Source: Ignavibacteria bacterium
Lineage (GTDB): Bacteria; Bacteroidota; Ignavibacteria; Tepidaquicellales; Tepidaquicellaceae
Length of the DNA stretch: 64,000 nucleotides
NCBI GenBank assembly: GCA_019187405.1
Contig: JABAQZ010000004.1
Coordinates: forward strand, 62,001 to 126,000
Direction of reading: 5' to 3'
Below are positions 1 to 64,000 of this stretch, one piece after another (the stretch's first letter is position 1; every line of letters begins with the position of its first letter). The notes below the pieces were generated by a model, which searched no databases, was not told the origin of the DNA, and saw only the letters and a list, made by a program, of their open reading frames with translations. The position numbers and the translations under genes were made by a program.

Positions 1-286
1 CAACATTCATGGAATCAAATAAAGCTGCACCCTGAAATAAAAATCCGAATTTTTTTCTTAAAGAATAAACTTCTTTTTCGTTCATCAAGGTAATGTCTTT
101 ACCTTCGATATAAATATGGCCTTCGTCAGGAGTAAGAAGACCTATAATATGTTTTAGCATTACGGATTTACCGCAGCCGCTTCTGCCGATAATCACAAGC
201 GTAATACCTTTTTCAATTTTTAAATCAACTCCGTTTAATACTTTTTTAGCTCCAAAACTCTTTTTTAAACCTGTAATATCAATCAT
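1..286 (-). CDS. mlaF: MlaF-like ABC transporter ATPase, N-terminal part (cut by window edge)
   Basis: The first 95 codons of an ABC ATPase read leftwards from an ATG at 284-286 and run off the window. The Walker A motif (GRSGCGKS) is followed by MLKHIIGLL, and the Q-loop region reads FGFLFQGAALFDSM. That wording is characteristic of the MlaF/Ttg2A (Mkl) subfamily, which powers phospholipid or related lipid transport between inner and outer membrane with an MlaE permease and an MlaD MCE protein. The signature motif and Walker B lie outside the window, as would any mlaE or mlaD partners. The gene is divergent from the exported-protein gene to its right. The family call is firm; the transported lipid is inferred from the family. 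Confidence 0.85.
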   Translation of the reverse strand, partial: MIDITGLKKSFGAKKVLNGVDLKIEKGITLVIIGRSGCGKSVMLKHIIGLLTPDEGHIYIEGKDITLMNEKEVYSLRKKFGFLFQGAALFDSMNV

Positions 287-509
287 CCGGTTATTCGAAA
301 GTTTAATTTTTAAAATTCAAAATTAATTCATAAAAAGCTTAATAGATACGGATTAAGAAATAGCAAAATGAGGATACAAATATTGATATTAATTTTGCTT
401 ATCTACAATTAAGTAAGAAATTTTAAACAAAGTGCAACATATTTTTCTTTGTTTTTTAAAATTAATTGCAATATTTTTGAATACTAAAAAAATTAAAACA
501 ATTACCGAA

Positions 510-1577
510 ATGAAAAAGACATTACAACTTTCAATTTTAATGTTTGCATTGGCATTCATTTCCCCAAAAATTACTTATTCTCAGACATACAATGCAGTTC
601 TTGAATATTGCACAGGTACATGGTGCCAGTGGTGTCCGTGCGGACACTCAAATGTTCATGACATTCTATCTAATTATCCAAATACCGTAGTACTTGCTTA
701 TCACGGAGCAGGTTCTGATCCGTGGCAGACATACACATCAGGCATCAGATCATTATTCGGTTTTTCCGCATATCCATCGGGAGTTGTCGGAAGAAAAACT
801 GGAATCATTACTTATTCAGCTTGGAATAATGAAGTTGTGTTACAGACATTACTTACTCAGCCCGGAGTAAGCATCGTAGTAAATAATAAATCTTACGATG
901 CAGGCACAAGAACATTGACAGCAACAATAAAGGTTACTGCCAATACAAATTTGAACGGTGAATTTTACATTAATTACGTCTTGACAGAAAACAATCTTGT
1001 TTATCCGCAAACAGGTAACGGATCTTGTGCGGGAGGTTCAAATTATGTTCATGGACATGCTGTAAAAAGTATGATGAACGGAGATATTGGCGAACTGATC
1101 CACTCTGGAGAATGGAGCTCAGGGCAGGAAGTAATCAGAAATCTTACTTATGTACTCCCGAATTCACCGCAGGTAAGCGTTCCTGAAAACTGCGATTTAA
1201 ACATTTTTGTTTACAAGCAGGGTTCAAGCATTTCTTCAAACAGCAATATTCAGCAGTCTTTGAGGACACCAGTTATTGGTACAACCGGGGTTCAGAATAC
1301 TTCAGCATTAGTTAAAGGATATGAATTATCTCAGAATTATCCGAATCCATTCAATCCTACAACAAGCTTTACTTTCTCTGTTCCAAAAGAAGGATTAACG
1401 AGCCTTAAATTTTATGATGCGCTTGGAAATGAAGTTGCAACATACATTGACGGCGTGATTAAAGTAGGAACATACAGTGTTGAGTTTGACGGATCAGGTT
1501 TATCCAGCGGAGTATATTTCTATACATTAGTTACAAGCGATTTCAAGGAAACAAAGCGAATGATATTAACTAAATAA
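510..1577 (+). CDS. Exported Omp28/thioredoxin-like protein with T9SS sorting domain
   Basis: I take the ATG at 510 as the start. It gives a classical signal peptide (MKKTLQLSILMFALAF...) of a 355-residue protein; the frame stays open upstream to a GTG at 432, but that would put 26 residues before the signal. The mature N-terminus carries a cysteine cluster (CTGTWCQWCPCG) placed like the redox motif of Omp28-related, thioredoxin-fold outer-membrane proteins, followed by an aromatic-rich YHGAGSDPW segment. The last ~80 residues are a T9SS type A sorting domain beginning QNYPNPFNPTT and ending ETKRMILTK, which sends such proteins through the outer membrane. Disulfide or metal chemistry is possible, but the substrate is unknown. 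Confidence 0.85.
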   Translation: MKKTLQLSILMFALAFISPKITYSQTYNAVLEYCTGTWCQWCPCGHSNVHDILSNYPNTVVLAYHGAGSDPWQTYTSGIRSLFGFSAYPSGVVGRKTGIITYSAWNNEVVLQTLLTQPGVSIVVNNKSYDAGTRTLTATIKVTANTNLNGEFYINYVLTENNLVYPQTGNGSCAGGSNYVHGHAVKSMMNGDIGELIHSGEWSSGQEVIRNLTYVLPNSPQVSVPENCDLNIFVYKQGSSISSNSNIQQSLRTPVIGTTGVQNTSALVKGYELSQNYPNPFNPTTSFTFSVPKEGLTSLKFYDALGNEVATYIDGVIKVGTYSVEFDGSGLSSGVYFYTLVTSDFKETKRMILTK

Positions 1578-1599
1578 TTTAATAAATTTCATTACTTGC

Positions 1600-1629
1600 A
1601 AAAGCGGGTTTACAAATCCCGCTTTTTTT
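1600..1629 (+). terminator. Rho-independent terminator
   Basis: AAAAGCGGG pairs with CCCGCTTTT across a short AT loop and is followed by a T run. It sits 22 bases after the stop of the Omp28-like gene. Confidence 0.85.
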
Positions 1630-1737
1630 ATGTCTAATTTCCGAGCAGTTAAGTTACTTTATTAAACTTGATTATTTTATAAATCTAAACTAAGTTTACA
1701 AAAAATTTATTTTAAAAAATTAAAAAAGGAATCACAA

Positions 1738-3099
1738 ATGAAAAGTAAAATTTTACAAGTTTTATCATTATTTGTTTTCATTATTTTCATTTCCAATTCT
1801 GCTTATTCGCAATGGACAATTGCCGGAGCAGTCTCAGGCGCAGGCACATATCCGAGTATTTCTGTTGTTGATCAGAATACTGCATGGGTAGCCGGAGGGA
1901 CAAATACTCCTTCCATATTCAGAACCACTAATGGCGGCACATCATGGCAGACAATCCCTACAACTGGCATTAATTTAGATGTATTTTGTGTCTGGGCAGT
2001 TGATGCAAACACAGCTTATGTAGGCGACGGCGGCGCAGCAGGCGGTGCTGGTGGAAATGCAAGTTTTTACAAGACAACAAATGCCGGAGTAAACTGGACT
2101 ACCGTTGCAAGTACCGGAGGAACAGCAGGTTTCTTTAACGGTATTGTTTTTTCAAAAACCAATCCAATGTTTGGTGTAGCACAGTCAGATCCTCCAACAG
2201 GAACCGGACAGGCATATTATTTATCTATCACAACAAATGGGGGAACTAATTGGAATCCAGCTTCACCTCAGCCGCCCGGAATTTCAGGTACAGCATCGGC
2301 TCAAAATTCTATAATAGTTATAGATAATATGTTCTACGGCTTCGGAGGAAATGCGCTTCCATCGAGAGCATATTTAACAAGCAACGGCGGAGCTAACTGG
2401 TATGTAGGAACACTTGCCGGCCTTTCAGGTGGTTTTGTTTGCGGTCTTGCATTCAGCAGTGACAAACAATATGGTATAGCGGCAACAAGCGCTTCTTTAC
2501 CGAGTATTGCAAGAACAACCGACGGAGGTCTTACATGGTCAACAGTTAACATAGGTTCAGGATTTACTGGATACTGTACTTGTAAATGGATAGAAGGTAC
2601 AAATACATGTTACATTTCAGCTGCAACAGGTTCAGCCGGTGTAGTTAAGAAAAGCACTGACAGGGGACTTACTTGGACAACCATGACAACATCCGGATTA
2701 ACCGGAATAACTCACATGGAATTTAAAAAAGTGGGAACAACAGTTTACGGATATGCTGCTACTGGAAACGGCGCAATTTTGAAAGTTACTGATCTTGTTA
2801 CGGGTGTTAATACATTAAATTCAGCGATACCATCTGAATTTGTACTTGAGCAAAATTACCCGAATCCATTTAATCCAACAACAACAATAAATTTCTCGAT
2901 ACCTTTTGCATCAAATGTTACGATTAAAGTTTATAATGCACTTGGAAAGGAAGTTTCTGAACTGGTAAATGAATTCAAGAATCCCGGAAATTATTCCGTT
3001 GATTTTACAGCAGGTTCGGATTTATCTTCAGGAATTTATTATTATACTTTAAAAGCAGATAATTTTGTTCAGACAAAGAAACTCATGCTTGTAAAGTAA
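1738..3099 (+). CDS. Exported YCF48/BNR-repeat protein with T9SS sorting domain
   Basis: A 453-residue protein with an N-terminal signal peptide (MKSKILQVLSLFVFII...AYSQ). It contains repeated 'FRTTNGGTSWQT', 'YKTTNAGVNWTT', 'ARTTDGGLTWST' and 'KKSTDRGLTWTT' units. These are BNR/YCF48-type Asp-box repeats that fold as a beta-propeller. The last ~85 residues are a type A T9SS sorting domain starting EQNYPNPFNPTT and ending TKKLMLVK. The ATG at 1738 follows an AAAAAGGA ribosome binding site. Such proteins are common on the surface of Ignavibacteria-like cells; binding or adhesion is plausible, but no catalytic residues were identified. It is probably transcribed alone and ends at a hairpin terminator. 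Confidence 0.85.
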   Translation: MKSKILQVLSLFVFIIFISNSAYSQWTIAGAVSGAGTYPSISVVDQNTAWVAGGTNTPSIFRTTNGGTSWQTIPTTGINLDVFCVWAVDANTAYVGDGGAAGGAGGNASFYKTTNAGVNWTTVASTGGTAGFFNGIVFSKTNPMFGVAQSDPPTGTGQAYYLSITTNGGTNWNPASPQPPGISGTASAQNSIIVIDNMFYGFGGNALPSRAYLTSNGGANWYVGTLAGLSGGFVCGLAFSSDKQYGIAATSASLPSIARTTDGGLTWSTVNIGSGFTGYCTCKWIEGTNTCYISAATGSAGVVKKSTDRGLTWTTMTTSGLTGITHMEFKKVGTTVYGYAATGNGAILKVTDLVTGVNTLNSAIPSEFVLEQNYPNPFNPTTTINFSIPFASNVTIKVYNALGKEVSELVNEFKNPGNYSVDFTAGSDLSSGIYYYTLKADNFVQTKKLMLVK

Positions 3100-3125
3100 T
3101 AAAGATTTATTTTACATTTATTTTG

Positions 3126-3161
3126 CCCACTTAATAATATTTTTATTGAGTGGGTTTTTTT
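3126..3161 (+). terminator. Rho-independent terminator
   Basis: CCCACTTAATAA pairs, with one mismatch, to TTATTGAGTGGG and is followed by a run of Ts. It lies 27 bases after the preceding stop codon. Confidence 0.85.
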
Positions 3162-3190
3162 ATTTAATCTAATTTACAAAACCTTTAAAA

Positions 3191-3196
3191 AAGAGG
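3191..3196 (+). promoter_or_regulatory. Ribosome binding site deciding a TTG start
   Basis: AAGAGG ends five bases before TTG at 3202, and the next codons encode a signal peptide (KKLILLTILIF). This supports TTG as the true start. Confidence 0.6.
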
Positions 3197-3201
3197 AATA
3201 A

Positions 3202-4527
3202 TTGAAAAAATTAATATTATTAACAATTTTGATTTTTTGCGTTAATGCATACGGACAACAATGGACTCTTGTTACTCAGATTCCGGGAGGACCGAGAATT
3301 AATTCCATTTCCGTAGTAAATCAAAATTTAATCTGGGTATGCTGCGATACAACAAAGATTTTCAGATCAACAAATGCAGGTTTGAACTGGGAATTGAGAA
3401 ACGGCGGTATCCCTTCAGGAAATCTGTACGGAATTTCAGCAATTGATTCGCTTAACTGCTGGGTGGGGACAGTTTTGGGAAGTATTTACAGAACTACAAA
3501 CGGGGGATTAAACTGGACACAGCAGTTTTCTCAATCAGGAAGTTTTTCTAACTGCATTAAAATGTTTAATTTGAATTACGGTATATACAACGGTGACCCT
3601 TCCGGAAATGGGCAGCCAATGCAGTACAGATATACTACAAACGGGGGATTAAACTGGATACTTTCTCCAAATGCTCCAATTTCAAATAATGAATACAGTC
3701 TTGTAAATGCTTGGGACTGGATAGATACGGGTAATGTTTGGATTGGAGTGGCAAATGCCGTTACAAATGCAACCAACACAAAAGTAAACAGAACATCAGT
3801 CGGTTTCGGCGGAGGAGTTTGGAATACTGGAGTATTTCTTGGAACAGGTACATCAGACGGATTGTATGCTCAGGGTATCGGATTTACGAATCTGCAAAAC
3901 GGAATGGTTGGAACAAACAACAGCGCTATCAGAAAGACAACAAATGGCGGGGTAAATTGGTCAATTGTTACAGCGCCATCAGGACTGGTTTCATTCAACA
4001 TCTCGGATATGGAATCATTTAAAGACGGTTCAAATACCATACGATTTGCAATTGGAACTTTAACTACAAATTACATTTATAAAACCACTGATTACGGAGT
4101 AACCTGGGTTAATGAACCGCTTCCGACTTTAGGCACAGCAAATCGCTGTGGACAGATGGAATTTGTAAATCCGTCATTGGGATATGCAGGCTGTGCATCA
4201 GGAGTGTTTCTGAAATATACAGGACCTTCGTCAATTAATGATCCGATAAATTCCAATGCCGGTGACTATATATTAAATCAGAATTTTCCGAATCCATTTA
4301 ATCCATCTACGGTAATAAAATTTTATGTACCTGCTTTTTCTCGAGTATCGCTGAAAATTTATGATGTAATGGGAAGAGAAGTTTATACAATTTTAGACGA
4401 GGAAAAATCTTCCGGAGAGTACTCATATCAGTTTAATGCGCCCGAGAATATGGGAGCAGGAGTATATTATTATACTTTGCAATCTGATAAGTTTACCGAA
4501 ACAAAAAAATTATTACTACTGAAGTAA
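3202..4527 (+). CDS. Exported YCF48/BNR-repeat protein with T9SS sorting domain
   Basis: A 441-residue paralogue of the gene just upstream, starting at TTG behind an AAGAGG ribosome binding site. It has a short signal peptide (MKKLILLTILIFCVNAYGQ) and BNR/YCF48-like repeats such as FRSTNAGLNWEL, YRTTNGGLNWTQ and YKTTDYGVTWVN. The tail is a T9SS type A sorting domain (LNQNFPNPFNPST...TKKLLLLK), in which the usual Tyr of 'NYPNPFNP' is Phe. It is probably cell-surface or secreted. The two adjacent genes look like a tandem duplication that has diverged, each with its own terminator. No enzymatic activity is apparent. Confidence 0.85.
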   Translation: MKKLILLTILIFCVNAYGQQWTLVTQIPGGPRINSISVVNQNLIWVCCDTTKIFRSTNAGLNWELRNGGIPSGNLYGISAIDSLNCWVGTVLGSIYRTTNGGLNWTQQFSQSGSFSNCIKMFNLNYGIYNGDPSGNGQPMQYRYTTNGGLNWILSPNAPISNNEYSLVNAWDWIDTGNVWIGVANAVTNATNTKVNRTSVGFGGGVWNTGVFLGTGTSDGLYAQGIGFTNLQNGMVGTNNSAIRKTTNGGVNWSIVTAPSGLVSFNISDMESFKDGSNTIRFAIGTLTTNYIYKTTDYGVTWVNEPLPTLGTANRCGQMEFVNPSLGYAGCASGVFLKYTGPSSINDPINSNAGDYILNQNFPNPFNPSTVIKFYVPAFSRVSLKIYDVMGREVYTILDEEKSSGEYSYQFNAPENMGAGVYYYTLQSDKFTETKKLLLLK

Positions 4528-4548
4528 TTTAAATTCTTATTAAATAAG

Positions 4549-4584
4549 AAAGCTCCGTTCTAAAAATCGGACGGGGCTTTTTTT
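4549..4584 (+). terminator. Rho-independent terminator
   Basis: AAAGCTCCGTTC pairs, with G-T and mismatch tolerance, to GGACGGGGCTTT and is followed by Ts. It lies 22 bases after the stop of the second BNR-like gene. Confidence 0.75.
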
Positions 4585-4653
4585 ATTTAAATGTTCAATT
4601 AAAAATCTTGACATTTAAAATTATTAGATTTAGTTTTCACAAAATCTTCACAA

Positions 4654-5070
4654 ATGGATATGTTGGTATATATAAAATACTTCAGTAAATATTATCAAAA
4701 GGTAAGTTGGTGTCTGCAGAATTTTCTCACAATGGAATTTTACAGGAAAATCTGCAACAATTATTACTGGAGCAATATATATAACACCAAACACAACATC
4801 ATAAAGCAGTCTTTAATAATTTTTGTTTCATTTCTGTCGATGATGTTCTTTTCATTCTTTTACCTGCCGACAGATCCGGCAAATATCAATAAAACTTCAT
4901 TTATCTTAAAATCAATAAAGTATATTTCGGAATTTAAATTAAATTCCATAAATATATCCGATATTTTAAAAAGCAATTTGCATAAAATCTTTTTCGCTTC
5001 CGTATTTACCGAAGAAGGCAGTTGTATTTCGAGCAACCCGGCAAGATTAAAAACCGTCTTGCTTATTTAG
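4654..5070 (+). CDS. Hypothetical protein, possible one-TM protein; may not be real
   Basis: An open frame of 138 codons lies between a terminator and the squalene operon. The predicted product is rich in Asn, Ile, Lys and Tyr, with one strongly hydrophobic stretch (SLIIFVSFLSMMFFSFFYL) near residues 53-71. No family is recognised. I see no ribosome binding site before the ATG at 4654, and a later ATG at 4732 would also keep the hydrophobic segment. It ends 45 bases before hpnC. In DNA this AT-rich a frame of this length can arise by chance, so the gene is doubtful; if real it could be a small membrane protein co-transcribed with hpnC. Confidence 0.3.
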   Translation: MDMLVYIKYFSKYYQKVSWCLQNFLTMEFYRKICNNYYWSNIYNTKHNIIKQSLIIFVSFLSMMFFSFFYLPTDPANINKTSFILKSIKYISEFKLNSINISDILKSNLHKIFFASVFTEEGSCISSNPARLKTVLLI

Positions 5071-5115
5071 TCACTTTCATCATTCCGTAACAGATTAATC
5101 AATTAATTTTTCGAT

Positions 5116-6009
5116 TTGAAAAATCATACTTCATTTAATTATGAATATGCTTACAGTTATTGCAAAAAGATTGTTCTTTCACATTATGAAAATTTTCCAG
5201 TAGGTTCTATACTGGTTCCAAAGAAAAGCAGGAAGCATTTTTATGCCGTTTATGCATTTGCAAGAAAAGCTGACGATATTGCCGATTCCGGAATTCTTCA
5301 TCAGGTTCAGAAACTTGAGCTGTTAAATCAATTTGAAGATCAGCTTAATACAATTGATAAAGGTGAATTAAGTCAATTAAATAATGATACGGCACAGATT
5401 TTCATAGCTTTATCAAACACGATTGAAGAACTAAGCATTACAACGGAGGAATTCAGAAAACTATTAACTGCATTTAAGCAGGATTCAGTAAAAAGCAGAT
5501 ATGTCGAGTTTGAAGAGCTTTTAAAATATTCTGAAAATTCTGCAAATCCGATCGGTCATCTGGTACTAAATATTTTCGGATACCATAAGGAAGCTGATAA
5601 AAGTTTATTCCATTGTTCGGACAGGATATGTACTGCACTTCAGCTGACAAATTTCTGGCAGGATGCAGGCGAAGATCTCAAAATTGACAGAGTTTATATT
5701 CCGGAAACAGATATGAAAAATACGGGATACAGCTATGAAAAATTATTCAAGAAGGTTGAAAACAATGAATTTGTAGATATAATGAAAAATCTTATTAGTA
5801 AAACAGAAAAATTATTTGACGAAGGCAGGGGAATCATTGATTATACGAGCGGAAGGTTAAGGCTGGAATTAAAGGCTACTATTTCAGGAGGTGAAGAAAT
5901 ATTAAAGATGATAAAGAAAATTGATTACAAAGTTTTAAATAAGAGAGTAACGCTAAGCAGTTTTACAAAAACTAAATTATTTTTTAAAATACTGTTTTGC
6001 AGAATTTAG
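5116..6009 (+). CDS. hpnC: Squalene synthase-like HpnC (hydroxysqualene synthase)
   Basis: A 297-residue member of the squalene/phytoene synthase family. The first aspartate-rich motif reads FYAVYAFARKADDIAD and the second, near residue 190, FWQDAGEDLKIDRVYIP. In the HpnCDE pathway, HpnD makes presqualene diphosphate from two farnesyl diphosphates, HpnC converts it to hydroxysqualene and HpnE reduces that to squalene. The assignment rests on order: this gene overlaps a second synthase paralogue, which overlaps an amine-oxidase-like desaturase. The start is the TTG at 5116; no strong ribosome binding site is visible, so a somewhat different start is possible. Hopanoid or carotenoid end-products cannot be told apart from this window. 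Confidence 0.88.
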   Translation: MKNHTSFNYEYAYSYCKKIVLSHYENFPVGSILVPKKSRKHFYAVYAFARKADDIADSGILHQVQKLELLNQFEDQLNTIDKGELSQLNNDTAQIFIALSNTIEELSITTEEFRKLLTAFKQDSVKSRYVEFEELLKYSENSANPIGHLVLNIFGYHKEADKSLFHCSDRICTALQLTNFWQDAGEDLKIDRVYIPETDMKNTGYSYEKLFKKVENNEFVDIMKNLISKTEKLFDEGRGIIDYTSGRLRLELKATISGGEEILKMIKKIDYKVLNKRVTLSSFTKTKLFFKILFCRI

Positions 6010-6911
6010 AAAACAAAAATACCGAAATTCAGAATTCAAACGAAAGAAAGATAACAAAGAAAAGCAGATCTAATTTTTTGTTTTCATTTTCATTCTTGAA
6101 CAAGGAAAAGAATGAAGCGCTAAATACTGTTTATGCATACTGCAGAAAGACCGATGATATTGCAGATGACAATGAAGTGAATACAGATGAAAAACTTATA
6201 CAATTAAAAAAGTGGAGAGATAGTCTGGAGCGATCGCTTAATGACGAAGAGACTGCAAACCCATTAATGAACAATCTGAATAAAGTCATAAAAAAGTTTA
6301 ACATTCCGGAAGAGCCGTTTTATGATTTGATAGAAGGAATGGAGATTGACTTAAAGAAAAACAGGTTCAGGACATTTGCCGAATTAGCCGATTACTGTTA
6401 TAAAGCAGCGTCAAATGTCGGACTGATGTGCATTGAAATATTCGGATACAAAAATCCTGAAACAAAAAACTTTGCAATTAATCTTGGAATTGCTCTTCAG
6501 CTTACAAATATTCTCAGAGATATAAAAGCAGATGCCGAAAGAGGGAGGATTTACATTCCGCAGGAAGATTTACGGAGATTCAATTATAAAGAGAGTGATT
6601 TGCTTGAAGGCAGATACAATGAAGATTTTATTAAGCTGATGAAATTTGAATGCGGCAGGGCAAAATATTTTTATAAAGAAGCAGATAAATCTCTTTCTGA
6701 TGAAGACAGAGGCAGTATGTTTGCTGCAAGAATAATGGAGCAGATATATTTAAGAATTCTTAGAAAGATAGAGAGAAAAAATTATAACGTGTTTGAAAAG
6801 AAAGTCAGTATTTCAGATTTGCGAAAAGCAATGATATCGCTGGGAGTATATCTGAAATACAGAGTTTTCCATGCTGTTGACGGCAAAGGGTTAGCCATTC
6901 AAAACAAATGA
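5997..6911 (+). CDS. hpnD: Presqualene diphosphate synthase HpnD
   Basis: A 304-residue squalene/phytoene synthase paralogue with motifs RSNFLFSFSFLNKEKNEALN, AYCRKTDDIADDN and LTNILRDIKADAERGRIYIP. These are the two Asp-rich Mg-diphosphate sites and match the HpnD type better than the upstream copy (LRDI...DAERGR is typical). It is predicted to condense two farnesyl diphosphates to presqualene diphosphate at the cytoplasmic face of the membrane. The TTG start at 5997 overlaps the end of hpnC by 13 bases, and the stop overlaps the hpnE start by four (ATGA), which suggests translational coupling. Confidence 0.9.
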   Translation: MQNLENKNTEIQNSNERKITKKSRSNFLFSFSFLNKEKNEALNTVYAYCRKTDDIADDNEVNTDEKLIQLKKWRDSLERSLNDEETANPLMNNLNKVIKKFNIPEEPFYDLIEGMEIDLKKNRFRTFAELADYCYKAASNVGLMCIEIFGYKNPETKNFAINLGIALQLTNILRDIKADAERGRIYIPQEDLRRFNYKESDLLEGRYNEDFIKLMKFECGRAKYFYKEADKSLSDEDRGSMFAARIMEQIYLRILRKIERKNYNVFEKKVSISDLRKAMISLGVYLKYRVFHAVDGKGLAIQNK

Positions 6912-8248
6912 GAGGAGAAAAATCTGTCTGCATAATCGGCGGAGGCATGGCAGGATTAGCGGCATCTGTTTTTTTAGCCGATTGCGGTTTTAAAGTAATC
7001 CTTGCCGAAGCAACTCCAAAATTAGGGGGAAGAGCATACAGTTATTTTGACAGAGAGAAAGACATGTTCTTTGACAACGGACAACATCTTTTTGCAGGAT
7101 GGTACAAATATACTTTTGAATATTTGAAGTTAATAAATTCGCTGGATAAGCTTAATTTTCAGAAAGCACTTGAGATTTTTTTCATCAATTCAAAAAAAGA
7201 GAAGTTCATTTTAAGAATTCCCGATCTTCCAGCGCCATTTAATCTGATAAATGGACTAATGAAATTTAAAGCGCTGACTTTTAAAGATAAATTTGGATTG
7301 GCGAAAATCAATAAACTTTTTTTAAAAGAAGATATTGGCGAGGAAAAATCCGGCAATGCATTTGAATTTCTGCTGAAACACCGACAGTCCAAGAATCTTA
7401 TGACTTATTTCTGGGAACCATTTTGTATTGCAGTATTTAATACGCGGCTTGAAAATATCAGTGTGAAGATTTTTATAAATACGTTAAAGGAAGGTTTTTC
7501 GAATGCTCAAAATTCGGTACTTGTTTTTCCAGAAGCAGATTTAAATACTGTTTTAGTAAACGGTGCCGTTGATTACCTGAACAAGAAAGGCGCATGTATA
7601 AAATTAAGCGAGAGACTCAGTCTGCTTTTGGAAGACGGTAAAGTTGCCGGCGTAATTAATGAAAAAGGCGGAAGGCTGACTGCTGATTATTACATATCTG
7701 CAGTTCCTTTTTTCTCGTTTAAAGATTTTGCAGGAGAAAGGTTTTATGCCGAAGAAGGATTTAAATCTGATAAATTGAAATTCTCAGGGATTGTATCGAT
7801 TCATTTGTTCTTTAATAATGATGTTAATATAAATGATGTCTGCAGTAATGTTTGCGGTATGACCGGACTTATTAACATGAGTGTTCAATGGATATTCCTG
7901 AAGAGCAGCAGACATCTTTCGCTTGTCATAAGCGGTGCTGATGAAGCGGGAATTACGGAGAAAAGTAATGAGGAAATTTTTGAAATTGCAGTTACTGATC
8001 TCAGCAAGACAATTGAGGGATTTAATAAAAATCAAATTAGCGATTACAGGGTAATAAAGGAAAAAAGGGCTACATTCATTCCCGACGCAGGGAGTGAAGA
8101 GTGCAGACCTCAGCAAAAAACAAGGTATGATAATTTTTATATATGCGGTGACTGGACGAATACCGGTTTACCTGCGACAATAGAAAGTGCAGCAAGAAGC
8201 GCAAGAATATGCTGTGATTTAATTATTGAAAAAGAAAACTCAATTTAA
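6908..8248 (+). CDS. hpnE: Hydroxysqualene dehydroxylase HpnE (FAD-dependent)
   Basis: A 446-residue flavin amine-oxidase/phytoene-desaturase fold enzyme. The N-terminal dinucleotide motif reads VCIIGGGMAGLAASVFLADCG and is followed by LGGRAYSYFD. The C-terminal FAD segment reads FYICGDWTNTGLPATIESAA. HpnE enzymes take hydroxysqualene from HpnC to squalene. Here it is the last gene of the overlapping hpnCDE set, joined to hpnD by an ATGA overlap. Twenty-four bases separate it from the next gene, so read-through into the dehydratase-like gene is possible. No squalene-hopene cyclase is present in the window. Confidence 0.9.
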   Translation: MRGEKSVCIIGGGMAGLAASVFLADCGFKVILAEATPKLGGRAYSYFDREKDMFFDNGQHLFAGWYKYTFEYLKLINSLDKLNFQKALEIFFINSKKEKFILRIPDLPAPFNLINGLMKFKALTFKDKFGLAKINKLFLKEDIGEEKSGNAFEFLLKHRQSKNLMTYFWEPFCIAVFNTRLENISVKIFINTLKEGFSNAQNSVLVFPEADLNTVLVNGAVDYLNKKGACIKLSERLSLLLEDGKVAGVINEKGGRLTADYYISAVPFFSFKDFAGERFYAEEGFKSDKLKFSGIVSIHLFFNNDVNINDVCSNVCGMTGLINMSVQWIFLKSSRHLSLVISGADEAGITEKSNEEIFEIAVTDLSKTIEGFNKNQISDYRVIKEKRATFIPDAGSEECRPQQKTRYDNFYICGDWTNTGLPATIESAARSARICCDLIIEKENSI

Positions 8249-8272
8249 ATTAAATATTAAAGATAAAACAAA

Positions 8273-10069
8273 ATGGAAACAGAAATTATTAATCCGGTAA
8301 AAATTAAATTTCCCGATGAAAGCCGGAATGCTGAGCATGAAAAAGAACAGCTTATCAGTCATCTGCTGATAGAAGAAAGAAAAAGGCTGGAAGAGGAATA
8401 CGGAATGAACAGCAAAAAAATTGATCACTTCAAACGGCCATTTGAAAAAGCATTTGCAAAAGATCAGAGAGATGAGACTACCATACTTTTCGGCGGTCTT
8501 ACATGGAAGCATGAGAAATTAATAAAAGGAGCTTTAGAAGGATTAGGTTATAAGACAAATTACATTCCGACTCCAAATAAAAAAGCATTTCAGCTTGGCA
8601 AAGAGTATGGAAATAACGGGCAGTGTAATCCAACATATTTTACGGTTGGAAATCTGGTTCAGTATCTTCAGGAGCTTGAAAACAAAGGTGAATCCAGACA
8701 GGATATTATCGATAAATATGTTTTCTTTACAGCTGGGGCATGCGGACCTTGCAGATTTGGAATGTATGAAGCTGAATACAGACTTGCGTTGAGAAATTCC
8801 GGATTTGAAGGATTCAGAGTACTTCTGTTTCAGCAGACTGCAGGATTATCGCAGGAAGAAGCGCAGGCAGGGCTTGAAATGAATCTGGATTTCTTTTTGG
8901 GAATAATTAATGCAATGATGCTTGGCGACATAATAAATGAAATTGGATATCACATTAGACCGTATGAAGTAAATGAGGGAGAAACAAATAAAGTAATGAA
9001 AGAAGTTATAGATTTATTTTATGACAAACTTAAGAATAAAAAATATTTTGATTTCAATTCCAGACTTGGAAAATTCATTCAAAAGCTACCGGCATCAGAA
9101 TATGTAACAAAGTTCATCGATCAGATACTCGGAGATTACTATCTGGAAGTTGCAGAAAATGCAAAAGTGAAATTCAACAACATTAAGGTTGACAGAACCA
9201 GAATGAAGCCAATAGTAAAAATCACAGGTGAGTTTTGGGCTCAGACTACCGAAGGCGATGGAAATTTCAACATGTTTCCTTTTCTCGAGAGAGAAGGAGC
9301 GCAGGTGTTGGTAGAGCCAATTGCAACCTGGATAATGTATATGCTTCATCAGGCAAAATCTGTGAATGAAGATCAGAAGGGAATGAACATTTACAAAGAT
9401 CTTGATTCAAAATTATCTGCAAAAGAGAAGATTAAGCTAATGAAAGAATATAATTCATCTAAAGCAATACTTATACTTGCAGAAAAAATATTTGAAAGGG
9501 AATACAACCGTTATAGAAAAACATTCGGAGATTTACCGCACGAGCTTATTAAACAGGATGTTTTGAAAAAGCTTGCGCATGATTTTTATCATTCGAGAGT
9601 AGAAGGAGGAGAAGGTCATCTTGAAGTTGGGAAGAGCATTTATTACACGGTTAATGATTTATGCCACATGATACTTTCACTTAAGCCGTTTGGGTGCATG
9701 CCTTCAACACAATCAGACGGTGTACAATCCGCCGTTTCGAGCCATTACAAAGAAATGATTTTTCTGCCGATAGAAACATCGGGAGAAGGAGATGTGAACG
9801 CTCATTCAAGAGTTCAGATGGCTCTCGGAGAGGCAAAAGCTAAGGCAAAGCAGGAGTATAAAGAGTGTCTCGATAAAACCGGATATTCAATTGAAGAAAT
9901 CAAAGCATATATTGATTCACATGAAGAACTACAGAAACCGTTTTATCATGTATCACATAGAAAAGGAATCTCCGGGGTTGCAGCGAATTTCATTCTTGAT
10001 GTTGCAGAGTTAATGAAAAGTGAAGGAATAAAGAGCGTAAAGGATCAGTTAGACGTTTTGAATGTATAA
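8273..10069 (+). CDS. Acyl-CoA dehydratase / double-cubane-type Fe-S protein (HgdB-DUF2229 related)
   Basis: A 598-residue cytosolic protein related to the 2-hydroxyacyl-CoA dehydratase component partnered by BcrA/BadF-type ATPases. Candidate Fe-S ligands are visible: Cys118 (NNGQCNP), Cys157 and Cys160 (GACGPCRFGMYE), and later cysteines in DLCHMI and PFGCMPS near residues 463-475. The Gly-Ala-Cys-Gly-Pro-Cys segment and the C-terminal QSDGVQSAVSSHYKE region recur in proteins encoded beside large CoA-dehydratase activases. By analogy it takes electrons from the ATP-driven activase encoded at 12338 to perform a low-potential reduction or dehydration. The substrate is unknown; the double-cubane cluster proteins of this superfamily reduce small molecules. 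The partner gene lies one gene downstream. Confidence 0.75.
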   Translation: METEIINPVKIKFPDESRNAEHEKEQLISHLLIEERKRLEEEYGMNSKKIDHFKRPFEKAFAKDQRDETTILFGGLTWKHEKLIKGALEGLGYKTNYIPTPNKKAFQLGKEYGNNGQCNPTYFTVGNLVQYLQELENKGESRQDIIDKYVFFTAGACGPCRFGMYEAEYRLALRNSGFEGFRVLLFQQTAGLSQEEAQAGLEMNLDFFLGIINAMMLGDIINEIGYHIRPYEVNEGETNKVMKEVIDLFYDKLKNKKYFDFNSRLGKFIQKLPASEYVTKFIDQILGDYYLEVAENAKVKFNNIKVDRTRMKPIVKITGEFWAQTTEGDGNFNMFPFLEREGAQVLVEPIATWIMYMLHQAKSVNEDQKGMNIYKDLDSKLSAKEKIKLMKEYNSSKAILILAEKIFEREYNRYRKTFGDLPHELIKQDVLKKLAHDFYHSRVEGGEGHLEVGKSIYYTVNDLCHMILSLKPFGCMPSTQSDGVQSAVSSHYKEMIFLPIETSGEGDVNAHSRVQMALGEAKAKAKQEYKECLDKTGYSIEEIKAYIDSHEELQKPFYHVSHRKGISGVAANFILDVAELMKSEGIKSVKDQLDVLNV

Positions 10070-10238
10070 TTTGTTTTTTCCAAATAAAATAAAATTATTC
10101 CAGATAAGTACTTTGACAAAACAAGGTTATAATTAATGATTCAAAAAAATTTTTTTTAATAAGTTTTTAAGAATAAAAGGGAATAGAGTATCCAAAAAGT
10201 TTTTAAATGAATTTTATTAATCTAAAATTTTACTGAAT

Positions 10239-12260
10239 ATGGCGAACAAATTTTTATATGGACTTTTTATCGCAGCAATTAATTTTTGCAGTTCGATTGT
10301 AAGTTCACAAACTTACAACGTCCCGGAAATTTTGTACTACAAATTCAACAACGGAACTACAACTACTCCGAATTATGCAAGCCCTGGGCAGGGTACAAAT
10401 CCTGCGCTACTGTCAAATATGTTTATGGGACCAGGCGGACAGTATGACAGCGCGTTGTTGGGAAACGGCGGAACGGGCTCGACTACTTATTTGAACTCAG
10501 GTTGGAATATGAATCTCGGAAATTCAAGTTGGACTATATCACTTTGGCTCAATGGTTTTCCATCAACAACAGGAACATCATATTTATTCGGAAATGATAT
10601 TACTACGAGTTTCAGATGTTTTACTAACGGCGCAGCCGGTGCAGGAAACATAACTTTGAGAGGAAACGGAATTGCAAACGTAAATGTCACAGGTGTATTA
10701 ACTACTCAGCCTACAGTGGTACACTTTGTTTACAACTCAACCCTTTCAGCAATACTGACTTATGTAAACGGAGTATTTCAGAGCACGACTGCGCAAGCTC
10801 CGCAGAATTTAAATGCATCGGTTCCATTTAAAGTCGGCAGTTATGGAACTGCTACAAGCATTCCTGCAGGCTCAATGATTGATGAATTCAGATTTTACAG
10901 CCGAGCTCTTGATGCAGATGAAATTTCCGCTACATGGAATGTAACATTACCAACAGGTTCAAGCAGCGCAGTAGATCCTGACCGTGTATGTGATTTCGGA
11001 TTAATCCCGTTATATCCAGGTGGTGCGCTTGGAGGGCATGCATCCGGAATTCTTGGTGATACTTTATACATTGCAGGAGGATCAGTTTTAACAGGGACAG
11101 GAACAAATCCGTCGGCAAGTACAACTGTTTCAAGATATTCTTTAGTATCCCGACAGTGGAGTGCGGGCAGACCATTGCCATCGGCAAAAGTCGGCGGTGA
11201 TTTAGTAAAATGCGGTAATTATATTTATTACATTGGAGGCGGTTCGGTAACATTAACCGGCGCAGCAGATTTTTTTGCTTATAGATATTCACAAGATTCC
11301 GGCTGGTCGGCAATTGCAAATATACCGACTGCGGTATCGGGGAATGTAGCCGAATCCTGGGGTGACAGCGTAATATTGTGCATCATGGGAGGATGGTCAA
11401 GTTATTACAGAGGGATACAGATTTACAGACCTTTATTGAATCAATGGTCAAGGGCAAACGATTCCATTCCTGCAACTTTTGGAAGAAGAAGTTTTGCCGG
11501 CGGCATTCAGGACAATAAAATTTTTGTAGCTGCAGGTTATTCAGGTACATTCAGAAAAGATTTCTGGATTGGGACAATTGGAAGTGATGCAAATACAATT
11601 TCATGGTCTCAAAAAACAGATGTACCTTGCAGGGGAACGGGAACTTCAAGACCTGGTGGAGTAGCAGTTAACAACAGATTTTACGTAGTTGCTGGAGAAA
11701 CAACCCCTGCGCCGTCTCAGCAGGATTCGATTTTTATCTGGAACATTTCAGATTCTGCTTGGCTTCCTCAAATATTAACAGGCAGAGGAGTAAATACTGC
11801 ATCAAATTACTGGGGTGCAATTTCCGCAAAGATAATTAACAATAGAGTTAATGTATTTATACCCGGAGGATTTTTCCCGACGACAGTAAATACAACCAAG
11901 ATGTTTGTTTTAACTGATTCTGTCGGCTGTATAATGACCAGTTCAGTCAGCAGTAATTATACTTCTGTTCCGGGTAATTTCATTCTTGAACAGAATTATC
12001 CAAATCCTTTCAACCCGGTAACGAGAATTAATTATGAACTGCCTTCAATTGGCAATGTAACTCTGAAAGTTTACGATGTGCTTGGAAGGGAAGTTAAGAT
12101 ATTGGTAAATGAAATTCAGCAAGCCGGAGTACATTCGGTTGAGTTTAATGCAGACAACCATTCAAGCGGTGTTTATTTTTACAAACTTGTTGTGAGAGGA
12201 GCGAATCCATTTGAGTCGGGAAGTTTAACGGCAACAAAGCGAATGATAATTTTGAAATGA
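10239..12260 (+). CDS. Exported LamG-like plus Kelch-like protein with T9SS sorting domain
   Basis: A 673-residue exported protein. After a signal peptide, residues ~25-240 look like a concanavalin/LamG jelly-roll domain (NSSWTISLWLNGFP, YVNGVFQSTTAQ, IDEFRFYSRALDADEI). Residues ~255-560 are Kelch-like propeller repeats (GDTLYIAGGSV, GNYIYYIGGGS, DNKIFVAAGYS, NNRFYVVAGET). The final ~90 residues are a T9SS type A sorting domain (EQNYPNPFNPVT...TKRMIILK) with an insertion (VRGANPFESGSLTA) before the last strand. It probably acts at the cell surface in binding carbohydrate or protein. It sits between the two genes of the dehydratase/activase system, to which it has no obvious functional relation. 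Confidence 0.82.
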   Translation: MANKFLYGLFIAAINFCSSIVSSQTYNVPEILYYKFNNGTTTTPNYASPGQGTNPALLSNMFMGPGGQYDSALLGNGGTGSTTYLNSGWNMNLGNSSWTISLWLNGFPSTTGTSYLFGNDITTSFRCFTNGAAGAGNITLRGNGIANVNVTGVLTTQPTVVHFVYNSTLSAILTYVNGVFQSTTAQAPQNLNASVPFKVGSYGTATSIPAGSMIDEFRFYSRALDADEISATWNVTLPTGSSSAVDPDRVCDFGLIPLYPGGALGGHASGILGDTLYIAGGSVLTGTGTNPSASTTVSRYSLVSRQWSAGRPLPSAKVGGDLVKCGNYIYYIGGGSVTLTGAADFFAYRYSQDSGWSAIANIPTAVSGNVAESWGDSVILCIMGGWSSYYRGIQIYRPLLNQWSRANDSIPATFGRRSFAGGIQDNKIFVAAGYSGTFRKDFWIGTIGSDANTISWSQKTDVPCRGTGTSRPGGVAVNNRFYVVAGETTPAPSQQDSIFIWNISDSAWLPQILTGRGVNTASNYWGAISAKIINNRVNVFIPGGFFPTTVNTTKMFVLTDSVGCIMTSSVSSNYTSVPGNFILEQNYPNPFNPVTRINYELPSIGNVTLKVYDVLGREVKILVNEIQQAGVHSVEFNADNHSSGVYFYKLVVRGANPFESGSLTATKRMIILK

Positions 12261-12337
12261 GTTTATATAACAGCTAAATGAAAATTCAAATTTAAATAAC
12301 ATCAACATAATTTTGAAAATTTAAAATAGATTAACGA

Positions 12338-15300
12338 ATGTCCTCAAAGCGCAATCTTTATATTGGTTTCGATGTCGGTTCGACGACCGTGAAAGCAGTA
12401 GTCATTGATATTGACAAAGATGAAATAATATGGGCTGATTATCAGCGTCATGACACAAAACAACCGGAGAAATCTCTTGAACTTCTGAAAAATCTCGAGA
12501 ATGAATGCTGTATAGATAATCCATCGGAAGTAAGATGTTTTATAACAGGTTCAGGAGGAACAAACATTGGAAAACATATCGGAGCAAAGTTTGTGCAGGA
12601 AGTTAATGCTGTTTCTCTTGCAGTGGAAAAGCTTTATCCTGCTACACACTCGGTAATTGAGCTTGGGGGACAAGATGCAAAGATTATAATTTTTAAACCT
12701 GATGAAGAGACCGGAAAGAAGAAGAAAATTCCTTCAATGAATGACAAATGCGCTGGGGGAACCGGAGCAGTGATTGATAAAATTAATGCCAAGCTTAAAA
12801 TTCCTGCGGATGAATTATGTAATATGGGTTATTACAATCTCAGGCTTCATCCGGTTGCAGGTAAATGCGGTGTATTTGCAGAGACTGACATTAACGGATT
12901 ACAGAAATCCGGTGTACCTGCTGATCAGCTGATGGCTTCATTGTTTGAATCAATTATTCAGCAGAATATTTCAGTGCTGACACGCGGGCATACTTTAATG
13001 CCTGAAGTATTACTTCTCGGCGGACCGAATTTTTACATTAAAGGAATGAAGGAATGCTGGAAGTTTAACATTCCGAAAATCTGGGAAGAAAGAAAAATTA
13101 AACTTCCCGAAGGTACTGCGCCGGAAGATCTTATTAAAGTACCTGATAATGCACAGTATTTTGCGGCAATCGGAGCGATTGAATTTGGAAAGGAAGAAGA
13201 GTCGCATATTGGTGTATATAAAGGATGGAAAGATCTTGAACATTATATACTTGTTGGCAGAGAAGAAGAAAAGAAAAAATTATCCGGAGGCAATACAACG
13301 GGGCTTTCAAAGAGTGATGATGAGCTTAGCGCTTTTAAAGACAGATACAGAGTAAAGAAATTTATTCCGGCTAAATTTAAATCAGGCGAAGTTGTCAGGG
13401 GATTCATAGGAATTGACGGCGGATCGACTTCAACAAAGGCTGCGCTTGTTTCTGAAAATAGAGAAGTGCTTGTAAAGGCATATCAGCTTTCAAAAGGTAA
13501 TCCGATTGAAGATACAATCGAAATACTGGAGAAACTGCGAGCACAGGTTGAAGAGCAAGGTGCAACTCTCGAAGTTATGGGTGTTGGGACGACAGGATAT
13601 GCAAAAGATATTCTTAAAGATGTTTTACATGCTGATGTTGCGCTTGTAGAAACCGTTGCACATACTCAAGCTGGGCTTCATTTTTATCCTGATACGGATG
13701 TGATATGCGATGTTGGAGGTCAGGATATTAAGATTATAATTTTAAATCAGGGAAGAGTAGTTGATTTTAAGTTGAATACACAGTGCTCTGCCGGCAATGG
13801 ATATTTTCTTCAGTCGACAGCGCAGGGTTTTGGTTATACTGTAGAAGAGTTTGCGGACAAAGCATTTTCGGCAAATACATTTCCGAAGTTCGGATATGGC
13901 TGTGCTGTTTTTATGCAGTCTGACATAGTAGATTTTCAGAGGCAGGGTTGGAAAGCGGAAGAAATAATGGCAGGTCTTGCGAATGTACTTCCAAAAAACA
14001 TTTGGTTATACGTTTCGCAGATTCCTAATCTTGCAAAGCTTGGTTCTACTTTTGTGCTTCAGGGAGGGACGCAGCACAATCTTGCGGCGGTTAAGACTCA
14101 GGTTGATTTTATTGAAGACAGATTCAAAGGCAGCGGAATTATTCCAAAAGTGCATGTGCATTTGCACACGGGAGAAGCAGGTGCAATCGGCTGCGGGATT
14201 GAAGCTGTCAGATTATTTGAAAACGGACACAGAACGAGTTTCATAGGATTGGAGAGGGTTTCAAAAATTTTATATAAAACTACAAGAGAGGAATCGACAA
14301 GATGTTATTTCTGCAAGAATAAATGCTTAAGGACCTTCATTGACGTAAAAACGGATTTGATACAGGATGATAAGTTCGAAGAACAAAAGAAAATATTCAT
14401 TGAGACAAATGTTATCGAACCCGACAAGATAGTAAATCCTAAATCTAAAGTGCCAATGACCGAAGGTACACAGCGGCTTATCATTGCAACCTGCGAAAAA
14501 GGTACTGTGGAAGACATTGCCGAAATGAGAGGCATTAAAGACGGGCTGGACAGCATTAAAAAAGAAAATCCAAACATAGTGGACAAAGCCGCAAAGGATG
14601 CATGGAAAAATTTTAATCCGGAGATCAAAGCAGATGTACCGACAGAACCTAAAGGTTTATTTGTAAGGAAAAAACTGAAAGAGGATTTCTTAAAAAGAAA
14701 AGAATTGATGGAAAAAAGGAAAAAGCTGATTATAGGAATTCCGAGAGTATTAAACATGTATCAGCATACTCCTTTTTTTACTGCTTATTTTGAAGCGCTC
14801 GGAGTAATGCCCGGAAATTTTGTTTATTCCGAATATACTTCCGAAGAGATGTACAAAGCAGGAGCAAAACGCGGCAGCATCGATCCTTGTTTTCCATCGA
14901 AAGTTGCAATTCCTCACATACACAATCTTCTTTACGCACAGCACAAGAAGAAGAAACTTGATTTTATTTTTTCTCCGATTGTGGATAACATGCCTTCTGA
15001 ACTTGAGTTTGCACAGGCGCATAATGCATGTCCGACAATTACTGCAACGATTGAAGCTGTAAAAGCTGCTTTTACAAAGGAAGGGGATTTGTTTAAGGAT
15101 TTCGGAGTTGAGTATCTTTGTCCTTACATACAGCTTTTTAATGAGCAGCTGACATCAAGGCAGTTATACGATTTTTTTAAAGACAGATTAGGATTAAGCG
15201 AAGCCGAAAACAGAAATGCAGTTAAGGAAGGTTACAAAGCATACAATAACTTTGTCAATGAATTAAAATCAGAATCTCGGCAGATACTTGACAGGCTTGA

Positions 15301-15976
15301 AAAAGAAAATAAGATTGGAATAGTAGTTCTTGCAAGACCATATCACAATGATCCAGGCATAAATCATGAAATACTCGAAGAGTTTCAGAAGCTCGGCTAT
15401 CCGGTTTTCTATCAGGATGCTCTGCCTACAGACAAAGACTTGCTTGATAGATTGTTTGGTGATGAAGTAAGAGCGGGAATTATAAAATCTCCGTTTGACA
15501 TCGGCGATGTTTGGAAAAATTCATATTCCGAAAATACATCGAGAAAGATATGGGCGGCGAAATATACAGCGCGTCATCCGAATCTTGTTGCTCTGGAGCT
15601 ATCTTCATTTAAGTGCGGTCATGATGCTCCGATATATACCGTAATACAGGAGATTATTGAAAATTCAGGAACTCCGTATTTTTCATTTAAAGATATTGAT
15701 GAAAACAAGCCGGCTGGCTCGATAAAAATAAGAGTGGAGACAATAGGATATTTTCTGAAGAGATACAGGGAGGATATGCTAAAGAAAATTGAGAGGGTAA
15801 AGTCTATAGATGACAGGCTGAAAGAGTTTGAAGAAAAAATCAGAAAAAACCTTGAACTGCAGGATAGATTAAAAAAGAATCATGTAAGAGAAATTTCCTA
15901 TTTTCACGAGAATACGAAAAAACCAATAATCATACCGCCGGAAGAAATAAAAGTTATAGAATGGGATGAAGTATAA
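12338..15976 (+). CDS. Large acyl-CoA dehydratase activase (two BcrA/BadF ATPase domains + DUF2229)
   Basis: A 1212-residue protein. Two ASKHA ATPase domains of the BadF/BadG/BcrA/BcrD type are followed by a DUF2229-like region. Domain 1 begins GFDVGSTTVKAV and has the cluster motif KCAGGTG with Cys138. Domain 2 begins GIDGGSTSTKAAL near residue 350 and has QCSAGNGYF with Cys483. A CYFCKNKC motif follows near residue 655, and the C-terminal half carries GIPRVLNMYQHTPFF, SIDPCFPSKVAIPH and LARPYHNDPG. Such activases use ATP hydrolysis to push an electron from a 4Fe-4S cluster to a dehydratase-type partner, here most likely the 598-residue protein at 8273. In many genomes the parts are adjacent or fused; here a secreted protein gene lies between them. 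Confidence 0.85.
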   Translation: MSSKRNLYIGFDVGSTTVKAVVIDIDKDEIIWADYQRHDTKQPEKSLELLKNLENECCIDNPSEVRCFITGSGGTNIGKHIGAKFVQEVNAVSLAVEKLYPATHSVIELGGQDAKIIIFKPDEETGKKKKIPSMNDKCAGGTGAVIDKINAKLKIPADELCNMGYYNLRLHPVAGKCGVFAETDINGLQKSGVPADQLMASLFESIIQQNISVLTRGHTLMPEVLLLGGPNFYIKGMKECWKFNIPKIWEERKIKLPEGTAPEDLIKVPDNAQYFAAIGAIEFGKEEESHIGVYKGWKDLEHYILVGREEEKKKLSGGNTTGLSKSDDELSAFKDRYRVKKFIPAKFKSGEVVRGFIGIDGGSTSTKAALVSENREVLVKAYQLSKGNPIEDTIEILEKLRAQVEEQGATLEVMGVGTTGYAKDILKDVLHADVALVETVAHTQAGLHFYPDTDVICDVGGQDIKIIILNQGRVVDFKLNTQCSAGNGYFLQSTAQGFGYTVEEFADKAFSANTFPKFGYGCAVFMQSDIVDFQRQGWKAEEIMAGLANVLPKNIWLYVSQIPNLAKLGSTFVLQGGTQHNLAAVKTQVDFIEDRFKGSGIIPKVHVHLHTGEAGAIGCGIEAVRLFENGHRTSFIGLERVSKILYKTTREESTRCYFCKNKCLRTFIDVKTDLIQDDKFEEQKKIFIETNVIEPDKIVNPKSKVPMTEGTQRLIIATCEKGTVEDIAEMRGIKDGLDSIKKENPNIVDKAAKDAWKNFNPEIKADVPTEPKGLFVRKKLKEDFLKRKELMEKRKKLIIGIPRVLNMYQHTPFFTAYFEALGVMPGNFVYSEYTSEEMYKAGAKRGSIDPCFPSKVAIPHIHNLLYAQHKKKKLDFIFSPIVDNMPSELEFAQAHNACPTITATIEAVKAAFTKEGDLFKDFGVEYLCPYIQLFNEQLTSRQLYDFFKDRLGLSEAENRNAVKEGYKAYNNFVNELKSESRQILDRLEKENKIGIVVLARPYHNDPGINHEILEEFQKLGYPVFYQDALPTDKDLLDRLFGDEVRAGIIKSPFDIGDVWKNSYSENTSRKIWAAKYTARHPNLVALELSSFKCGHDAPIYTVIQEIIENSGTPYFSFKDIDENKPAGSIKIRVETIGYFLKRYREDMLKKIERVKSIDDRLKEFEEKIRKNLELQDRLKKNHVREISYFHENTKKPIIIPPEEIKVIEWDEV

Positions 15977-15978
15977 CT

Positions 15979-16398
15979 TTACTCTTCGCCGGTGCGATTA
16001 AAATATTCTTTGCAGAGAGATAAATCATTTATCAGGCTCATGAGGTTTGCCATGCAATCATGCTCCAACTCAAAATATTTTTTATTGAATAAAGTAACTG
16101 CATCGCCGGAATCGGCAAGCAGGGATTTTAGTTGAAGGGAGAACTTTTCGAGGTTTGAAGTAAATTCTTTAAACATCTTCTGCATATATTCATCTTCATT
16201 AATCGGAAATTTTGAAAGTACGGTTCTTAATCCTTTGATATATTTTGCGTTAAACATGAGCTCGTTAAAACTCACCGGGGAATTTTCATATCCGCACAGT
16301 TCAAGGATTACTTTGACATCATCATAATTTTGTAACAGCTCGGGAGCGACAACGTTTATTTTCTCGAGTAAGCCGGCTGAAAAAGTTTTATCTTTCAA
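15979..16398 (-). CDS. Hypothetical protein downstream of secA
   Basis: A 139-residue helical protein of no recognised family. I start it at the TTG at 16396-16398, eight bases after the secA stop. The only other in-frame start (ATG at 16482) would overlap secA by 77 bases and add residues that merely read the SEC-C coding DNA in another frame. The product is rich in Leu, Glu, Asn and Lys, with no signal peptide or TM segment (for example KINVVAPELLQNYDDVKVIL and LMSLINDLSLCKEYF). It is probably co-transcribed with secA and converges on the activase gene, with two bases between the two stops. Function unknown. Confidence 0.6.
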   Translation of the reverse strand: MKDKTFSAGLLEKINVVAPELLQNYDDVKVILELCGYENSPVSFNELMFNAKYIKGLRTVLSKFPINEDEYMQKMFKEFTSNLEKFSLQLKSLLADSGDAVTLFNKKYFELEHDCMANLMSLINDLSLCKEYFNRTGEE

Positions 16399-16405
16399 AA
16401 CAAAA

Positions 16406-19400
16406 TTATTTAATGATTTCCTTGCTGGTACTGCCGTGACAGTTTTTATATTTCTTTCCGCTGCCGCAGAAGCATGGATCATTTCTTCCGATTTTTTGTC
16501 CGACCTTCACAGGAGATTTTTTTGCATTTGGATCAGTTCCGGGCGCTTCGTCGCCGGAGTGAATATATCCCATACCTTCGGAAGATTCGTGATAAGCTTG
16601 CATTCCCGCCTGGCTCGTTTGCTTTGGAGCAGAAATGCTTACATTGTCGCCTTCAGTCCTTGAAGTAAATTTGAATATGAAATTAATTACGTTTGCTGCC
16701 AGACTGTCAAGCATATCGACAAACAATTTGAACCCGTCGCTCTTATACTCAAGCAGAGGATCTTTTTGTGCGTATGCTCTGAAGCTAATTCCTTCCTTAA
16801 GGTCATCCATTTCCCTGAGATGCTCTTTCCACTTATCATCAATAATACTCAGCATTGCAAATCTCTCGATCTGTCCCATTAAATCCGGTCCGTAACGTTC
16901 TTCTTTTCTGTCATAAAATGCTTTAGCTTCTTTGAGAATTAGATCTTTGAGACCCGTTTCACCTAACTTTTGAAACTCTTCGGGCGATAAATTTAATCTT
17001 ACAAGAAAAGTTCTCTGCACTTCACTCACAAGACCTTCAAGATTTCCCTCTTCAAAATGCTTCTTAACAATGTTATCGATTGACTTTTCAACCATCTCAA
17101 AAATGTCGTCTTTGAGTCTTTCACCCATAAGGGCAGATCTTCTCTTTGTATAAATCACTTCTCGCTGCTGATTCATGACATTGTCATATTCAAGGAGTCT
17201 CTTTCTTATAGCGAAATTATTTTCTTCTACTTTTTTCTGTGCGCGTTCGACGGAATTGGTAATCAACTTGTGTTCGATTGCTTCGCCTTCTTCAATGCCG
17301 AGACGCTGCATGATATTTGCAATTCTTTCGCTTCCGAAAAGTCTCATCAGGTCGTCTTCGAGTGAGAGAAAAAACTTTGATGAGCCTGGATCACCCTGTC
17401 TTCCTGCTCTACCTCTTAGCTGTCTGTCGATTCTTCTGGATTCATGTCTTTCCGTTCCCATAATGTGAAGTCCTCCTGCTTCAGCTACTCCTGGACCAAG
17501 TTTGATATCAGTCCCTCTTCCTGCCATGTTTGTGGCAATGGTAACTGCGCCGGGCAATCCTGCATTTTCAACAATGTGCGCTTCTCGTGCATGCTGTTTT
17601 GCATTTAATACTTCGTGATGAACGCCTTTTCGTTTTAATAATCTGGAAATGGTTTCTGAAACTTCGACGCTTGTAGTTCCTACAAGTACCGGTCTTCTCT
17701 TATTTTTCATTTCCACAATTTCATCTATCACTGCATTGTATTTTTCTCTTTTTGTCTTGTATATGAAATCATTCATGTCATTTCTGATGCACTCTCTATT
17801 TGTCGGAATGACAGTAACGTCAAGTTTGTATATATCAAGAAATTCCGGAGCTTCGGTTTCGGCAGTTCCCGTCATACCGGCAAGCTTCTTATAAAGTCTG
17901 AAATAATTCTGCAGTGTGATTGTAGCAAGAGTCTGCGTGTCTTTTTCAACACGGACACCTTCCTTAGCTTCAATTGCCTGATGCAGACCTTCCGAGTATC
18001 TTCTGCCGGAGAGAATTCTTCCCGTAAACTCATCCACTATCATAATCTTTCCATCCTGAATGACATACTCGACATCTTTTTCATAAAGAGCGTAAGCTTT
18101 AAGCAGCTGCTGAACAGTATGAAGTCTATCGCTTCTTTCAGAATAAATTTTTGTTATCTCGTCTTTTTTTATTTCCTTTTCTTCGACCGATAATTCAGTA
18201 TCATTCTCTATCTTTGCAAATTCCGTTCCAAGATCAGGCAAAGTAAAAAAATCCTTTTCGGACGAACTCGGAGCTATGTACTCTCTACCTTTTTCAGTCA
18301 GGTCGGTTACATGTGACTTTTCCTCGATGACAAAATAAAGTTCATCATCAACAATATACATCCTTTTCGAATTATCGCGCATATATTCTGCTTCTGTTGC
18401 AAGAAGAAGTTTTTTATTGGATGGTTCGCTTAACAACTTTTGAAGTTTCTTGTGCTTTGGCAAGGCATGGTGGGACCTCAGCAATGCGAGACCAGCTTGT
18501 GATTCTTCTTCGGCAGAAATATTTTCTTTTGCTAAAATACTTTCTGCTTCTCCGGTAAGCTTATTAACCAGATTTCTCTGAGCATCGACAAGTCTTTTTA
18601 TTCTCGTGTTCATTTCATCAAACTTATGAGTCGGGGCTTCAACCGGTCCTGAAATAATAAGCGGCGTTCTTGCTTCATCTATAAGCACTGAATCGACTTC
18701 GTCAACGATTGCATAAAAATGCTCTCTCTGAACGATAAAGCTTTTATCTACGACCATATTATCCCGCAAATAATCAAAACCGAATTCATTGTTGGTTCCG
18801 TATGTAATATCACAGTTATACATTGCTCTTCTCTTAACAGAATCCATGTCATTAAGTATCACGCCTACTGACAAACCTAAAAACTTATATATCTCTCCCA
18901 TCCATTCGCTGTCTCTTTTTGCAAGATAGTCGTTTACCGTAATCAGATGTACTCCTCTTCCTGCCAGGGAATTCAGATAAAGAGGGAGAGATGCTACAAG
19001 AGTTTTTCCTTCGCCTGTAGCCATTTCGGATATTTTACCTTGATGAAGTACAATACCGCCGATAAGTTGTACATCATAGGGAATCATGTTCCATCTTATC
19101 TTATTGCCGGCAGCTTCCCATTCTTTGCCGCAAAGTCGCTTACACGTTTGTTTGACAACAGCAAATGCTTCGGGAAGAATATCATTCAGCGCTGCAGTGG
19201 TAATTTCATAATTTTCTTTTTCTAGATTGTCTATTTCGTCATAAATTTCGAGACGTTCGTTATGCTCGATATCTGTCTTAAGCTTTTCCTGTAGCTCGTT
19301 TATTTTAGCCCTTGTCTCACCGGTTTCTGAATTAATTCTATCTTTGAATTCAATCGTTTTAGCTTTTATCTGTTCATCGGACAAACTTTCGTATTCTTCA

Positions 19401-19492
19401 TAAAATGAATTAATTTCATCTACAATAGGTAAAATAGAGTTTATATCCTTCTCATGCTTTGACGGAAAAATCTTTTTTATAAAATCAAACAT
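16406..19492 (-). CDS. secA: Preprotein translocase ATPase SecA
   Basis: A 1028-residue SecA, the motor that drives preproteins through SecYEG. Visible features are the Walker A motif ([11 protein letters not shown]), the [19 protein letters not shown] segment, [65 protein letters not shown], and a C-terminal SEC-C zinc-binding tail ([19 protein letters not shown]). It is longer than the ~900 residues of Escherichia coli SecA because of an extended preprotein-crosslinking region near residues 230-400, a common trait of Bacteroidota-type SecA. It starts at the ATG at 19490-19492. It is needed to export the many signal-peptide proteins here before T9SS takes over. Confidence 0.97.
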   Translation of the reverse strand: [1028 protein letters not shown]

Positions 19493-19698
19493 TTTTTTAT
19501 TAAAATTAAAATAAGTTGTAAAAAATACTATTTTTATTTTCCAAAAGAAAAACCAAAAGTAATCTTACCGGCAACATTTAAATCGATATACAAAAACTGT
19601 AATACTTAAAGATTATTATTGCTTAAGTATTTTAAAAAGTATAAATTTAATCCCCAAATAACTTCAAAAAACTTTTTTTTAAATTAAATTAACTTAAT

Positions 19699-20868
19699 AT
19701 GAAAAAATCTACTGTTTTTTTGGTGTTGTTTCTCTTTTTGTTCATCTTTACAGGATTTTCATTATCACAAACTCCGACCTACGACTTAATGGTAAGGAAT
19801 ATGACCATGAACAGTCCCACAGATAATGAAATCGAATTTGACATTTACATTTTGCGTACCGGAGCAACGACTTTAGAATATGCCGCCGGACGATACAATT
19901 TTTATTTCAACCCGCTGATTGCAAATGGAGGAACTTTGCTTTATACTTTCGTATCGGGAGTTTCTGATCTTCCTGCTGCTTTACAGCCGTTCGGTCCTTC
20001 AATCGTAGGTGACAGACTGAACATGACAATTAATTCTTTCCCTGGCTCTGGAAACGGAGCAATAATTTCAAATGTATTTCCCGGAACAAGAGTCTGCAGA
20101 ATGAAACTTGCAACCACGGCTCCGGTCTTTGCACTCGAACATCTTGCATTGCAATGGAATAATCCCGGTTCGCTTAATCCTCCGAGAACCGTAGTTTATG
20201 CATATAATCTTGACGGAGATGAGATCAACATTACAACTCCTCCGACACATTCTATTGATAGTTCGGGTATTGGCGGAGTACTTCCTGTCGAACTTACTAA
20301 CTTCAGCCATTTGATTATCAGGAATAATGTTAATCTTAACTGGAGTACTTCAAATGAATTAAATAATTCGGGTTTTTACGTTGAGAGAAAGTCCGGTAAT
20401 TTCGAATGGAGCAATCTGGGATTTGTTTCAGGTAACGGAACAACAGGTACTGTGAACAACTATTCTTTCACTGACAGAAATCTGCAGTCGGGCAATTATA
20501 ATTACCGGCTAAAGCAAGTTGACTTTAATGGAGAGTATCGTTATTACGATCTTGGTACTGAAGTCGAAGTAGGCTCACCTTCAAAGTATTCATTGTCACA
20601 AAATTATCCTAATCCTTTTAATCCTTCGACAAAGATTAATTTTGAATTACCTGAAAGCGGTCACATTACACTTAAATTGTTTGATATTTCCGGGAAAGAA
20701 ATCATGACTCTTTTAGATGAATTTAAAACTGCAGGGTATTATACTGTTGATTTTAACGGTTCATCTGTTTCAGGCGGACTCTCCAGCGGAACTTACTTTT
20801 ACAGACTGATTACTTCTGACGGAGTCAATCAGTTTTCTGATACAAAAAAAATGGTTCTCGCGAAATAA
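19699..20868 (+). CDS. Exported hypothetical protein with T9SS sorting domain
   Basis: A 389-residue exported protein with a strong signal peptide (MKKSTVFLVLFLFLFIFTGFSLSQ). Residues ~25-190 resemble cohesin-like or choice-of-anchor modules (YDLMVRNMTMNSPTDNEIEFDIYIL...), but I cannot name the family firmly. A fibronectin-like linker follows (VELTNFSHLIIRNNVNLNWSTSNELNNSGFYVERKS), a sequence type often seen before T9SS tails. The end is a type A sorting domain (SQNYPNPFNPST...DTKKMVLAK). It is divergent from secA, with 206 bases for both promoters, and is followed by a hairpin terminator. Likely surface-bound; function unknown. Confidence 0.82.
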   Translation: MKKSTVFLVLFLFLFIFTGFSLSQTPTYDLMVRNMTMNSPTDNEIEFDIYILRTGATTLEYAAGRYNFYFNPLIANGGTLLYTFVSGVSDLPAALQPFGPSIVGDRLNMTINSFPGSGNGAIISNVFPGTRVCRMKLATTAPVFALEHLALQWNNPGSLNPPRTVVYAYNLDGDEINITTPPTHSIDSSGIGGVLPVELTNFSHLIIRNNVNLNWSTSNELNNSGFYVERKSGNFEWSNLGFVSGNGTTGTVNNYSFTDRNLQSGNYNYRLKQVDFNGEYRYYDLGTEVEVGSPSKYSLSQNYPNPFNPSTKINFELPESGHITLKLFDISGKEIMTLLDEFKTAGYYTVDFNGSSVSGGLSSGTYFYRLITSDGVNQFSDTKKMVLAK

Positions 20869-20888
20869 ATTTAACTTAATAATTTTTT

Positions 20889-20920
20889 AAAACCGGAATT
20901 GCCAAGATTCCGGTTTTTTT
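20889..20920 (+). terminator. Rho-independent terminator
   Basis: AAAACCGGAAT pairs with ATTCCGGTTTT around a seven-base loop, followed by Ts. It lies 21 bases after the preceding stop. Confidence 0.88.
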
Positions 20921-21015
20921 ATTTTGGTTAAAAATTTCAAATTGAATAAAAAATTTATATTGAGTAATTTGCATTAAGCATATTAATAAATAATATACAA
21001 GGAGAATATTCTGTT

Positions 21016-21348
21016 ATGGCAATTATGATTACCACCGAATGTATTAATTGCGGTGCATGCGAGCCCGAATGTCCGAATACTGCTATTTACGAAGGAGGGG
21101 TAAACTGGACTCTTAGCGGAAAAACTTATGGTGAAGGCGATGCAGCTCCCTCAGGGGCTGAAGGATTTTTTTCAAGTGAATTTTTTTATATTGTTCCGGA
21201 TAAATGTACGGAATGTGTCGGATTTCATGATGAACCACAGTGTGCTTCTGTTTGTCCAGTAGATTGCTGTATTCCTGATCCAAAGCATGTTGAAGATAAG
21301 GATACTTTGCTTAAGAGAAAAGAAGCTCTTGATTCTGAGGGAAGATAA
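21016..21348 (+). CDS. 2[4Fe-4S] ferredoxin (YfhL/Alvin-like)
   Basis: A 110-residue ferredoxin. The first cluster motif is CINCGACEPECP; the second is CTECVGFHDEPQCASVCP, with an extended loop between its second and third cysteines and a Cys-Cys pair after it. This extended second motif is typical of the Allochromatium vinosum-type low-potential ferredoxins. The ATG at 21016 follows an AAGGAG ribosome binding site. It probably serves as a cytosolic electron carrier; one inferred user is the ATP-driven dehydratase system at 8-16 kb, since those activases accept electrons from low-potential ferredoxin, but there is no linkage to prove it. It converges on lspA with five bases between the stops. 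Confidence 0.93.
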   Translation: MAIMITTECINCGACEPECPNTAIYEGGVNWTLSGKTYGEGDAAPSGAEGFFSSEFFYIVPDKCTECVGFHDEPQCASVCPVDCCIPDPKHVEDKDTLLKRKEALDSEGR

Positions 21349-21353
21349 GGTAG

Positions 21354-22163
21354 TTAATTAACATCGGGTATTTTTTTATCTTCGGATGTAGAAATATCAG
21401 TTATATGATTTTTGGACACATCTGAATTTTCATTAATATTATCAAATCCCGTCGTAGCTTGCGGCGGGATTTCTTTTTCTTCAAAATTTTCGACTATCAG
21501 ATCATCTGATGTATCATTTAAAATTTCATTAGGCATTTCACTTCCTTCTTCAGTCATTCCTTTTTCATAACCTTCAATGTTCCCGGGAATACCTTCAACT
21601 GCCGGTAAGTTTTCTTTATGCTCCTCATGCCTGAATATTTTTTTGTATCCGAAAAGTATTATTAAAAATCCTACAGTAACAAATACGTCTGCAATATTAA
21701 ATATAGGCCATGAATAAAATGTTTTTCCGAATACTACAAAATTTGGAAAATCAAAATGCAGAAAATCCACTACCCGTCCGTAAAAAAACGGAGCATAATC
21801 ATATATTACTCCGTAAAAAACCCTGTCAATCAGATTACCTATTGCGCCTCCGAGAATAAAAGCAAGCGCAAGCCTGAGTATCAAAGGCTCTTTCCTGTTT
21901 TTATAAAGAAAAAAAACAAGAAGTATTGTTGCGAGAATAGTGAAGATGGAAAGAAACAACTTACCTCCAAGCTGAAGTCCGAATGCCATCCCCGGATTTT
22001 CAATGAATGTAATCTTAAAAAAATCTCCGATTACATTTTTCGAAGACTGATAAGGCATGCCTGGCGTATCAATTCCCAAAAAGGGTATCTTTATTCCTTT
22101 TACATAAAGTTTTGATATCTGATCAGCTATTACAACAAAAAATGTTATAATTAATACTTTCAA
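21354..22163 (-). CDS. lspA: Lipoprotein signal peptidase LspA with long acidic C-terminal tail
   Basis: A 269-residue signal peptidase II, which cleaves prolipoproteins at the lipobox cysteine in the inner membrane. The N-terminal TM holds VIADQISKLYVK, and the catalytic aspartates lie in GGAIGNLIDR and FNIADVFVTVG, with four predicted TM helices. The canonical enzyme is ~160 residues; here ~85 residues of acidic, low-complexity tail follow the last TM (rich in Glu, Asp and Asn). The start is a TTG at 22161-22163 behind GAGAGG. It lies seven bases after the TraR/DksA gene and is probably in an operon with it and ileS, an order well known in Bacteroidota. Confidence 0.93.
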   Translation of the reverse strand: MKVLIITFFVVIADQISKLYVKGIKIPFLGIDTPGMPYQSSKNVIGDFFKITFIENPGMAFGLQLGGKLFLSIFTILATILLVFFLYKNRKEPLILRLALAFILGGAIGNLIDRVFYGVIYDYAPFFYGRVVDFLHFDFPNFVVFGKTFYSWPIFNIADVFVTVGFLIILFGYKKIFRHEEHKENLPAVEGIPGNIEGYEKGMTEEGSEMPNEILNDTSDDLIVENFEEKEIPPQATTGFDNINENSDVSKNHITDISTSEDKKIPDVN

Positions 22164-22170
22164 TTCGGGA

Positions 22171-23019
22171 TTATCCTCTCAGGTTTTTACACTCTATGCA
22201 ATGCTGAGTGATTGGAACAAGTTCCAGCCTTTCCTTCTGAATTAGAGGACATGTTTTGCAGTAGTTCTTAGGTTCATCCTTGCAGTCAATACAGATTCCG
22301 TATGTGCCCTGATCGATTCTCATCAATGCTTCCTGAAGATAACCGAGATATTTTTCGTCCCGCTGGACAAACATATAATTTTTTTCTCTTTCCATTTCAT
22401 CGGTTCCTTGCTCCGCCATGTGCGTTGAATAAGTCAGATTATCGCCTTTGTATTCGCCTGATTCATTGTCAACAAGAGCTTCCATATTTGCTTTAGCGCT
22501 TTCTAATATTGCTCTTCTTTCATTTTCGATAATATTCCTGAAATGCTTAAGCTCGGATGTTGAATATTTTATTTTCTTGTTAGGTTTATATTTTTTTTGC
22601 TTTTTAATCTGCTGTGAATTCATAGAGTCAGCCAGTAATGTTTGAGCTCTTAAAATCTGTTCTTTTATTTTTTGAATTGATGTTGCTGTATCCAAGGATT
22701 TTTTATCAACGATTTTTGGGGATACAGGTTTTTTGACAGTAATAATCTTTCCTTTATCTTTATTTAAAACCGAAATCTTTTCAGGAGAAGTTTTCTTAAT
22801 TACAGAAGATTCCACTTTTTTAACAGCAACAGTTTTCTTCTTAATCACTACTTTTTTCTTAACAACCGGTTTTATCTTTCCCGCTTGTTTGACAACTTTC
22901 TTTGCAGAAGTTGTTTTTCCCTTCTTTAAAGTTGCTTTCTTTGAAGACTTTTTAACGGATTTTTTTACGGCTGCTTTCTTGCCGGTTTTTTTTGAAAGCT
23001 TTGGTTTTTTCTTTACCAA
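22171..23019 (-). CDS. TraR/DksA-family zinc-finger protein with histone H1-like Lys-rich N-terminus
   Basis: A 282-residue protein in two parts. Residues 1-90 are almost wholly Lys, Ala, Val, Ser and Thr (VKKKPKLSKKTGKKAAVKKS and similar), like bacterial histone H1-type tails that bind DNA or RNA. Residues ~150-282 are a DksA/TraR-like coiled coil and zinc finger: ELKHFRNIIENERRAILESA, the MAEQGTDEMEREKNYMF hairpin, then YGICIDCKDEPKNYCKTC and QHCIECKNLRG. DksA-type proteins bind the RNA polymerase secondary channel. The start is a TTG with AAGGAG six bases before it. It lies between ileS and lspA. The Lys-rich part is presumed to be disordered. Confidence 0.88.
   Translation of the reverse strand: MVKKKPKLSKKTGKKAAVKKSVKKSSKKATLKKGKTTSAKKVVKQAGKIKPVVKKKVVIKKKTVAVKKVESSVIKKTSPEKISVLNKDKGKIITVKKPVSPKIVDKKSLDTATSIQKIKEQILRAQTLLADSMNSQQIKKQKKYKPNKKIKYSTSELKHFRNIIENERRAILESAKANMEALVDNESGEYKGDNLTYSTHMAEQGTDEMEREKNYMFVQRDEKYLGYLQEALMRIDQGTYGICIDCKDEPKNYCKTCPLIQKERLELVPITQHCIECKNLRG
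22175..22180 (-). promoter_or_regulatory. Ribosome binding site for lspA (TTG start)
   Basis: On the minus strand GAGAGG lies just inside the end of the upstream gene and 11 bases before the lspA TTG. This supports the TTG start and translational linkage. Confidence 0.45.
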
Positions 23020-23025
23020 TTTTAG

Positions 23026-23031
23026 CTCCTT
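23026..23031 (-). promoter_or_regulatory. Ribosome binding site fixing a TTG start
   Basis: AAGGAG on the minus strand lies six bases upstream of the TTG that begins the TraR/DksA-family gene. Confidence 0.65.
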
Positions 23032-23052
23032 GTTTTAATGTTAATGTATTTT

Positions 23053-26000
23053 TTAAATTTTCTGAAGGAATATTTTACACTCTTCCCCGTTTAGCTCTGT
23101 ATTGTAAAAATCAAAATCTCTGCCGTTTGAATATTCGATCTTCTCGCTTAATGTCTCATTGCTGATAACATCCTTGTACTTATCAATGATTGAATAAAGT
23201 TTTTCGGAGGATTTAACATAGATATTTACTTTATCTCTTACATCGTATTCATTCGATCTTCTGAAATTCTGAATGCGATTGATAAACTCCCGGACAATGC
23301 CTTCTTCAATCAATGTATCATCCAGCTTGGTGTCCAAAGCTACCGTCAGGCTTTTATAAGATTCTACCAGCCAGCCCTCGATGTTTTCTGTAAATACCTC
23401 AATATCATCTGCACTGATCTCAAATCCTCCGGCGCTGATTTTACCGGTGGTTTCCAGCACGGCTATTTCTTTTTTGTTCAGATTTAAAATTGCATCCTTT
23501 ACTTTGCTGACATCTTTTCCGAATTTCGGTCCTATTGATTTGAAATTCGGTTTTGCTCTCTTTACGATAATATTGGAATTCTCATCAATGAAATTTAGCT
23601 CTTTTACGTTTACTTCTTCAAGAACAATATCTTTAATGTTTAGTATTTTCTGTCTGTCATCCTGATTTAATACGGGAACTAAAACCTGCCTCAGCGGCTG
23701 CCGTACTTTAAGATTATTTTTTACTCTCAACGATCTGATAAGATAAACAAGATCCTGTGCAGTCTGCATCTCGGCTTCAAGTTGATCATTAATTATAGAA
23801 TTATCTATATCTGTAAATTCAGTCAGATGTATGGAATCATTTTTTTTATTAAGAATGCCAAAAAGAAACTCTGTAATAAACGGCGAAATAGGAGCAATCA
23901 GCTTTAAAAGTTCGATGAGAACTTCATACAAAGTCTGATAACCGGATAATTTGTCTTTCTCATCTTTAGGATTTCTGAACCGTTTTCTGTTTCTTCTTAC
24001 ATACCAGTTTGATAATTCATCAATGGTAAAATCATATAACAATCGTGAAGCTTTAGTAATCTCGTATTCATCCAGCAGTTCAAAATAATTTTTCTTGACG
24101 GAATTTATCTTTGATAATATCCACTTGTCAATCATTTCCCTGTCATTTCCATTGATAGCTTCATATTCATCGTTATCAAATCCAGTCATGTTTGAGTAAA
24201 TGACATAAAACCTAGTTGTGTTTATAAGTGTGTCAAAGAGCTTGTTCTGTATATCCACTAGATCATCTTCATTGAATAATTTTGAATTTCCAATGGGAGA
24301 AGATGAAACAAGATACCATCTCAACACATCTGCCCCGTAACTCTCCATCATTTCAAATGGATTTATTACATTGCCGATAGACTTACTCATTTTCTTGCCG
24401 TTCTTATCGAGAATCATTCCGTTTACAATGAGGTTCTTGTAAGCCGGCTTGTCAAATAAAAATGTATTAATGGCATGCAATGTATAAAACCATCCTCTCG
24501 TCTGATCCTGTCCTTCGGCAATAAAATCGGCGGGATAGTTCTGCATGAAAAGCTCTTTATTTTCAAAAGGATAATGATGCTGTGCAAAAGGCATCGAGCC
24601 GCTGTCAAACCAGCAGTCAAGTACCTCAATAACTCTTTTCATCTGATGTTTTCCGTCAGACGTTCTGATTATTATTTCGTCAATGTATGGTTTGTGCAGA
24701 TCGAGATGCTTGTCATAAACGGGAAACTCTGCATCTGTATTTACTTTATTATAAACTTCTTTAAAATTTACGGCTCTGTCAATGAGTTCCTGCAAGCTTC
24801 CAATACATTCGTAATGCTCGTTTCCAGATTCATCAGTATAATACCAGATCGGAAGCGGCGTTCCCCAGAATCTGTTCCTCGATACAGCCCAGTCAATATT
24901 TTCTTCAAGCCACTTTCCGAATCTTGCCGAACCAAATGAATCCGGATGCCAGTTTATCGTGTCATTTATTTTTATCATTTTATCTTTGTAACTCGTGGTT
25001 TTTATAAACCAGGAATCGGTTGCATAATACATCAAAGGTACTTTGTGTCTCCAGCAATGCGGATATGAATGAACAAACATTTCTTTTCTGTAAAGTCTGC
25101 CTTTTGCTTTTAAATCTAATACAATTTCTGGATCGGCTTCTTTGAAATTTTTTCCTTTAAATGCAGCGACTTCGTCAGTGAATTTTCCGTTTTTCATAAC
25201 GGCTTTAAATACGGGAAGATTGTATTTTAAACCGATCTGATAGTCGTCTGCACCGAATGCGGGAGCAATGTGAACTATACCTGTTCCGTCTTCTATTGTT
25301 ACATAATCACCCAACGTAACAAAAAAAGCTTTCCTGTCATCTTTAAGATAATCAAAGAGCTGTTCATACTCAGTAAATTCAAACTCCCTGCCTTTAACTT
25401 CGTCAGTGATTTTATATTCTTCGGCAATTACGGACAATCTTTCCTTTGCAAGAATTAGATTTTCGCCTTTTGAAGTTTCAATTCTTACATAATCAAATTC
25501 AGGGTTTACTGCAAGCGCTGCATTTGATATAAGCGTCCATGGAGTTGTAGTCCATACGAGAAAATCATCATTCTTAAATTTTCCAGAAGTTATTTTAAAT
25601 TTTACATATACAGATGGGTCTTTTAAATCCTGATACCCCTGCGCAACCTCATGTGAAGAAAGCGGAGATTCACATAAAGGACAAAATGGAAGTATCTTAA
25701 ACCCTTTCACCATTAATCCTTTATCGAAAAATGATTTAAGCGCCCACCAGACAGATTCAATGTAATCGTTGTGAAAAGTTACGTAAGCATCATTTAGATC
25801 GATCCAGTATCCCATTCTTTCGGTAAATATTTCCCACTCTTTGAGATATTTAAATATGGATTCCCTGCATTTTTTATTGAATTCAATCGGACCGTATTTT
25901 TCAATGTCTGCTTTGGATTTTACTCCCAGCTGTTTTTCGACTTCCACTTCAACCGGAAGACCTTGCGTATCCCATCCTGCTTTTCTGTAAACACGGTATC

Positions 26001-26226
26001 CTTGCATGGATTTATATCTGCAAATAATGTCTTTTACTGCTCTTGATATTACATGATGAATTCCGGGATGTCCATTTGCTGTCGGTGGTCCTTCATAAAA
26101 TGTGAATGATTTATCACCGCTTTTTGTGGATATGCTTTTTTCATAAGCCTTGTTTTTTTCCCAGAATTTGAGAATTTCCTTCTCAAGAGCAGGTAAAATG
26201 ATATTTTCCGGCAGATTTTTATACAT
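23053..26226 (-). CDS. ileS: Isoleucyl-tRNA synthetase, eukaryote-type (IleS2)
   Basis: A 1057-residue class I synthetase charging tRNA-Ile. The HIGH-region signature is GPPTANGHPGIHH (residues 46-58) and the KMSKS loop reads GKKMSKSIGN near residue 612. The editing domain lies between, with WTTTPWTLISNAALAVNP. The 'GPPTANG.PGIHH' wording and the >1000-residue length mark the IleS2 type found in eukaryotes and many Bacteroidota, not the E. coli type; IleS2 enzymes are often insensitive to mupirocin. The protein ends in a helical tRNA-binding extension. It starts at ATG 26224-26226 and leads the ileS - TraR/DksA - lspA block. Confidence 0.97.
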   Translation of the reverse strand: MYKNLPENIILPALEKEILKFWEKNKAYEKSISTKSGDKSFTFYEGPPTANGHPGIHHVISRAVKDIICRYKSMQGYRVYRKAGWDTQGLPVEVEVEKQLGVKSKADIEKYGPIEFNKKCRESIFKYLKEWEIFTERMGYWIDLNDAYVTFHNDYIESVWWALKSFFDKGLMVKGFKILPFCPLCESPLSSHEVAQGYQDLKDPSVYVKFKITSGKFKNDDFLVWTTTPWTLISNAALAVNPEFDYVRIETSKGENLILAKERLSVIAEEYKITDEVKGREFEFTEYEQLFDYLKDDRKAFFVTLGDYVTIEDGTGIVHIAPAFGADDYQIGLKYNLPVFKAVMKNGKFTDEVAAFKGKNFKEADPEIVLDLKAKGRLYRKEMFVHSYPHCWRHKVPLMYYATDSWFIKTTSYKDKMIKINDTINWHPDSFGSARFGKWLEENIDWAVSRNRFWGTPLPIWYYTDESGNEHYECIGSLQELIDRAVNFKEVYNKVNTDAEFPVYDKHLDLHKPYIDEIIIRTSDGKHQMKRVIEVLDCWFDSGSMPFAQHHYPFENKELFMQNYPADFIAEGQDQTRGWFYTLHAINTFLFDKPAYKNLIVNGMILDKNGKKMSKSIGNVINPFEMMESYGADVLRWYLVSSSPIGNSKLFNEDDLVDIQNKLFDTLINTTRFYVIYSNMTGFDNDEYEAINGNDREMIDKWILSKINSVKKNYFELLDEYEITKASRLLYDFTIDELSNWYVRRNRKRFRNPKDEKDKLSGYQTLYEVLIELLKLIAPISPFITEFLFGILNKKNDSIHLTEFTDIDNSIINDQLEAEMQTAQDLVYLIRSLRVKNNLKVRQPLRQVLVPVLNQDDRQKILNIKDIVLEEVNVKELNFIDENSNIIVKRAKPNFKSIGPKFGKDVSKVKDAILNLNKKEIAVLETTGKISAGGFEISADDIEVFTENIEGWLVESYKSLTVALDTKLDDTLIEEGIVREFINRIQNFRRSNEYDVRDKVNIYVKSSEKLYSIIDKYKDVISNETLSEKIEYSNGRDFDFYNTELNGEECKIFLQKI

Positions 26227-26825
26227 TAGATAAAATAAGTTGCAAATTTAATTATACAGCGCCTTAATTTCAATGAATTTAAGTTTACCACAGGATTCAA
26301 AAATGTTCGATTTTATTAATAAAATACATAAATCGAAGATGTTTGCTGTGTTGTAATTTAATTTTTATCTAAGTTTATTAATAATATCTGCATTTATTTT
26401 TCAACATAAATCATTAACAAAAAAAGTTTTTTTATCGAAGTTTTAATTTGAAGCTCAATAAAATCATTTTCAAAATAGTCACTGCATTCTTAAGCAGACT
26501 TGGGAACTGAATTTATTACAGCAATCTGAATGGAAATTATTCTGAATTGTACTTACTAACTTTGTATTGATATTGAATTATGAACTTACTTTATACTAAT
26601 CAATTTTTCTTAATCAATATAATTCGTATTTCAAAAAGTTTATTCTTTTTAACAGTAAATTCAAAATTAAGGGATTATTGAAAATCATTTACGCATATTT
26701 TTACCGAATAAAAATTTAATAATTATTAATGCCGCATTTATTCATTTGGCACAAGCGTAAATGTAAAAAATTGTTTTACTCAATGATTAAATACTACTAA
26801 CATTTAAACTTACATAAAACAAATT
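26227..26825. other. AT-rich intergenic stretch, no gene seen
   Basis: About 600 bases between the ileS start and the end of a leftward T9SS gene. It is very AT-rich on both strands with many stop codons, and I see no RNA gene or strong repeat. The ileS promoter must lie in the part next to 26226. Confidence 0.6.
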
Positions 26826-28094
26826 TTATTTCAACAGCAGCATTTTTTTTACTGATTTGAAATTAATTGACTCAAGCCGGCAGAAATATACACCGGAACA
26901 AAATTCTCCAGAATTGAAATCCACTTCGTAAGTTCCGGCGCTCATATAACCTTTTGCAAGATGAGCTAATTCTTTTCCTGAAATGTCGGCAATACTTAAT
27001 TTAACTTCGGAATAAGCAGGGATACTGAATCTTATCACGGTAGAAGAGTTAAACGGATTCGGATAATTTTGATAAAGTTCATACTTATGCGGAATTTCAG
27101 TACCAATCTGATTTAAGGAAGTTGTTCCTCCGCTTGTTGTTTTTAGAATTATACCGTTTACACCTCCGAGCCATCCCGTTAATTCATTTATAAATTCTAT
27201 GCATAAATAAGAATTTGCTGAATGAGGCGTAGATAGCTGCGACCAGGTTACGCCAGCGTTAGTTGATTTCATCAGCTTGCCTCCGAGAAAGTATCCTGTT
27301 ACTGGAGCAGGAAAACAAAGGCTGTGATAACTTGTGTAAGAGCCGAATCCAGATAATCCTGAATAGGATGAACCTCCGTTTTGAGTTCTTGCAATTGAAA
27401 CAGACGAAAAATCATTGTAATACCCGTGATAATAATTGAGGAAAAATACTTTACTTATAGAGTAACTCAATTCCTGAATGGAAATTTGTATAGTCCAGTT
27501 TTGACCGCCGTTAGTAGTCCTTCTTATTTCTGAAAAATGTGTACCGACTCCCGGTGGAAAAGGAATTGAATATCTTCCACACGCCCAACCTGTATTTTCA
27601 TTTACGAAATCAATATTTCTCACAGAAAGTGAAACAGAGTATTGATTCCAGTTTTGTCCGTTGTTTATAGTTTTGTATAAATATCCGCCGGAATAATAAA
27701 ATCCCGTATTGTAGTTAATAAAATCCAAGCATCTGTTATATGAAAAATACGAAGTGTTGATATCCCTTAAATACCATGTTGTGCCTCCATTTGTAGTGAA
27801 GTAGAGTGAGTCATTCAGATTATTTGCAGTAAGACAAGTATCTCTGCCGAAAAATTTTATGTAATTAAAATTTAATGCTGCACCTGAAGGAAAGGCTTTC
27901 CAGCTGTCTCCTCCGTTAGTAGTTTTCAAAAGCTGTCCTGCACCTGTGCCGGCAAAGCCGGTATTGGCGTCAGAAAAAGATATTGAAAGAATGCCCGAAG
28001 CGACGCCGGAGTTTTGCTCTATCCATTGCGATATTGCAATTTCATTAAAAGCAATTAGAAAAAATAAAATGCTGAAAGGAATTTTCTTAAACAT
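26826..28094 (-). CDS. Exported YCF48/BNR-repeat protein with T9SS sorting domain
   Basis: A 422-residue exported protein with a signal peptide (MFKKIPFSILFFLIAFNEIAISQ). It has repeated YCF48/BNR-like units ending in Trp (LKTTNGGDSWKA, YKTINNGQNWNQ, RRTTNGGQNWTI, MKSTNAGVTWSQ), consistent with a beta-propeller, and LKTTSGG before the tail. The C-terminal T9SS domain begins YQNYPNPFNSSTVIRF, with FNSS instead of the usual FNPT, and ends VKKMLLLK. It is related to the proteins encoded at 1738 and 3202. It may mediate surface binding; no active site is evident. It is transcribed leftwards and separated by ~180 bases from the cation ATPase gene. Confidence 0.84.
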   Translation of the reverse strand: MFKKIPFSILFFLIAFNEIAISQWIEQNSGVASGILSISFSDANTGFAGTGAGQLLKTTNGGDSWKAFPSGAALNFNYIKFFGRDTCLTANNLNDSLYFTTNGGTTWYLRDINTSYFSYNRCLDFINYNTGFYYSGGYLYKTINNGQNWNQYSVSLSVRNIDFVNENTGWACGRYSIPFPPGVGTHFSEIRRTTNGGQNWTIQISIQELSYSISKVFFLNYYHGYYNDFSSVSIARTQNGGSSYSGLSGFGSYTSYHSLCFPAPVTGYFLGGKLMKSTNAGVTWSQLSTPHSANSYLCIEFINELTGWLGGVNGIILKTTSGGTTSLNQIGTEIPHKYELYQNYPNPFNSSTVIRFSIPAYSEVKLSIADISGKELAHLAKGYMSAGTYEVDFNSGEFCSGVYFCRLESINFKSVKKMLLLK

Positions 28095-28271
28095 ACTCTT
28101 TTCTCCATGATTAAATTGAGAATATCTGTTTAATTAAACACTGGGTCGGTTTTAAACATTAATCGCAAATGTATGTTAATGAAATCTTTCGTTTCAGAAA
28201 GTTAATATTATTATATTAATGAATAAATTCAAAAATTTATCTTTAAGAATTACCCGATAAAAAAATAAAGT

Positions 28272-30842
28272 TTAACTTTTTTTATAAATGAATTTTCGTT
28301 TGATCCATTTTTCAAATTCCACTGCATGAAAAACAACAGTTGAAATAAAAATACAAATGAGAAGATCCGGGATTTCAAGAGGTTTTGTTTTAAAAATTTC
28401 GTTTGCAAAAGGAATATAAATTATTGCTATCTGAAGCAAGTAAGTAAAAACCACTGTATAAAGCAGCGGCAAATTGGAAAACAAACCTTGTTTATATAAA
28501 AAAGTTCTGTCGCTTCTAATTGCCATCACATGTCCAAGCTGAGATAAAGATAAAATTAAAAACACCATAGTCTGCCAATATTCTTTGTTACCGGAAATTG
28601 CCCATGCCTGAGTACCTAATGTCAATCCAGCCATAAGCAATCCAACCCAGAAAATATGATAACCGATTCCGCCGGCAAAAATGCTTTCATCCGATTTTCT
28701 TGGAGGCTGTCTCATAATATCATCTTCGGGTTTTTCGCCTGCAAGAGCAAGACCCGGCAGTCCGTCTGTAACGAGATTAATCCATAAAAGATGAATTGGC
28801 AGCAACGGCATCGGAAGTCCTATAAGCGGAGCAAGGAAAATTGTCCAGATCTCAGCGCTGTTGCATGTCATTATGTATTTTACAAATCTTCTAATGTTAT
28901 CATAAATCCTTCTGCCTTCTTTAACGGCTTTGACAATTGTAGAAAAGTTGTCATCGAGCAGTATCATGTCTGATGCTTCCTTGCTCACGTCGGTTCCGTT
29001 GATTCCCATTGCCACGCCTATGTTTGCAGCTTTGAGTGACGGGGCATCGTTTACTCCGTCGCCGGTCATCGAGACGAAGTGATCTTTAGACTGGAGCGCT
29101 TTAACTATATTCAGCTTTTGCTCGGGATTCACTCTTGCATAAACGGAAATTCTCAAAACTTTTTCCTGATATTCTTTTTCTGACATGTTATTAAGTTCGG
29201 CTCCGGTAACGACTAAGTCACTTTCATCGGGAATACCAATCTGCTTTGCAATTGAAAAAGCTGTTGCGGGATGATCACCGGTTATCATCACGGTTTTAAT
29301 ACCGGCTGTCCGGCATTCTTCTATTGCAGGCTGCACTTCAAGTCTCGGAGGATCAATCAGCCCTGCCATTCCGGCGAACATTAGATCTTTTTCGAGAGAT
29401 TTATAATCAATTTCTTCCGGGAGTTTATCGAGATACTTATATGAAAACAATAGCACCCTCAGTCCTTTTTCAGCCCACATGTCCTGATATTTTAAAATCA
29501 CACCGTTTTCATCAGCCGATGCAAAATTCTTCATTATCGTTTCAGCTGCGCCTTTGGAAAACATAATGTACTTTCCGTTAAAATCGTGAATAGTTGACAT
29601 ACATTTTCTTTCAGAGTCAAATGGGAGTTCAGCTATTTTGGGAAACTTTGCAATAATTTCTTCATACTCATCATTGCTTTTGAATTCTCTGAAATAATCT
29701 ACTATTGCAGTCTCAGTCGGATCTCCCGTGAGAGTGTTATCAGGATTTCTTATAACATCATTATTCAAAGCAAGACATAAATTAAACATCGAGATACCGC
29801 CCGACTTTGAATTTTCAGATTCAAAAACTTCCATAACTTTCATTTTATTTACGGTAAGTGTGCCTGTCTTATCCGAACAAATAAAAGAAACTGAACCCAA
29901 CGTTTCAACAGCATGAAGTTTTCTGATAAGAGCATTTTGCTTGACAAGTCTTTTTGCGCCGAGAGCAAGAGAAATAGTGATGAGCGCAGGAAGCGCTTCG
30001 GGGATTGCCGCAACGGCAAGACTGATGGATACAAGCAGCATTGTTACCGGGTCTTCATTTCTTAAAATTCCGACAACAAATAAAATAATACAAATGCATA
30101 TAATGATATAAGAAAGTTTTTTCCCGAAGTCATTCATTCTTTTCTGAAGGGGAGTCATGTTTTCTTCAGACTGAAGCAGTCTGGCTATTTTCCCGATTTC
30201 AGTATCCATACCCGTTGCCACTACAATGCCTTTGCCTTTTCCCTTTGTTACCATCGTACCTTTAAAAGCCAAATTAAATCTGTCGCCAAGTGGAATATGC
30301 TCATCTTCTAAAACGCTGACAGATTTATCTACGGAAACCGACTCACCCGTCAGAGCAGACTCATCAATCTTCAGATTATTTATTTCGGTAAGTCTTAAGT
30401 CTGAAGGGACGGCATTACCGGACTCGAGCATTACTACATCGCCAACAACCAGCTCGGATGATGGAACAGTTACGGGTATCCCGTTTCTATAAACTATGGT
30501 GTTAAAAGAAACCATTTTTTTCAGAGCATCCATAGCTTTCCCGGCTTTGTATTCTTGAACAAATCCGATGATAGCATTAAGAATGACAATAATTAAAATT
30601 ATAATAGTATCGGTCAGATCGCCTACTAATCCAGATATTACTGCAGCAAGGATTAGAACAAAGATCATAAAATCTTTAAACTGATTAAGGAATAAAACCC
30701 AGACGGGCTTTTTCTTTTTTTCCTGAAGTTCGTTTGGACCATTTTCTGAAAGCCGTATTTCTGCTTTGGTCGAACTTAATCCGTTAATGCTTGAATCAGT
30801 TAATTCTATAACTTTGTCAACTGAAAGTAAATGCCAGTTCAT
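28272..30842 (-). CDS. P2A-type (Ca2+-like) cation-transporting P-type ATPase
   Basis: An 856-residue P-type ATPase. Phosphorylated Asp324 lies in ICSDKTGTLTVNKM, the TGES motif in LTGESVSVDKSV, and the hinge reads MTGDGVNDAPSLKAANIGVAMG. TM4 reads VAAIPEALPALITISLALGAKRL, close to the SERCA/PMCA-type PEGLP motif but with Ala in place of Gly, and TM6 contains LWINLVTDGLPGLALA. These place it in the P2A group, usually Ca2+ or Mn2+ export with proton counter-transport in bacteria. The N-terminal cation-ATPase domain (HLLSVDKVIELTDSSINGLS) is present. It starts at ATG 30840-30842 and appears monocistronic. Confidence 0.92.
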   Translation of the reverse strand: MNWHLLSVDKVIELTDSSINGLSSTKAEIRLSENGPNELQEKKKKPVWVLFLNQFKDFMIFVLILAAVISGLVGDLTDTIIILIIVILNAIIGFVQEYKAGKAMDALKKMVSFNTIVYRNGIPVTVPSSELVVGDVVMLESGNAVPSDLRLTEINNLKIDESALTGESVSVDKSVSVLEDEHIPLGDRFNLAFKGTMVTKGKGKGIVVATGMDTEIGKIARLLQSEENMTPLQKRMNDFGKKLSYIIICICIILFVVGILRNEDPVTMLLVSISLAVAAIPEALPALITISLALGAKRLVKQNALIRKLHAVETLGSVSFICSDKTGTLTVNKMKVMEVFESENSKSGGISMFNLCLALNNDVIRNPDNTLTGDPTETAIVDYFREFKSNDEYEEIIAKFPKIAELPFDSERKCMSTIHDFNGKYIMFSKGAAETIMKNFASADENGVILKYQDMWAEKGLRVLLFSYKYLDKLPEEIDYKSLEKDLMFAGMAGLIDPPRLEVQPAIEECRTAGIKTVMITGDHPATAFSIAKQIGIPDESDLVVTGAELNNMSEKEYQEKVLRISVYARVNPEQKLNIVKALQSKDHFVSMTGDGVNDAPSLKAANIGVAMGINGTDVSKEASDMILLDDNFSTIVKAVKEGRRIYDNIRRFVKYIMTCNSAEIWTIFLAPLIGLPMPLLPIHLLWINLVTDGLPGLALAGEKPEDDIMRQPPRKSDESIFAGGIGYHIFWVGLLMAGLTLGTQAWAISGNKEYWQTMVFLILSLSQLGHVMAIRSDRTFLYKQGLFSNLPLLYTVVFTYLLQIAIIYIPFANEIFKTKPLEIPDLLICIFISTVVFHAVEFEKWIKRKFIYKKS

Positions 30843-31009
30843 GTATTTAAAAAAATTTCAGCAAATTATTCAAAGGTTTTTATTTTTGCTATTCATTTTA
30901 AAATAAACTTAATTATTAATATAGAGGAATCTCAATTATATCAAAGCAGAAATCTTGTATTTCCTAATCGAGAAGATGTTTTGATTAAAGTAAAATAATC
31001 AAAGCTAAA

Positions 31010-34000
31010 TCAATCTCTTAAACCTGCAAGGTTTTCTTCGGAAATAATAATGTCTTCTGAGTGCTGTGCTGATATTTCTCTGGAGAAATATGAGTAAATT
31101 GCCGGAACAATGAACAATGTGAGAAATGTAGAGAAAAGTAAACCTCCTACAACTGCGATACCTAATGAAGTTCTGCTTCCTGCACCTGCGCCGAGGGCTA
31201 TCGGAAGTATTCCGAGAATTGTAGTCAGACTCGTCATAATTATTGGTCTAAACCTTGCAACAGCAGCGCCTTTTACTGCATCAAGCACATTCAATCCCGA
31301 TTCTTTTCTCTGATTTGCAAATTCAACGATAAGAATTGCATTTTTGGTCACAAGTCCGATAAGCATGATGATGCCAATCTGTGAAAAAATATTCAGAGTT
31401 TGTCCGAAAATCCAAAGCGTGATAACTGCGCCCGTTATCGCAAGAGGAACGGTCAATAAAATTATAAAAGGATCGATAAAGCTTTCAAACTGTGCTGCAA
31501 GTACGAGAAAAATTATTACGAGTGCAAAAATAAAAGTAAACAATAATGTGGAAGAACTTTCCGCAAAGTCTTTTGATTCTCCGGCAAGAGCTGTGCTGAA
31601 TGTAGCATCAAGTACTCTTGATGAAATATTATCCATTTCGGTTAATGCCTCGCCGAGAGCAACACCCGGAGCAAGTCCGGCAGAAATAGTAGCCGATACA
31701 TATCTGTTATATCTTAACCTTGAAGCAGGGCTCGTGCTTTCCTTTAACGAAACAAGGTTGTCAAGTTGGACAAGTTCACCTTTATTATTTCTAACAAATA
31801 AATATTTCAAATCATAAGGATCATCTCTGTATTCTCTGCCTACCTGAGCAATGACTTGATACTGCTTACCGTTTTTTATGAAATAACTTAACCTCTGTCC
31901 ACCGAGAGCTATCTGCAGAGTCCTTGCAATGTCGCTTGCAGAAACGCCGAGCGCGGATGCTTTTTCCCTCTCTATGCTTAATACAAGCTCAGGTTTGTTT
32001 ACTTTTAAATCTGCATCTACAAACTGAAGTTTGGGACTTTTCTTTGCTTCTTCCAGAACTTTCGGAAGATATTCGAGAAGTTTTTCATAATTAGGCGCTT
32101 GAATGACATACTGTACCGGCAGTCTTCCAAATCTTGAACCAATTGTTGGAGGCTGAGTAGGAAAGCCCCTGATACCGGTAAAGCTTGTCAGGTCTCTTGC
32201 AATTTGTGTATAAATTTGCTGCTGAGTTCTCATTCTTTGTTCCGGCGGTGACAGGTACATACTGATTATTCCAACATTCACATTCCCCGGACCCTGAAAA
32301 CTCGGAGCAATAATTGTAATCGGATCTTGAACTTCGGGAATAGAGTCTGTAATATATTTAGTTAGTTCGTTCATATATTTTTCGGTGTACTCATAACTGG
32401 AACCTTCAGGTCCCAAAGCCTGAATTCTCAAATTTGATCTGTCTTCGAGAGGAGCTAATTCTTTTTGAAGAGATTTTCCCGAAAAATATATTGCTGCAAC
32501 TGTTGCAAGAATCAGCACAAAAGCTATCCATCTGATTTTCATAAAAGATTCCAAGAGAGATGAGTAGCTTTTTGTAAGAAAGCCAAAAAAGGGCTCGGTC
32601 AAATAATAAAATTTATTTGACTGATCGTGTTTTTTTAAAAACTTCGAGCAGAGCATTGGAGTGAGCGACAACGCGACAAAAGCCGATACGAGTACGGTAG
32701 ATGCTACAACTACTCCAAATTCTTTGAAAAGCTTTCCGGTAAGACCTTCAAGGAAAAGAATAGGAAGAAAAACAGCAGCTAAAGTCAGTGTAGTAGAAAT
32801 TACGGCAAAATAAATTTCCGCTGATCCATTTATGGCTGCTTCTTTTGGCGTCATACCAGCTTCGATTTTTGTATAAACGTTTTCAAGCACTACTATCGCA
32901 TCATCGACAACAAGACCGATAGCAAGAATGATGCCGACAAGTGTTAATACATTTATGGAATAATCAAGCAGATACATAATGAAAAATGCAGAAATGATGG
33001 AAGCGGGAATTGCGGCAACCGGAATTATAGTTGAACGCCAATCTCGCAGAAAGAAAAATATTATAAATACAACCAGGCCGAATGCAATAAATACTGTTTC
33101 TTCCACTTCTTTTATTGTTGAGCGAACGTAATTGGAAAAATCAAATCCGATATTGAGTTTAAATTCAGGAGGAATCTCTTTTTTAAGCTGTTCAAATCTT
33201 TTATTAAACTCATCAGATATCTTTACAACATTTGCTCCGGGTATTGCCTGAATCGAGACGCCAATTCCGTCAACTCCGCCATTCTTTACGGCAGTTCTTT
33301 CGTTTTCCGGACCGATTGCGGCATATCCGATATCTCTTAATAATACTTTGCTGTCGCCGACTTGCTTAATTACCAGATTGTTGAATTCTTCGGGATCGCT
33401 TAATCTTCCGAGAGTTCTTATTGAAAGTTCAGTGTTATCACCTTCAATGCGTCCCGAAGGTAGTTCAATATTTTCTTTATCAAGGGCAGTTTGAATATCA
33501 AGCGGAGTTAATTTGTACGCAGCAAGCATTTTTGGATCGAGCCACAACCTCATTGAATATTTTTTTTCTCCAAAAATATTAACGGAACTTATTCCTTCAA
33601 TGGTCTGAATTCTTTCTTTGATGACATTGGCAGCAAAATCATTTACTTCCATTATGTTCTTTGAATCGCTCTGAACAAAAAGAAAGATTATTGGGACAGC
33701 ATCTGCATCAGATTTTTGAACAATGGGATTTTCAATTTCTCTTGGAAGATTTCTCTGCGCCCGTGAAACTCTGTCTCGAACATCGTTTGCAGCTTCTTCG
33801 AGATTTCTGCTCAGCTCAAATTCAATTGTAATTCTGCTTGTTTGCTCGCGGCTTTCGGAAACAAGAGATTTGATTCCCTCAATTCCGTTGAGCGATTGTT
33901 CAAGAGGCTCCGTAACCTGTGTTTCGATAATTTCAGAATTTGCGCCGAAGTAAATGGTGGTTACGGTAACTGTCGGAGGATCAACACTCGGGTATTCCCT

Positions 34001-34102
34001 TACTTCCAATAACTTAAAAGCCACAAGTCCGAAAATTACAAGTATCAAAGACATTACTGTTGATAATACCGGTCTTCTTATTGACGTTGCGGACAGTGAC
34101 AT
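31010..34102 (-). CDS. RND-family efflux pump inner-membrane permease (HAE-1/AcrB-like)
   Basis: A 1030-residue RND permease. The N-terminus (ATSIRRPVLSTVMSLILVIFG) leads into TM1 and a periplasmic loop (YPSVDPPTVTVTTIYFGAN, NGIEGIKSLVSESREQTSRI). TM4 has the proton-relay segment GLVVDDAIVVLENV with the Asp-Asp pair, and the C-terminal half has GLVTKNAILIVEFANQ and RFRPIIMTSLTTILGILPIALG. These are hallmarks of the HAE-1 group, which exports drugs, solvents or bile-salt-like compounds by proton antiport. Its adaptor gene lies directly upstream (44 bases between them), forming a two-gene operon. No outer-membrane TolC-like factor is in the neighbourhood. Confidence 0.95.
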   Translation of the reverse strand: MSLSATSIRRPVLSTVMSLILVIFGLVAFKLLEVREYPSVDPPTVTVTTIYFGANSEIIETQVTEPLEQSLNGIEGIKSLVSESREQTSRITIEFELSRNLEEAANDVRDRVSRAQRNLPREIENPIVQKSDADAVPIIFLFVQSDSKNIMEVNDFAANVIKERIQTIEGISSVNIFGEKKYSMRLWLDPKMLAAYKLTPLDIQTALDKENIELPSGRIEGDNTELSIRTLGRLSDPEEFNNLVIKQVGDSKVLLRDIGYAAIGPENERTAVKNGGVDGIGVSIQAIPGANVVKISDEFNKRFEQLKKEIPPEFKLNIGFDFSNYVRSTIKEVEETVFIAFGLVVFIIFFFLRDWRSTIIPVAAIPASIISAFFIMYLLDYSINVLTLVGIILAIGLVVDDAIVVLENVYTKIEAGMTPKEAAINGSAEIYFAVISTTLTLAAVFLPILFLEGLTGKLFKEFGVVVASTVLVSAFVALSLTPMLCSKFLKKHDQSNKFYYLTEPFFGFLTKSYSSLLESFMKIRWIAFVLILATVAAIYFSGKSLQKELAPLEDRSNLRIQALGPEGSSYEYTEKYMNELTKYITDSIPEVQDPITIIAPSFQGPGNVNVGIISMYLSPPEQRMRTQQQIYTQIARDLTSFTGIRGFPTQPPTIGSRFGRLPVQYVIQAPNYEKLLEYLPKVLEEAKKSPKLQFVDADLKVNKPELVLSIEREKASALGVSASDIARTLQIALGGQRLSYFIKNGKQYQVIAQVGREYRDDPYDLKYLFVRNNKGELVQLDNLVSLKESTSPASRLRYNRYVSATISAGLAPGVALGEALTEMDNISSRVLDATFSTALAGESKDFAESSSTLLFTFIFALVIIFLVLAAQFESFIDPFIILLTVPLAITGAVITLWIFGQTLNIFSQIGIIMLIGLVTKNAILIVEFANQRKESGLNVLDAVKGAAVARFRPIIMTSLTTILGILPIALGAGAGSRTSLGIAVVGGLLFSTFLTLFIVPAIYSYFSREISAQHSEDIIISEENLAGLRD

Positions 34103-34146
34103 AAAATTAAGTTAATTAGATAAAGTCAGAAATTTATTTTGCGCAA

Positions 34147-35217
34147 TCATTTTATTTCCTGAATTATGACTTTTGCATCGGGACGAAGTCTTAATATGTT
34201 GGTTGTAAGAATAGTATCTCCGGAATTTAGACCTGAAGTAATCTGTATGTTCTCTTCGGTTCTTTTGCCGGTTTCTACATTTACAAGTTTGGCAAATCCG
34301 CTTTTTAGAATATAAACATCCTGACCTTTTAATTTTGGAATCAAAGCCTGCGACGGAATGAAAATTGCATTTTCAAGTTCATGAAGATTAAGCGTAACGT
34401 TGGCAAATGTTCCGGGCAGAAGCTTTCTCCCCGAATTGGTGCATACTGCTCTTACCGTAAGTGAACGGGTATTATTTTCTACTTTGGGTTCATAAGCCGT
34501 TACAATACCTTCAAATGCATCTGGTGAGCCGTCAATTGTAAATGTAATCTTCTGACCTTTGCTGAATTCGGAAACATATTTTTCGGGAATTGTGAAATCA
34601 AGTTTTACCTTACCTATATCCTGAATGGTAGCCAATACAACCGATGGAGTTGCATAACTTCCGATGCTTACTTTTTTAAATCCGATTATTCCTGAGAAAG
34701 GAGCGGTAATGTCAGTTTTGGAAAGTTGAATTTCCACAAGTTCGATGTCTGCTCTGATTTTGTCGAGAGTATTAACGAGAATGTCATATTCCTGTTGTGT
34801 AGTAAGAGATTTCTCCATGAGTGCAGATTCTCTTTCAAGATTTTTAACGGCAAGTTCTTCTTCTATCAAAAGTTTGTTAAGCTGGGCAGATAATTCGGAA
34901 TCATCAAGTTTGAATAGAAGCTGTCCTTTGGAAACATTGCTTCCTTCCTTAAAATAAATTCCGGTAATTTTCTTTGACAGTTCGCTTCTCAGCTCTACTT
35001 CCTCATTTGATACAATCGTTCCGATTGTCCGGATAGAATTTTCTGCATTTACGGTATTGACGATAAACCCGTCGGCAAGAACCGGCGCGTTTCTCCCGTC
35101 TTGAGTATTGGCAGGAGGTTTATTCTCTTTGGTAGAAATAAGTTTTGGAATTATTATTACGCCTGCAGTTATAAGTACAATTAATGCTATTATTATGTGT
35201 TTAAAGTATTTCTTCAA
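34147..35217 (-). CDS. RND efflux periplasmic adaptor (membrane fusion protein)
   Basis: A 356-residue adaptor with an N-terminal membrane anchor or signal (IIIALIVLITAGVIIIP). A lipoyl/barrel-sandwich half-motif follows (RTIGTIVSNEEVELRSELSK, GSNVSKGQLLFKLD), then an alpha-hairpin of ~70 residues (LSAQLNKLLIEEELAVKNLER...), the second lipoyl half (ITAPFSGIIGFKKVSIGSYA), and beta-barrel and membrane-proximal domains. It would link the RND permease encoded next to it to an outer-membrane channel. It has no lipobox, so it is anchored by the TM. The start is a TTG at 35215-35217. The hairpin suggests a trimeric or hexameric tunnel as in AcrA. Confidence 0.93.
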   Translation of the reverse strand: MKKYFKHIIIALIVLITAGVIIIPKLISTKENKPPANTQDGRNAPVLADGFIVNTVNAENSIRTIGTIVSNEEVELRSELSKKITGIYFKEGSNVSKGQLLFKLDDSELSAQLNKLLIEEELAVKNLERESALMEKSLTTQQEYDILVNTLDKIRADIELVEIQLSKTDITAPFSGIIGFKKVSIGSYATPSVVLATIQDIGKVKLDFTIPEKYVSEFSKGQKITFTIDGSPDAFEGIVTAYEPKVENNTRSLTVRAVCTNSGRKLLPGTFANVTLNLHELENAIFIPSQALIPKLKGQDVYILKSGFAKLVNVETGKRTEENIQITSGLNSGDTILTTNILRLRPDAKVIIQEIK

Positions 35218-35505
35218 TAAGTAAGTATATGTTTTAGTTCATTATAATTTTAATTGATTTGAAAAGAAAGTAACAAAACTATTGTTATTAAACCGGATTT
35301 TAAGAATTTTAAATTCTCTAACTCAGTCTGTTTATAAAAAATTTCATGTTCAAAAAATATAGCTGCTTATAATTTAGCGCATAATAGTTTCATCAAAGAA
35401 GCATAAAAATTAAACAAGCTCACCAATGTTTTCCAATAGATTAATTAGATAATTGCAAATCAAGATTACTAAAGGTAAATTGAAAAAAATAATAAAAAAA
35501 AATTT

Positions 35506-36345
35506 ATGAAAATTGTTAAGATAACAGGTTTTATTATCCTGTTCGCATTTCTGATTACTGTTTATACAAACATAATGGCTTTCAAAGACGGAATAGTCGG
35601 ATTTACACAAAAAAACCGTAATCCGGTTGGCTGCGTTTGTCATCAGTTTGATCCAAATGACAGCGTAAGTGTTACAATTTCAGGTCCGACATATGTAATA
35701 ATGGGAGATACAGTGATTTACACTCTGACAGTATCCAACGGTCCGGCAGTTACCGGTGGTTGTGATATTGCTACAAGTCTTGGACAACTTTATACTTCTG
35801 AGCTTGACACCTCGCTTAAAAGAGAGGAGCCGGTTACCGGTGCAGGATATGAGCTCACACATAGATATCCGAAATTGTTTTCAAGTGATACTCTAAAATT
35901 TACTTTCAAATATATTGCGCCAATGACAGCAGGCGTTTATGATACTATTTTTGCAAATGGTAATTCTACAAACAATGATACTACTTCAAAGCTTGATATG
36001 TGGAATTATGCCGAAAATTTCATTATTAACATTACCCCAATGCCGGCTGTAAATAATCAGAATACCATAGTAAACGGATTTGAGCTTCAGCAGAATTACC
36101 CTAATCCGTTTAATCCGGAAACAAAAATCAGATTTTCCATTACAAAAACTTCTGAGATTTCAATGAATGTATTCGATGAATCCGGCAGGCTGGTTGCCGA
36201 GCTTATCAGCAGCAGAGTTTATAATCCTGGGAATTATTCTCTTAATTTTAATTCGAATTTGTTCGGACTTTCGAGCGGCATATATTTTTACAAACTAACA
36301 TCCGGAGATTTTTCAGAAGTCAGGAAAATGTTATTGATCAAATAG
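35506..36345 (+). CDS. Exported protein with choice-of-anchor V-like domain and T9SS tail
   Basis: A 279-residue exported protein. A signal peptide (MKIVKITGFIILFAFLITVYTN) is followed by DGIVGFTQKNRNPVGCVCHQF and a ~130-residue beta domain (VSVTISGPTYVIMGDTVIYTLTVSN...). This resembles the choice-of-anchor V or reeler-like domain found near the N-terminus of Bacteroidota surface proteins; there a CxxCH-type motif is usual, whereas here the site is C-V-C-H, one residue short. The C-terminus is a T9SS type A sorting domain (QQNYPNPFNPETKIRFS...VRKMLLIK). Possibly a haem or metal site has been lost or altered. The function is unknown; it is divergent from the RND pump operon. Confidence 0.78.
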   Translation: MKIVKITGFIILFAFLITVYTNIMAFKDGIVGFTQKNRNPVGCVCHQFDPNDSVSVTISGPTYVIMGDTVIYTLTVSNGPAVTGGCDIATSLGQLYTSELDTSLKREEPVTGAGYELTHRYPKLFSSDTLKFTFKYIAPMTAGVYDTIFANGNSTNNDTTSKLDMWNYAENFIINITPMPAVNNQNTIVNGFELQQNYPNPFNPETKIRFSITKTSEISMNVFDESGRLVAELISSRVYNPGNYSLNFNSNLFGLSSGIYFYKLTSGDFSEVRKMLLIK

Positions 36346-36409
36346 TGACAGTCTGGTATTGGAAAAAATTTTAATCTAAGCTGACTGCTTTTCTAAAATT
36401 GAGTTTTGT

Positions 36410-36449
36410 ATAGGTGAATTCTACTATGCTTTAATTTAAGTTCACCTAT
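36410..36449 (+). terminator. Inverted repeat, possible terminator
   Basis: ATAGGTGAA (36410-36418) and TTCACCTAT (36441-36449) are perfect 9-base inverted arms around a 22-base loop, 65 bases after the preceding stop. The following T run is weak, so this could be a terminator or a protein-binding site. Confidence 0.35.
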
Positions 36450-36480
36450 TTTGTATGTAACGGAGCATTGTTAATTTTAC

Positions 36481-36499
36481 TGGGTTAAAAGTTAACCCA
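36481..36499. promoter_or_regulatory. Palindrome, candidate operator
   Basis: TGGGTTAA and TTAACCCA form a perfect 8-base inverted repeat with a 3-base spacer, ending 31 bases before the ribosome binding site of the small exported-protein gene. The symmetry suits a dimeric regulator such as a NarL/LuxR-type protein, but no binding partner is shown. Confidence 0.4.
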
Positions 36500-36530
36500 A
36501 AATTAATTTATCTTAACATAAAAAAACATA

Positions 36531-36536
36531 AAGGAG
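36531..36536 (+). promoter_or_regulatory. Ribosome binding site fixing a TTG start
   Basis: AAGGAG lies six bases before TTG at 36543, which begins a signal peptide. Confidence 0.7.
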
Positions 36537-36542
36537 ACAACT

Positions 36543-37091
36543 TTGAAAATCTCAATTTTAAAATCATTTTTTCTTGTACTTCTGGTTTCAGCTTTTTTTG
36601 TTTCAACTGCTTCATCAGAACAATTCAACAGCCCTGCACCGCCCGATACTTCGGGAGATTCAGAAGTCGAGCTTGACGGCGGTTTAATTACACCCATCGA
36701 TACTCTGAGAAGATTCATAGATTATTTTGAACAAGTAAGGTATTGTTTGCAGAACTGTAATAACTGTTTAGATTCAATCTGTGATACTATCTGTTATGAT
36801 ATTTGTGACACTTTGACAAATACGGATTTGGATACCCTGATTGATTCAGGAATCTTAACACCAACAGATACAAGTAATCGCTTATTTAACGGCTTTACGA
36901 CGATACTTCAAGATCTTTATTTGATTGAAAAGACAGCCCTGCTAAAATTACTTTATAATCCTTTATCCAAAAAGACTCTGGTAACAAGAAAAAAATACAG
37001 GAGTTTATTAATCAGAAGCAGATATCTTATAAGAAATTTCGAACTTATGCACAACAGTGTTGCATTTAAAAAAATAAATTCCTGGAAATAA
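36543..37091 (+). CDS. Small cysteine-rich exported protein ahead of sensor kinases
   Basis: A 182-residue protein, TTG start at 36543 behind AAGGAG. Residues 1-22 form a signal peptide (KISILKSFFLVLLVSAFFVS). The mature protein opens with an acidic, Pro-rich stretch, then a cysteine cluster near residues 65-95 (YCLQNCNNCLDSICDTICYD) followed by DICDTLTNTD. The C-terminal half is basic and helical (KKTLVTRKKYRSLLIRSRYL). No family is recognised. There is no lipobox and no T9SS tail, so a periplasmic location is likely. It precedes the first propeller kinase by 42 bases on the same strand, which suggests an operon and hints, by position only, at a ligand or accessory role in sensing. Confidence 0.6.
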   Translation: MKISILKSFFLVLLVSAFFVSTASSEQFNSPAPPDTSGDSEVELDGGLITPIDTLRRFIDYFEQVRYCLQNCNNCLDSICDTICYDICDTLTNTDLDTLIDSGILTPTDTSNRLFNGFTTILQDLYLIEKTALLKLLYNPLSKKTLVTRKKYRSLLIRSRYLIRNFELMHNSVAFKKINSWK

Positions 37092-37133
37092 ACAAAGTAT
37101 CAGATTTGTTTTTAAAAAAGTAATTCAAATTGA

Positions 37134-40100
37134 TTGAGTGCAGTAAACAAAAATTTCAAATTCAGAAAATATTCCGTAAATGACGGGTTATCACAAAATG
37201 TAGTCTATTCCGTCAATCAAGATAATAGGGGATTTATCTGGATCTGCACACAGCAGGGACTAAACAGATTTGACGGCAGGGAATTCAGAGTTTACAGAAA
37301 CGATCCTGAAAATAAAAAAAGCATTTTCAACGATCTCGTATATTCCAGTTATTTTTCAAAGGAAGGGGAGATGTGGTTTGGCTCTATCAACGGCGGGTTT
37401 TTCAAATATGTCCCGGATGAAAATAATTTTATTAATTATCGTATTCCCGTGGGATTGAAAACTCAGCAATCCAAACTATTGATATTTGATATTAAAGAGG
37501 ATGAAAACGGCTCGATGTATATTGCGGCATTTGGCGCCGGTGTATTTAAATTTACACAATCGCGAGATAAATATTCAATTGAAAGAATGAAATTGCCTGA
37601 TAATCAGTTGCTGATTAATCCTACAAAACTTAATTTTGATGCAGATGGAAATCTTTGGATCGGAACCTGGGACAATGGGTTATTTAAGTATAATTTTAAA
37701 AAAGATATTCTTGAAAATTTCAGCGTAAGCAATAAGAATAACTTAATAATTAACAACAGAATAAGATCTCTTTTCAGGGATTCACAAGATGTACTCTGGG
37801 CAGTTACACAAACAGGAATTCTTAAATACAATCACCTTCAAAATAAATTTTCGGATCCTTTAACAAATGAAAATGCACATCACAATTTAGGTAACTATAC
37901 TTTTACCAGTATTGAAGAAGATAAGCATAATAAATTATGGATTGGTACAAGCAGTTCGGGACTGATTTATTTTGATCCCGTATCAAATGAGATTTTGATT
38001 TTTGATTCAAAGGATGACGATGCAGACAGCATTAGCGGAAATTCTGTACTTTGTCTGTTTAATGACAGATCCAATGTTTTATGGGCTGGAACATTTGATG
38101 ACGGATTGAATAAAACGGATTGTGAAAGGAAAAAATTTTACAATCTCGGTCATATACTGAATAAATACAAAAAGAAAATATCAGTATTGTCGATATGCGT
38201 TGATAAAAACGGGATGCTGTTCGTTGGCGCTGCTTATGATGATTTATTAACAATAAATATTTCTGAGGGTGAAATTAAAAAGGAAGCTATTTACTTAAAC
38301 GGCAAAAAGTTACCGGACAGACAGACGGTAACTTGTATTTATTGTGACTGTGAAGGCAATGTGTATTACTGTCTTCAGGCAAAAGGTATTTTTAAATATT
38401 GCATGGATCCGGAAAAAACGGAGCATTTTAATTTTCCGAATCCGTCGTCAGAATGCACTGTATTTTCAATTGCAGAATTTGACAAAGACAACTTGTGGAT
38501 TGGCACGAGAGAATTCGGGCTTCTCCTTTTTAATAAAAGAACAGGAAAGTTTAAACGAGCGGAAGAGATTAAAAACATCAGAGGAAATTTAACCAATGCT
38601 GAAATTAAAGTATTATTAAAAGATCGCATGGGAAATTTGTGGATAGGAACAGATGTCAGAGGACTGAATTATTTAGATTTGGGAAAAAGGAAAGTAATAA
38701 ACTTTACAAATAATCCCGGTGATAAAAATACAATAAGCGAAAATTATGTGTCCTGTTTATGTGAAGACAATGATGGAAATTTATGGATTGGTACAATTAA
38801 CAGAGGTTTGAATAAATTCATTAGGAAAACAAATTCATTTAAGAGATTTACTACGGATAACGGTCTTCCTGATAATACAATCAGAGCAATAGAAAATGAC
38901 ATTAAAGGAAATTTATGGATAAGTACAAATAACGGGATATCCAGATTCAATATTGAAAAAGAAACATTTAAAAATTATGAGAATGGAGACGGTTTACAGA
39001 GCAGGGAATTTAACGACAGATCTTCATTTAAGACAAGCGACGGAATTTTATATTTTGGCAGCATAAACGGAATTAATTTTTTTAACCCTGATGAAATTAA
39101 AGATAATCCTTATTTGCCGGGAATAGCTTTGACGGATTTTAAACTGTTTAATAAGTCAGTAAAAAATTCAGCAAACAATCCGTATTTGAAAAAAAATATA
39201 ACGGAAACTGAATTGATAAATTTATCTTACAAAGAAAGCGTCATTTCATTTGAATTTGCTTCACTTATTTTCAACAATGTTTCAAAAAATAAGTATGCTT
39301 ATAAACTGGAAGGGTTTGATAAAGACTGGACATACTGCGGTAAAATAAGATTTGCAACTTATACAAGCATTGCTCCGGGAGATTATGTATTCCGGGTCAA
39401 AGGTTCAAACAACGATGATTTATGGAGTGAGGACTGTGCGTCGGTTAGTTTAAGTATTTCACCTCCTTACTGGAAAACGTGGTGGTTTAAAATGTTTGGA
39501 GTGCTTTCTGCGGCAAGCATTACAGGGCTGACTTATTCAAGAAAGCTGAATAAAATTAGACAGGAAAAGAAAGCGCAGGAAGAATTTTCCAGAAAACTTC
39601 TCGAGTCAAGAGAAAATGAGAGAAAAAAGATTTCATCTGGTCTTCATAATACAATTGCTCATGACATACTGATTACAAAAAACAAAGCAGAGATTGCAAT
39701 GAAGAATATGAATGATCCTTCAAAAATGTACGAAGCTCTCAAACAGATTTCCGAGAATACATCAACTACTCTAAACGATTTAAGAGGCATAACTTATAAC
39801 CTTCATCCGCATCAGCTTGAAAGACTCGGTCTTACAAAAGCAATTAAGTCCATAATTAATAATGTTGAGAAATCAACTGAAATAAAATTTACTGCATATA
39901 TAGAGAATCTTGACAATATTTTTTCTCCGGATCTTGAGATTAACATATACAGAGTTGTTCAGGAATGCCTAAACAATATCATAAAGCATTCGGATGCATC
40001 AGAATCATTTATTAATATTTCAAAAAAGGAAAATGTACTGTATATGATGATTTCGGATAATGGTAAAGGGATAAGAAAGGATTTCGTAAAGGGAATAGGC

Positions 40101-40220
40101 ATGAATGAGCTGAATGAAAGAATTAAATTATATGAAGGCGCTTTAAACATTGAATCAAATCCGGGGAAAGGAACAACATTAAACATATCAATTCCAATTA
40201 ATCTTAATCATGAAAAGTGA
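37134..40220 (+). CDS. Propeller-domain sensor histidine kinase 1 (Reg_prop / Y_Y_Y / HisKA_3)
   Basis: A 1028-residue sensor kinase. Residues ~10-650 hold about 14 regulator-propeller blades (GFIWICTQQGLNRFD, NLWIGTWDNGLFKY, NLWIGTINRGLNKF and others), enough for two seven-bladed propellers. A Y_Y_Y domain (~690-775; YAYKLEGFDKDWTYCG) is followed by one TM near 780-800 (FKMFGVLSAASITGL), then HisKA_3 with His838 (KISSGLHNTIAHD) and HATPase (VVQECLNNIIKHS, MISDNGKGI). It starts at TTG 37134 immediately after an in-frame TGA and has no N-terminal signal peptide, unlike usual members whose propellers are periplasmic. It overlaps the downstream regulator gene by 11 bases, which is strong evidence for a cognate pair. 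Confidence 0.92.
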   Translation: MSAVNKNFKFRKYSVNDGLSQNVVYSVNQDNRGFIWICTQQGLNRFDGREFRVYRNDPENKKSIFNDLVYSSYFSKEGEMWFGSINGGFFKYVPDENNFINYRIPVGLKTQQSKLLIFDIKEDENGSMYIAAFGAGVFKFTQSRDKYSIERMKLPDNQLLINPTKLNFDADGNLWIGTWDNGLFKYNFKKDILENFSVSNKNNLIINNRIRSLFRDSQDVLWAVTQTGILKYNHLQNKFSDPLTNENAHHNLGNYTFTSIEEDKHNKLWIGTSSSGLIYFDPVSNEILIFDSKDDDADSISGNSVLCLFNDRSNVLWAGTFDDGLNKTDCERKKFYNLGHILNKYKKKISVLSICVDKNGMLFVGAAYDDLLTINISEGEIKKEAIYLNGKKLPDRQTVTCIYCDCEGNVYYCLQAKGIFKYCMDPEKTEHFNFPNPSSECTVFSIAEFDKDNLWIGTREFGLLLFNKRTGKFKRAEEIKNIRGNLTNAEIKVLLKDRMGNLWIGTDVRGLNYLDLGKRKVINFTNNPGDKNTISENYVSCLCEDNDGNLWIGTINRGLNKFIRKTNSFKRFTTDNGLPDNTIRAIENDIKGNLWISTNNGISRFNIEKETFKNYENGDGLQSREFNDRSSFKTSDGILYFGSINGINFFNPDEIKDNPYLPGIALTDFKLFNKSVKNSANNPYLKKNITETELINLSYKESVISFEFASLIFNNVSKNKYAYKLEGFDKDWTYCGKIRFATYTSIAPGDYVFRVKGSNNDDLWSEDCASVSLSISPPYWKTWWFKMFGVLSAASITGLTYSRKLNKIRQEKKAQEEFSRKLLESRENERKKISSGLHNTIAHDILITKNKAEIAMKNMNDPSKMYEALKQISENTSTTLNDLRGITYNLHPHQLERLGLTKAIKSIINNVEKSTEIKFTAYIENLDNIFSPDLEINIYRVVQECLNNIIKHSDASESFINISKKENVLYMMISDNGKGIRKDFVKGIGMNELNERIKLYEGALNIESNPGKGTTLNISIPINLNHEK

Positions 40221-40875
40221 AAAAAAAATAAAAATTGTTATCGCAGACGATCATCCTATTTTCAGAAACGGTCTCAGGCAGGTGATTGAAGAAGATAAGA
40301 ATATAGAAATTCTTGCCGAAGCCGAAAACGGAATCAAAGCGCTTGATTACATTCGACAGTTTAATCCCGATGTAATATTGCTCGATATCGACATGCCAAA
40401 GAAGACCGGACTTGAAGTATTGAATGAGCTAAAAGATTCAGGTAAAGAATACAAAGCGATTTTTTTGACGGTATATGCGGATGAAGATATATTTGACGAA
40501 GCAATGGAGCTTGGCATAAGCGGATACGTGCTTAAGGACAGCGCAGTAAGCGATATCATTGAATGCATAAATAAAGTTTATGAAGGTCATTATTACATCA
40601 GTCCGTCTGTGTCAAATCTGCTAATCAACAGAGATCAAAGGCAGATGAAATTCAAGAGCGAGCAGACTTGGCAGGAATTGCTGACAAAAACCGAAAAACA
40701 AATTTTGGCATATATAGCAGGAGGTCATACTTCAAGGGAAATATCTGAATTGACGGGCAGCAGTTTTAAGACAATAGAAAATCACAGAGCAAACATAAGC
40801 AGTAAGCTTAATCTGAGAGGAGCAAACAGTCTTTTAAAGTTTGCCATAGAAAACAAAGACAAAATCAATTTTTAA
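40210..40875 (+). CDS. NarL/FixJ-type response regulator 1
   Basis: A 221-residue response regulator. The receiver domain has acidic residues Asp13-Asp14, phospho-acceptor Asp59 (ILLDIDMPKKTG) and Lys in GYVLKDSA. The C-terminal LuxR/GerE helix-turn-helix reads LTKTEKQILAYIAGGHTSRE ... SFKTIENHRANISSKLNLRG. The gene overlaps the 3' end of kinase 1 by 11 bases and is followed after 31 bases by kinase 2, so it may receive phosphate from either. Phosphorylated members of this family dimerise and bind inverted repeats; the palindrome at 36481-36499 is a candidate target of this operon. Confidence 0.95.
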   Translation: MKSEKKIKIVIADDHPIFRNGLRQVIEEDKNIEILAEAENGIKALDYIRQFNPDVILLDIDMPKKTGLEVLNELKDSGKEYKAIFLTVYADEDIFDEAMELGISGYVLKDSAVSDIIECINKVYEGHYYISPSVSNLLINRDQRQMKFKSEQTWQELLTKTEKQILAYIAGGHTSREISELTGSSFKTIENHRANISSKLNLRGANSLLKFAIENKDKINF

Positions 40876-40906
40876 ATTCACGGGAAGAAATAATATTGAT
40901 TCTCAG

Positions 40907-43900
40907 ATGATAAACATTAAAGAAATAAAGTTTGAAAGAATATCTGTTCAGCATGGATTGTCGCAGTCTGCCGTTACCTGTATGATTCAGGATAAGCAAG
41001 GTTTTCTTTGGATTGGCACACAGGACGGACTAAACCGATATGACGGATACAAGTTTACTGTTTTCAAAAAAAATCCTCACGATAAAAATTCAATCAGCAA
41101 TAATTACATAACTTGTCTGTTTGAAGACAGAGATGGTTATTTGTGGGCAGGTACTTCAGGTGGTGGATTAAGCAGATATGACAATAGAACAAACAGGTTT
41201 GTAAATTTTATGCATCAGGAAAGTAACCCTTCATCAATTTCTATTAATCAGATCAGATCGGTATTAGAAGATTCGAAAAATAATTTTTGGGTGGGAACAA
41301 GCACGGGTGGTTTAAACAGATTTATGAAATTTGAAAATGAGTTTATTCATTATGAATGCAACCCGGATGATCCTGACTGCATTAAGAGCAACAGTATAAG
41401 ATGTATTTTTGAAGACAGCAGAAAAAATTTATGGTTTGGAACATGGGGGGAAGGTCTGAAAAGATATGAGCATTCTACGGGAAAGTTTATTGATTATAAA
41501 AATTATTCAACTAATGAACCTAATGCAAACAGAATAAATTCAATTTATGAAGACAGTTCGGGAAACATCTGGCTGGCTACCAATCTTGGTCTGAATAAAC
41601 TGAATGAAAGTGAGAAGACATTCAGAGAATATAAAAAGGATGATAATACAGGATTAAGCGATAATCTTGTTTCTTCGATATTCGAATTTGAGCCGGGTAT
41701 TTTTCTTGTTGGTACAAGAACCGGCGGACTGAATTTATTTAACGAAGCAGAAGAAAAATTTACATCTGTTCAATTTTCGGAAAAAAAGTTTTCGGGGATT
41801 AGCAGCAATTCGATCATGCAGATATTCGAATGCAGATCTGGAAATATTTGGATTGCCATGCATGGCGGCGGACTAAACAAATTCAGCCGTATTCAGAAAA
41901 AAATTATGCATATTTGTCAAAATGATGAAGAAGGAAATGAATTAAAGAGCAACAGAATATTTTCTTTGTATGAAGATAATAAAGGTATTTTATGGATCGG
42001 AACAAATGATGAAGGTCTGCATAAATATGACAGAAAATGCAATCTCATTTCTCAATTTTCTTTCAACGGAAAAAAACTCACCGATATGAACATTTCTTTT
42101 ATCGGAGAAAACAGCAAAGGAGAACTGCTTGTGGGAACACAACTCGGAGGATTAAACATTGTAAATTTTACCGAAGGAAATATAACCGTTTACAAATTTG
42201 AAACTGGCAATGTCAAATCTCTAAGTCATAATTATATAACTTCAGTTATTGAAGAAGACAACTGTTTATGGGTAAGTACTTACGGCGGGGGACTTAATAA
42301 AATAGATTTAGTAAATAATGAAATTAAACATTACAGACACAATCCTGAAAACGAGAAGAGTCTTGGTTCAGACAGAATAAGAACAATGATTAAAACTTCA
42401 GACGGGAGTTACTGGCTTGGACTCGATACAGGAGGGCTTAACAGATTTATTCCCGAGAAAGAATCGTTTATCAGATATGTTTATAATGAAGAAGACAGCA
42501 ATACATTGAGCGGAAATGACGTACTTGTCTTATATGAAGATTCTAAAAACAGATTCTGGATTGGAACTTCCGGCGACGGATTAAATTTGTTTGACATTGA
42601 TAAGGAAAATTTCAGCAGGTATAGCATGCTTGACGGAATGCCGAATAACACTATTTATGGAATACTTGAGGATGATTGCGGTAACATTTGGTTAAGCACA
42701 AATAACGGAATTTCAAAATTTGATCTTTCGAAAAATACTTTCAGAAATTTTGATGAAAAAGACGGATTCCAGGGAAATGAATTCAATCAAAGCGCTTATT
42801 TAAAATTAAGAAGCGGCGAACTTGCATTCGGCGGACAAAACGGTCTGAATATTTTTGATCCGGAGAAAATATCTGATAATGAACACATTCCTGCAGTAGT
42901 AATTACTGGACTTCAGATATTCAATAAGGATGCGGGAATCCCCGGCAAAGACTCGCCATTAAAGGAGACTATAAATTTTACAAAAGAAATAAATCTTACT
43001 TTCCGGGAGAGCGTTTTTTCGTTTGAATTTTCTGCTCTTGATTTTACAATGCCCGAAAAAAACAAGTATGCATATAAGATGGAAGGATTTGAAAAGAACT
43101 GGAATTTTTCGGGAAGCAGAAGGTTTGCAACTTATACCAATCTGAATCCAGGCAGCTATGTCTTCAGAGTAATAGGATCAAATAATGACGGTGTATGGAA
43201 TAGTATAGGAACATCCGTAAAAGTAAACATTTCACCACCATTCTGGAAAACAATCTGGTTCAAAGGCTTCAGCGCACTAATGATAATGGGAATTGCAGGA
43301 GGTTTTTATAAAAGAAGAATCAATCAAATTAAGAAAGAACAGGATGCTCAAACATTGTTTACGAGGAAGCTTATAGAAACACAGGAGGATGAGAGAAAGA
43401 GAATTGCCGCCGAACTTCATGACAGTCTCGGACATGACCTTCTGATTACAAAAAACAAACTTCTGCTTACGGCAAAAAATCCAGATGCTAATGAATCTAT
43501 ACTTAATGACGTAAATGAAGTTACTGAAATAATTTCGGGAGCAATTCAAAATGTGAGAGAAATATCCTACAGTCTTCATCCGTATCAGATAGAGAGACTC
43601 GGATTTACAAAAGCTATCGCCTCTATAATTGAAAGAGTAAACAAGATTACTAATATCAGAATATACTCTTCACTTGACGATGCCGATAAAATGCTTCCTC
43701 CCGAAATTGAAATTAATTTGTATAGAATTGTACAGGAAATTATGAATAACATTGTTAAGCATTCTGGCGCAACCGAAGCTCTGCTTAATATGAATAAGAG
43801 TGATAAAAACATTTCAATTTTCATTTCCGATAACGGCAACGGTTTTGATGTTGATACTATTATGAATAAAAAAAGCGGCAGTGGTTTTGGATTAAAAGGA

Positions 43901-43993
43901 ATGCTTGAAAGAGTAAAGCTCATCGGTGGAACTCTTGAGCTCAATTCATCCCCGCGAAGCGGTACTGAAATAAAATTAACTGTTTATTTATAA
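40907..43993 (+). CDS. Propeller-domain sensor histidine kinase 2 (Reg_prop / Y_Y_Y / HisKA_3)
   Basis: A 1028-residue paralogue of kinase 1, identical in length and domain plan. About 14 propeller blades (FLWIGTQDGLNRYD, NFWVGTSTGGLNRF, RFWIGTSGDGLNLF, NIWLSTNNGISKF) are followed by a Y_Y_Y domain (YAYKMEGFEKNWNFSG), one TM (FKGFSALMIMGIAGGF), HisKA_3 with His838 (RIAAELHDSLGHD) and an HATPase domain (MNNIVKHSGATEAL, ISDNGNGF). The ATG start at 40907 has no signal peptide; the frame stays open upstream without encoding a hydrophobic leader. Together with kinase 1 and the intervening regulator it forms a two-kinase, one-regulator operon. Confidence 0.92.
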   Translation: MINIKEIKFERISVQHGLSQSAVTCMIQDKQGFLWIGTQDGLNRYDGYKFTVFKKNPHDKNSISNNYITCLFEDRDGYLWAGTSGGGLSRYDNRTNRFVNFMHQESNPSSISINQIRSVLEDSKNNFWVGTSTGGLNRFMKFENEFIHYECNPDDPDCIKSNSIRCIFEDSRKNLWFGTWGEGLKRYEHSTGKFIDYKNYSTNEPNANRINSIYEDSSGNIWLATNLGLNKLNESEKTFREYKKDDNTGLSDNLVSSIFEFEPGIFLVGTRTGGLNLFNEAEEKFTSVQFSEKKFSGISSNSIMQIFECRSGNIWIAMHGGGLNKFSRIQKKIMHICQNDEEGNELKSNRIFSLYEDNKGILWIGTNDEGLHKYDRKCNLISQFSFNGKKLTDMNISFIGENSKGELLVGTQLGGLNIVNFTEGNITVYKFETGNVKSLSHNYITSVIEEDNCLWVSTYGGGLNKIDLVNNEIKHYRHNPENEKSLGSDRIRTMIKTSDGSYWLGLDTGGLNRFIPEKESFIRYVYNEEDSNTLSGNDVLVLYEDSKNRFWIGTSGDGLNLFDIDKENFSRYSMLDGMPNNTIYGILEDDCGNIWLSTNNGISKFDLSKNTFRNFDEKDGFQGNEFNQSAYLKLRSGELAFGGQNGLNIFDPEKISDNEHIPAVVITGLQIFNKDAGIPGKDSPLKETINFTKEINLTFRESVFSFEFSALDFTMPEKNKYAYKMEGFEKNWNFSGSRRFATYTNLNPGSYVFRVIGSNNDGVWNSIGTSVKVNISPPFWKTIWFKGFSALMIMGIAGGFYKRRINQIKKEQDAQTLFTRKLIETQEDERKRIAAELHDSLGHDLLITKNKLLLTAKNPDANESILNDVNEVTEIISGAIQNVREISYSLHPYQIERLGFTKAIASIIERVNKITNIRIYSSLDDADKMLPPEIEINLYRIVQEIMNNIVKHSGATEALLNMNKSDKNISIFISDNGNGFDVDTIMNKKSGSGFGLKGMLERVKLIGGTLELNSSPRSGTEIKLTVYL

Positions 43994-44142
43994 ATATTAT
44001 TTAAAACAAAAATAATGTTCTTTGGATAAACTGTTAATTATCAGATCACATAAACATTAACTGAAATAGAATTTCATACTTATATGCATAAAAGCAAATT
44101 TTATTTTAATAAAAATGATTCGGCAGTAAAGTGTTTCAATGG

Positions 44143-44784
44143 TTATTTACTCTGCATAATTTTAATATCCGGCTTATCTGTTTTAGCCATTTTGCCGATT
44201 AAATCCTTTCTGATATTCTTTAACGATTTCAAAAATTCCGTAACGTCATCATCATAAGCTCGTTTTGTGAAAGCATAAACAGCTATTGCCTGCTTGCCGT
44301 TTCCCTGGTCAATCTGTCTGTAATGATAAATATTAAATTCAGCAATGGATGTCTTCCCGTCTTTATCTTCGCTAAGCAGAAAATCCGCCAAATATTCATT
44401 GCCATCCTGATTTTTGGAAATTTCATAGTTGCATAACGGGTCAGTTTGCTTTCTGGCGGAAAGTTCAGATTCCTTTTGTTTGACGGCATCTTTTAATTCC
44501 ATATCAGACAGAAATAAATGTACTGTCAACATCTGATTAAACCTATTCAGGTTTTCACCTTCGGGAAGATATTCCTGAATAAAATAATTTTCTCTCGGAT
44601 GATCCGCCCATGAAAGTTTGAATTCAGCGCCGTTGAAATTAAGCGGACCTCTTACGCCGATTTTATCTTCAGGTTCATCGACTGAGTTGGTGACTGATTT
44701 TCCGGCATTTTGGTTTTCTGCTTTATTACCGCAATTAAATAAAAAGACTGCAATTATGGTAACAATAAGAAAAATTAATTTCAT
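44143..44784 (-). CDS. Hypothetical lipoprotein
   Basis: A 213-residue predicted lipoprotein. The signal peptide (MKLIFLIVTIIAVFLFNC) ends in a lipobox-like FLFNC with Cys18, followed by an Asn/Glu-rich linker. The mature part is hydrophilic (LNFNGAEFKLSWADHPRENYF, QEYLPEGENLNRFNQMLTVH) and I do not recognise a family. It reads leftwards, 62 bases after the DUF4062-STAND protein gene, so it could be the last gene of that cassette. It converges on kinase 2 with 150 bases between the stops. Processing would rely on the LspA encoded at 21 kb. Confidence 0.7.
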   Translation of the reverse strand: MKLIFLIVTIIAVFLFNCGNKAENQNAGKSVTNSVDEPEDKIGVRGPLNFNGAEFKLSWADHPRENYFIQEYLPEGENLNRFNQMLTVHLFLSDMELKDAVKQKESELSARKQTDPLCNYEISKNQDGNEYLADFLLSEDKDGKTSIAEFNIYHYRQIDQGNGKQAIAVYAFTKRAYDDDVTEFLKSLKNIRKDLIGKMAKTDKPDIKIMQSK

Positions 44785-44846
44785 ATTAATATAAATTTAA
44801 ATTTAGAAATTCCGTTTCAATTAATTTTCAAAATTGAAATTCAAAA

Positions 44847-47444
44847 TCATTCTTCCGACTGAATAATTTCATTTACAGTTCTGATCGCTTTGAATATTCC
44901 CATGTTTAATCCTTTTTCATATTCGCCCGAATCTCCTGATTTATTAATTTTGATAATTTTCTTTTTTAAAAAACCTGTAACCGATAATATCATCTGCCAG
45001 GGGGTAAATCTGAATTTATTTTGAATGTTCTCATAAACACCGGCAATGAACATTGCTTTATTATCGTTTCCTTTTTTAAAAAAATAATATGATGAAATTA
45101 TCAAAGCATAACATGTACCTTCCGGATAATCGCCGTCTTTGTATAATTCCATTCCAAGCTTTAAGCATATAAGAGCAGAGCCGGATTTTTTCATGTTGAT
45201 AAAATTCCATGCCCTCATGAAATTAATGTGTGCAATCTGCTGAAGGTTTTCGGCTTTCCATGAGAGGGTTTCAAATTCATCATACAGCTTCAAAGATTTT
45301 GAATAATGCTTTAGCACTGTTTCAAAAGCGGCTGTATTCATAAGCACGCCAGTTTCGCCCCAGTAATCATCACATTGTCTGAATAACTTGAGAGCTTCTT
45401 CAAAATCTTTTAGAATTTCTTTATTAGTTTTTCCCTGCTGGCTTGCTGCTTTTATAGTTGTTAATAAATGAAGCGACCAAGCAAAGCCTCTTAAATTGGA
45501 GCTGCTTTTAAAAAAATCCAGAGCATTTTTAAGAAGTGTCTCTGCGGTTTGGCTGTCTCCTTTTCCAAGAGAAGCTGCTCCGGCAATCCAAGACAGCTTT
45601 GCCGAATCCTCATCATCGAGACCTGTGGCTTCCTTGAGCAGCTTGCAGATATCTATTTTTTTATCAAGCTCGGTTTCAAAATCAAATATCCAGAATAAAT
45701 GCCATAGAGAATATATCAAGTTAACAAGCTCTGCGTATTTTTTCTGTGAATAAAAAGTTCCGGCCGCATCAATTACATTTGCTGCATCAAAGCCCCAGTA
45801 TCTCAGGTTATTGATATTTTTTATCGAAGAAATATTTTCTGATTCTTTAATTGCTTTTTCATAAAAATAATCTGCATGTTTTAATTTTATCATTTCACCC
45901 TCATCGGATTCATTAAATAATTCTCTTGCATATTCCAGAAAAAGCAGAGGCATGCTGTATCTCGGATTATCGTTTACCTCGTAATCCTTTTTGATTAAGT
46001 ATTTCAGCAGCAGCGATTCTATAAGCCCGGAAGGATCTGAAAACTCATTGCAGCAAATCTTTTCGGCTGCAGTGTAATCAAAACCTTCATTAAAAACAGC
46101 AAGTCTTCTGAATAAGATCTTCTCTTCTTCGTTTAACAGATCATAGCTCCATTCAATAGCTGCCTTCATAGTTTTATGCCTTGCAGGCGCATCCGGGCTA
46201 CCGCTTGAAAGCAGACTCAGCTTGCTGCTTAATCTTTCCAGTATCATTTTTGGAGAAAAGATTCTGACTTTTGCAGCGGCAAGTCCGATAGCAAGAGGAA
46301 TTCCTTCAAGCATCCTGCAAATCGCGGAAACTTCAATATAGTTTTTTTCATTAAGCATGAATTTGCTGTCAGCAGTTTCAGCTTTGCTCAAAAAAAGTTT
46401 TACCGACGGTGATTCTGAAATCTTATCATACTCATCAGATTCAGATGGAAAAGACAATGCCGACAGGCGGTATTCAAATTCGATTGTAATGTTAAGCGAA
46501 CTTCTGCTTGTGATAATTATGCACAAGTTGGGGCATTTATAAATCAGTGAAGAAACTGCTGTCGAGTGAGCCGATAATTGTTCGAAATTATCAAGTACCA
46601 AAAGTATTTTTCTCGATGAAATAAAATCCGAAATCTGCTTTACCGGATCTTCGGTTTCAGAAATGTTTATTCCAAGAGTATTTCCGATTTGTAAAAAAAT
46701 TGAATGTCTGTCTTTAATTTCAGAGAGGTCAATGAAGTAAACTCCTTCGTCAAAAATTTCTGAAAGAGAATGAGCTGCTGATAGAGCAAGTTTAGTCTTG
46801 CCAATACCTCCCGGACCCGAAATCGTGATTAGCTTCTGATCTTTGACTTTTACAAGCGAAACAATTTCCCGAATATCATTTTCCCTGCCGATTATTGGAA
46901 GCAGCTGCTGAGGCAGGTTTGTATGAGTTTTTTTGTATTCTGACTGAACGTATCCGGATTTTTCTTCACTATAAAATCTTTCACTGATTAAAATTGCCAG
47001 ATCGTCTGCAACTATTTTTTCGAGCTCTTTGGGAGTTGAAAATGATTTATAAGAGACTCTTCCCGATGAGCGCATCTGATCGAGCAAGCCAATCAGTCTC
47101 TGCTCTCTCTGCGCCGAGGGTTCTTTAACATAAATAAGTCTCGGCAGATATTCCGAAGCTCTGTATTCGTCTTCAATTCCTGAAACGGATTCATTCTCGG
47201 CAATCCAGCCGTAACTTTGCCAGTAAATTCCTATAAAGATATCGCTCTGACTCAGGTATGCAAGATAAAGATCTTTCGGTGGATGTGGTCTTGCGCCAAG
47301 CTCAAACATAACCGGGATCATTTTAAGCCTCTCAACGGAATTTTTAACGGCAGTCCTTTCATCGGATAGCTCTTTTAATGTAGAGCTAATGAAAACCCTG
47401 AGTTTTTGATCGGGAGTTTTTATGTTTGAAAAATTTTTAACCAA
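44847..47444 (-). CDS. DUF4062 - NB-ARC/STAND NTPase - TPR protein
   Basis: An 865-residue multidomain protein. Residues 15-155 form a DUF4062 domain (LRVFISSTLKELSDERTAV, SDIFIGIYWQSYGW). Residues ~185-400 form a STAND/NB-ARC ATPase with Walker A GPGGIGKT (210-217), Walker B LLVLDNF (281-287), sensor ITSR (311-314) and GIPLAI (381-386). A winged-helix segment follows (WSYDLLNEEEKILFRRLAVF), then ~330 residues of TPR-like helices. This effector-switch-sensor layout resembles bacterial STAND proteins, some of which defend against phage. DUF4062 is thought to be a TIR-like fold, here in the effector position. The start is probably TTG at 47444 and lacks an obvious ribosome binding site. Confidence 0.88.
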   Translation of the reverse strand: MVKNFSNIKTPDQKLRVFISSTLKELSDERTAVKNSVERLKMIPVMFELGARPHPPKDLYLAYLSQSDIFIGIYWQSYGWIAENESVSGIEDEYRASEYLPRLIYVKEPSAQREQRLIGLLDQMRSSGRVSYKSFSTPKELEKIVADDLAILISERFYSEEKSGYVQSEYKKTHTNLPQQLLPIIGRENDIREIVSLVKVKDQKLITISGPGGIGKTKLALSAAHSLSEIFDEGVYFIDLSEIKDRHSIFLQIGNTLGINISETEDPVKQISDFISSRKILLVLDNFEQLSAHSTAVSSLIYKCPNLCIIITSRSSLNITIEFEYRLSALSFPSESDEYDKISESPSVKLFLSKAETADSKFMLNEKNYIEVSAICRMLEGIPLAIGLAAAKVRIFSPKMILERLSSKLSLLSSGSPDAPARHKTMKAAIEWSYDLLNEEEKILFRRLAVFNEGFDYTAAEKICCNEFSDPSGLIESLLLKYLIKKDYEVNDNPRYSMPLLFLEYARELFNESDEGEMIKLKHADYFYEKAIKESENISSIKNINNLRYWGFDAANVIDAAGTFYSQKKYAELVNLIYSLWHLFWIFDFETELDKKIDICKLLKEATGLDDEDSAKLSWIAGAASLGKGDSQTAETLLKNALDFFKSSSNLRGFAWSLHLLTTIKAASQQGKTNKEILKDFEEALKLFRQCDDYWGETGVLMNTAAFETVLKHYSKSLKLYDEFETLSWKAENLQQIAHINFMRAWNFINMKKSGSALICLKLGMELYKDGDYPEGTCYALIISSYYFFKKGNDNKAMFIAGVYENIQNKFRFTPWQMILSVTGFLKKKIIKINKSGDSGEYEKGLNMGIFKAIRTVNEIIQSEE

Positions 47445-47583
47445 ATAAAAAATGATGTTAATGTGAAAGATTGCTTCGGCAAACTATTTATATGATTAGT
47501 TATTATCAATGTAAAACTATTATTGGAAATTATTTTAATAGAAGAGAATATCGGATAATGCCGGAAGGCTTTACTGAAAAAGA

Positions 47584-48183
47584 TTAATCAGTGATTTTAT
47601 CTGAGCCGGTATTAATAAACGGACTGTCAAAAACGGTAGGTTCCGGCCGATCAAATTCTCTTAGAAATGTTCTCCTCAAATTTCCCCAGTTATGTTTAAT
47701 GTGTTTACTTGCATCAATTCTCTTTTCGGGTGAGATTTCTTTATATCCAAGTTCAGAAATGATACTGTAAATTGATTTTAAAGATTCAAAAGGATAATGA
47801 CCGATGCTGCTTTCATTTTCATCGATATTCTTATACACGCCTCGGACTTCATCAATTGATTTGCTGAGCAGAATGAGAGTCTTTTCGTATTCTTCTTTTT
47901 CAGGATTCGATAATTGCGTATATTGAATGGCTGAATTTACTGATTCAATCAGATTTGACCAGAGCTGGCGAAGCGCGAGCATATAGCTTGAACGTCTTTG
48001 AAAACAATAACCCAGATAAGCTGCCGGCAGCGCGATAATAAACGGGATGAAGTCTCTAAAAACTGCGTAATTAATTTTTTTCTCGGTATTGTCATTGAGA
48101 TAAACTATAATGCCTACGACGACAGCCGCTGCATAAATCGAAATTACTAATATAATTGTTGTTTTAAGTTGTTTCCTTGTCAT
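47584..48183 (-). CDS. Hypothetical two-TM membrane protein
   Basis: A 199-residue protein with two N-terminal TM segments (IILVISIYAAAVVVGIIVYL and FIPFIIALPAAYLGYCFQ) separated by a short loop, then ~125 residues of soluble helical sequence (LWSNLIESVNSAIQYTQLSN...). No family is recognised. It lies 139 bases upstream of the DUF4062-STAND gene on the same strand and is divergent from response regulator 2. With the STAND gene and the lipoprotein gene it may form a three-gene cassette: membrane protein, switch ATPase, lipoprotein. A role as membrane effector or tether is conjecture from position and topology only. Confidence 0.65.
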   Translation of the reverse strand: MTRKQLKTTIILVISIYAAAVVVGIIVYLNDNTEKKINYAVFRDFIPFIIALPAAYLGYCFQRRSSYMLALRQLWSNLIESVNSAIQYTQLSNPEKEEYEKTLILLSKSIDEVRGVYKNIDENESSIGHYPFESLKSIYSIISELGYKEISPEKRIDASKHIKHNWGNLRRTFLREFDRPEPTVFDSPFINTGSDKITD

Positions 48184-48331
48184 GAATCAGATTAAAATTT
48201 CACTTTGATGCAAAGATACAAATGTTAAAGAGAATATTGAAGTGTTGATTTTGAGATTAGTTAAGATTATAGTTTGCGGTATTAATTTGAAAATCAGAAT
48301 CTGCTTAATTATTTTTGGATAAATTAAATAA

Positions 48332-48988
48332 ATGCCTGAACAAATAAAAATAGTTATTGCTGACGATCATCCTCTTTTCAGAAGCGGACTGAAGCAGCTG
48401 CTGGAAAAGGAAGATTTTATTAAAGTAACCGGCGAGACTGATAACGGCAACAAAGCAATTGAATTGATTAATGAAAGAATGCCGGATATTGCTATACTTG
48501 ATATTGATATGCCGGGGAAAACGGGCATAGAAGTTATGAGAGAACTGAAAAATACGAAGACAAAAATTATTTTTCTGACAATGTATGCCGAAGAAGATAT
48601 ATTTGATGAAGCAATAACACTTGGAGTAAAGGGCTATGTTTTAAAAGACAGCGCGGTAAATGACATACTGGACTGCATTAAAAAGGTTTCGGATAACGAT
48701 TATTATCTGAGTCCTTCTGTTTCCAACTTCCTGGTGAACAGAAGAAAACGAATCAGCGAACTAAAGAGATCCAATCCTTTCCTCGATAAGCTGACGGCAA
48801 CTGAAAAGAAAATCTTAAAATTTATTTCGGAGAATAAGACCAGCAGGGAAATTGCCGATACACTGTTTTTAAGTCCGAGGACAATTGAAAATCACAGAAC
48901 TAACATAAGCAATAAACTCAATTTAAAAGGAAGTCACAGTCTGCTGAAATTTGCCATCGAAAACAAATCGCTGTTAAGTTCCGAATAA
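48332..48988 (+). CDS. NarL/FixJ-type response regulator 2
   Basis: A 218-residue response regulator, a close paralogue of the one at 40210. Its receiver has Asp11-Asp12, phospho-acceptor Asp57 (AILDIDMPGKTG) and the Lys of GYVLKDSA. Its LuxR/GerE domain reads LTATEKKILKFISENKTSRE ... SPRTIENHRTNISNKLNLKG. Stretches such as DEDIFDEA/EEDIFDEA and YVLKDSAV are shared with regulator 1. No kinase gene adjoins it. It is divergent from the two-TM protein gene and could be a second output of the paired kinases or a duplicated regulator with new targets. Confidence 0.94.
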   Translation: MPEQIKIVIADDHPLFRSGLKQLLEKEDFIKVTGETDNGNKAIELINERMPDIAILDIDMPGKTGIEVMRELKNTKTKIIFLTMYAEEDIFDEAITLGVKGYVLKDSAVNDILDCIKKVSDNDYYLSPSVSNFLVNRRKRISELKRSNPFLDKLTATEKKILKFISENKTSREIADTLFLSPRTIENHRTNISNKLNLKGSHSLLKFAIENKSLLSSE

Positions 48989-49248
48989 ATCCAATCGCAA
49001 TTATCAATCTCATAAATTAAGATTCCCAAACTATTGGAAATGTCGAATCTGATAAATAATCATTCGTTTAATAAATTTTAATGAAACATTATTAATAAAT
49101 GCAAACCCTGAATTTTAAGTAAACTCACCTATATATAAAGGGTAAGCAAATTTATTCTAAAGGCAGAAAGATTGCGCTATTTTTGAACAGAAACATTTAA
49201 CAATGTTCTTACCAAAATTACCGCAGACAAGCCGCTCAACATTACACT

Positions 49249-49303
49249 TCGAATTTCAATTCGAGAACAATTGCTTCTTTCCGGAAGTCCTGGAAAGAAG
49301 CAA
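49249..49303. promoter_or_regulatory. Two tandem hairpins upstream of ahcY
   Basis: Hairpin 1 is TCGAATT/AATTCGA (49249-49264) with a 2-base spacer. Hairpin 2 is TTGCTTCTTTCC (49271-49282) paired perfectly with GGAAAGAAGCAA (49292-49303) around nine bases. There is no T run, so a terminator is unlikely. They lie 170-220 bases before the ahcY start and could be a leader-RNA structure or a REP-like element. I do not recognise the SAH or SAM riboswitch consensus. Confidence 0.4.
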
Positions 49304-49458
49304 CTGCACTTCTTTCTCACAGAAATCGCATATTGTTTTAATAAATAATAAGGAAAGTTAAAAAAATACATAAGCATTTTAGTAAATTAGACGTTAAATA
49401 ATTGATTTCTTTAAAAATTTAATTGTCTTATCTTGTATCCTAAAAATTTATAAATTTT

Positions 49459-49464
49459 AAGGAG
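49459..49464 (+). promoter_or_regulatory. Ribosome binding site fixing the ahcY TTG start
   Basis: AAGGAG lies seven bases before TTG at 49472. Confidence 0.7.
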
Positions 49465-49471
49465 ATTTAAT

Positions 49472-50797
49472 TTGACAACTGCAACATCAGAAAAAACAAA
49501 ATACATACCTCATAAAGTTAAAGACCTTTCATTAGCTGAATGGGGAAGAAAAGAAATCAGGCTTGCCGAAGCAGAAATGCCGGGATTAATGTCAATCAGA
49601 GAAGAGTATAAATCCAAAAAACCTCTAAAAGGCGCAAGGATAGCGGGATGTCTCCACATGACAATTCAGACAGCAGTACTTATTGAGACATTGAAGGAAC
49701 TCGGAGCTGAAGTAACATGGTCTTCATGCAATATTTTTTCTACACAGGATCATGCTGCTGCTGCAATAGCAGCCGCGGGAATCCCGGTTTATGCATGGAA
49801 AGGCATGAATGAAGATGAGTTTAATTGGTGTATTGAGCAGACATTGTTTTTTGGTCCGGAAAGAAAACCATTAAACATGATACTTGATGACGGAGGTGAT
49901 TTGACAAATATGGTTTTTGATAATTATCCGGAGCTTATTTCAGAAATAAAAGGTCTCTCTGAAGAAACTACAACAGGCGTTCACAGACTTTATGAAAGGA
50001 TGAAGAAAGGCACGCTTCCGATTCCTGCCATAAATGTTAATGATTCAGTTACAAAGTCAAAATTTGACAACAAATACGGCTGTAAAGAATCCTGCGTAGA
50101 TGCGATAAGAAGAGCTACCGATATAATGATGGCGGGAAAAATAGCTGTTGTTGCGGGATATGGTGATGTAGGAAAAGGTTCGGCTCAGTCACTCAGAGGA
50201 GCCGGTGCAAGAGTAATGATAACCGAGATCGATCCTATATGTGCGCTTCAGGCAGCAATGGACGGATATCAGGTTATTACAATGGATGAAGCTTCAAAGA
50301 TTGCAGATATATTTGTAACTGCAACAGGAAATTTCAGAATCATTACTGACAGGCATTTTAAAAACATGAAGGACAAAGCAATTGTTTGCAACATTGGTCA
50401 TTTTGATAATGAAATTGACATGGCATGGCTGAATGAAAATTTTGGTAAGACAAAGGATACCATTAAACCGCAGGTAGATATTTATAAAGTTGACGGAAAG
50501 GAAATAATTATTCTTGCAGAAGGCAGGCTTGTCAATCTTGGATGTGCGATGGGACACCCTTCTTTTGTAATGTCAAATTCATTTACAAATCAGGTGCTTG
50601 CTCAGATCGAGCTTTGGAATAATTCCGAGAATTATGAAAACAAAGTATATGTATTGCCGAAGCATCTCGATGAGAAAGTAGCAAGACTACATCTTGATAA
50701 AATCGGCGCAAAGCTTGAGAAACTTACTCAGGAACAGGCGGATTACATTGGAGTTACGATTGATGGACCGTATAAGACGGAACTATACAGATATTAA
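49472..50797 (+). CDS. ahcY: S-adenosylhomocysteine hydrolase
   Basis: A 441-residue adenosylhomocysteinase, which splits S-adenosylhomocysteine reversibly into adenosine and homocysteine and keeps methylation running. Visible signatures are [36 protein letters not shown], the NAD-binding [35 protein letters not shown], and a C-terminal [20 protein letters not shown] ending in YKTELYRY. The start is a TTG preceded by AAGGAG. The gene stands alone; adenosine released here is chemically the substrate type of the adenosine-deaminase-like domain encoded at 51.5 kb, but that domain lacks its catalytic residues. Confidence 0.96.
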
Positions 50798-50846
50798 TGT
50801 TCAATGTTTAATGTGTAGATATTTTTGAAAAATTAATTATGATACG

Positions 50847-51218
50847 ATGGAAAAGAAAAATATTGTCAGAGAAAAGAGATATAAATTCTCTTTAAGAAAT
50901 ATAGCATTAAATAAGCTTCTTAATGAAAATAAAGTGGATTTAATACTATAAAGGCAGGTTCTGAGATTTGGTACATCGATAGTATCCAACATAGAGGAAG
51001 CAATTGGTGGAATATCTAAAAAGGATTTTATTAACAAAAAATTCATTTCTTATAAAGAAGCTAGAGAAAAACATTATTGGAAAAGATTATAAATGGACTC
51101 AAAATATATTGAAAGAGACATAGCCGAGTCTTTGCTAATTGATTGTGAAGAATTAATCAAAATTACTGGAAAGATAATTTCATCATCCAGAAAAAGTCAA
51201 TTGAACAATGCTAAATGA
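50847..51218 (+). pseudogene. Four-helix-bundle protein (S23/bAvd-like), broken by two in-frame stops
   Basis: From ATG 50847 to TGA 51216 a 123-codon frame is interrupted by exactly two TAA codons (50949-50951 and directly before ATG 51093) and no frameshift. The translated parts read RQVLRFGTSIVSNIEEAIGG, ISKKDFINKKFISYKEAREK, HYWKRL, and LLIDCEELIKITGKIISSSR. This is the consensus of four-helix-bundle proteins related to 23S rRNA intervening-sequence proteins and to the accessory Avd of diversity-generating retroelements. The wording is otherwise near-intact, so the loss is recent. No reverse transcriptase or rRNA is nearby. Small decayed AATTGAACATTG repeats flank its right side. Confidence 0.75.
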
Positions 51219-51256
51219 ACGCTGTTAATTGAACATTGATAATTGATAATTGAAAA

Positions 51257-51329
51257 GCTGGTGTAGCTCAGCTGGTAGAGCAGCTGATTCGTAATCAGCA
51301 GGTCAGGAGTTCAAGTCTCCTCACCAGCT
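51257..51329 (+). tRNA. tRNA-Thr(CGT)
   Basis: The cloverleaf fits. Acceptor arms are GCTGGTG and CACCAGC, the D-arm GCTC...GAGC, and the anticodon stem GCTGA/TCAGC has loop TTCGTAA, giving anticodon CGT (codon ACG). The T-arm is GGAG...CTCC with TTCAAGT. The 3' CCA is not encoded. A hairpin terminator follows at once. Confidence 0.92.
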
Positions 51330-51336
51330 CTTACTG

Positions 51337-51374
51337 AAAGCCCGGGAATTTTACAATATTCCGGGCTTTTTTAT
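51337..51374 (+). terminator. Rho-independent terminator after tRNA-Thr
   Basis: AAAGCCCGGGAAT and ATTCCGGGCTTT pair with one bulged base around an AT loop and are followed by Ts, eight bases after the tRNA. Confidence 0.85.
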
Positions 51375-51511
51375 TTTGCAAAATTTAAAAAAGATTAATT
51401 TGCATTAAAGATTTTTTTTTGCAAATTTTAATTCCGTAAATGACAGTAATTAAAATAATTGATATATCTCTTAAAATTAATTATTATAATGTGAAATAAA
51501 TTTAATCAGCA

Positions 51512-54241
51512 TTGGCTTTTCAAACTCAATTGTTATTTTATCTCGAGTTTTCTGTATACCTCATTCTGTTATTGTTGATAATTGTAAAAACTAAACGGCA
51601 GGAATCTGCTTTATTTTGGTTTGCAGCAACGATATGTATTATGTTTTTTGTAATATCTTTTAAAGAAGTATTTAACAACCTCGATACAGTCGGACATGAT
51701 TTTTATGCTTATTATCGCGCTACTTTTGATTTTAATTCCGGAATAAATCCTTATCTCGATAGAACGTTTCTTCAATACAGATACTTCCCGGTTACATTAT
51801 ACTTTTTCAAGTTCTTTACAATGTTTGAGTACTCCGAAAGTCTGAGATTATTTTTGCTTCTTAAGATTTTTATTTTTTTCTTAACCATTACCTTTTGGGT
51901 CTTATTTGTATTTGTTGATTACAAGTTAAAAACTTTTTTTGTCCTGATATCTACTTTCGGTTTTAAATATGCTCTCTTTATAGATTTTAATTCGGGAAAC
52001 ATTACCGTGTTTGAATTATTTGCCCTTTCACTGGCATTTATACTTCTTTTAAGGAACAAAATAATTTTATATTGTCTCATAATAATCATACTTGCTTTGT
52101 TTAAAGTACAGCTGATTGCATTTATTTTCATTCCTCTCATTAAGTTCGAAAGAAAAAACGCAATTATTATTTTTACTGCTCTGATTTCATGTGTAATCCT
52201 TTTTGCTGCTTATTATATTTTTGAACCTGCTCTTACAAAAGCCTATATAAATCAGATAAACACTGCTCTTGACGAAAAAGGATTATACTGGCCAAACATG
52301 GGTTCGCTTCAGCTCATTAATACTTTCATAGTTCCTAAATTAAAACCTGTTTTGAGTTTTTCTCATTTGAATTACTTTGTTTATATCTTATGGCTGACAA
52401 TCATTACGGCTTTTTCACTATTTATCATTAAGAATACAAATAAAAAAGCGCCGCTTAATATTTTGATTTCTTATTTTGTTATTGTATATGCATTGACTGT
52501 CCCGAGATTACAAGATTATACATATCTGTTAATGATAGTTCCATCAGTTTTTGTTATCCAATATTGTCTATCAAACAAAATTTTAAAATCCCTTCTTTGC
52601 CTGCTGATATGCACCGGATTGTTAGGATATTACCTTCCGGTTATTGTTGTTTTAATCTTATATGCTTTATGTCTAATATTCTTTTACAGGGTATCATCCG
52701 GTAAAATTAGTTTGGAAGATCAGCTTACTGAAATTGATAAATCCGGAAAGTGGATTTCACATGTTTCAAATAGCCGCAGATCAAAATCAAGACGACTCAT
52801 ATTTGCAAGTCTAACGGCATTTTATATAATTTCACTTTCTATTGTTTACATTAATATTCCAAAGTCAGTTATCTTTCCATATAATTCTCCATTAGACAAA
52901 AAAGAGCTGGAAGTTTCCAAACTTCTTTCAACCTTACATACTGATTTTTTGAATATTGCAGGTACTGATTTTCTTTTGACAAATAATTTTTATGCTTATA
53001 GGGAAATGATCGATACGAGCCGTATAATCGGGATTTTTAAAACTATGCCAAAAGGAGGGCTTCTGAATCTTCATGCGTTTGCAGGTAACAAAGCTGAATG
53101 GATTGTGAAAAATCTGACTTATATGGATAACTCTTATATTTATATTCAAAATGATAAAGTTCAAACTTATGGTTCGATGATGTTTTTTAATAATGATTCT
53201 GTTCCTGACGGATGGAGAAGTATTAAAGAACTCAGAGAGACGGGACAAGTAACCGATGATTCTTTGAGCAGATTGCTGATTGTAAATGAAACTTTCGTTG
53301 ACAGCAGCGAAATTAATAAACAATATGAAGATGTAATTAACCGGCTCGGATTAATTTATTATGAACCTGCATTCAAAAAATTCACCCGATCTCTTTTTGA
53401 ATCGCTTATCGAAGACGGCATTCAGTATGTTGAATTAAGAGCTGACCTTTCGCGGGTTTATGATTTAACCGGTAAAAAATACAAACCAGAGGAAGTGTTG
53501 TTGATTTATAAAGAAATTATTGATGAAGCAAAAATCAGACATCCTGAGTTTAATGCAAAAATAATTTATTCATCCGACAAAGAAATGGATGAAGAAACAG
53601 TCAGACAGAATTTATTTACTTCTTTGGAATTAAGAAAAAAATATCCTGATATTTTTGCGGGATTCGGATATGACGTTGGTAATGAGAATAAAAAAATTAA
53701 TTCAGCTTTTCCCGGACAGTTTACAAAAGTGGATTCCGCCGAAAGCAATATGGAATTTAAACTTCCATATTTTTTTGATTTCAGCGGTGCAGCATCTCAG
53801 GATTACGAAATTATTGGTAATGTTTTGAAACTGAATCCAAAAAGGATCGCAAACATATTTAATTTATCATCTTATCCCGAACTTGAACTTGAAGTAAAGG
53901 ATAAACATATTACTGTTGAAGCCTGTCCTATAAGCAATCTGCTGCATGGATTTGTAAATGATCTCAGACTTCATCCTGCAGGAGGATATTTAACAGGAGA
54001 TTTGCCTGTTACAATAAATTCAGGAAATCCGATGTTGAATAATTATAATGGTCTTACGTATGATTACTTTGCAGTTTATATGGCATGGGGACTTGATCTT
54101 TCAGCACTGAAAAATCTTATTCTAAATTCACTCAATTATTCAAGCATGAATGAAGATGATAAAAAAGATGCCGTAAATTATTTTAATGAAAAGTGGGATA
54201 AATTTATTAATGAACTTTATAGTTCATTAAATGCGAGATGA
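51512..54241 (+). CDS. Fusion: polytopic GT87-like membrane domain + catalytically altered adenosine-deaminase (ADGF-like) domain
   Basis: A 909-residue protein from TTG 51512. Residues ~8-395 are polytopic, with about 10-11 hydrophobic helices and a GHDFYAYYRATFDFNSGINP loop near residue 61, resembling DUF2029/GT87 mannosyltransferases. One more TM lies at 429-447. Residues ~465-905 match the ADGF/CECR1 type of adenosine deaminase (IEDGIQYVELRAD, VEACPISNLLHGFVNDLRLH, LTYDYFAVYMAWGLDL). Every metal or catalytic position I can align is changed: HxH is Asn519-Leu-His521, HAGE is DFSG (756-759), the IGHG His is Asn781, and SDDP is SGNP (837-840). This suggests a binding or regulatory pseudo-enzyme on a membrane carrier. 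The GT call is weaker than the ADGF call. Confidence 0.78.
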   Translation: MAFQTQLLFYLEFSVYLILLLLIIVKTKRQESALFWFAATICIMFFVISFKEVFNNLDTVGHDFYAYYRATFDFNSGINPYLDRTFLQYRYFPVTLYFFKFFTMFEYSESLRLFLLLKIFIFFLTITFWVLFVFVDYKLKTFFVLISTFGFKYALFIDFNSGNITVFELFALSLAFILLLRNKIILYCLIIIILALFKVQLIAFIFIPLIKFERKNAIIIFTALISCVILFAAYYIFEPALTKAYINQINTALDEKGLYWPNMGSLQLINTFIVPKLKPVLSFSHLNYFVYILWLTIITAFSLFIIKNTNKKAPLNILISYFVIVYALTVPRLQDYTYLLMIVPSVFVIQYCLSNKILKSLLCLLICTGLLGYYLPVIVVLILYALCLIFFYRVSSGKISLEDQLTEIDKSGKWISHVSNSRRSKSRRLIFASLTAFYIISLSIVYINIPKSVIFPYNSPLDKKELEVSKLLSTLHTDFLNIAGTDFLLTNNFYAYREMIDTSRIIGIFKTMPKGGLLNLHAFAGNKAEWIVKNLTYMDNSYIYIQNDKVQTYGSMMFFNNDSVPDGWRSIKELRETGQVTDDSLSRLLIVNETFVDSSEINKQYEDVINRLGLIYYEPAFKKFTRSLFESLIEDGIQYVELRADLSRVYDLTGKKYKPEEVLLIYKEIIDEAKIRHPEFNAKIIYSSDKEMDEETVRQNLFTSLELRKKYPDIFAGFGYDVGNENKKINSAFPGQFTKVDSAESNMEFKLPYFFDFSGAASQDYEIIGNVLKLNPKRIANIFNLSSYPELELEVKDKHITVEACPISNLLHGFVNDLRLHPAGGYLTGDLPVTINSGNPMLNNYNGLTYDYFAVYMAWGLDLSALKNLILNSLNYSSMNEDDKKDAVNYFNEKWDKFINELYSSLNAR

Positions 54242-54469
54242 ATTCTTTTATAATTTTATTTTGGAAAAAAGATTTGCCGGTTCAAAAAAAAATAAGTATA
54301 TAATAAAGGTGTGAGTATTTTTTGATTGTATTATTAAGATAGGTTTAAAATACATAATTACTTTCAGAATGAAAAAAAAATTTTAATGTTACTGGTTTCT
54401 TATGTTTAACTATGGCTTTAGTGAAAGCAATATCCGGATAAAGATTGTTAAATGCAGAATTAATAGAAA

Positions 54470-55165
54470 TTAGAAAAGTTTTTGTTCCGGAAGGAATTTA
54501 CCCGTTCCGATAATATCGACTTTTTGCAAAAACTCTTCGAAAGTATTTGAAAAAGGGAAATTTGCCTCAGGTATCTTTGCGCCGAGAAAATTGCAGAGAG
54601 GTTTCCACCCATCGGATGGATTAAAAAGAAGCAGTCTTTTTGAAGGAATTTTTTTAATGACATTTTCCGTATGAGATTCAAACTTTGCTATAATCTTTTT
54701 TTTGTCTTTAAGATTTGTTCCGAATTCCAGCTTCATTAGTTTTCTGTTATATATTAAAACAGGCAGCCGGCGTCTGATCTCTTTGCTAAACATATACATT
54801 GAAGCAAACTTCAGGATTCTTTTGACCGGGAGGTTGTTTGCCATAAAGATTGTCTTGTAAGCGCTTTCATACCATTCATGCGGATCTCTTAAAGTGTGAA
54901 TGATCTTTGCATCAGAATAATATTCAGACAGCTGCCGGAAATATCTTGCAACGGGATAGTCAACTGCAGATTTATATCCCTCAAACAGTTTATTCCATTT
55001 TACCATTTCGCCTTTTTCAGCTTTATTAAAAAAATACAAGCCTTCGGGTTTTTGAAAAAGTTCAGACATGTGATAACACCTTCCGAAACCGAGATGTTCA
55101 AGAGCAAGCTTGAGTGTGAATGTTCCTGTCCTGCCAAGACCTGTACCTAAAATTTCAATGGACAT
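54470..55165 (-). CDS. Sulfotransferase family protein
   Basis: A 231-residue P-loop sulfotransferase of the short Sulfotransfer_4-like type. The 5'-phosphosulfate loop reads EILGTGLGRTGTFTLKLALE at the N-terminus, and the 3'-phosphate-binding segment AKIIHTLRDPHEWYESAY lies near residues 88-105. Such enzymes move sulfate from PAPS to hydroxyl or amino groups of lipids, glycans or small molecules; the acceptor is not predictable. The length (~230) is normal for the group. It starts at ATG 55163-55165, reads leftwards and converges on the membrane-ADGF fusion, with 228 bases between the stops. No PAPS synthesis genes are in the window. Confidence 0.85.
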   Translation of the reverse strand: MSIEILGTGLGRTGTFTLKLALEHLGFGRCYHMSELFQKPEGLYFFNKAEKGEMVKWNKLFEGYKSAVDYPVARYFRQLSEYYSDAKIIHTLRDPHEWYESAYKTIFMANNLPVKRILKFASMYMFSKEIRRRLPVLIYNRKLMKLEFGTNLKDKKKIIAKFESHTENVIKKIPSKRLLLFNPSDGWKPLCNFLGAKIPEANFPFSNTFEEFLQKVDIIGTGKFLPEQKLF

Positions 55166-55365
55166 CTAATTGAAAATAAAAATTAAAACTTAATTCGAAA
55201 ATCAAAACAGTATCTGAAAAATATACAATAGTTTGTATTTTCAAAATTAACTGTAATTAAACAATTCAAATATATATCTTGTTAAAAAATTTAACTATTA
55301 ACAAATAAATTCAGCCGGATAAGTAATCTTATTCAGCAATTCATTTATTTAAAGGAGTAAATTCA

Positions 55366-56823
55366 ATGTTATTTATCAGATTAATCATTACAACAATAAT
55401 GGTTTGTTGTATTTCAAAAATTTCTTATGCACAACCCTATCAGCTTGTTAATGCATTTCCCAATGTAACATTTGCAAGCCCTTTGTATGTAACTCATTCA
55501 AATGACGGAACGAACAGGATTTTTGTTGTTGAGAAAAACGGAACGATAAAGGTTTTGCCGAATGATTCAAACACAAGTACGTCAAACATTTTTCTTAACA
55601 TAACAAATAAAATACTAACCGGGAGCGAAAGAGGTTTGCTCGGACTTGCATTTCATCCAAACTATGCTTCAAACGGATATTTCTTTGTAAATTATACGAG
55701 AACCGGCGATGGTGCAACAATAGTATCGAGATTTAAAGTCAGCACAACCGATCCAAACAAGGCAGACTCATTGAGCGAATTAATATTTTTGACAATAGCT
55801 CAGCCGTATTCAAATCATAACGGAGGGATTGTATTTTTTGGACTTGACGGATATCTTCATATAGGCATGGGTGACGGCGGGAGCGGAGGCGATCCAGGAA
55901 ACAGAGCTCAAAACGTAAACGAACTTTTGGGTAAAGTGTTAAGGATAAATGTTGATTCGGCAAGCGGTGGAAACAATTACAGCATACCTCCCACAAATCC
56001 TTTTGCTGGAGGCGGAGGCAGAGCGGAAATTTTTACAATTGGAATGAGAAATCCGTGGAGAATAAGTCAGGATCCTGTTACTGGAATTATCTGGTGCGGT
56101 GATGTAGGTCAGGATGCATGGGAAGAAGTTGACATTCTTGAAGTAGGGAAAAATTACGGATGGAGATGTTACGAAGGCAATCATACTTACAACACTTCAG
56201 GTTGCGGACCGATAACGGATTATACATTTCCGGTAAAAGAATATGCCAATGCAGGTTCGGATATTTCCATCACCGGAGGATTTGTTTACAGAGGACAGCG
56301 AAGACCTGAACTAACGGGCAGATATATTTATGCAGATTACGGAAGCAGAAAGACTTATAAGCTAAAAGTTGAAGGAGGGGTTGTTACAGAGGATTCATTA
56401 ATTATGACAGCTCCTTCAAGCGTGTATTCATTTGGAATTGATCAGATGAATGAACTTTATGTCTGTTGTGCCAATAGCATAGTTTACAGATTCAATAGAA
56501 GCGATCTTGTAGGAGTCGGGAGCAATGTTTCCGGTATTCCTTCTGGATTTAGTCTTGAACAGAATTATCCTAATCCTTTTAATCCTGCTACAAGCATTAA
56601 GTATTCAATTCCCGAAATGACGAAAGTAAAATTAATCATTTATGATATTTCAGGAAAAGAAGTAAATACACTTGTAAACACAGTCCAGCTTCCGGGAGAG
56701 TACAATATTATTTGGAGAGGCAAGGATGCAAGAGGAATTAATGTTCCCAGCGGAGTATATTTTTATACACTGACTGCGGGAAACAATTTTTCCGAAACAA
56801 AGCGCATGCTTTTGGTAAAGTAA
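55366..56823 (+). CDS. Exported PQQ-dependent sugar dehydrogenase-like protein with T9SS tail
   Basis: A 485-residue exported protein. After the signal peptide (LFIRLIITTIMVCCISKISYAQ) comes a six-bladed GSDH propeller of the glucose/sorbosone dehydrogenase family: RGLLGLAFHPNYASNGYFFV, SNHNGGIVFFGLDGYLHIGMG, DGGSGGDPGNRAQNVNELLG, RNPWRISQDPVTGIIWCGDV and GQDAWEEVDILEVGKNYGW. The usual His-Asn-Gly-Gly motif near the PQQ site is present. The final ~85 residues are a T9SS type A domain (EQNYPNPFNPAT...TKRMLLVK). It may oxidise extracellular sugars with PQQ, although PQQ binding is not certain in this family. ATG 55366 follows AAAGGAG. Confidence 0.88.
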   Translation: MLFIRLIITTIMVCCISKISYAQPYQLVNAFPNVTFASPLYVTHSNDGTNRIFVVEKNGTIKVLPNDSNTSTSNIFLNITNKILTGSERGLLGLAFHPNYASNGYFFVNYTRTGDGATIVSRFKVSTTDPNKADSLSELIFLTIAQPYSNHNGGIVFFGLDGYLHIGMGDGGSGGDPGNRAQNVNELLGKVLRINVDSASGGNNYSIPPTNPFAGGGGRAEIFTIGMRNPWRISQDPVTGIIWCGDVGQDAWEEVDILEVGKNYGWRCYEGNHTYNTSGCGPITDYTFPVKEYANAGSDISITGGFVYRGQRRPELTGRYIYADYGSRKTYKLKVEGGVVTEDSLIMTAPSSVYSFGIDQMNELYVCCANSIVYRFNRSDLVGVGSNVSGIPSGFSLEQNYPNPFNPATSIKYSIPEMTKVKLIIYDISGKEVNTLVNTVQLPGEYNIIWRGKDARGINVPSGVYFYTLTAGNNFSETKRMLLVK

Positions 56824-56841
56824 AAATTTATTATAAGTTTT

Positions 56842-56878
56842 AAAATCCCTGCAAATTTTCATTCTGCGGGGATTTTTT
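56842..56878 (+). terminator. Rho-independent terminator
   Basis: AAAATCCCTGCA and TGCGGGGATTTT pair with one mismatch and are followed by Ts, 18 bases after the stop. Confidence 0.75.
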
Positions 56879-57037
56879 ATTAATACACAAATTCGGATTA
56901 GTTAAGACTTTTCCATTATTTATGGCATTGTCAAATAAATTTTAAAGTTATAGATTACAGCAAATCACCGGCGATCAGGAAGATTTGAATAAACTAACGC
57001 ACTAAAATTTCCGGTAAAAAAATAATGAGAAATTAAA

Positions 57038-58561
57038 ATGAAAAAATTAATTTTCCCTGCATTAACCGCATTAACCCTCATTGTAACATCCGGATTCGAC
57101 AAATTCTCAGAGATTGATGAAAAAAAATTATTGTCTTATAAAATCATCGATGCCAATAACATCAGTACTGTTATTTGGAATGATGGAATGCTTGACAAGC
57201 ACTGGAGCGGGAGTTCCGCAGGATTTGAATGGCCGAAAGGTACGGGCAAGACAGCGATTTATACAAGCGGATTGTGGCTGAGTTCAAAAGTTAACGATTC
57301 AATCCGCGTCAGTATTTATTATTATAATTCTGAATTTACTCCTGGATATTTTGATTATGCATCCCAGACAGCGCAGGGGTATAATGACCCGGCTTACAGA
57401 GTATATAAAGTATCTCCTGATTTTCCAAGCGGTAATTCCGAATATGACTCCTGGAATGTATGGCCTGTGAATCAGGGGGCTCCGTGGATTGATAACAACA
57501 ACAACGGAATATATGAACCTCCTTCTGATAGTCCTCTGCTTAAAGGAACACAAAATTTTTTCTGTTCATTTACTGACGGATATCTTCCGTCGGGGATAGT
57601 TTCAAGACCAGCTCCACCATTGCGCGCTGAAATTCATCTGTATGCTTGGTCAAAAGAATTCAGCAATTGTGCCGATGCGGTAAATTATGAATATAAAATA
57701 ATTAATAAGAACCGTAATGCATGGACTGATATGAGCGCGGCATTATGGTCTGATACGGATTTAGGAACTTCAATCAACGATAAGGCAGGAACGGATTCTT
57801 TGTTAAATCTAATTTTTGTTTACAACGGAGGAAACGTTGATCCTATTTACGGCACAGCGCCTCCTTCCGTAGGATATGTCATTAAAGAAGCTTCAGGACA
57901 TGGATTGCAAAAATCAGATTATGCTTCGAAGTGGGGTTGCCCTGAAGACTGTCCAATTGATTCTCTACAGAGATACAGAGTAATGCACGGCTTAAGAGTT
58001 GACGGAAGCAGATGGGTCAATCCGGTTACAAATACGCAGACTAACTTTCCACACTCCGGAGATCCGGTTTCTCAAAGCGGATGGATTGATTCGACTCAGG
58101 GTGAAAGGTATTGCATAATCGGTTCAATATTCGGAAATGTACTTCCATTGGATACAATAGAATTCAGTATGGTTACTTTCATCAAAAGGGGAGGAAATAA
58201 TTTGTTAAGTGTTGCTGAATTGAAAAACTGCGTAAGCTCTGTCATTAGTGTTAACAATCAAGCATCGGAATTATCTGAAGATTTTATGCTATATCAAAAT
58301 TATCCGAATCCGTTTAATCCCTCAACAGTTATTGGTTATCAGTTAGCAGTTAGTAGTTTTGTAAAATTAATCATATATGATGTTTTGGGAAAGGAAGTCG
58401 AAACTCTTGTAAATGAAAAACAAGGTGCAGGAACATATCAGGTTGAATTTGACACTCGACAAGTGTCGAGGCAAGGGAAAGGACTGGCGAGCGGAATTTA
58501 TTTTTATACTTTGAAAGCAGGAGAATTTACAACTACGAAAAGAATGCTGCTGATAAAATGA
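57038..58561 (+). CDS. Exported hypothetical protein with T9SS sorting domain
   Basis: A 507-residue exported protein. The signal region is MKKLIFPALTALTLIVTSGF. Two parts stand out: a middle NNNNGIYEPPSDSP motif that looks like a Ca-binding Asp/Asn loop, and Trp/Tyr-rich beta sequence (GKTAIYTSGLWLSSKVNDSI, INKNRNAWTDMSAALWSDTD). I recognise the type as a large surface protein of Ignavibacteria-like genomes but not its function. The T9SS type A domain (YQNYPNPFNPST...TKRMLLIK) carries an unusual TRQVSRQGKGLA insertion encoded by a palindromic patch at 58455-58470. It lies 215 bases after the GSDH-like gene, past a terminator. Confidence 0.8.
   Translation: MKKLIFPALTALTLIVTSGFDKFSEIDEKKLLSYKIIDANNISTVIWNDGMLDKHWSGSSAGFEWPKGTGKTAIYTSGLWLSSKVNDSIRVSIYYYNSEFTPGYFDYASQTAQGYNDPAYRVYKVSPDFPSGNSEYDSWNVWPVNQGAPWIDNNNNGIYEPPSDSPLLKGTQNFFCSFTDGYLPSGIVSRPAPPLRAEIHLYAWSKEFSNCADAVNYEYKIINKNRNAWTDMSAALWSDTDLGTSINDKAGTDSLLNLIFVYNGGNVDPIYGTAPPSVGYVIKEASGHGLQKSDYASKWGCPEDCPIDSLQRYRVMHGLRVDGSRWVNPVTNTQTNFPHSGDPVSQSGWIDSTQGERYCIIGSIFGNVLPLDTIEFSMVTFIKRGGNNLLSVAELKNCVSSVISVNNQASELSEDFMLYQNYPNPFNPSTVIGYQLAVSSFVKLIIYDVLGKEVETLVNEKQGAGTYQVEFDTRQVSRQGKGLASGIYFYTLKAGEFTTTKRMLLIK
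58455..58470. repeat. Small palindrome inside a T9SS tail
   Basis: CTCGACA and TGTCGAG form a perfect 7-base inverted repeat with a 2-base spacer, nested with GACACT/AGTGTC. It encodes part of an insertion in the sorting domain that the other copies lack. Confidence 0.5.
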
Positions 58562-58590
58562 TTATCAGTTTTTAATCTAACATTTGTAAG

Positions 58591-58624
58591 ACCTCGCAGT
58601 TGTATAACCTGCGGGGTTTTTTTA
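58591..58624 (+). terminator. Rho-independent terminator
   Basis: ACCTCGCAG and CTGCGGGGT pair with one mismatch around a nine-base loop and run into Ts, 30 bases after the stop. Confidence 0.8.
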
Positions 58625-58734
58625 TTTAAGAGAGACACAGTTTTCATTCGCTTATAATTTCCGCAAAAGCTTACCCGAGCAGTTGTTGACGGAAAAGTAA
58701 CTCATTGGCAGAAATTTAAAATTTCCCGCCAATT

Positions 58735-58802
58735 TTGGTCTTAGCCTGCCTTTGAAGTTTATTCAATTTGTTTAGAGTTTTTATTTAAGCAGGCAAGACC
58801 AA
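58735..58802. repeat. Imperfect inverted repeat, ~15-base arms
   Basis: TTGGTCTTAGCCTGC (58735-58749) and GCAGGCAAGACCAA (58789-58802) are inverted copies with one bulged base, 39 bases apart. The structure resembles a small palindromic mobile or REP-like unit, but no ends or target duplication were identified. Confidence 0.5.
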
Positions 58803-58972
58803 CAGCAAAAATGATAAAAGAGTATTCTACCCTTCTGAGTTTATCGCATCAGGATTATTCTTTCACGAAATTTAATTCGCGGATTAACTCAGCGTGAACA
58901 GAAAAAATTAACTACCCTTTCCAAATCTCCCCGCTGGATGGCGAGGCAAACCGATTAGAAATGAAGAAAAAA

Positions 58973-59208
58973 AATAGTTACGACATGCCGAATGAAGGCT
59001 TTGTCACGCTGGAGATATATGACAAGCTTGGCAAATAAGAAATGACATTGGTAAATGAAAACATGCAAGCGGGATATGATGATGTGGAATTCAATGCGTC
59101 CATCCGCCGCAAGCGGACTTAATTTCTATAAGCTCGCGGGTGAGTCTGTTGAATCCGCTTGAAGCAGGCAATTTCGTTGAAACAAAGCGGATGATGATGA
59201 TAAGATAA
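58973..59208 (+). pseudogene. Remnant of a T9SS C-terminal sorting domain
   Basis: Reading + in shifting frames gives SYDMPNEGFVTLEIYDKLGK, a TAA, then EMTLVNENMQAGYDDVEFNA, after a frameshift SAASGLNFYKLAGESVES, and after another shift EAGNFVETKRMMMIR with a stop at 59206. This is the strand pattern of the type A sorting domains of the neighbours, with one nonsense codon and two frameshifts. The upstream cargo domain is not recognisable. It appears less AT-rich by eye than nearby DNA, so it may derive from another source. Confidence 0.75.
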
Positions 59209-59371
59209 TGTTTAATGATCAATGTTCAATTGTTTTATTAAGATTGTTTATGTTTAGAATATAGAATATAGAATTGTACATTGCACATTGATCAGTTGCA
59301 GCTGATATAGCATAGTAAATTATAACCATTCCCATTCTCTATCCTTTAGTGTCTGTCTGAAAACGTGAAAA

Positions 59372-59438
59372 AACCCTGTCAGGGTTCAATTGTAAAGTCT
59401 CGATTTAAAGTCAAAGTCGGTTGAACCCTGACAGGGTT
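59372..59438. repeat. Paired palindromic repeat (AACCCTGTCAGGGTT)
   Basis: An 18-base arm (59372-59389) recurs perfectly inverted at 59421-59438, 31 bases apart. Each arm is itself nearly palindromic (AACCCTG-T-CAGGGTT). CCCTGTCAGGG palindromes of this kind occur as dispersed repeats in Bacteroidota-like genomes; this is a head-to-head pair. Confidence 0.7.
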
Positions 59439-59700
59439 CTTTATCTTAGTCTTAATACAAAATCGCTCATAAATGACCGCCGTAGCTCCAAAATGATGTG
59501 GATTTTGAATTGAAGTAAAATTTATATTAGTATTTACAAAAAAATAGTTTCTTATAACTTCTGTTATTAAGTAAAAAAATTTTGTATTAAAGAACTTTTA
59601 TTATTTATTTCATAACATTATGACCTAAAGTAATACTTTAACAAAAATCAATATTCGATTGTATTTTATAAATGCTTTATATATTTTTGTATCAGTTTTT

Positions 59701-59782
59701 GCGTGATTGGCGGAACTGGCAGACGCACTAGACTTAGGATCTAGCGGGGCAACCCGTGGGGGTTCGACTCCCTCATCACGCA
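59701..59782 (+). tRNA. tRNA-Leu(TAG)
   Basis: A long-variable-arm tRNA. Acceptor arms are GCGTGAT/ATCACGC with A as discriminator. The anticodon stem CTAGA/TCTAG has loop CTTAGGA, giving anticodon TAG (codon CTA). The variable arm lies at CGGGGCAACCCGT and the T-loop is GGTTCGACTCC. CCA is not encoded. Confidence 0.93.
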
Positions 59783-59828
59783 CAAAAATTGTTAATCATA
59801 TTCTATCTGCATAATTTAAACATACTAT

Positions 59829-61109
59829 ATGAATCAGAGAACTACAGGTAAAAACATAGCTAAATGTTCTTTCTGCGGGAGGAATGCCGATAAGGTAACA
59901 AACATGATTAAAGGTCCAGCCGATCATAATGGAAAGGATGTATTTATTTGCGAAATATGCGTCGGCAACGCTATGCAGATTATTAAAAAGAATACATTAT
60001 ACAATACAACCAAGTCAATTAACAAAGTCCGATCAAATCTAACTCCACAGTCAATAAAGAAATTTCTCGATGAATATGTTATCGGTCAGGATCGCGCAAA
60101 AAAATCTCTTGCAGTAGCAGTTTACAATCATTACAAAAGAATCGACAGCAACGATTTCAATTATATCGACGACGTTGAAATTGAAAAAAGTAATATTCTG
60201 CTCATAGGTCCAACAGGAACCGGAAAAACATTTCTCGCACAGACTCTTGCAAAACTTCTCGATGTACCTTTTGCTATAGCCGATGCAACTACACTGACAG
60301 AAGCAGGTTATGTCGGTGATGACGTCGAATCCATTTTGGTTCACCTGCTTCAGAATGCAAATTTTGATCTCAATAAAGCAGAGAGAGGAATAATTTATCT
60401 CGATGAAATAGATAAGATTTCCCGTAAAAGTGACAGCACGTCGATTACAAGAGATGTTTCCGGTGAAGGTGTTCAGCAGGCTTTGCTGAAGCTTCTCGAA
60501 GGAACTACAGCAGGCGTTCCTCCCAAAGGCGGAAGAAAACATCCAGAGCAGGCATTGATCAATATTAATACAAAAAATATTTTATTCATTTGCGGCGGAG
60601 CTTTTGACGGACTTGAAAAAATTATAGAAAGAAGAATTACAAAGAGTTCGATGGGATTCGGAGCGGAATTGTATTCAAAGAATGACATTAACTTAGATAC
60701 TGTTATATCAAACGTTGAACCTGATGATCTTATTCACTTCGGTTTGATACCTGAATTAATAGGGAGACTTCCGGTAATAACCACATTGAATTCTCTCGAT
60801 AAGAAAGCCATGCTTTCAATATTAACCGATCCGAAAAATGCAATAACAAAGCAGTATCAGAAATTATTCAGAATGGAAGGTGTTGATCTTGAATTCACTG
60901 ATGATGCGCTTGAATCAGTAGTTGAACTTGCACTGGAAAGAAAAACCGGAGCAAGAGCTTTGAGATCCATTCTTGAAAATATTATGCTTGACATCATGTA
61001 TAAATTACCTTCAAAAGAAAATGTGACTAACTGCATTATAACCCGGGAAGTAATTACCGAAAAGAAAGAACCGGTTTATTTGAGCGATAACAGAAAAATC
61101 ATTGCCTGA
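59829..61109 (+). CDS. clpX: ATP-dependent Clp protease ATP-binding subunit ClpX
   Basis: A 426-residue ClpX, the unfoldase that feeds tagged proteins to ClpP. The N-terminal C4 zinc finger has CSFCGRN and FICEICV (four cysteines). The AAA+ module has Walker [15 protein letters not shown], the GYVGDDVES pore loop, Walker [12 protein letters not shown], and sensor/arginine-finger sequence [10 protein letters not shown] ... TGARALRSI. The IGF-type ClpP-binding loop is represented near SSMGFGAEL. The length is typical. No clpP is adjacent, and the gene follows tRNA-Leu by 46 bases. It starts at ATG 59829. Confidence 0.97.
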
Positions 61110-61186
61110 CATTTCAATCCTGGATTCTGATTTTTTGTATTTGAAATTTCATTTCGGATTTCATTTCAATTGTTAAAATTCTTTAA

Positions 61187-62842
61187 ATGCCAAAGCTAAA
61201 AACAAATCTTAAGAAAGACCATTCATTCCATATTCGCGAAGATATTCAGAAGGAATTATTACGAAAAATTAACAGCGTAAAGGAAACTATTCTAAAAGGA
61301 GGAGGCAAGAATGCAATTGACAAACTTCATTCAGCCGGAAAGCTGCATTGCAGGGAAAGAATCGAACTGCTGATTGATAAAGATTCTTATTTTATGGAGC
61401 TTGGAGTATTTGCCGGCTATGGTATGTATGAAGAATACGGAGGAGCTCCAAGCGCCGGGACAGTCGTCGGCATTGGAAAAATTCACGGAAGAAATTGTGT
61501 TATAGCAGCAAACGATGCCACGGTTAAAGCAGGTGCTTGGTTTCCCATTACTTGTAAAAAAAATCTTAGGGCGCAGGAAATTGCAATGGAAAACCGGCTG
61601 CCGATAATTTATCTGGTAGATTCAGCCGGAGTATTTCTGCCGATGCAGGATGAAATATTTCCCGATAAAGAACATTTTGGAAGGATATTCAGGAATAATG
61701 CGGTGATGAGTTCGATGGGTATTCCTCAGATCGCTGCGATTATGGGACCATGCGTTGCCGGCGGAGCTTATCTGCCGATAATGAGTGATGAAGCGTTGAT
61801 AGTGGATAAGTCTGGAAGCATTTTTCTTGCGGGATCTCATCTTGTTAAAGCTGCTATTGGCGAAAGGATAGATAATGAATCTCTTGGCGGAGCTACCGTT
61901 ACTACAGAAATATCCGGAATTACGGATGAAAAAATGGCCGATGATAAAGAATGTATTGCAAAGATCCGCGAACTTGTAAGTAAATTCGGTCAGACTCCGG
62001 TTGCAGGATTTGACAGAATAAAAAGCCGTGATGCACTAGGAAACCAAAAGGATATTTACGGCGTGCTTCCCGAAGACGGCTCGAAGCCTTATGATACTTA
62101 TGAACTAATAACAAGAATAATTGATGACGGCGACTTTGACGAATTCAAACCTAATTTTGGTAAGACAGTAATAACAGGATATGCAAGGATTGACGGTTGG
62201 GCTGTGGGCATCGTTGCAAATCAAAGAAACATGGTTAAAAGTAAGAAAGGCGAAGTTCAGTTTGGAGGAGTAATTTATTCCGATAGCGCGGATAAAGCTG
62301 CGAGGTTTATAATGAACTGCAATCAGAGGAAAATTCCGATTCTATTCCTTCAAGACGTTACTGGGTTCATGGTCGGTTCAAAATCCGAACACGGTGGTAT
62401 AATCAAGGATGGAGCAAAAATGGTAAATGCTGTTGCAAACTCGGTGGTTCCGAAGATTACTATAATTACCGGAAACAGTTACGGAGCAGGGAATTATGCA
62501 ATGTGCGGCAAAGGTTATGATCCCCGATTTATTTTTGCTTATCCTAATGCAGAGATTGCCGTTATGGGCGGCGCAAATGCAAGCAATGTACTTCTCGATA
62601 TAAAAATTGGTCAGCTGAAGAAGCAGGGTAAGGAACTTTCCGAAGAAGAGAAGAAAAAATTTTTACAGGAAATTCACAGTAAATATGACGAACAAACTCA
62701 TGTTCTTTATGCCGCATCAAGACTTTGGATAGATGAAATCATCGACCCAAAAGATACAAGAAAGTTTGTTTCATACTGCATTGAACTGGCAAACAATAAT
62801 CCTGATATGAAAAAATTTAATGTCGGCGTTATTCAAACCTGA
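61187..62842 (+). CDS. Acyl-CoA carboxylase carboxyltransferase (beta) subunit, MccB/PccB-like
   Basis: A 551-residue biotin-dependent carboxyltransferase. The N-terminal half has LHSAGKLHCRERIELLIDKD and APSAGTVVGIGKIHGRNCVI, then LVDSAGVFLPMQDEIFPDK; the C-terminal half has LFLQDVTGFMVGSKSEHGGI and SYGAGNYAMCGKGYDPRFIF. The 'DVTGFMVG...AEHGGIIKDGAKM' type of sequence is closest to methylcrotonoyl-CoA carboxylase beta subunits, although propionyl- or geranoyl-CoA variants are close. It would work with a biotin carboxylase/biotin carrier alpha subunit, absent from the window. It starts at ATG 61187, 77 bases after clpX. A role in leucine/isovalerate breakdown is an inference. Confidence 0.9.
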   Translation: MPKLKTNLKKDHSFHIREDIQKELLRKINSVKETILKGGGKNAIDKLHSAGKLHCRERIELLIDKDSYFMELGVFAGYGMYEEYGGAPSAGTVVGIGKIHGRNCVIAANDATVKAGAWFPITCKKNLRAQEIAMENRLPIIYLVDSAGVFLPMQDEIFPDKEHFGRIFRNNAVMSSMGIPQIAAIMGPCVAGGAYLPIMSDEALIVDKSGSIFLAGSHLVKAAIGERIDNESLGGATVTTEISGITDEKMADDKECIAKIRELVSKFGQTPVAGFDRIKSRDALGNQKDIYGVLPEDGSKPYDTYELITRIIDDGDFDEFKPNFGKTVITGYARIDGWAVGIVANQRNMVKSKKGEVQFGGVIYSDSADKAARFIMNCNQRKIPILFLQDVTGFMVGSKSEHGGIIKDGAKMVNAVANSVVPKITIITGNSYGAGNYAMCGKGYDPRFIFAYPNAEIAVMGGANASNVLLDIKIGQLKKQGKELSEEEKKKFLQEIHSKYDEQTHVLYAASRLWIDEIIDPKDTRKFVSYCIELANNNPDMKKFNVGVIQT

Positions 62843-63312
62843 TTAGCAAGAAATCATTTCTTAAATTCAATTCTTTTTTTTTCTTATAGCAGCATCCACC
62901 TTTTTAGTTTGACATTTCATTTTAGCTTTTTATCTGCGCGAGTATGTAATGTCCGAAACCGTTTATGAAGAAAAAATTGAATACAATTTTAATTTTAATT
63001 TTGTATATATTAAAACAGATATACGGAAAGTTTGTTCTTTTAATATAATATCTGATTAATCTGACTCTAACCCCAAATAGCATCGGAGCTTTCCGGATAT
63101 TACCCCAAAATAATAAATGTTTTAACGAAGAATCCCCCACACTTAAAATATTTTTTTTATTCCCCAAAAGTATTATTAACAGCATCGACAGCTTAGTTAA
63201 TATTTAGTCATTAGTTTGTGCTGTTTTGCCCATTAACTATCTGCAGATTTCTTTTTTAAATATCTGCAGCCGGTTTCATAAAAATAATTTTACAAACTTT
63301 AAAATTACTTTA
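62843..63312. other. Intergenic stretch, no gene seen
   Basis: About 470 AT-rich bases between the carboxylase gene and the last exported-protein gene. I find no RNA gene, no strong repeat and no convincing coding frame; it includes the promoter of the gene at 63313. Confidence 0.55.
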
Positions 63313-64000
63313 ATGGACAAAACATTACTACGCTTTTTATGTGTTACATTTCTTGCAGCGAGTTTTAATTTCTCTAAAATGAATCCGGATTTGTATGCGT
63401 ATGTGAATTCAGCTACTTCTTCTCCGGGCTCTGACGATGTTATCGTAAACAACAGTTTCAGAATTTTCCCTGATACAGTGCTTCAAGTGGAGACATCTGT
63501 TTACTGCAGACCTGAAAATCCATCTTTCATCGCAGCCGCAGCAATTACTGACATTTATCCAGGCGGATATACGATGGGCTTTTACAAGTCAACCAACGGA
63601 GGTTTTAACTGGAGCGGAACTGAAGCAATCAAGACTTCTTCTGGTTCGATAATTGTAACCATCGGAGATCCATCAATTTCAATTGATAAAAACGGGAAAA
63701 TAATACTTTCATTCATTGCTCCAAGCAGTAATGTTGGTGTAAGCTTTTCTACAAATAACGGATTAAACTGGTCGGCAACTACAAACATTCCTGGGGTAAC
63801 AATTCCCGATAAGATTTCAAACACATCCGACAATAATCCGTCAAGCCCTTATTACGGCAATACTTATATTGTTTACAATGAAAGAGAAGGCATCAACTTT
63901 TCTAGAACAACAAACGGCGGATTAAATTGGTCTGTATCTCAGAGAATAAGTCCAGCTTTAAATTTTGTAAGAACAGGCGCAAGTATTGCAGTTGGAAGCC
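63313..64000 (+). CDS. Exported BNR/sialidase-like repeat protein, N-terminal part (cut by window edge)
   Basis: An ATG at 63313 opens a frame that stays open to the window end (229 codons). A signal-like segment (TLLRFLCVTFLAASFNF) is followed by beta-rich sequence with Asp-box-like repeats: FYKSTNGGFNWSGT, VSFSTNNGLNWSAT and FSRTTNGGLNWSVS. These are BNR-type units of a beta-propeller, as in sialidase-like exported proteins. The C-terminus is outside the window, so a T9SS sorting domain is expected by analogy but not seen. Spacing between Asp boxes is ~45-60 residues, normal for such repeats. No catalytic residues can be assigned. Confidence 0.85.
   Translation, partial: MDKTLLRFLCVTFLAASFNFSKMNPDLYAYVNSATSSPGSDDVIVNNSFRIFPDTVLQVETSVYCRPENPSFIAAAAITDIYPGGYTMGFYKSTNGGFNWSGTEAIKTSSGSIIVTIGDPSISIDKNGKIILSFIAPSSNVGVSFSTNNGLNWSATTNIPGVTIPDKISNTSDNNPSSPYYGNTYIVYNEREGINFSRTTNGGLNWSVSQRISPALNFVRTGASIAVGS

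Follow-up and report, generated by a model that had tools for sequence, protein, structure and literature searches.

A GT87-type membrane protein of an Ignavibacteria bacterium joined to an ADGF/ADA2-type domain that seems to have lost its deaminase chemistry

The GT-C glycosyltransferases PglB, ArnT and Emb carry unrelated C-terminal periplasmic domains, and we know of no GT-C enzyme with a deaminase barrel. In adenosine deaminases (ADA), the Glu of the HxGE motif and the second Asp of the SDDP motif hold the purine ring. PimE, which belongs to the GT87 mannosyltransferases (PF09594), uses D58 as the catalytic base, bonded by Y62, with Y92 and K195 binding the phosphate of the donor and D160 in contact with the acceptor (PMC12041525). 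An exported ADGF has also been described from bacteria, since a secreted bacterial adenosine deaminase was reported as an ADGF precursor (Skaldin et al. 2018, as cited in PMC10358891). The gene analysed here encodes both kinds of sequence in one protein. A sequence-only reading of this DNA had known of no described protein with this combination, and our literature search likewise found no description of a GT87 membrane half combined with an ADGF-fold domain, no paper on inactive ADGF/ADA pseudoenzymes and none on such a pseudoenzyme joined to a GT-C glycosyltransferase. The architecture of a GT87 half with a dead ADGF domain is therefore apparently undescribed.

Within the window, the whole stretch of 64,000 nucleotides that was analysed, the gene occupies a single open frame of 2730 bases that encodes 909 aa from a TTG start without an internal stop, and a stop codon sits three codons 5' of the TTG. 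A tRNA-Thr gene (51257-51330) lies directly 5' of it, with an adenosylhomocysteinase gene further 5', and a sulfotransferase-like gene on the opposite strand follows 3'. Given the tRNA gene on one side and the oppositely oriented gene on the other, the fused gene seems to be solitary, that is, a stand-alone gene outside any operon. The protein is composed of the following parts:

51512 to 54241, + strand: the whole fused gene, 909 aa, TTG start (one open frame)
51512 to 52699, + strand: GT87-type (PimE-like) GT-C membrane half, residues 1-396, with ~11 hydrophobic segments (homology to the stand-alone proteins L007, L008 and L028; hydropathy)
52685 to 52795, + strand: basic linker, residues 392-428, with 9 K/R, predicted cytoplasmic, the fusion joint (end of the GT87 relatives; hydropathy and charge)
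52796 to 52852, + strand: last TM helix (TM12), residues 429-447, probably the former ADGF signal peptide (hydropathy; signal peptide of stand-alone ADGFs at the matching place)
52892 to 54217, + strand: ADGF/ADA2-type TIM-barrel domain, residues 461-902, catalytic residues lost (phmmer; AlphaFold2 model; Z 50 to 3lgd/9ntk)

Elsewhere in the window, two proteins with C-terminal type IX secretion sorting domains are encoded downstream (55366-56823 and 57038-58561, both + strand), and an 865-aa protein (44847-47444, - strand) consists of DUF4062 followed by an NB-ARC/NACHT-type STAND ATPase, an architecture that can belong to defence or signalling proteins. Five ORFs of 1028-1057 aa (16406-19492, 23053-26226 and 31010-34102 on the - strand; 37134-40220 and 40907-43993 on the + strand) are possibly copies of one large family, e.g., RND transporters.

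Residues ~461-902 are a true ADGF/ADA2 domain, in agreement with the sequence-only reading, which had called the C-terminal part ADGF/CECR1-type. Using phmmer, residues 487-902 matched human ADA2 (3lgd) with an E value of 3.2e-53, and mollusc ADGF-type deaminases matched the C-terminal half at about 1e-51. The Pfam A_deaminase model scored 43.9 bits against the C-terminal part, and the NCBIfam ADGF model TIGR01431 scored 270 bits (3.8e-80), which is under its 315-bit cut-off; the stand-alone ADGF from genome G013 scored 410 bits. AlphaFold2, given 15 bacterial relatives, modelled residues 441-909 as a TIM barrel with a mean pLDDT of 88 and a pTM of 0.89. This model aligned with 3lgd in Foldseek (E 3e-32, TM-score 0.86) and in VIA-align (Z 50.0, rmsd 2.3 over 447 residues), and the top solved structures were all ADGFs (3lgd, 9ntk and 9nte), which share the fold across the whole domain (Z 46-50, rmsd 2.1-2.6) at 26-29% identity. 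Like these proteins, the domain is predicted to lie on the exported side, although its N-terminal dimerisation part is shorter and it is joined to a membrane protein rather than freely exported. No homology was found between the GT half and the ADGF half.

Despite this shared fold, the domain has lost three zinc ligands out of four, together with the catalytic Glu, the catalytic His and most pocket residues of ADGF/ADA2. In an alignment of the fused domain with 15 bacterial ADGFs, 75 columns were near-invariant (same residue in at least 14 of the 15); 49 of these are kept in the fused domain, mostly scaffold positions, and 26 are lost, mostly active-site positions, as compared with 0 to 8 lost in leave-one-out controls. 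The kept scaffold columns include MPKG (512-515), R643, P712, G717, R778-I779, E803, P806, S808-N809, RxHP (819-822), MAWxLDL (857-863), N872 and W895, whereas the active-site losses (relative to window) comprise H519N, W602N, D719G, L720Y, E723G, E724N, D725E, H756D, G758S, E759G, S760A, G780A, H781N, G782I, D838G and D839N. By the same alignment, the catalytic motifs read as follows:

53066 to 53074, + strand: N519-L-H521 in place of HxH, first zinc His lost and second kept
53777 to 53788, + strand: D756-F-S-G759 in place of HDGE/HAGE, zinc His and catalytic Glu lost
53849 to 53857, + strand: A780-N781-I782 in place of GHG, catalytic His lost
54020 to 54031, + strand: S837-G-N-P840 in place of SDDP, zinc Asp and substrate Asp lost

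Thus, where the relatives have the zinc site HxH...H...D and the catalytic Glu and His, the fused domain has N519, D756, G759, N781 and G838, and H521 is the sole zinc ligand left. These are the motif residues that the sequence-only reading had listed, and the alignment with relatives bears out both the assignments and its view that the scaffold was kept while the chemistry was lost. The domain aligns end to end, and no intact catalytic residues occur elsewhere in it. Among the relatives, an otherwise intact stand-alone ADGF from the Chloroflexi MAG RBG_13_53_26 (L061, 549-2033) has CPDGP for SDDP, with the second Asp changed to Gly, a possible second, partial loss of chemistry among ADGFs.

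What the altered site could still do is constrained by these residues. A new catalytic or metal site made from N519, H521, D756, N781 and N839 could draw on several polar replacements around the one kept zinc ligand; however, none of the aligned relatives shares replacements of the N519/D756/N781/N839 type, a recurrence for which the sequence-only reading had proposed to look, so no new conserved site is demonstrable and we regard such a site as very improbable. The purine- or nucleoside-sensing domain controlling the glycosyltransferase that the same reading had suggested is in keeping with homology to an adenosine-binding fold and with a predicted location outside the membrane, but, besides the metal site, the domain has lost near-invariant columns that hold the substrate in this family (W602N, the DL..EED motif at 719-725 with D719G, E723G and E724N, E759G and D839N). 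With pocket and metal both gone, the domain is unlikely to bind adenosine in the usual way, and the sensing idea is disfavoured and has little probability. For the further suggestion of a new membrane receptor, nothing was found in its favour.

Forms of the domain with intact motifs are found as separate proteins in related bacteria. Four genomes of the same family (G013, G006, G018 and G003) encode stand-alone ADGFs of 492-506 aa with a signal peptide and with intact HxH, HDGE, GHG and (S/T)DDP, and the 15 near-full-length ADGFs, drawn from MAGs and genomes of Bacteroidota, Ignavibacteria, Zixibacteria, Aminicenantes and Chloroflexi, are likewise stand-alone (L049 and L050 of this set are probably the same as the G003 and G018 proteins). 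Judged from their residues, these stand-alone relatives are catalytically intact. They (L003-L006 and L049-L063) are of the kind of the secreted bacterial adenosine deaminase reported by Skaldin et al. (2018), and as separate proteins with intact motifs they are unlike the fused domain. A DUF3667 membrane gene with a zinc-ribbon-like start adjoins, or lies one gene from, the intact ADGF in G013 and G003 (L003 3580-4320 and L006 2976-3716); none stands beside the fused gene.

In a tree, the fused domain groups with the same-family ADGFs with support of 94/91, just under the strict mark, and its end branch measures 1.99 as opposed to 0.18-0.43 in its sisters, a length at which placement is unsure. 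No other A_deaminase or ADGF match was detected in the same genome, so the fused copy is the only adenosine-deaminase homologue detected there and not a spare. Fusions of this type were otherwise absent from overlapping sets representing the family (29 genomes), order (44), class (391) and phylum (395), an estimated ~690 distinct sampled genomes with none listed from the window's own genus, and a search of genome contigs with the full protein gave no match. Weak matches to residues ~760-890 lay mostly in open frames of 340-400 aa and were provisionally taken for ordinary adenosine deaminases. Since the same-family ADGFs and the GT87 relatives are stand-alone, sequence comparison shows the fusion to be derived and so far private to this genome among the ~690 sampled. 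The sequence-only reading had thought that homologues with separate halves would speak against its fusion; the halves are indeed separate genes elsewhere, but this does not undo the fusion, which stands, and the search for a second case that it had proposed gave none among the genomes sampled.

The main rival explanation draws on the same facts: the ADGF domain may be a relic whose chemistry was unneeded after the fusion and which persists as a folded, near-functionless appendage under weak constraint, consistent with its accelerated end branch and with the retention of the fusion in no other sampled genome. Set against this are the 49 of 75 near-invariant columns kept, mostly in the scaffold, the confident fold throughout the domain and 429 codons without a stop. 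When drift was simulated over 429 codons and stop-free copies were counted, 0.7% were still open at 0.1 changes per site and 0 of 1000 at 0.2, indicating that a stop-free frame of this length is not expected by drift. We consider the relic unlikely.

In the alignments, the GT87 relatives stop at approximately residue 396 of the fused protein, where the joint between the halves begins. From residue 386 to residue 498 the frame lacks ATG and GTG altogether, and its only TTG codons are those at 401, 480 and 489. The lack of a usual start codon here speaks against two separate genes and bears on whether two adjacent genes were wrongly joined by an assembly or sequencing artefact. The assembly is a draft of 38 contigs and no second example of the fusion was found, as would suit a misjoin, but a separate ADGF would lack a usual start codon ahead of a complete signal peptide, and a misjoin explains none of the many point changes dispersed over the domain; an artefact is thus highly unlikely. 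TM12 occupies the place of the signal peptide of the free ADGFs, behind ~11 TM segments. Because stand-alone ADGFs start with a signal peptide at this point, TM12 is probably that former signal peptide, now uncleaved. In total, a hydropathy scan gave ~12 hydrophobic segments, rather than the 10-11 TM helices counted by the sequence-only reading. By the positive-inside rule, with charges read by eye, the ADGF barrel is predicted to lie outside the membrane, sharing that side with D63 and the remaining active-site loops of a GT87 enzyme.

The membrane half is related to GT87 through intermediates. Its direct match to PF09594 reached 12.2 bits alone and 16.7 bits in the genome search (cut-off 25), but it matched three stand-alone membrane proteins with E values of 7e-21, 2e-20 and 2e-17, and PF09594 gives these proteins (L007, L008 and L028) 69, 49 and 31 bits. 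The NCBIfam mannosyltransferase model PRK13375 also hits one of the three (8e-11). Through this homology to clear GT87 proteins, residues ~30-396, the region of homology, are identified by sequence as a GT87-type (PimE-like) glycosyltransferase, which upholds the GT87-like assignment of the sequence-only reading in spite of the weak score of the half itself. An alignment of the fused protein with the three stand-alone GT87 proteins left columns including D63, Y67, Y91, D158, G162-N163, K198, R332 and D335 invariant in all four sequences, and several of these have likely equivalents in PimE:

51698 to 51712, + strand: D63 to Y67, likely PimE catalytic D58 and Y62 (invariant, same D+4 spacing; PimE itself unaligned)
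51983 to 51985, + strand: D158, likely PimE D160, the acceptor contact (invariant; position only)
52103 to 52105, + strand: K198, likely PimE K195, donor phosphate (invariant; position only)
52505 to 52516, + strand: R332-L-Q-D335, a loop conserved in GT87 and facing the active site (all four sequences share R332 and D335)

Judging from position, D63, Y67, Y91, D158 and K198 likely match D58, Y62, Y92, D160 and K195 of PimE: the spacing of the first pair is equal, the other three fall at like places, and the order agrees throughout while the spacing agrees in part. A profile of the GT half gave no match among PDB sequences, and in a full-length AlphaFold2 model this half was of poor quality. 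In contrast to the GT87 relatives found, the protein carries a C-terminal ADGF domain, predicted to be periplasmic. The genome's other GT87 match (L066, G000:C3:92595-93143, 60 bits) has an in-frame TAG within the stretch that matches, which may reflect a broken gene or an error in the frame.

PIGU keeps the GT-C fold without transferase activity (PMC12041525). By this precedent both halves could be non-catalytic, the GT-C core and the ADGF barrel together making up a scaffold or receptor in the membrane; the lost chemistry of the ADGF half, the 12 bits of the GT half to GT87 and R332/D335, which by position stand where PimE has W319/H322, are in line with this. Nevertheless, D63, Y67, Y91, D158 and K198 are kept, and R332/D335 occur also in the stand-alone GT87 relatives, making a doubly inactive protein improbable. 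On the reading that we prefer, the GT half is a probably active polyprenyl-phosphate-sugar transferase.

The explanation that we prefer, and to which we give about an even chance, is a GT87-type (PimE-like) GT-C glycosyltransferase that carries a former exported ADGF as a non-catalytic module for acceptor docking or scaffolding. An ADGF gene would have become joined behind a GT87 gene, with its signal peptide staying on as the last TM helix, which would hold the barrel over the GT active site at the periplasmic face. The GT half may then use a polyprenyl-phosphate sugar donor to glycosylate an envelope glycan, a glycolipid or a protein, and the dead barrel, by analogy with PglB, ArnT and Emb, in which a soluble domain likewise sits on the active-site side of a membrane GT-C core, may dock or orient the acceptor or a partner without catalysis. 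Support comes from the homology and fold of the ADGF domain, the selective loss of its active site (26 of 75 columns against 0-8 in controls), the intact stand-alone ADGFs of the family, the GT87 relatives and the invariant residues kept in PimE order, the charge pattern that places the barrel outside, the status of the domain as the only adenosine-deaminase homologue detected in the genome, the stop-free frame and the absence of ATG from 386-498. Counting against it, there is one fused sequence with no second among ~690 genomes, so selection on the joined form is not measurable; the end branch of 1.99 fits relaxed constraint as well as it fits new function; and the GT half is poorly modelled and equated with PimE by position only. 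A more specific version, which we put forward tentatively as doubtful, is that a deaminase pseudoenzyme was recruited as a periplasmic module and that its former adenosine pocket now holds a new ligand or partner, which controls or directs sugar transfer.

Dead enzymes are well known to be reused as binding modules, and at this locus an exported enzyme seems, from its sequence, to have turned into a non-enzymatic part of a membrane protein. Related bacteria still encode the domain on its own with intact catalytic residues, which permits a direct comparison of the states before and after the change from exported enzyme to fused non-enzyme. Human ADA2 is an enzyme that is also discussed as a putative growth factor, and a natural example of an ADGF scaffold that apparently outlasted its chemistry would be useful for that protein.
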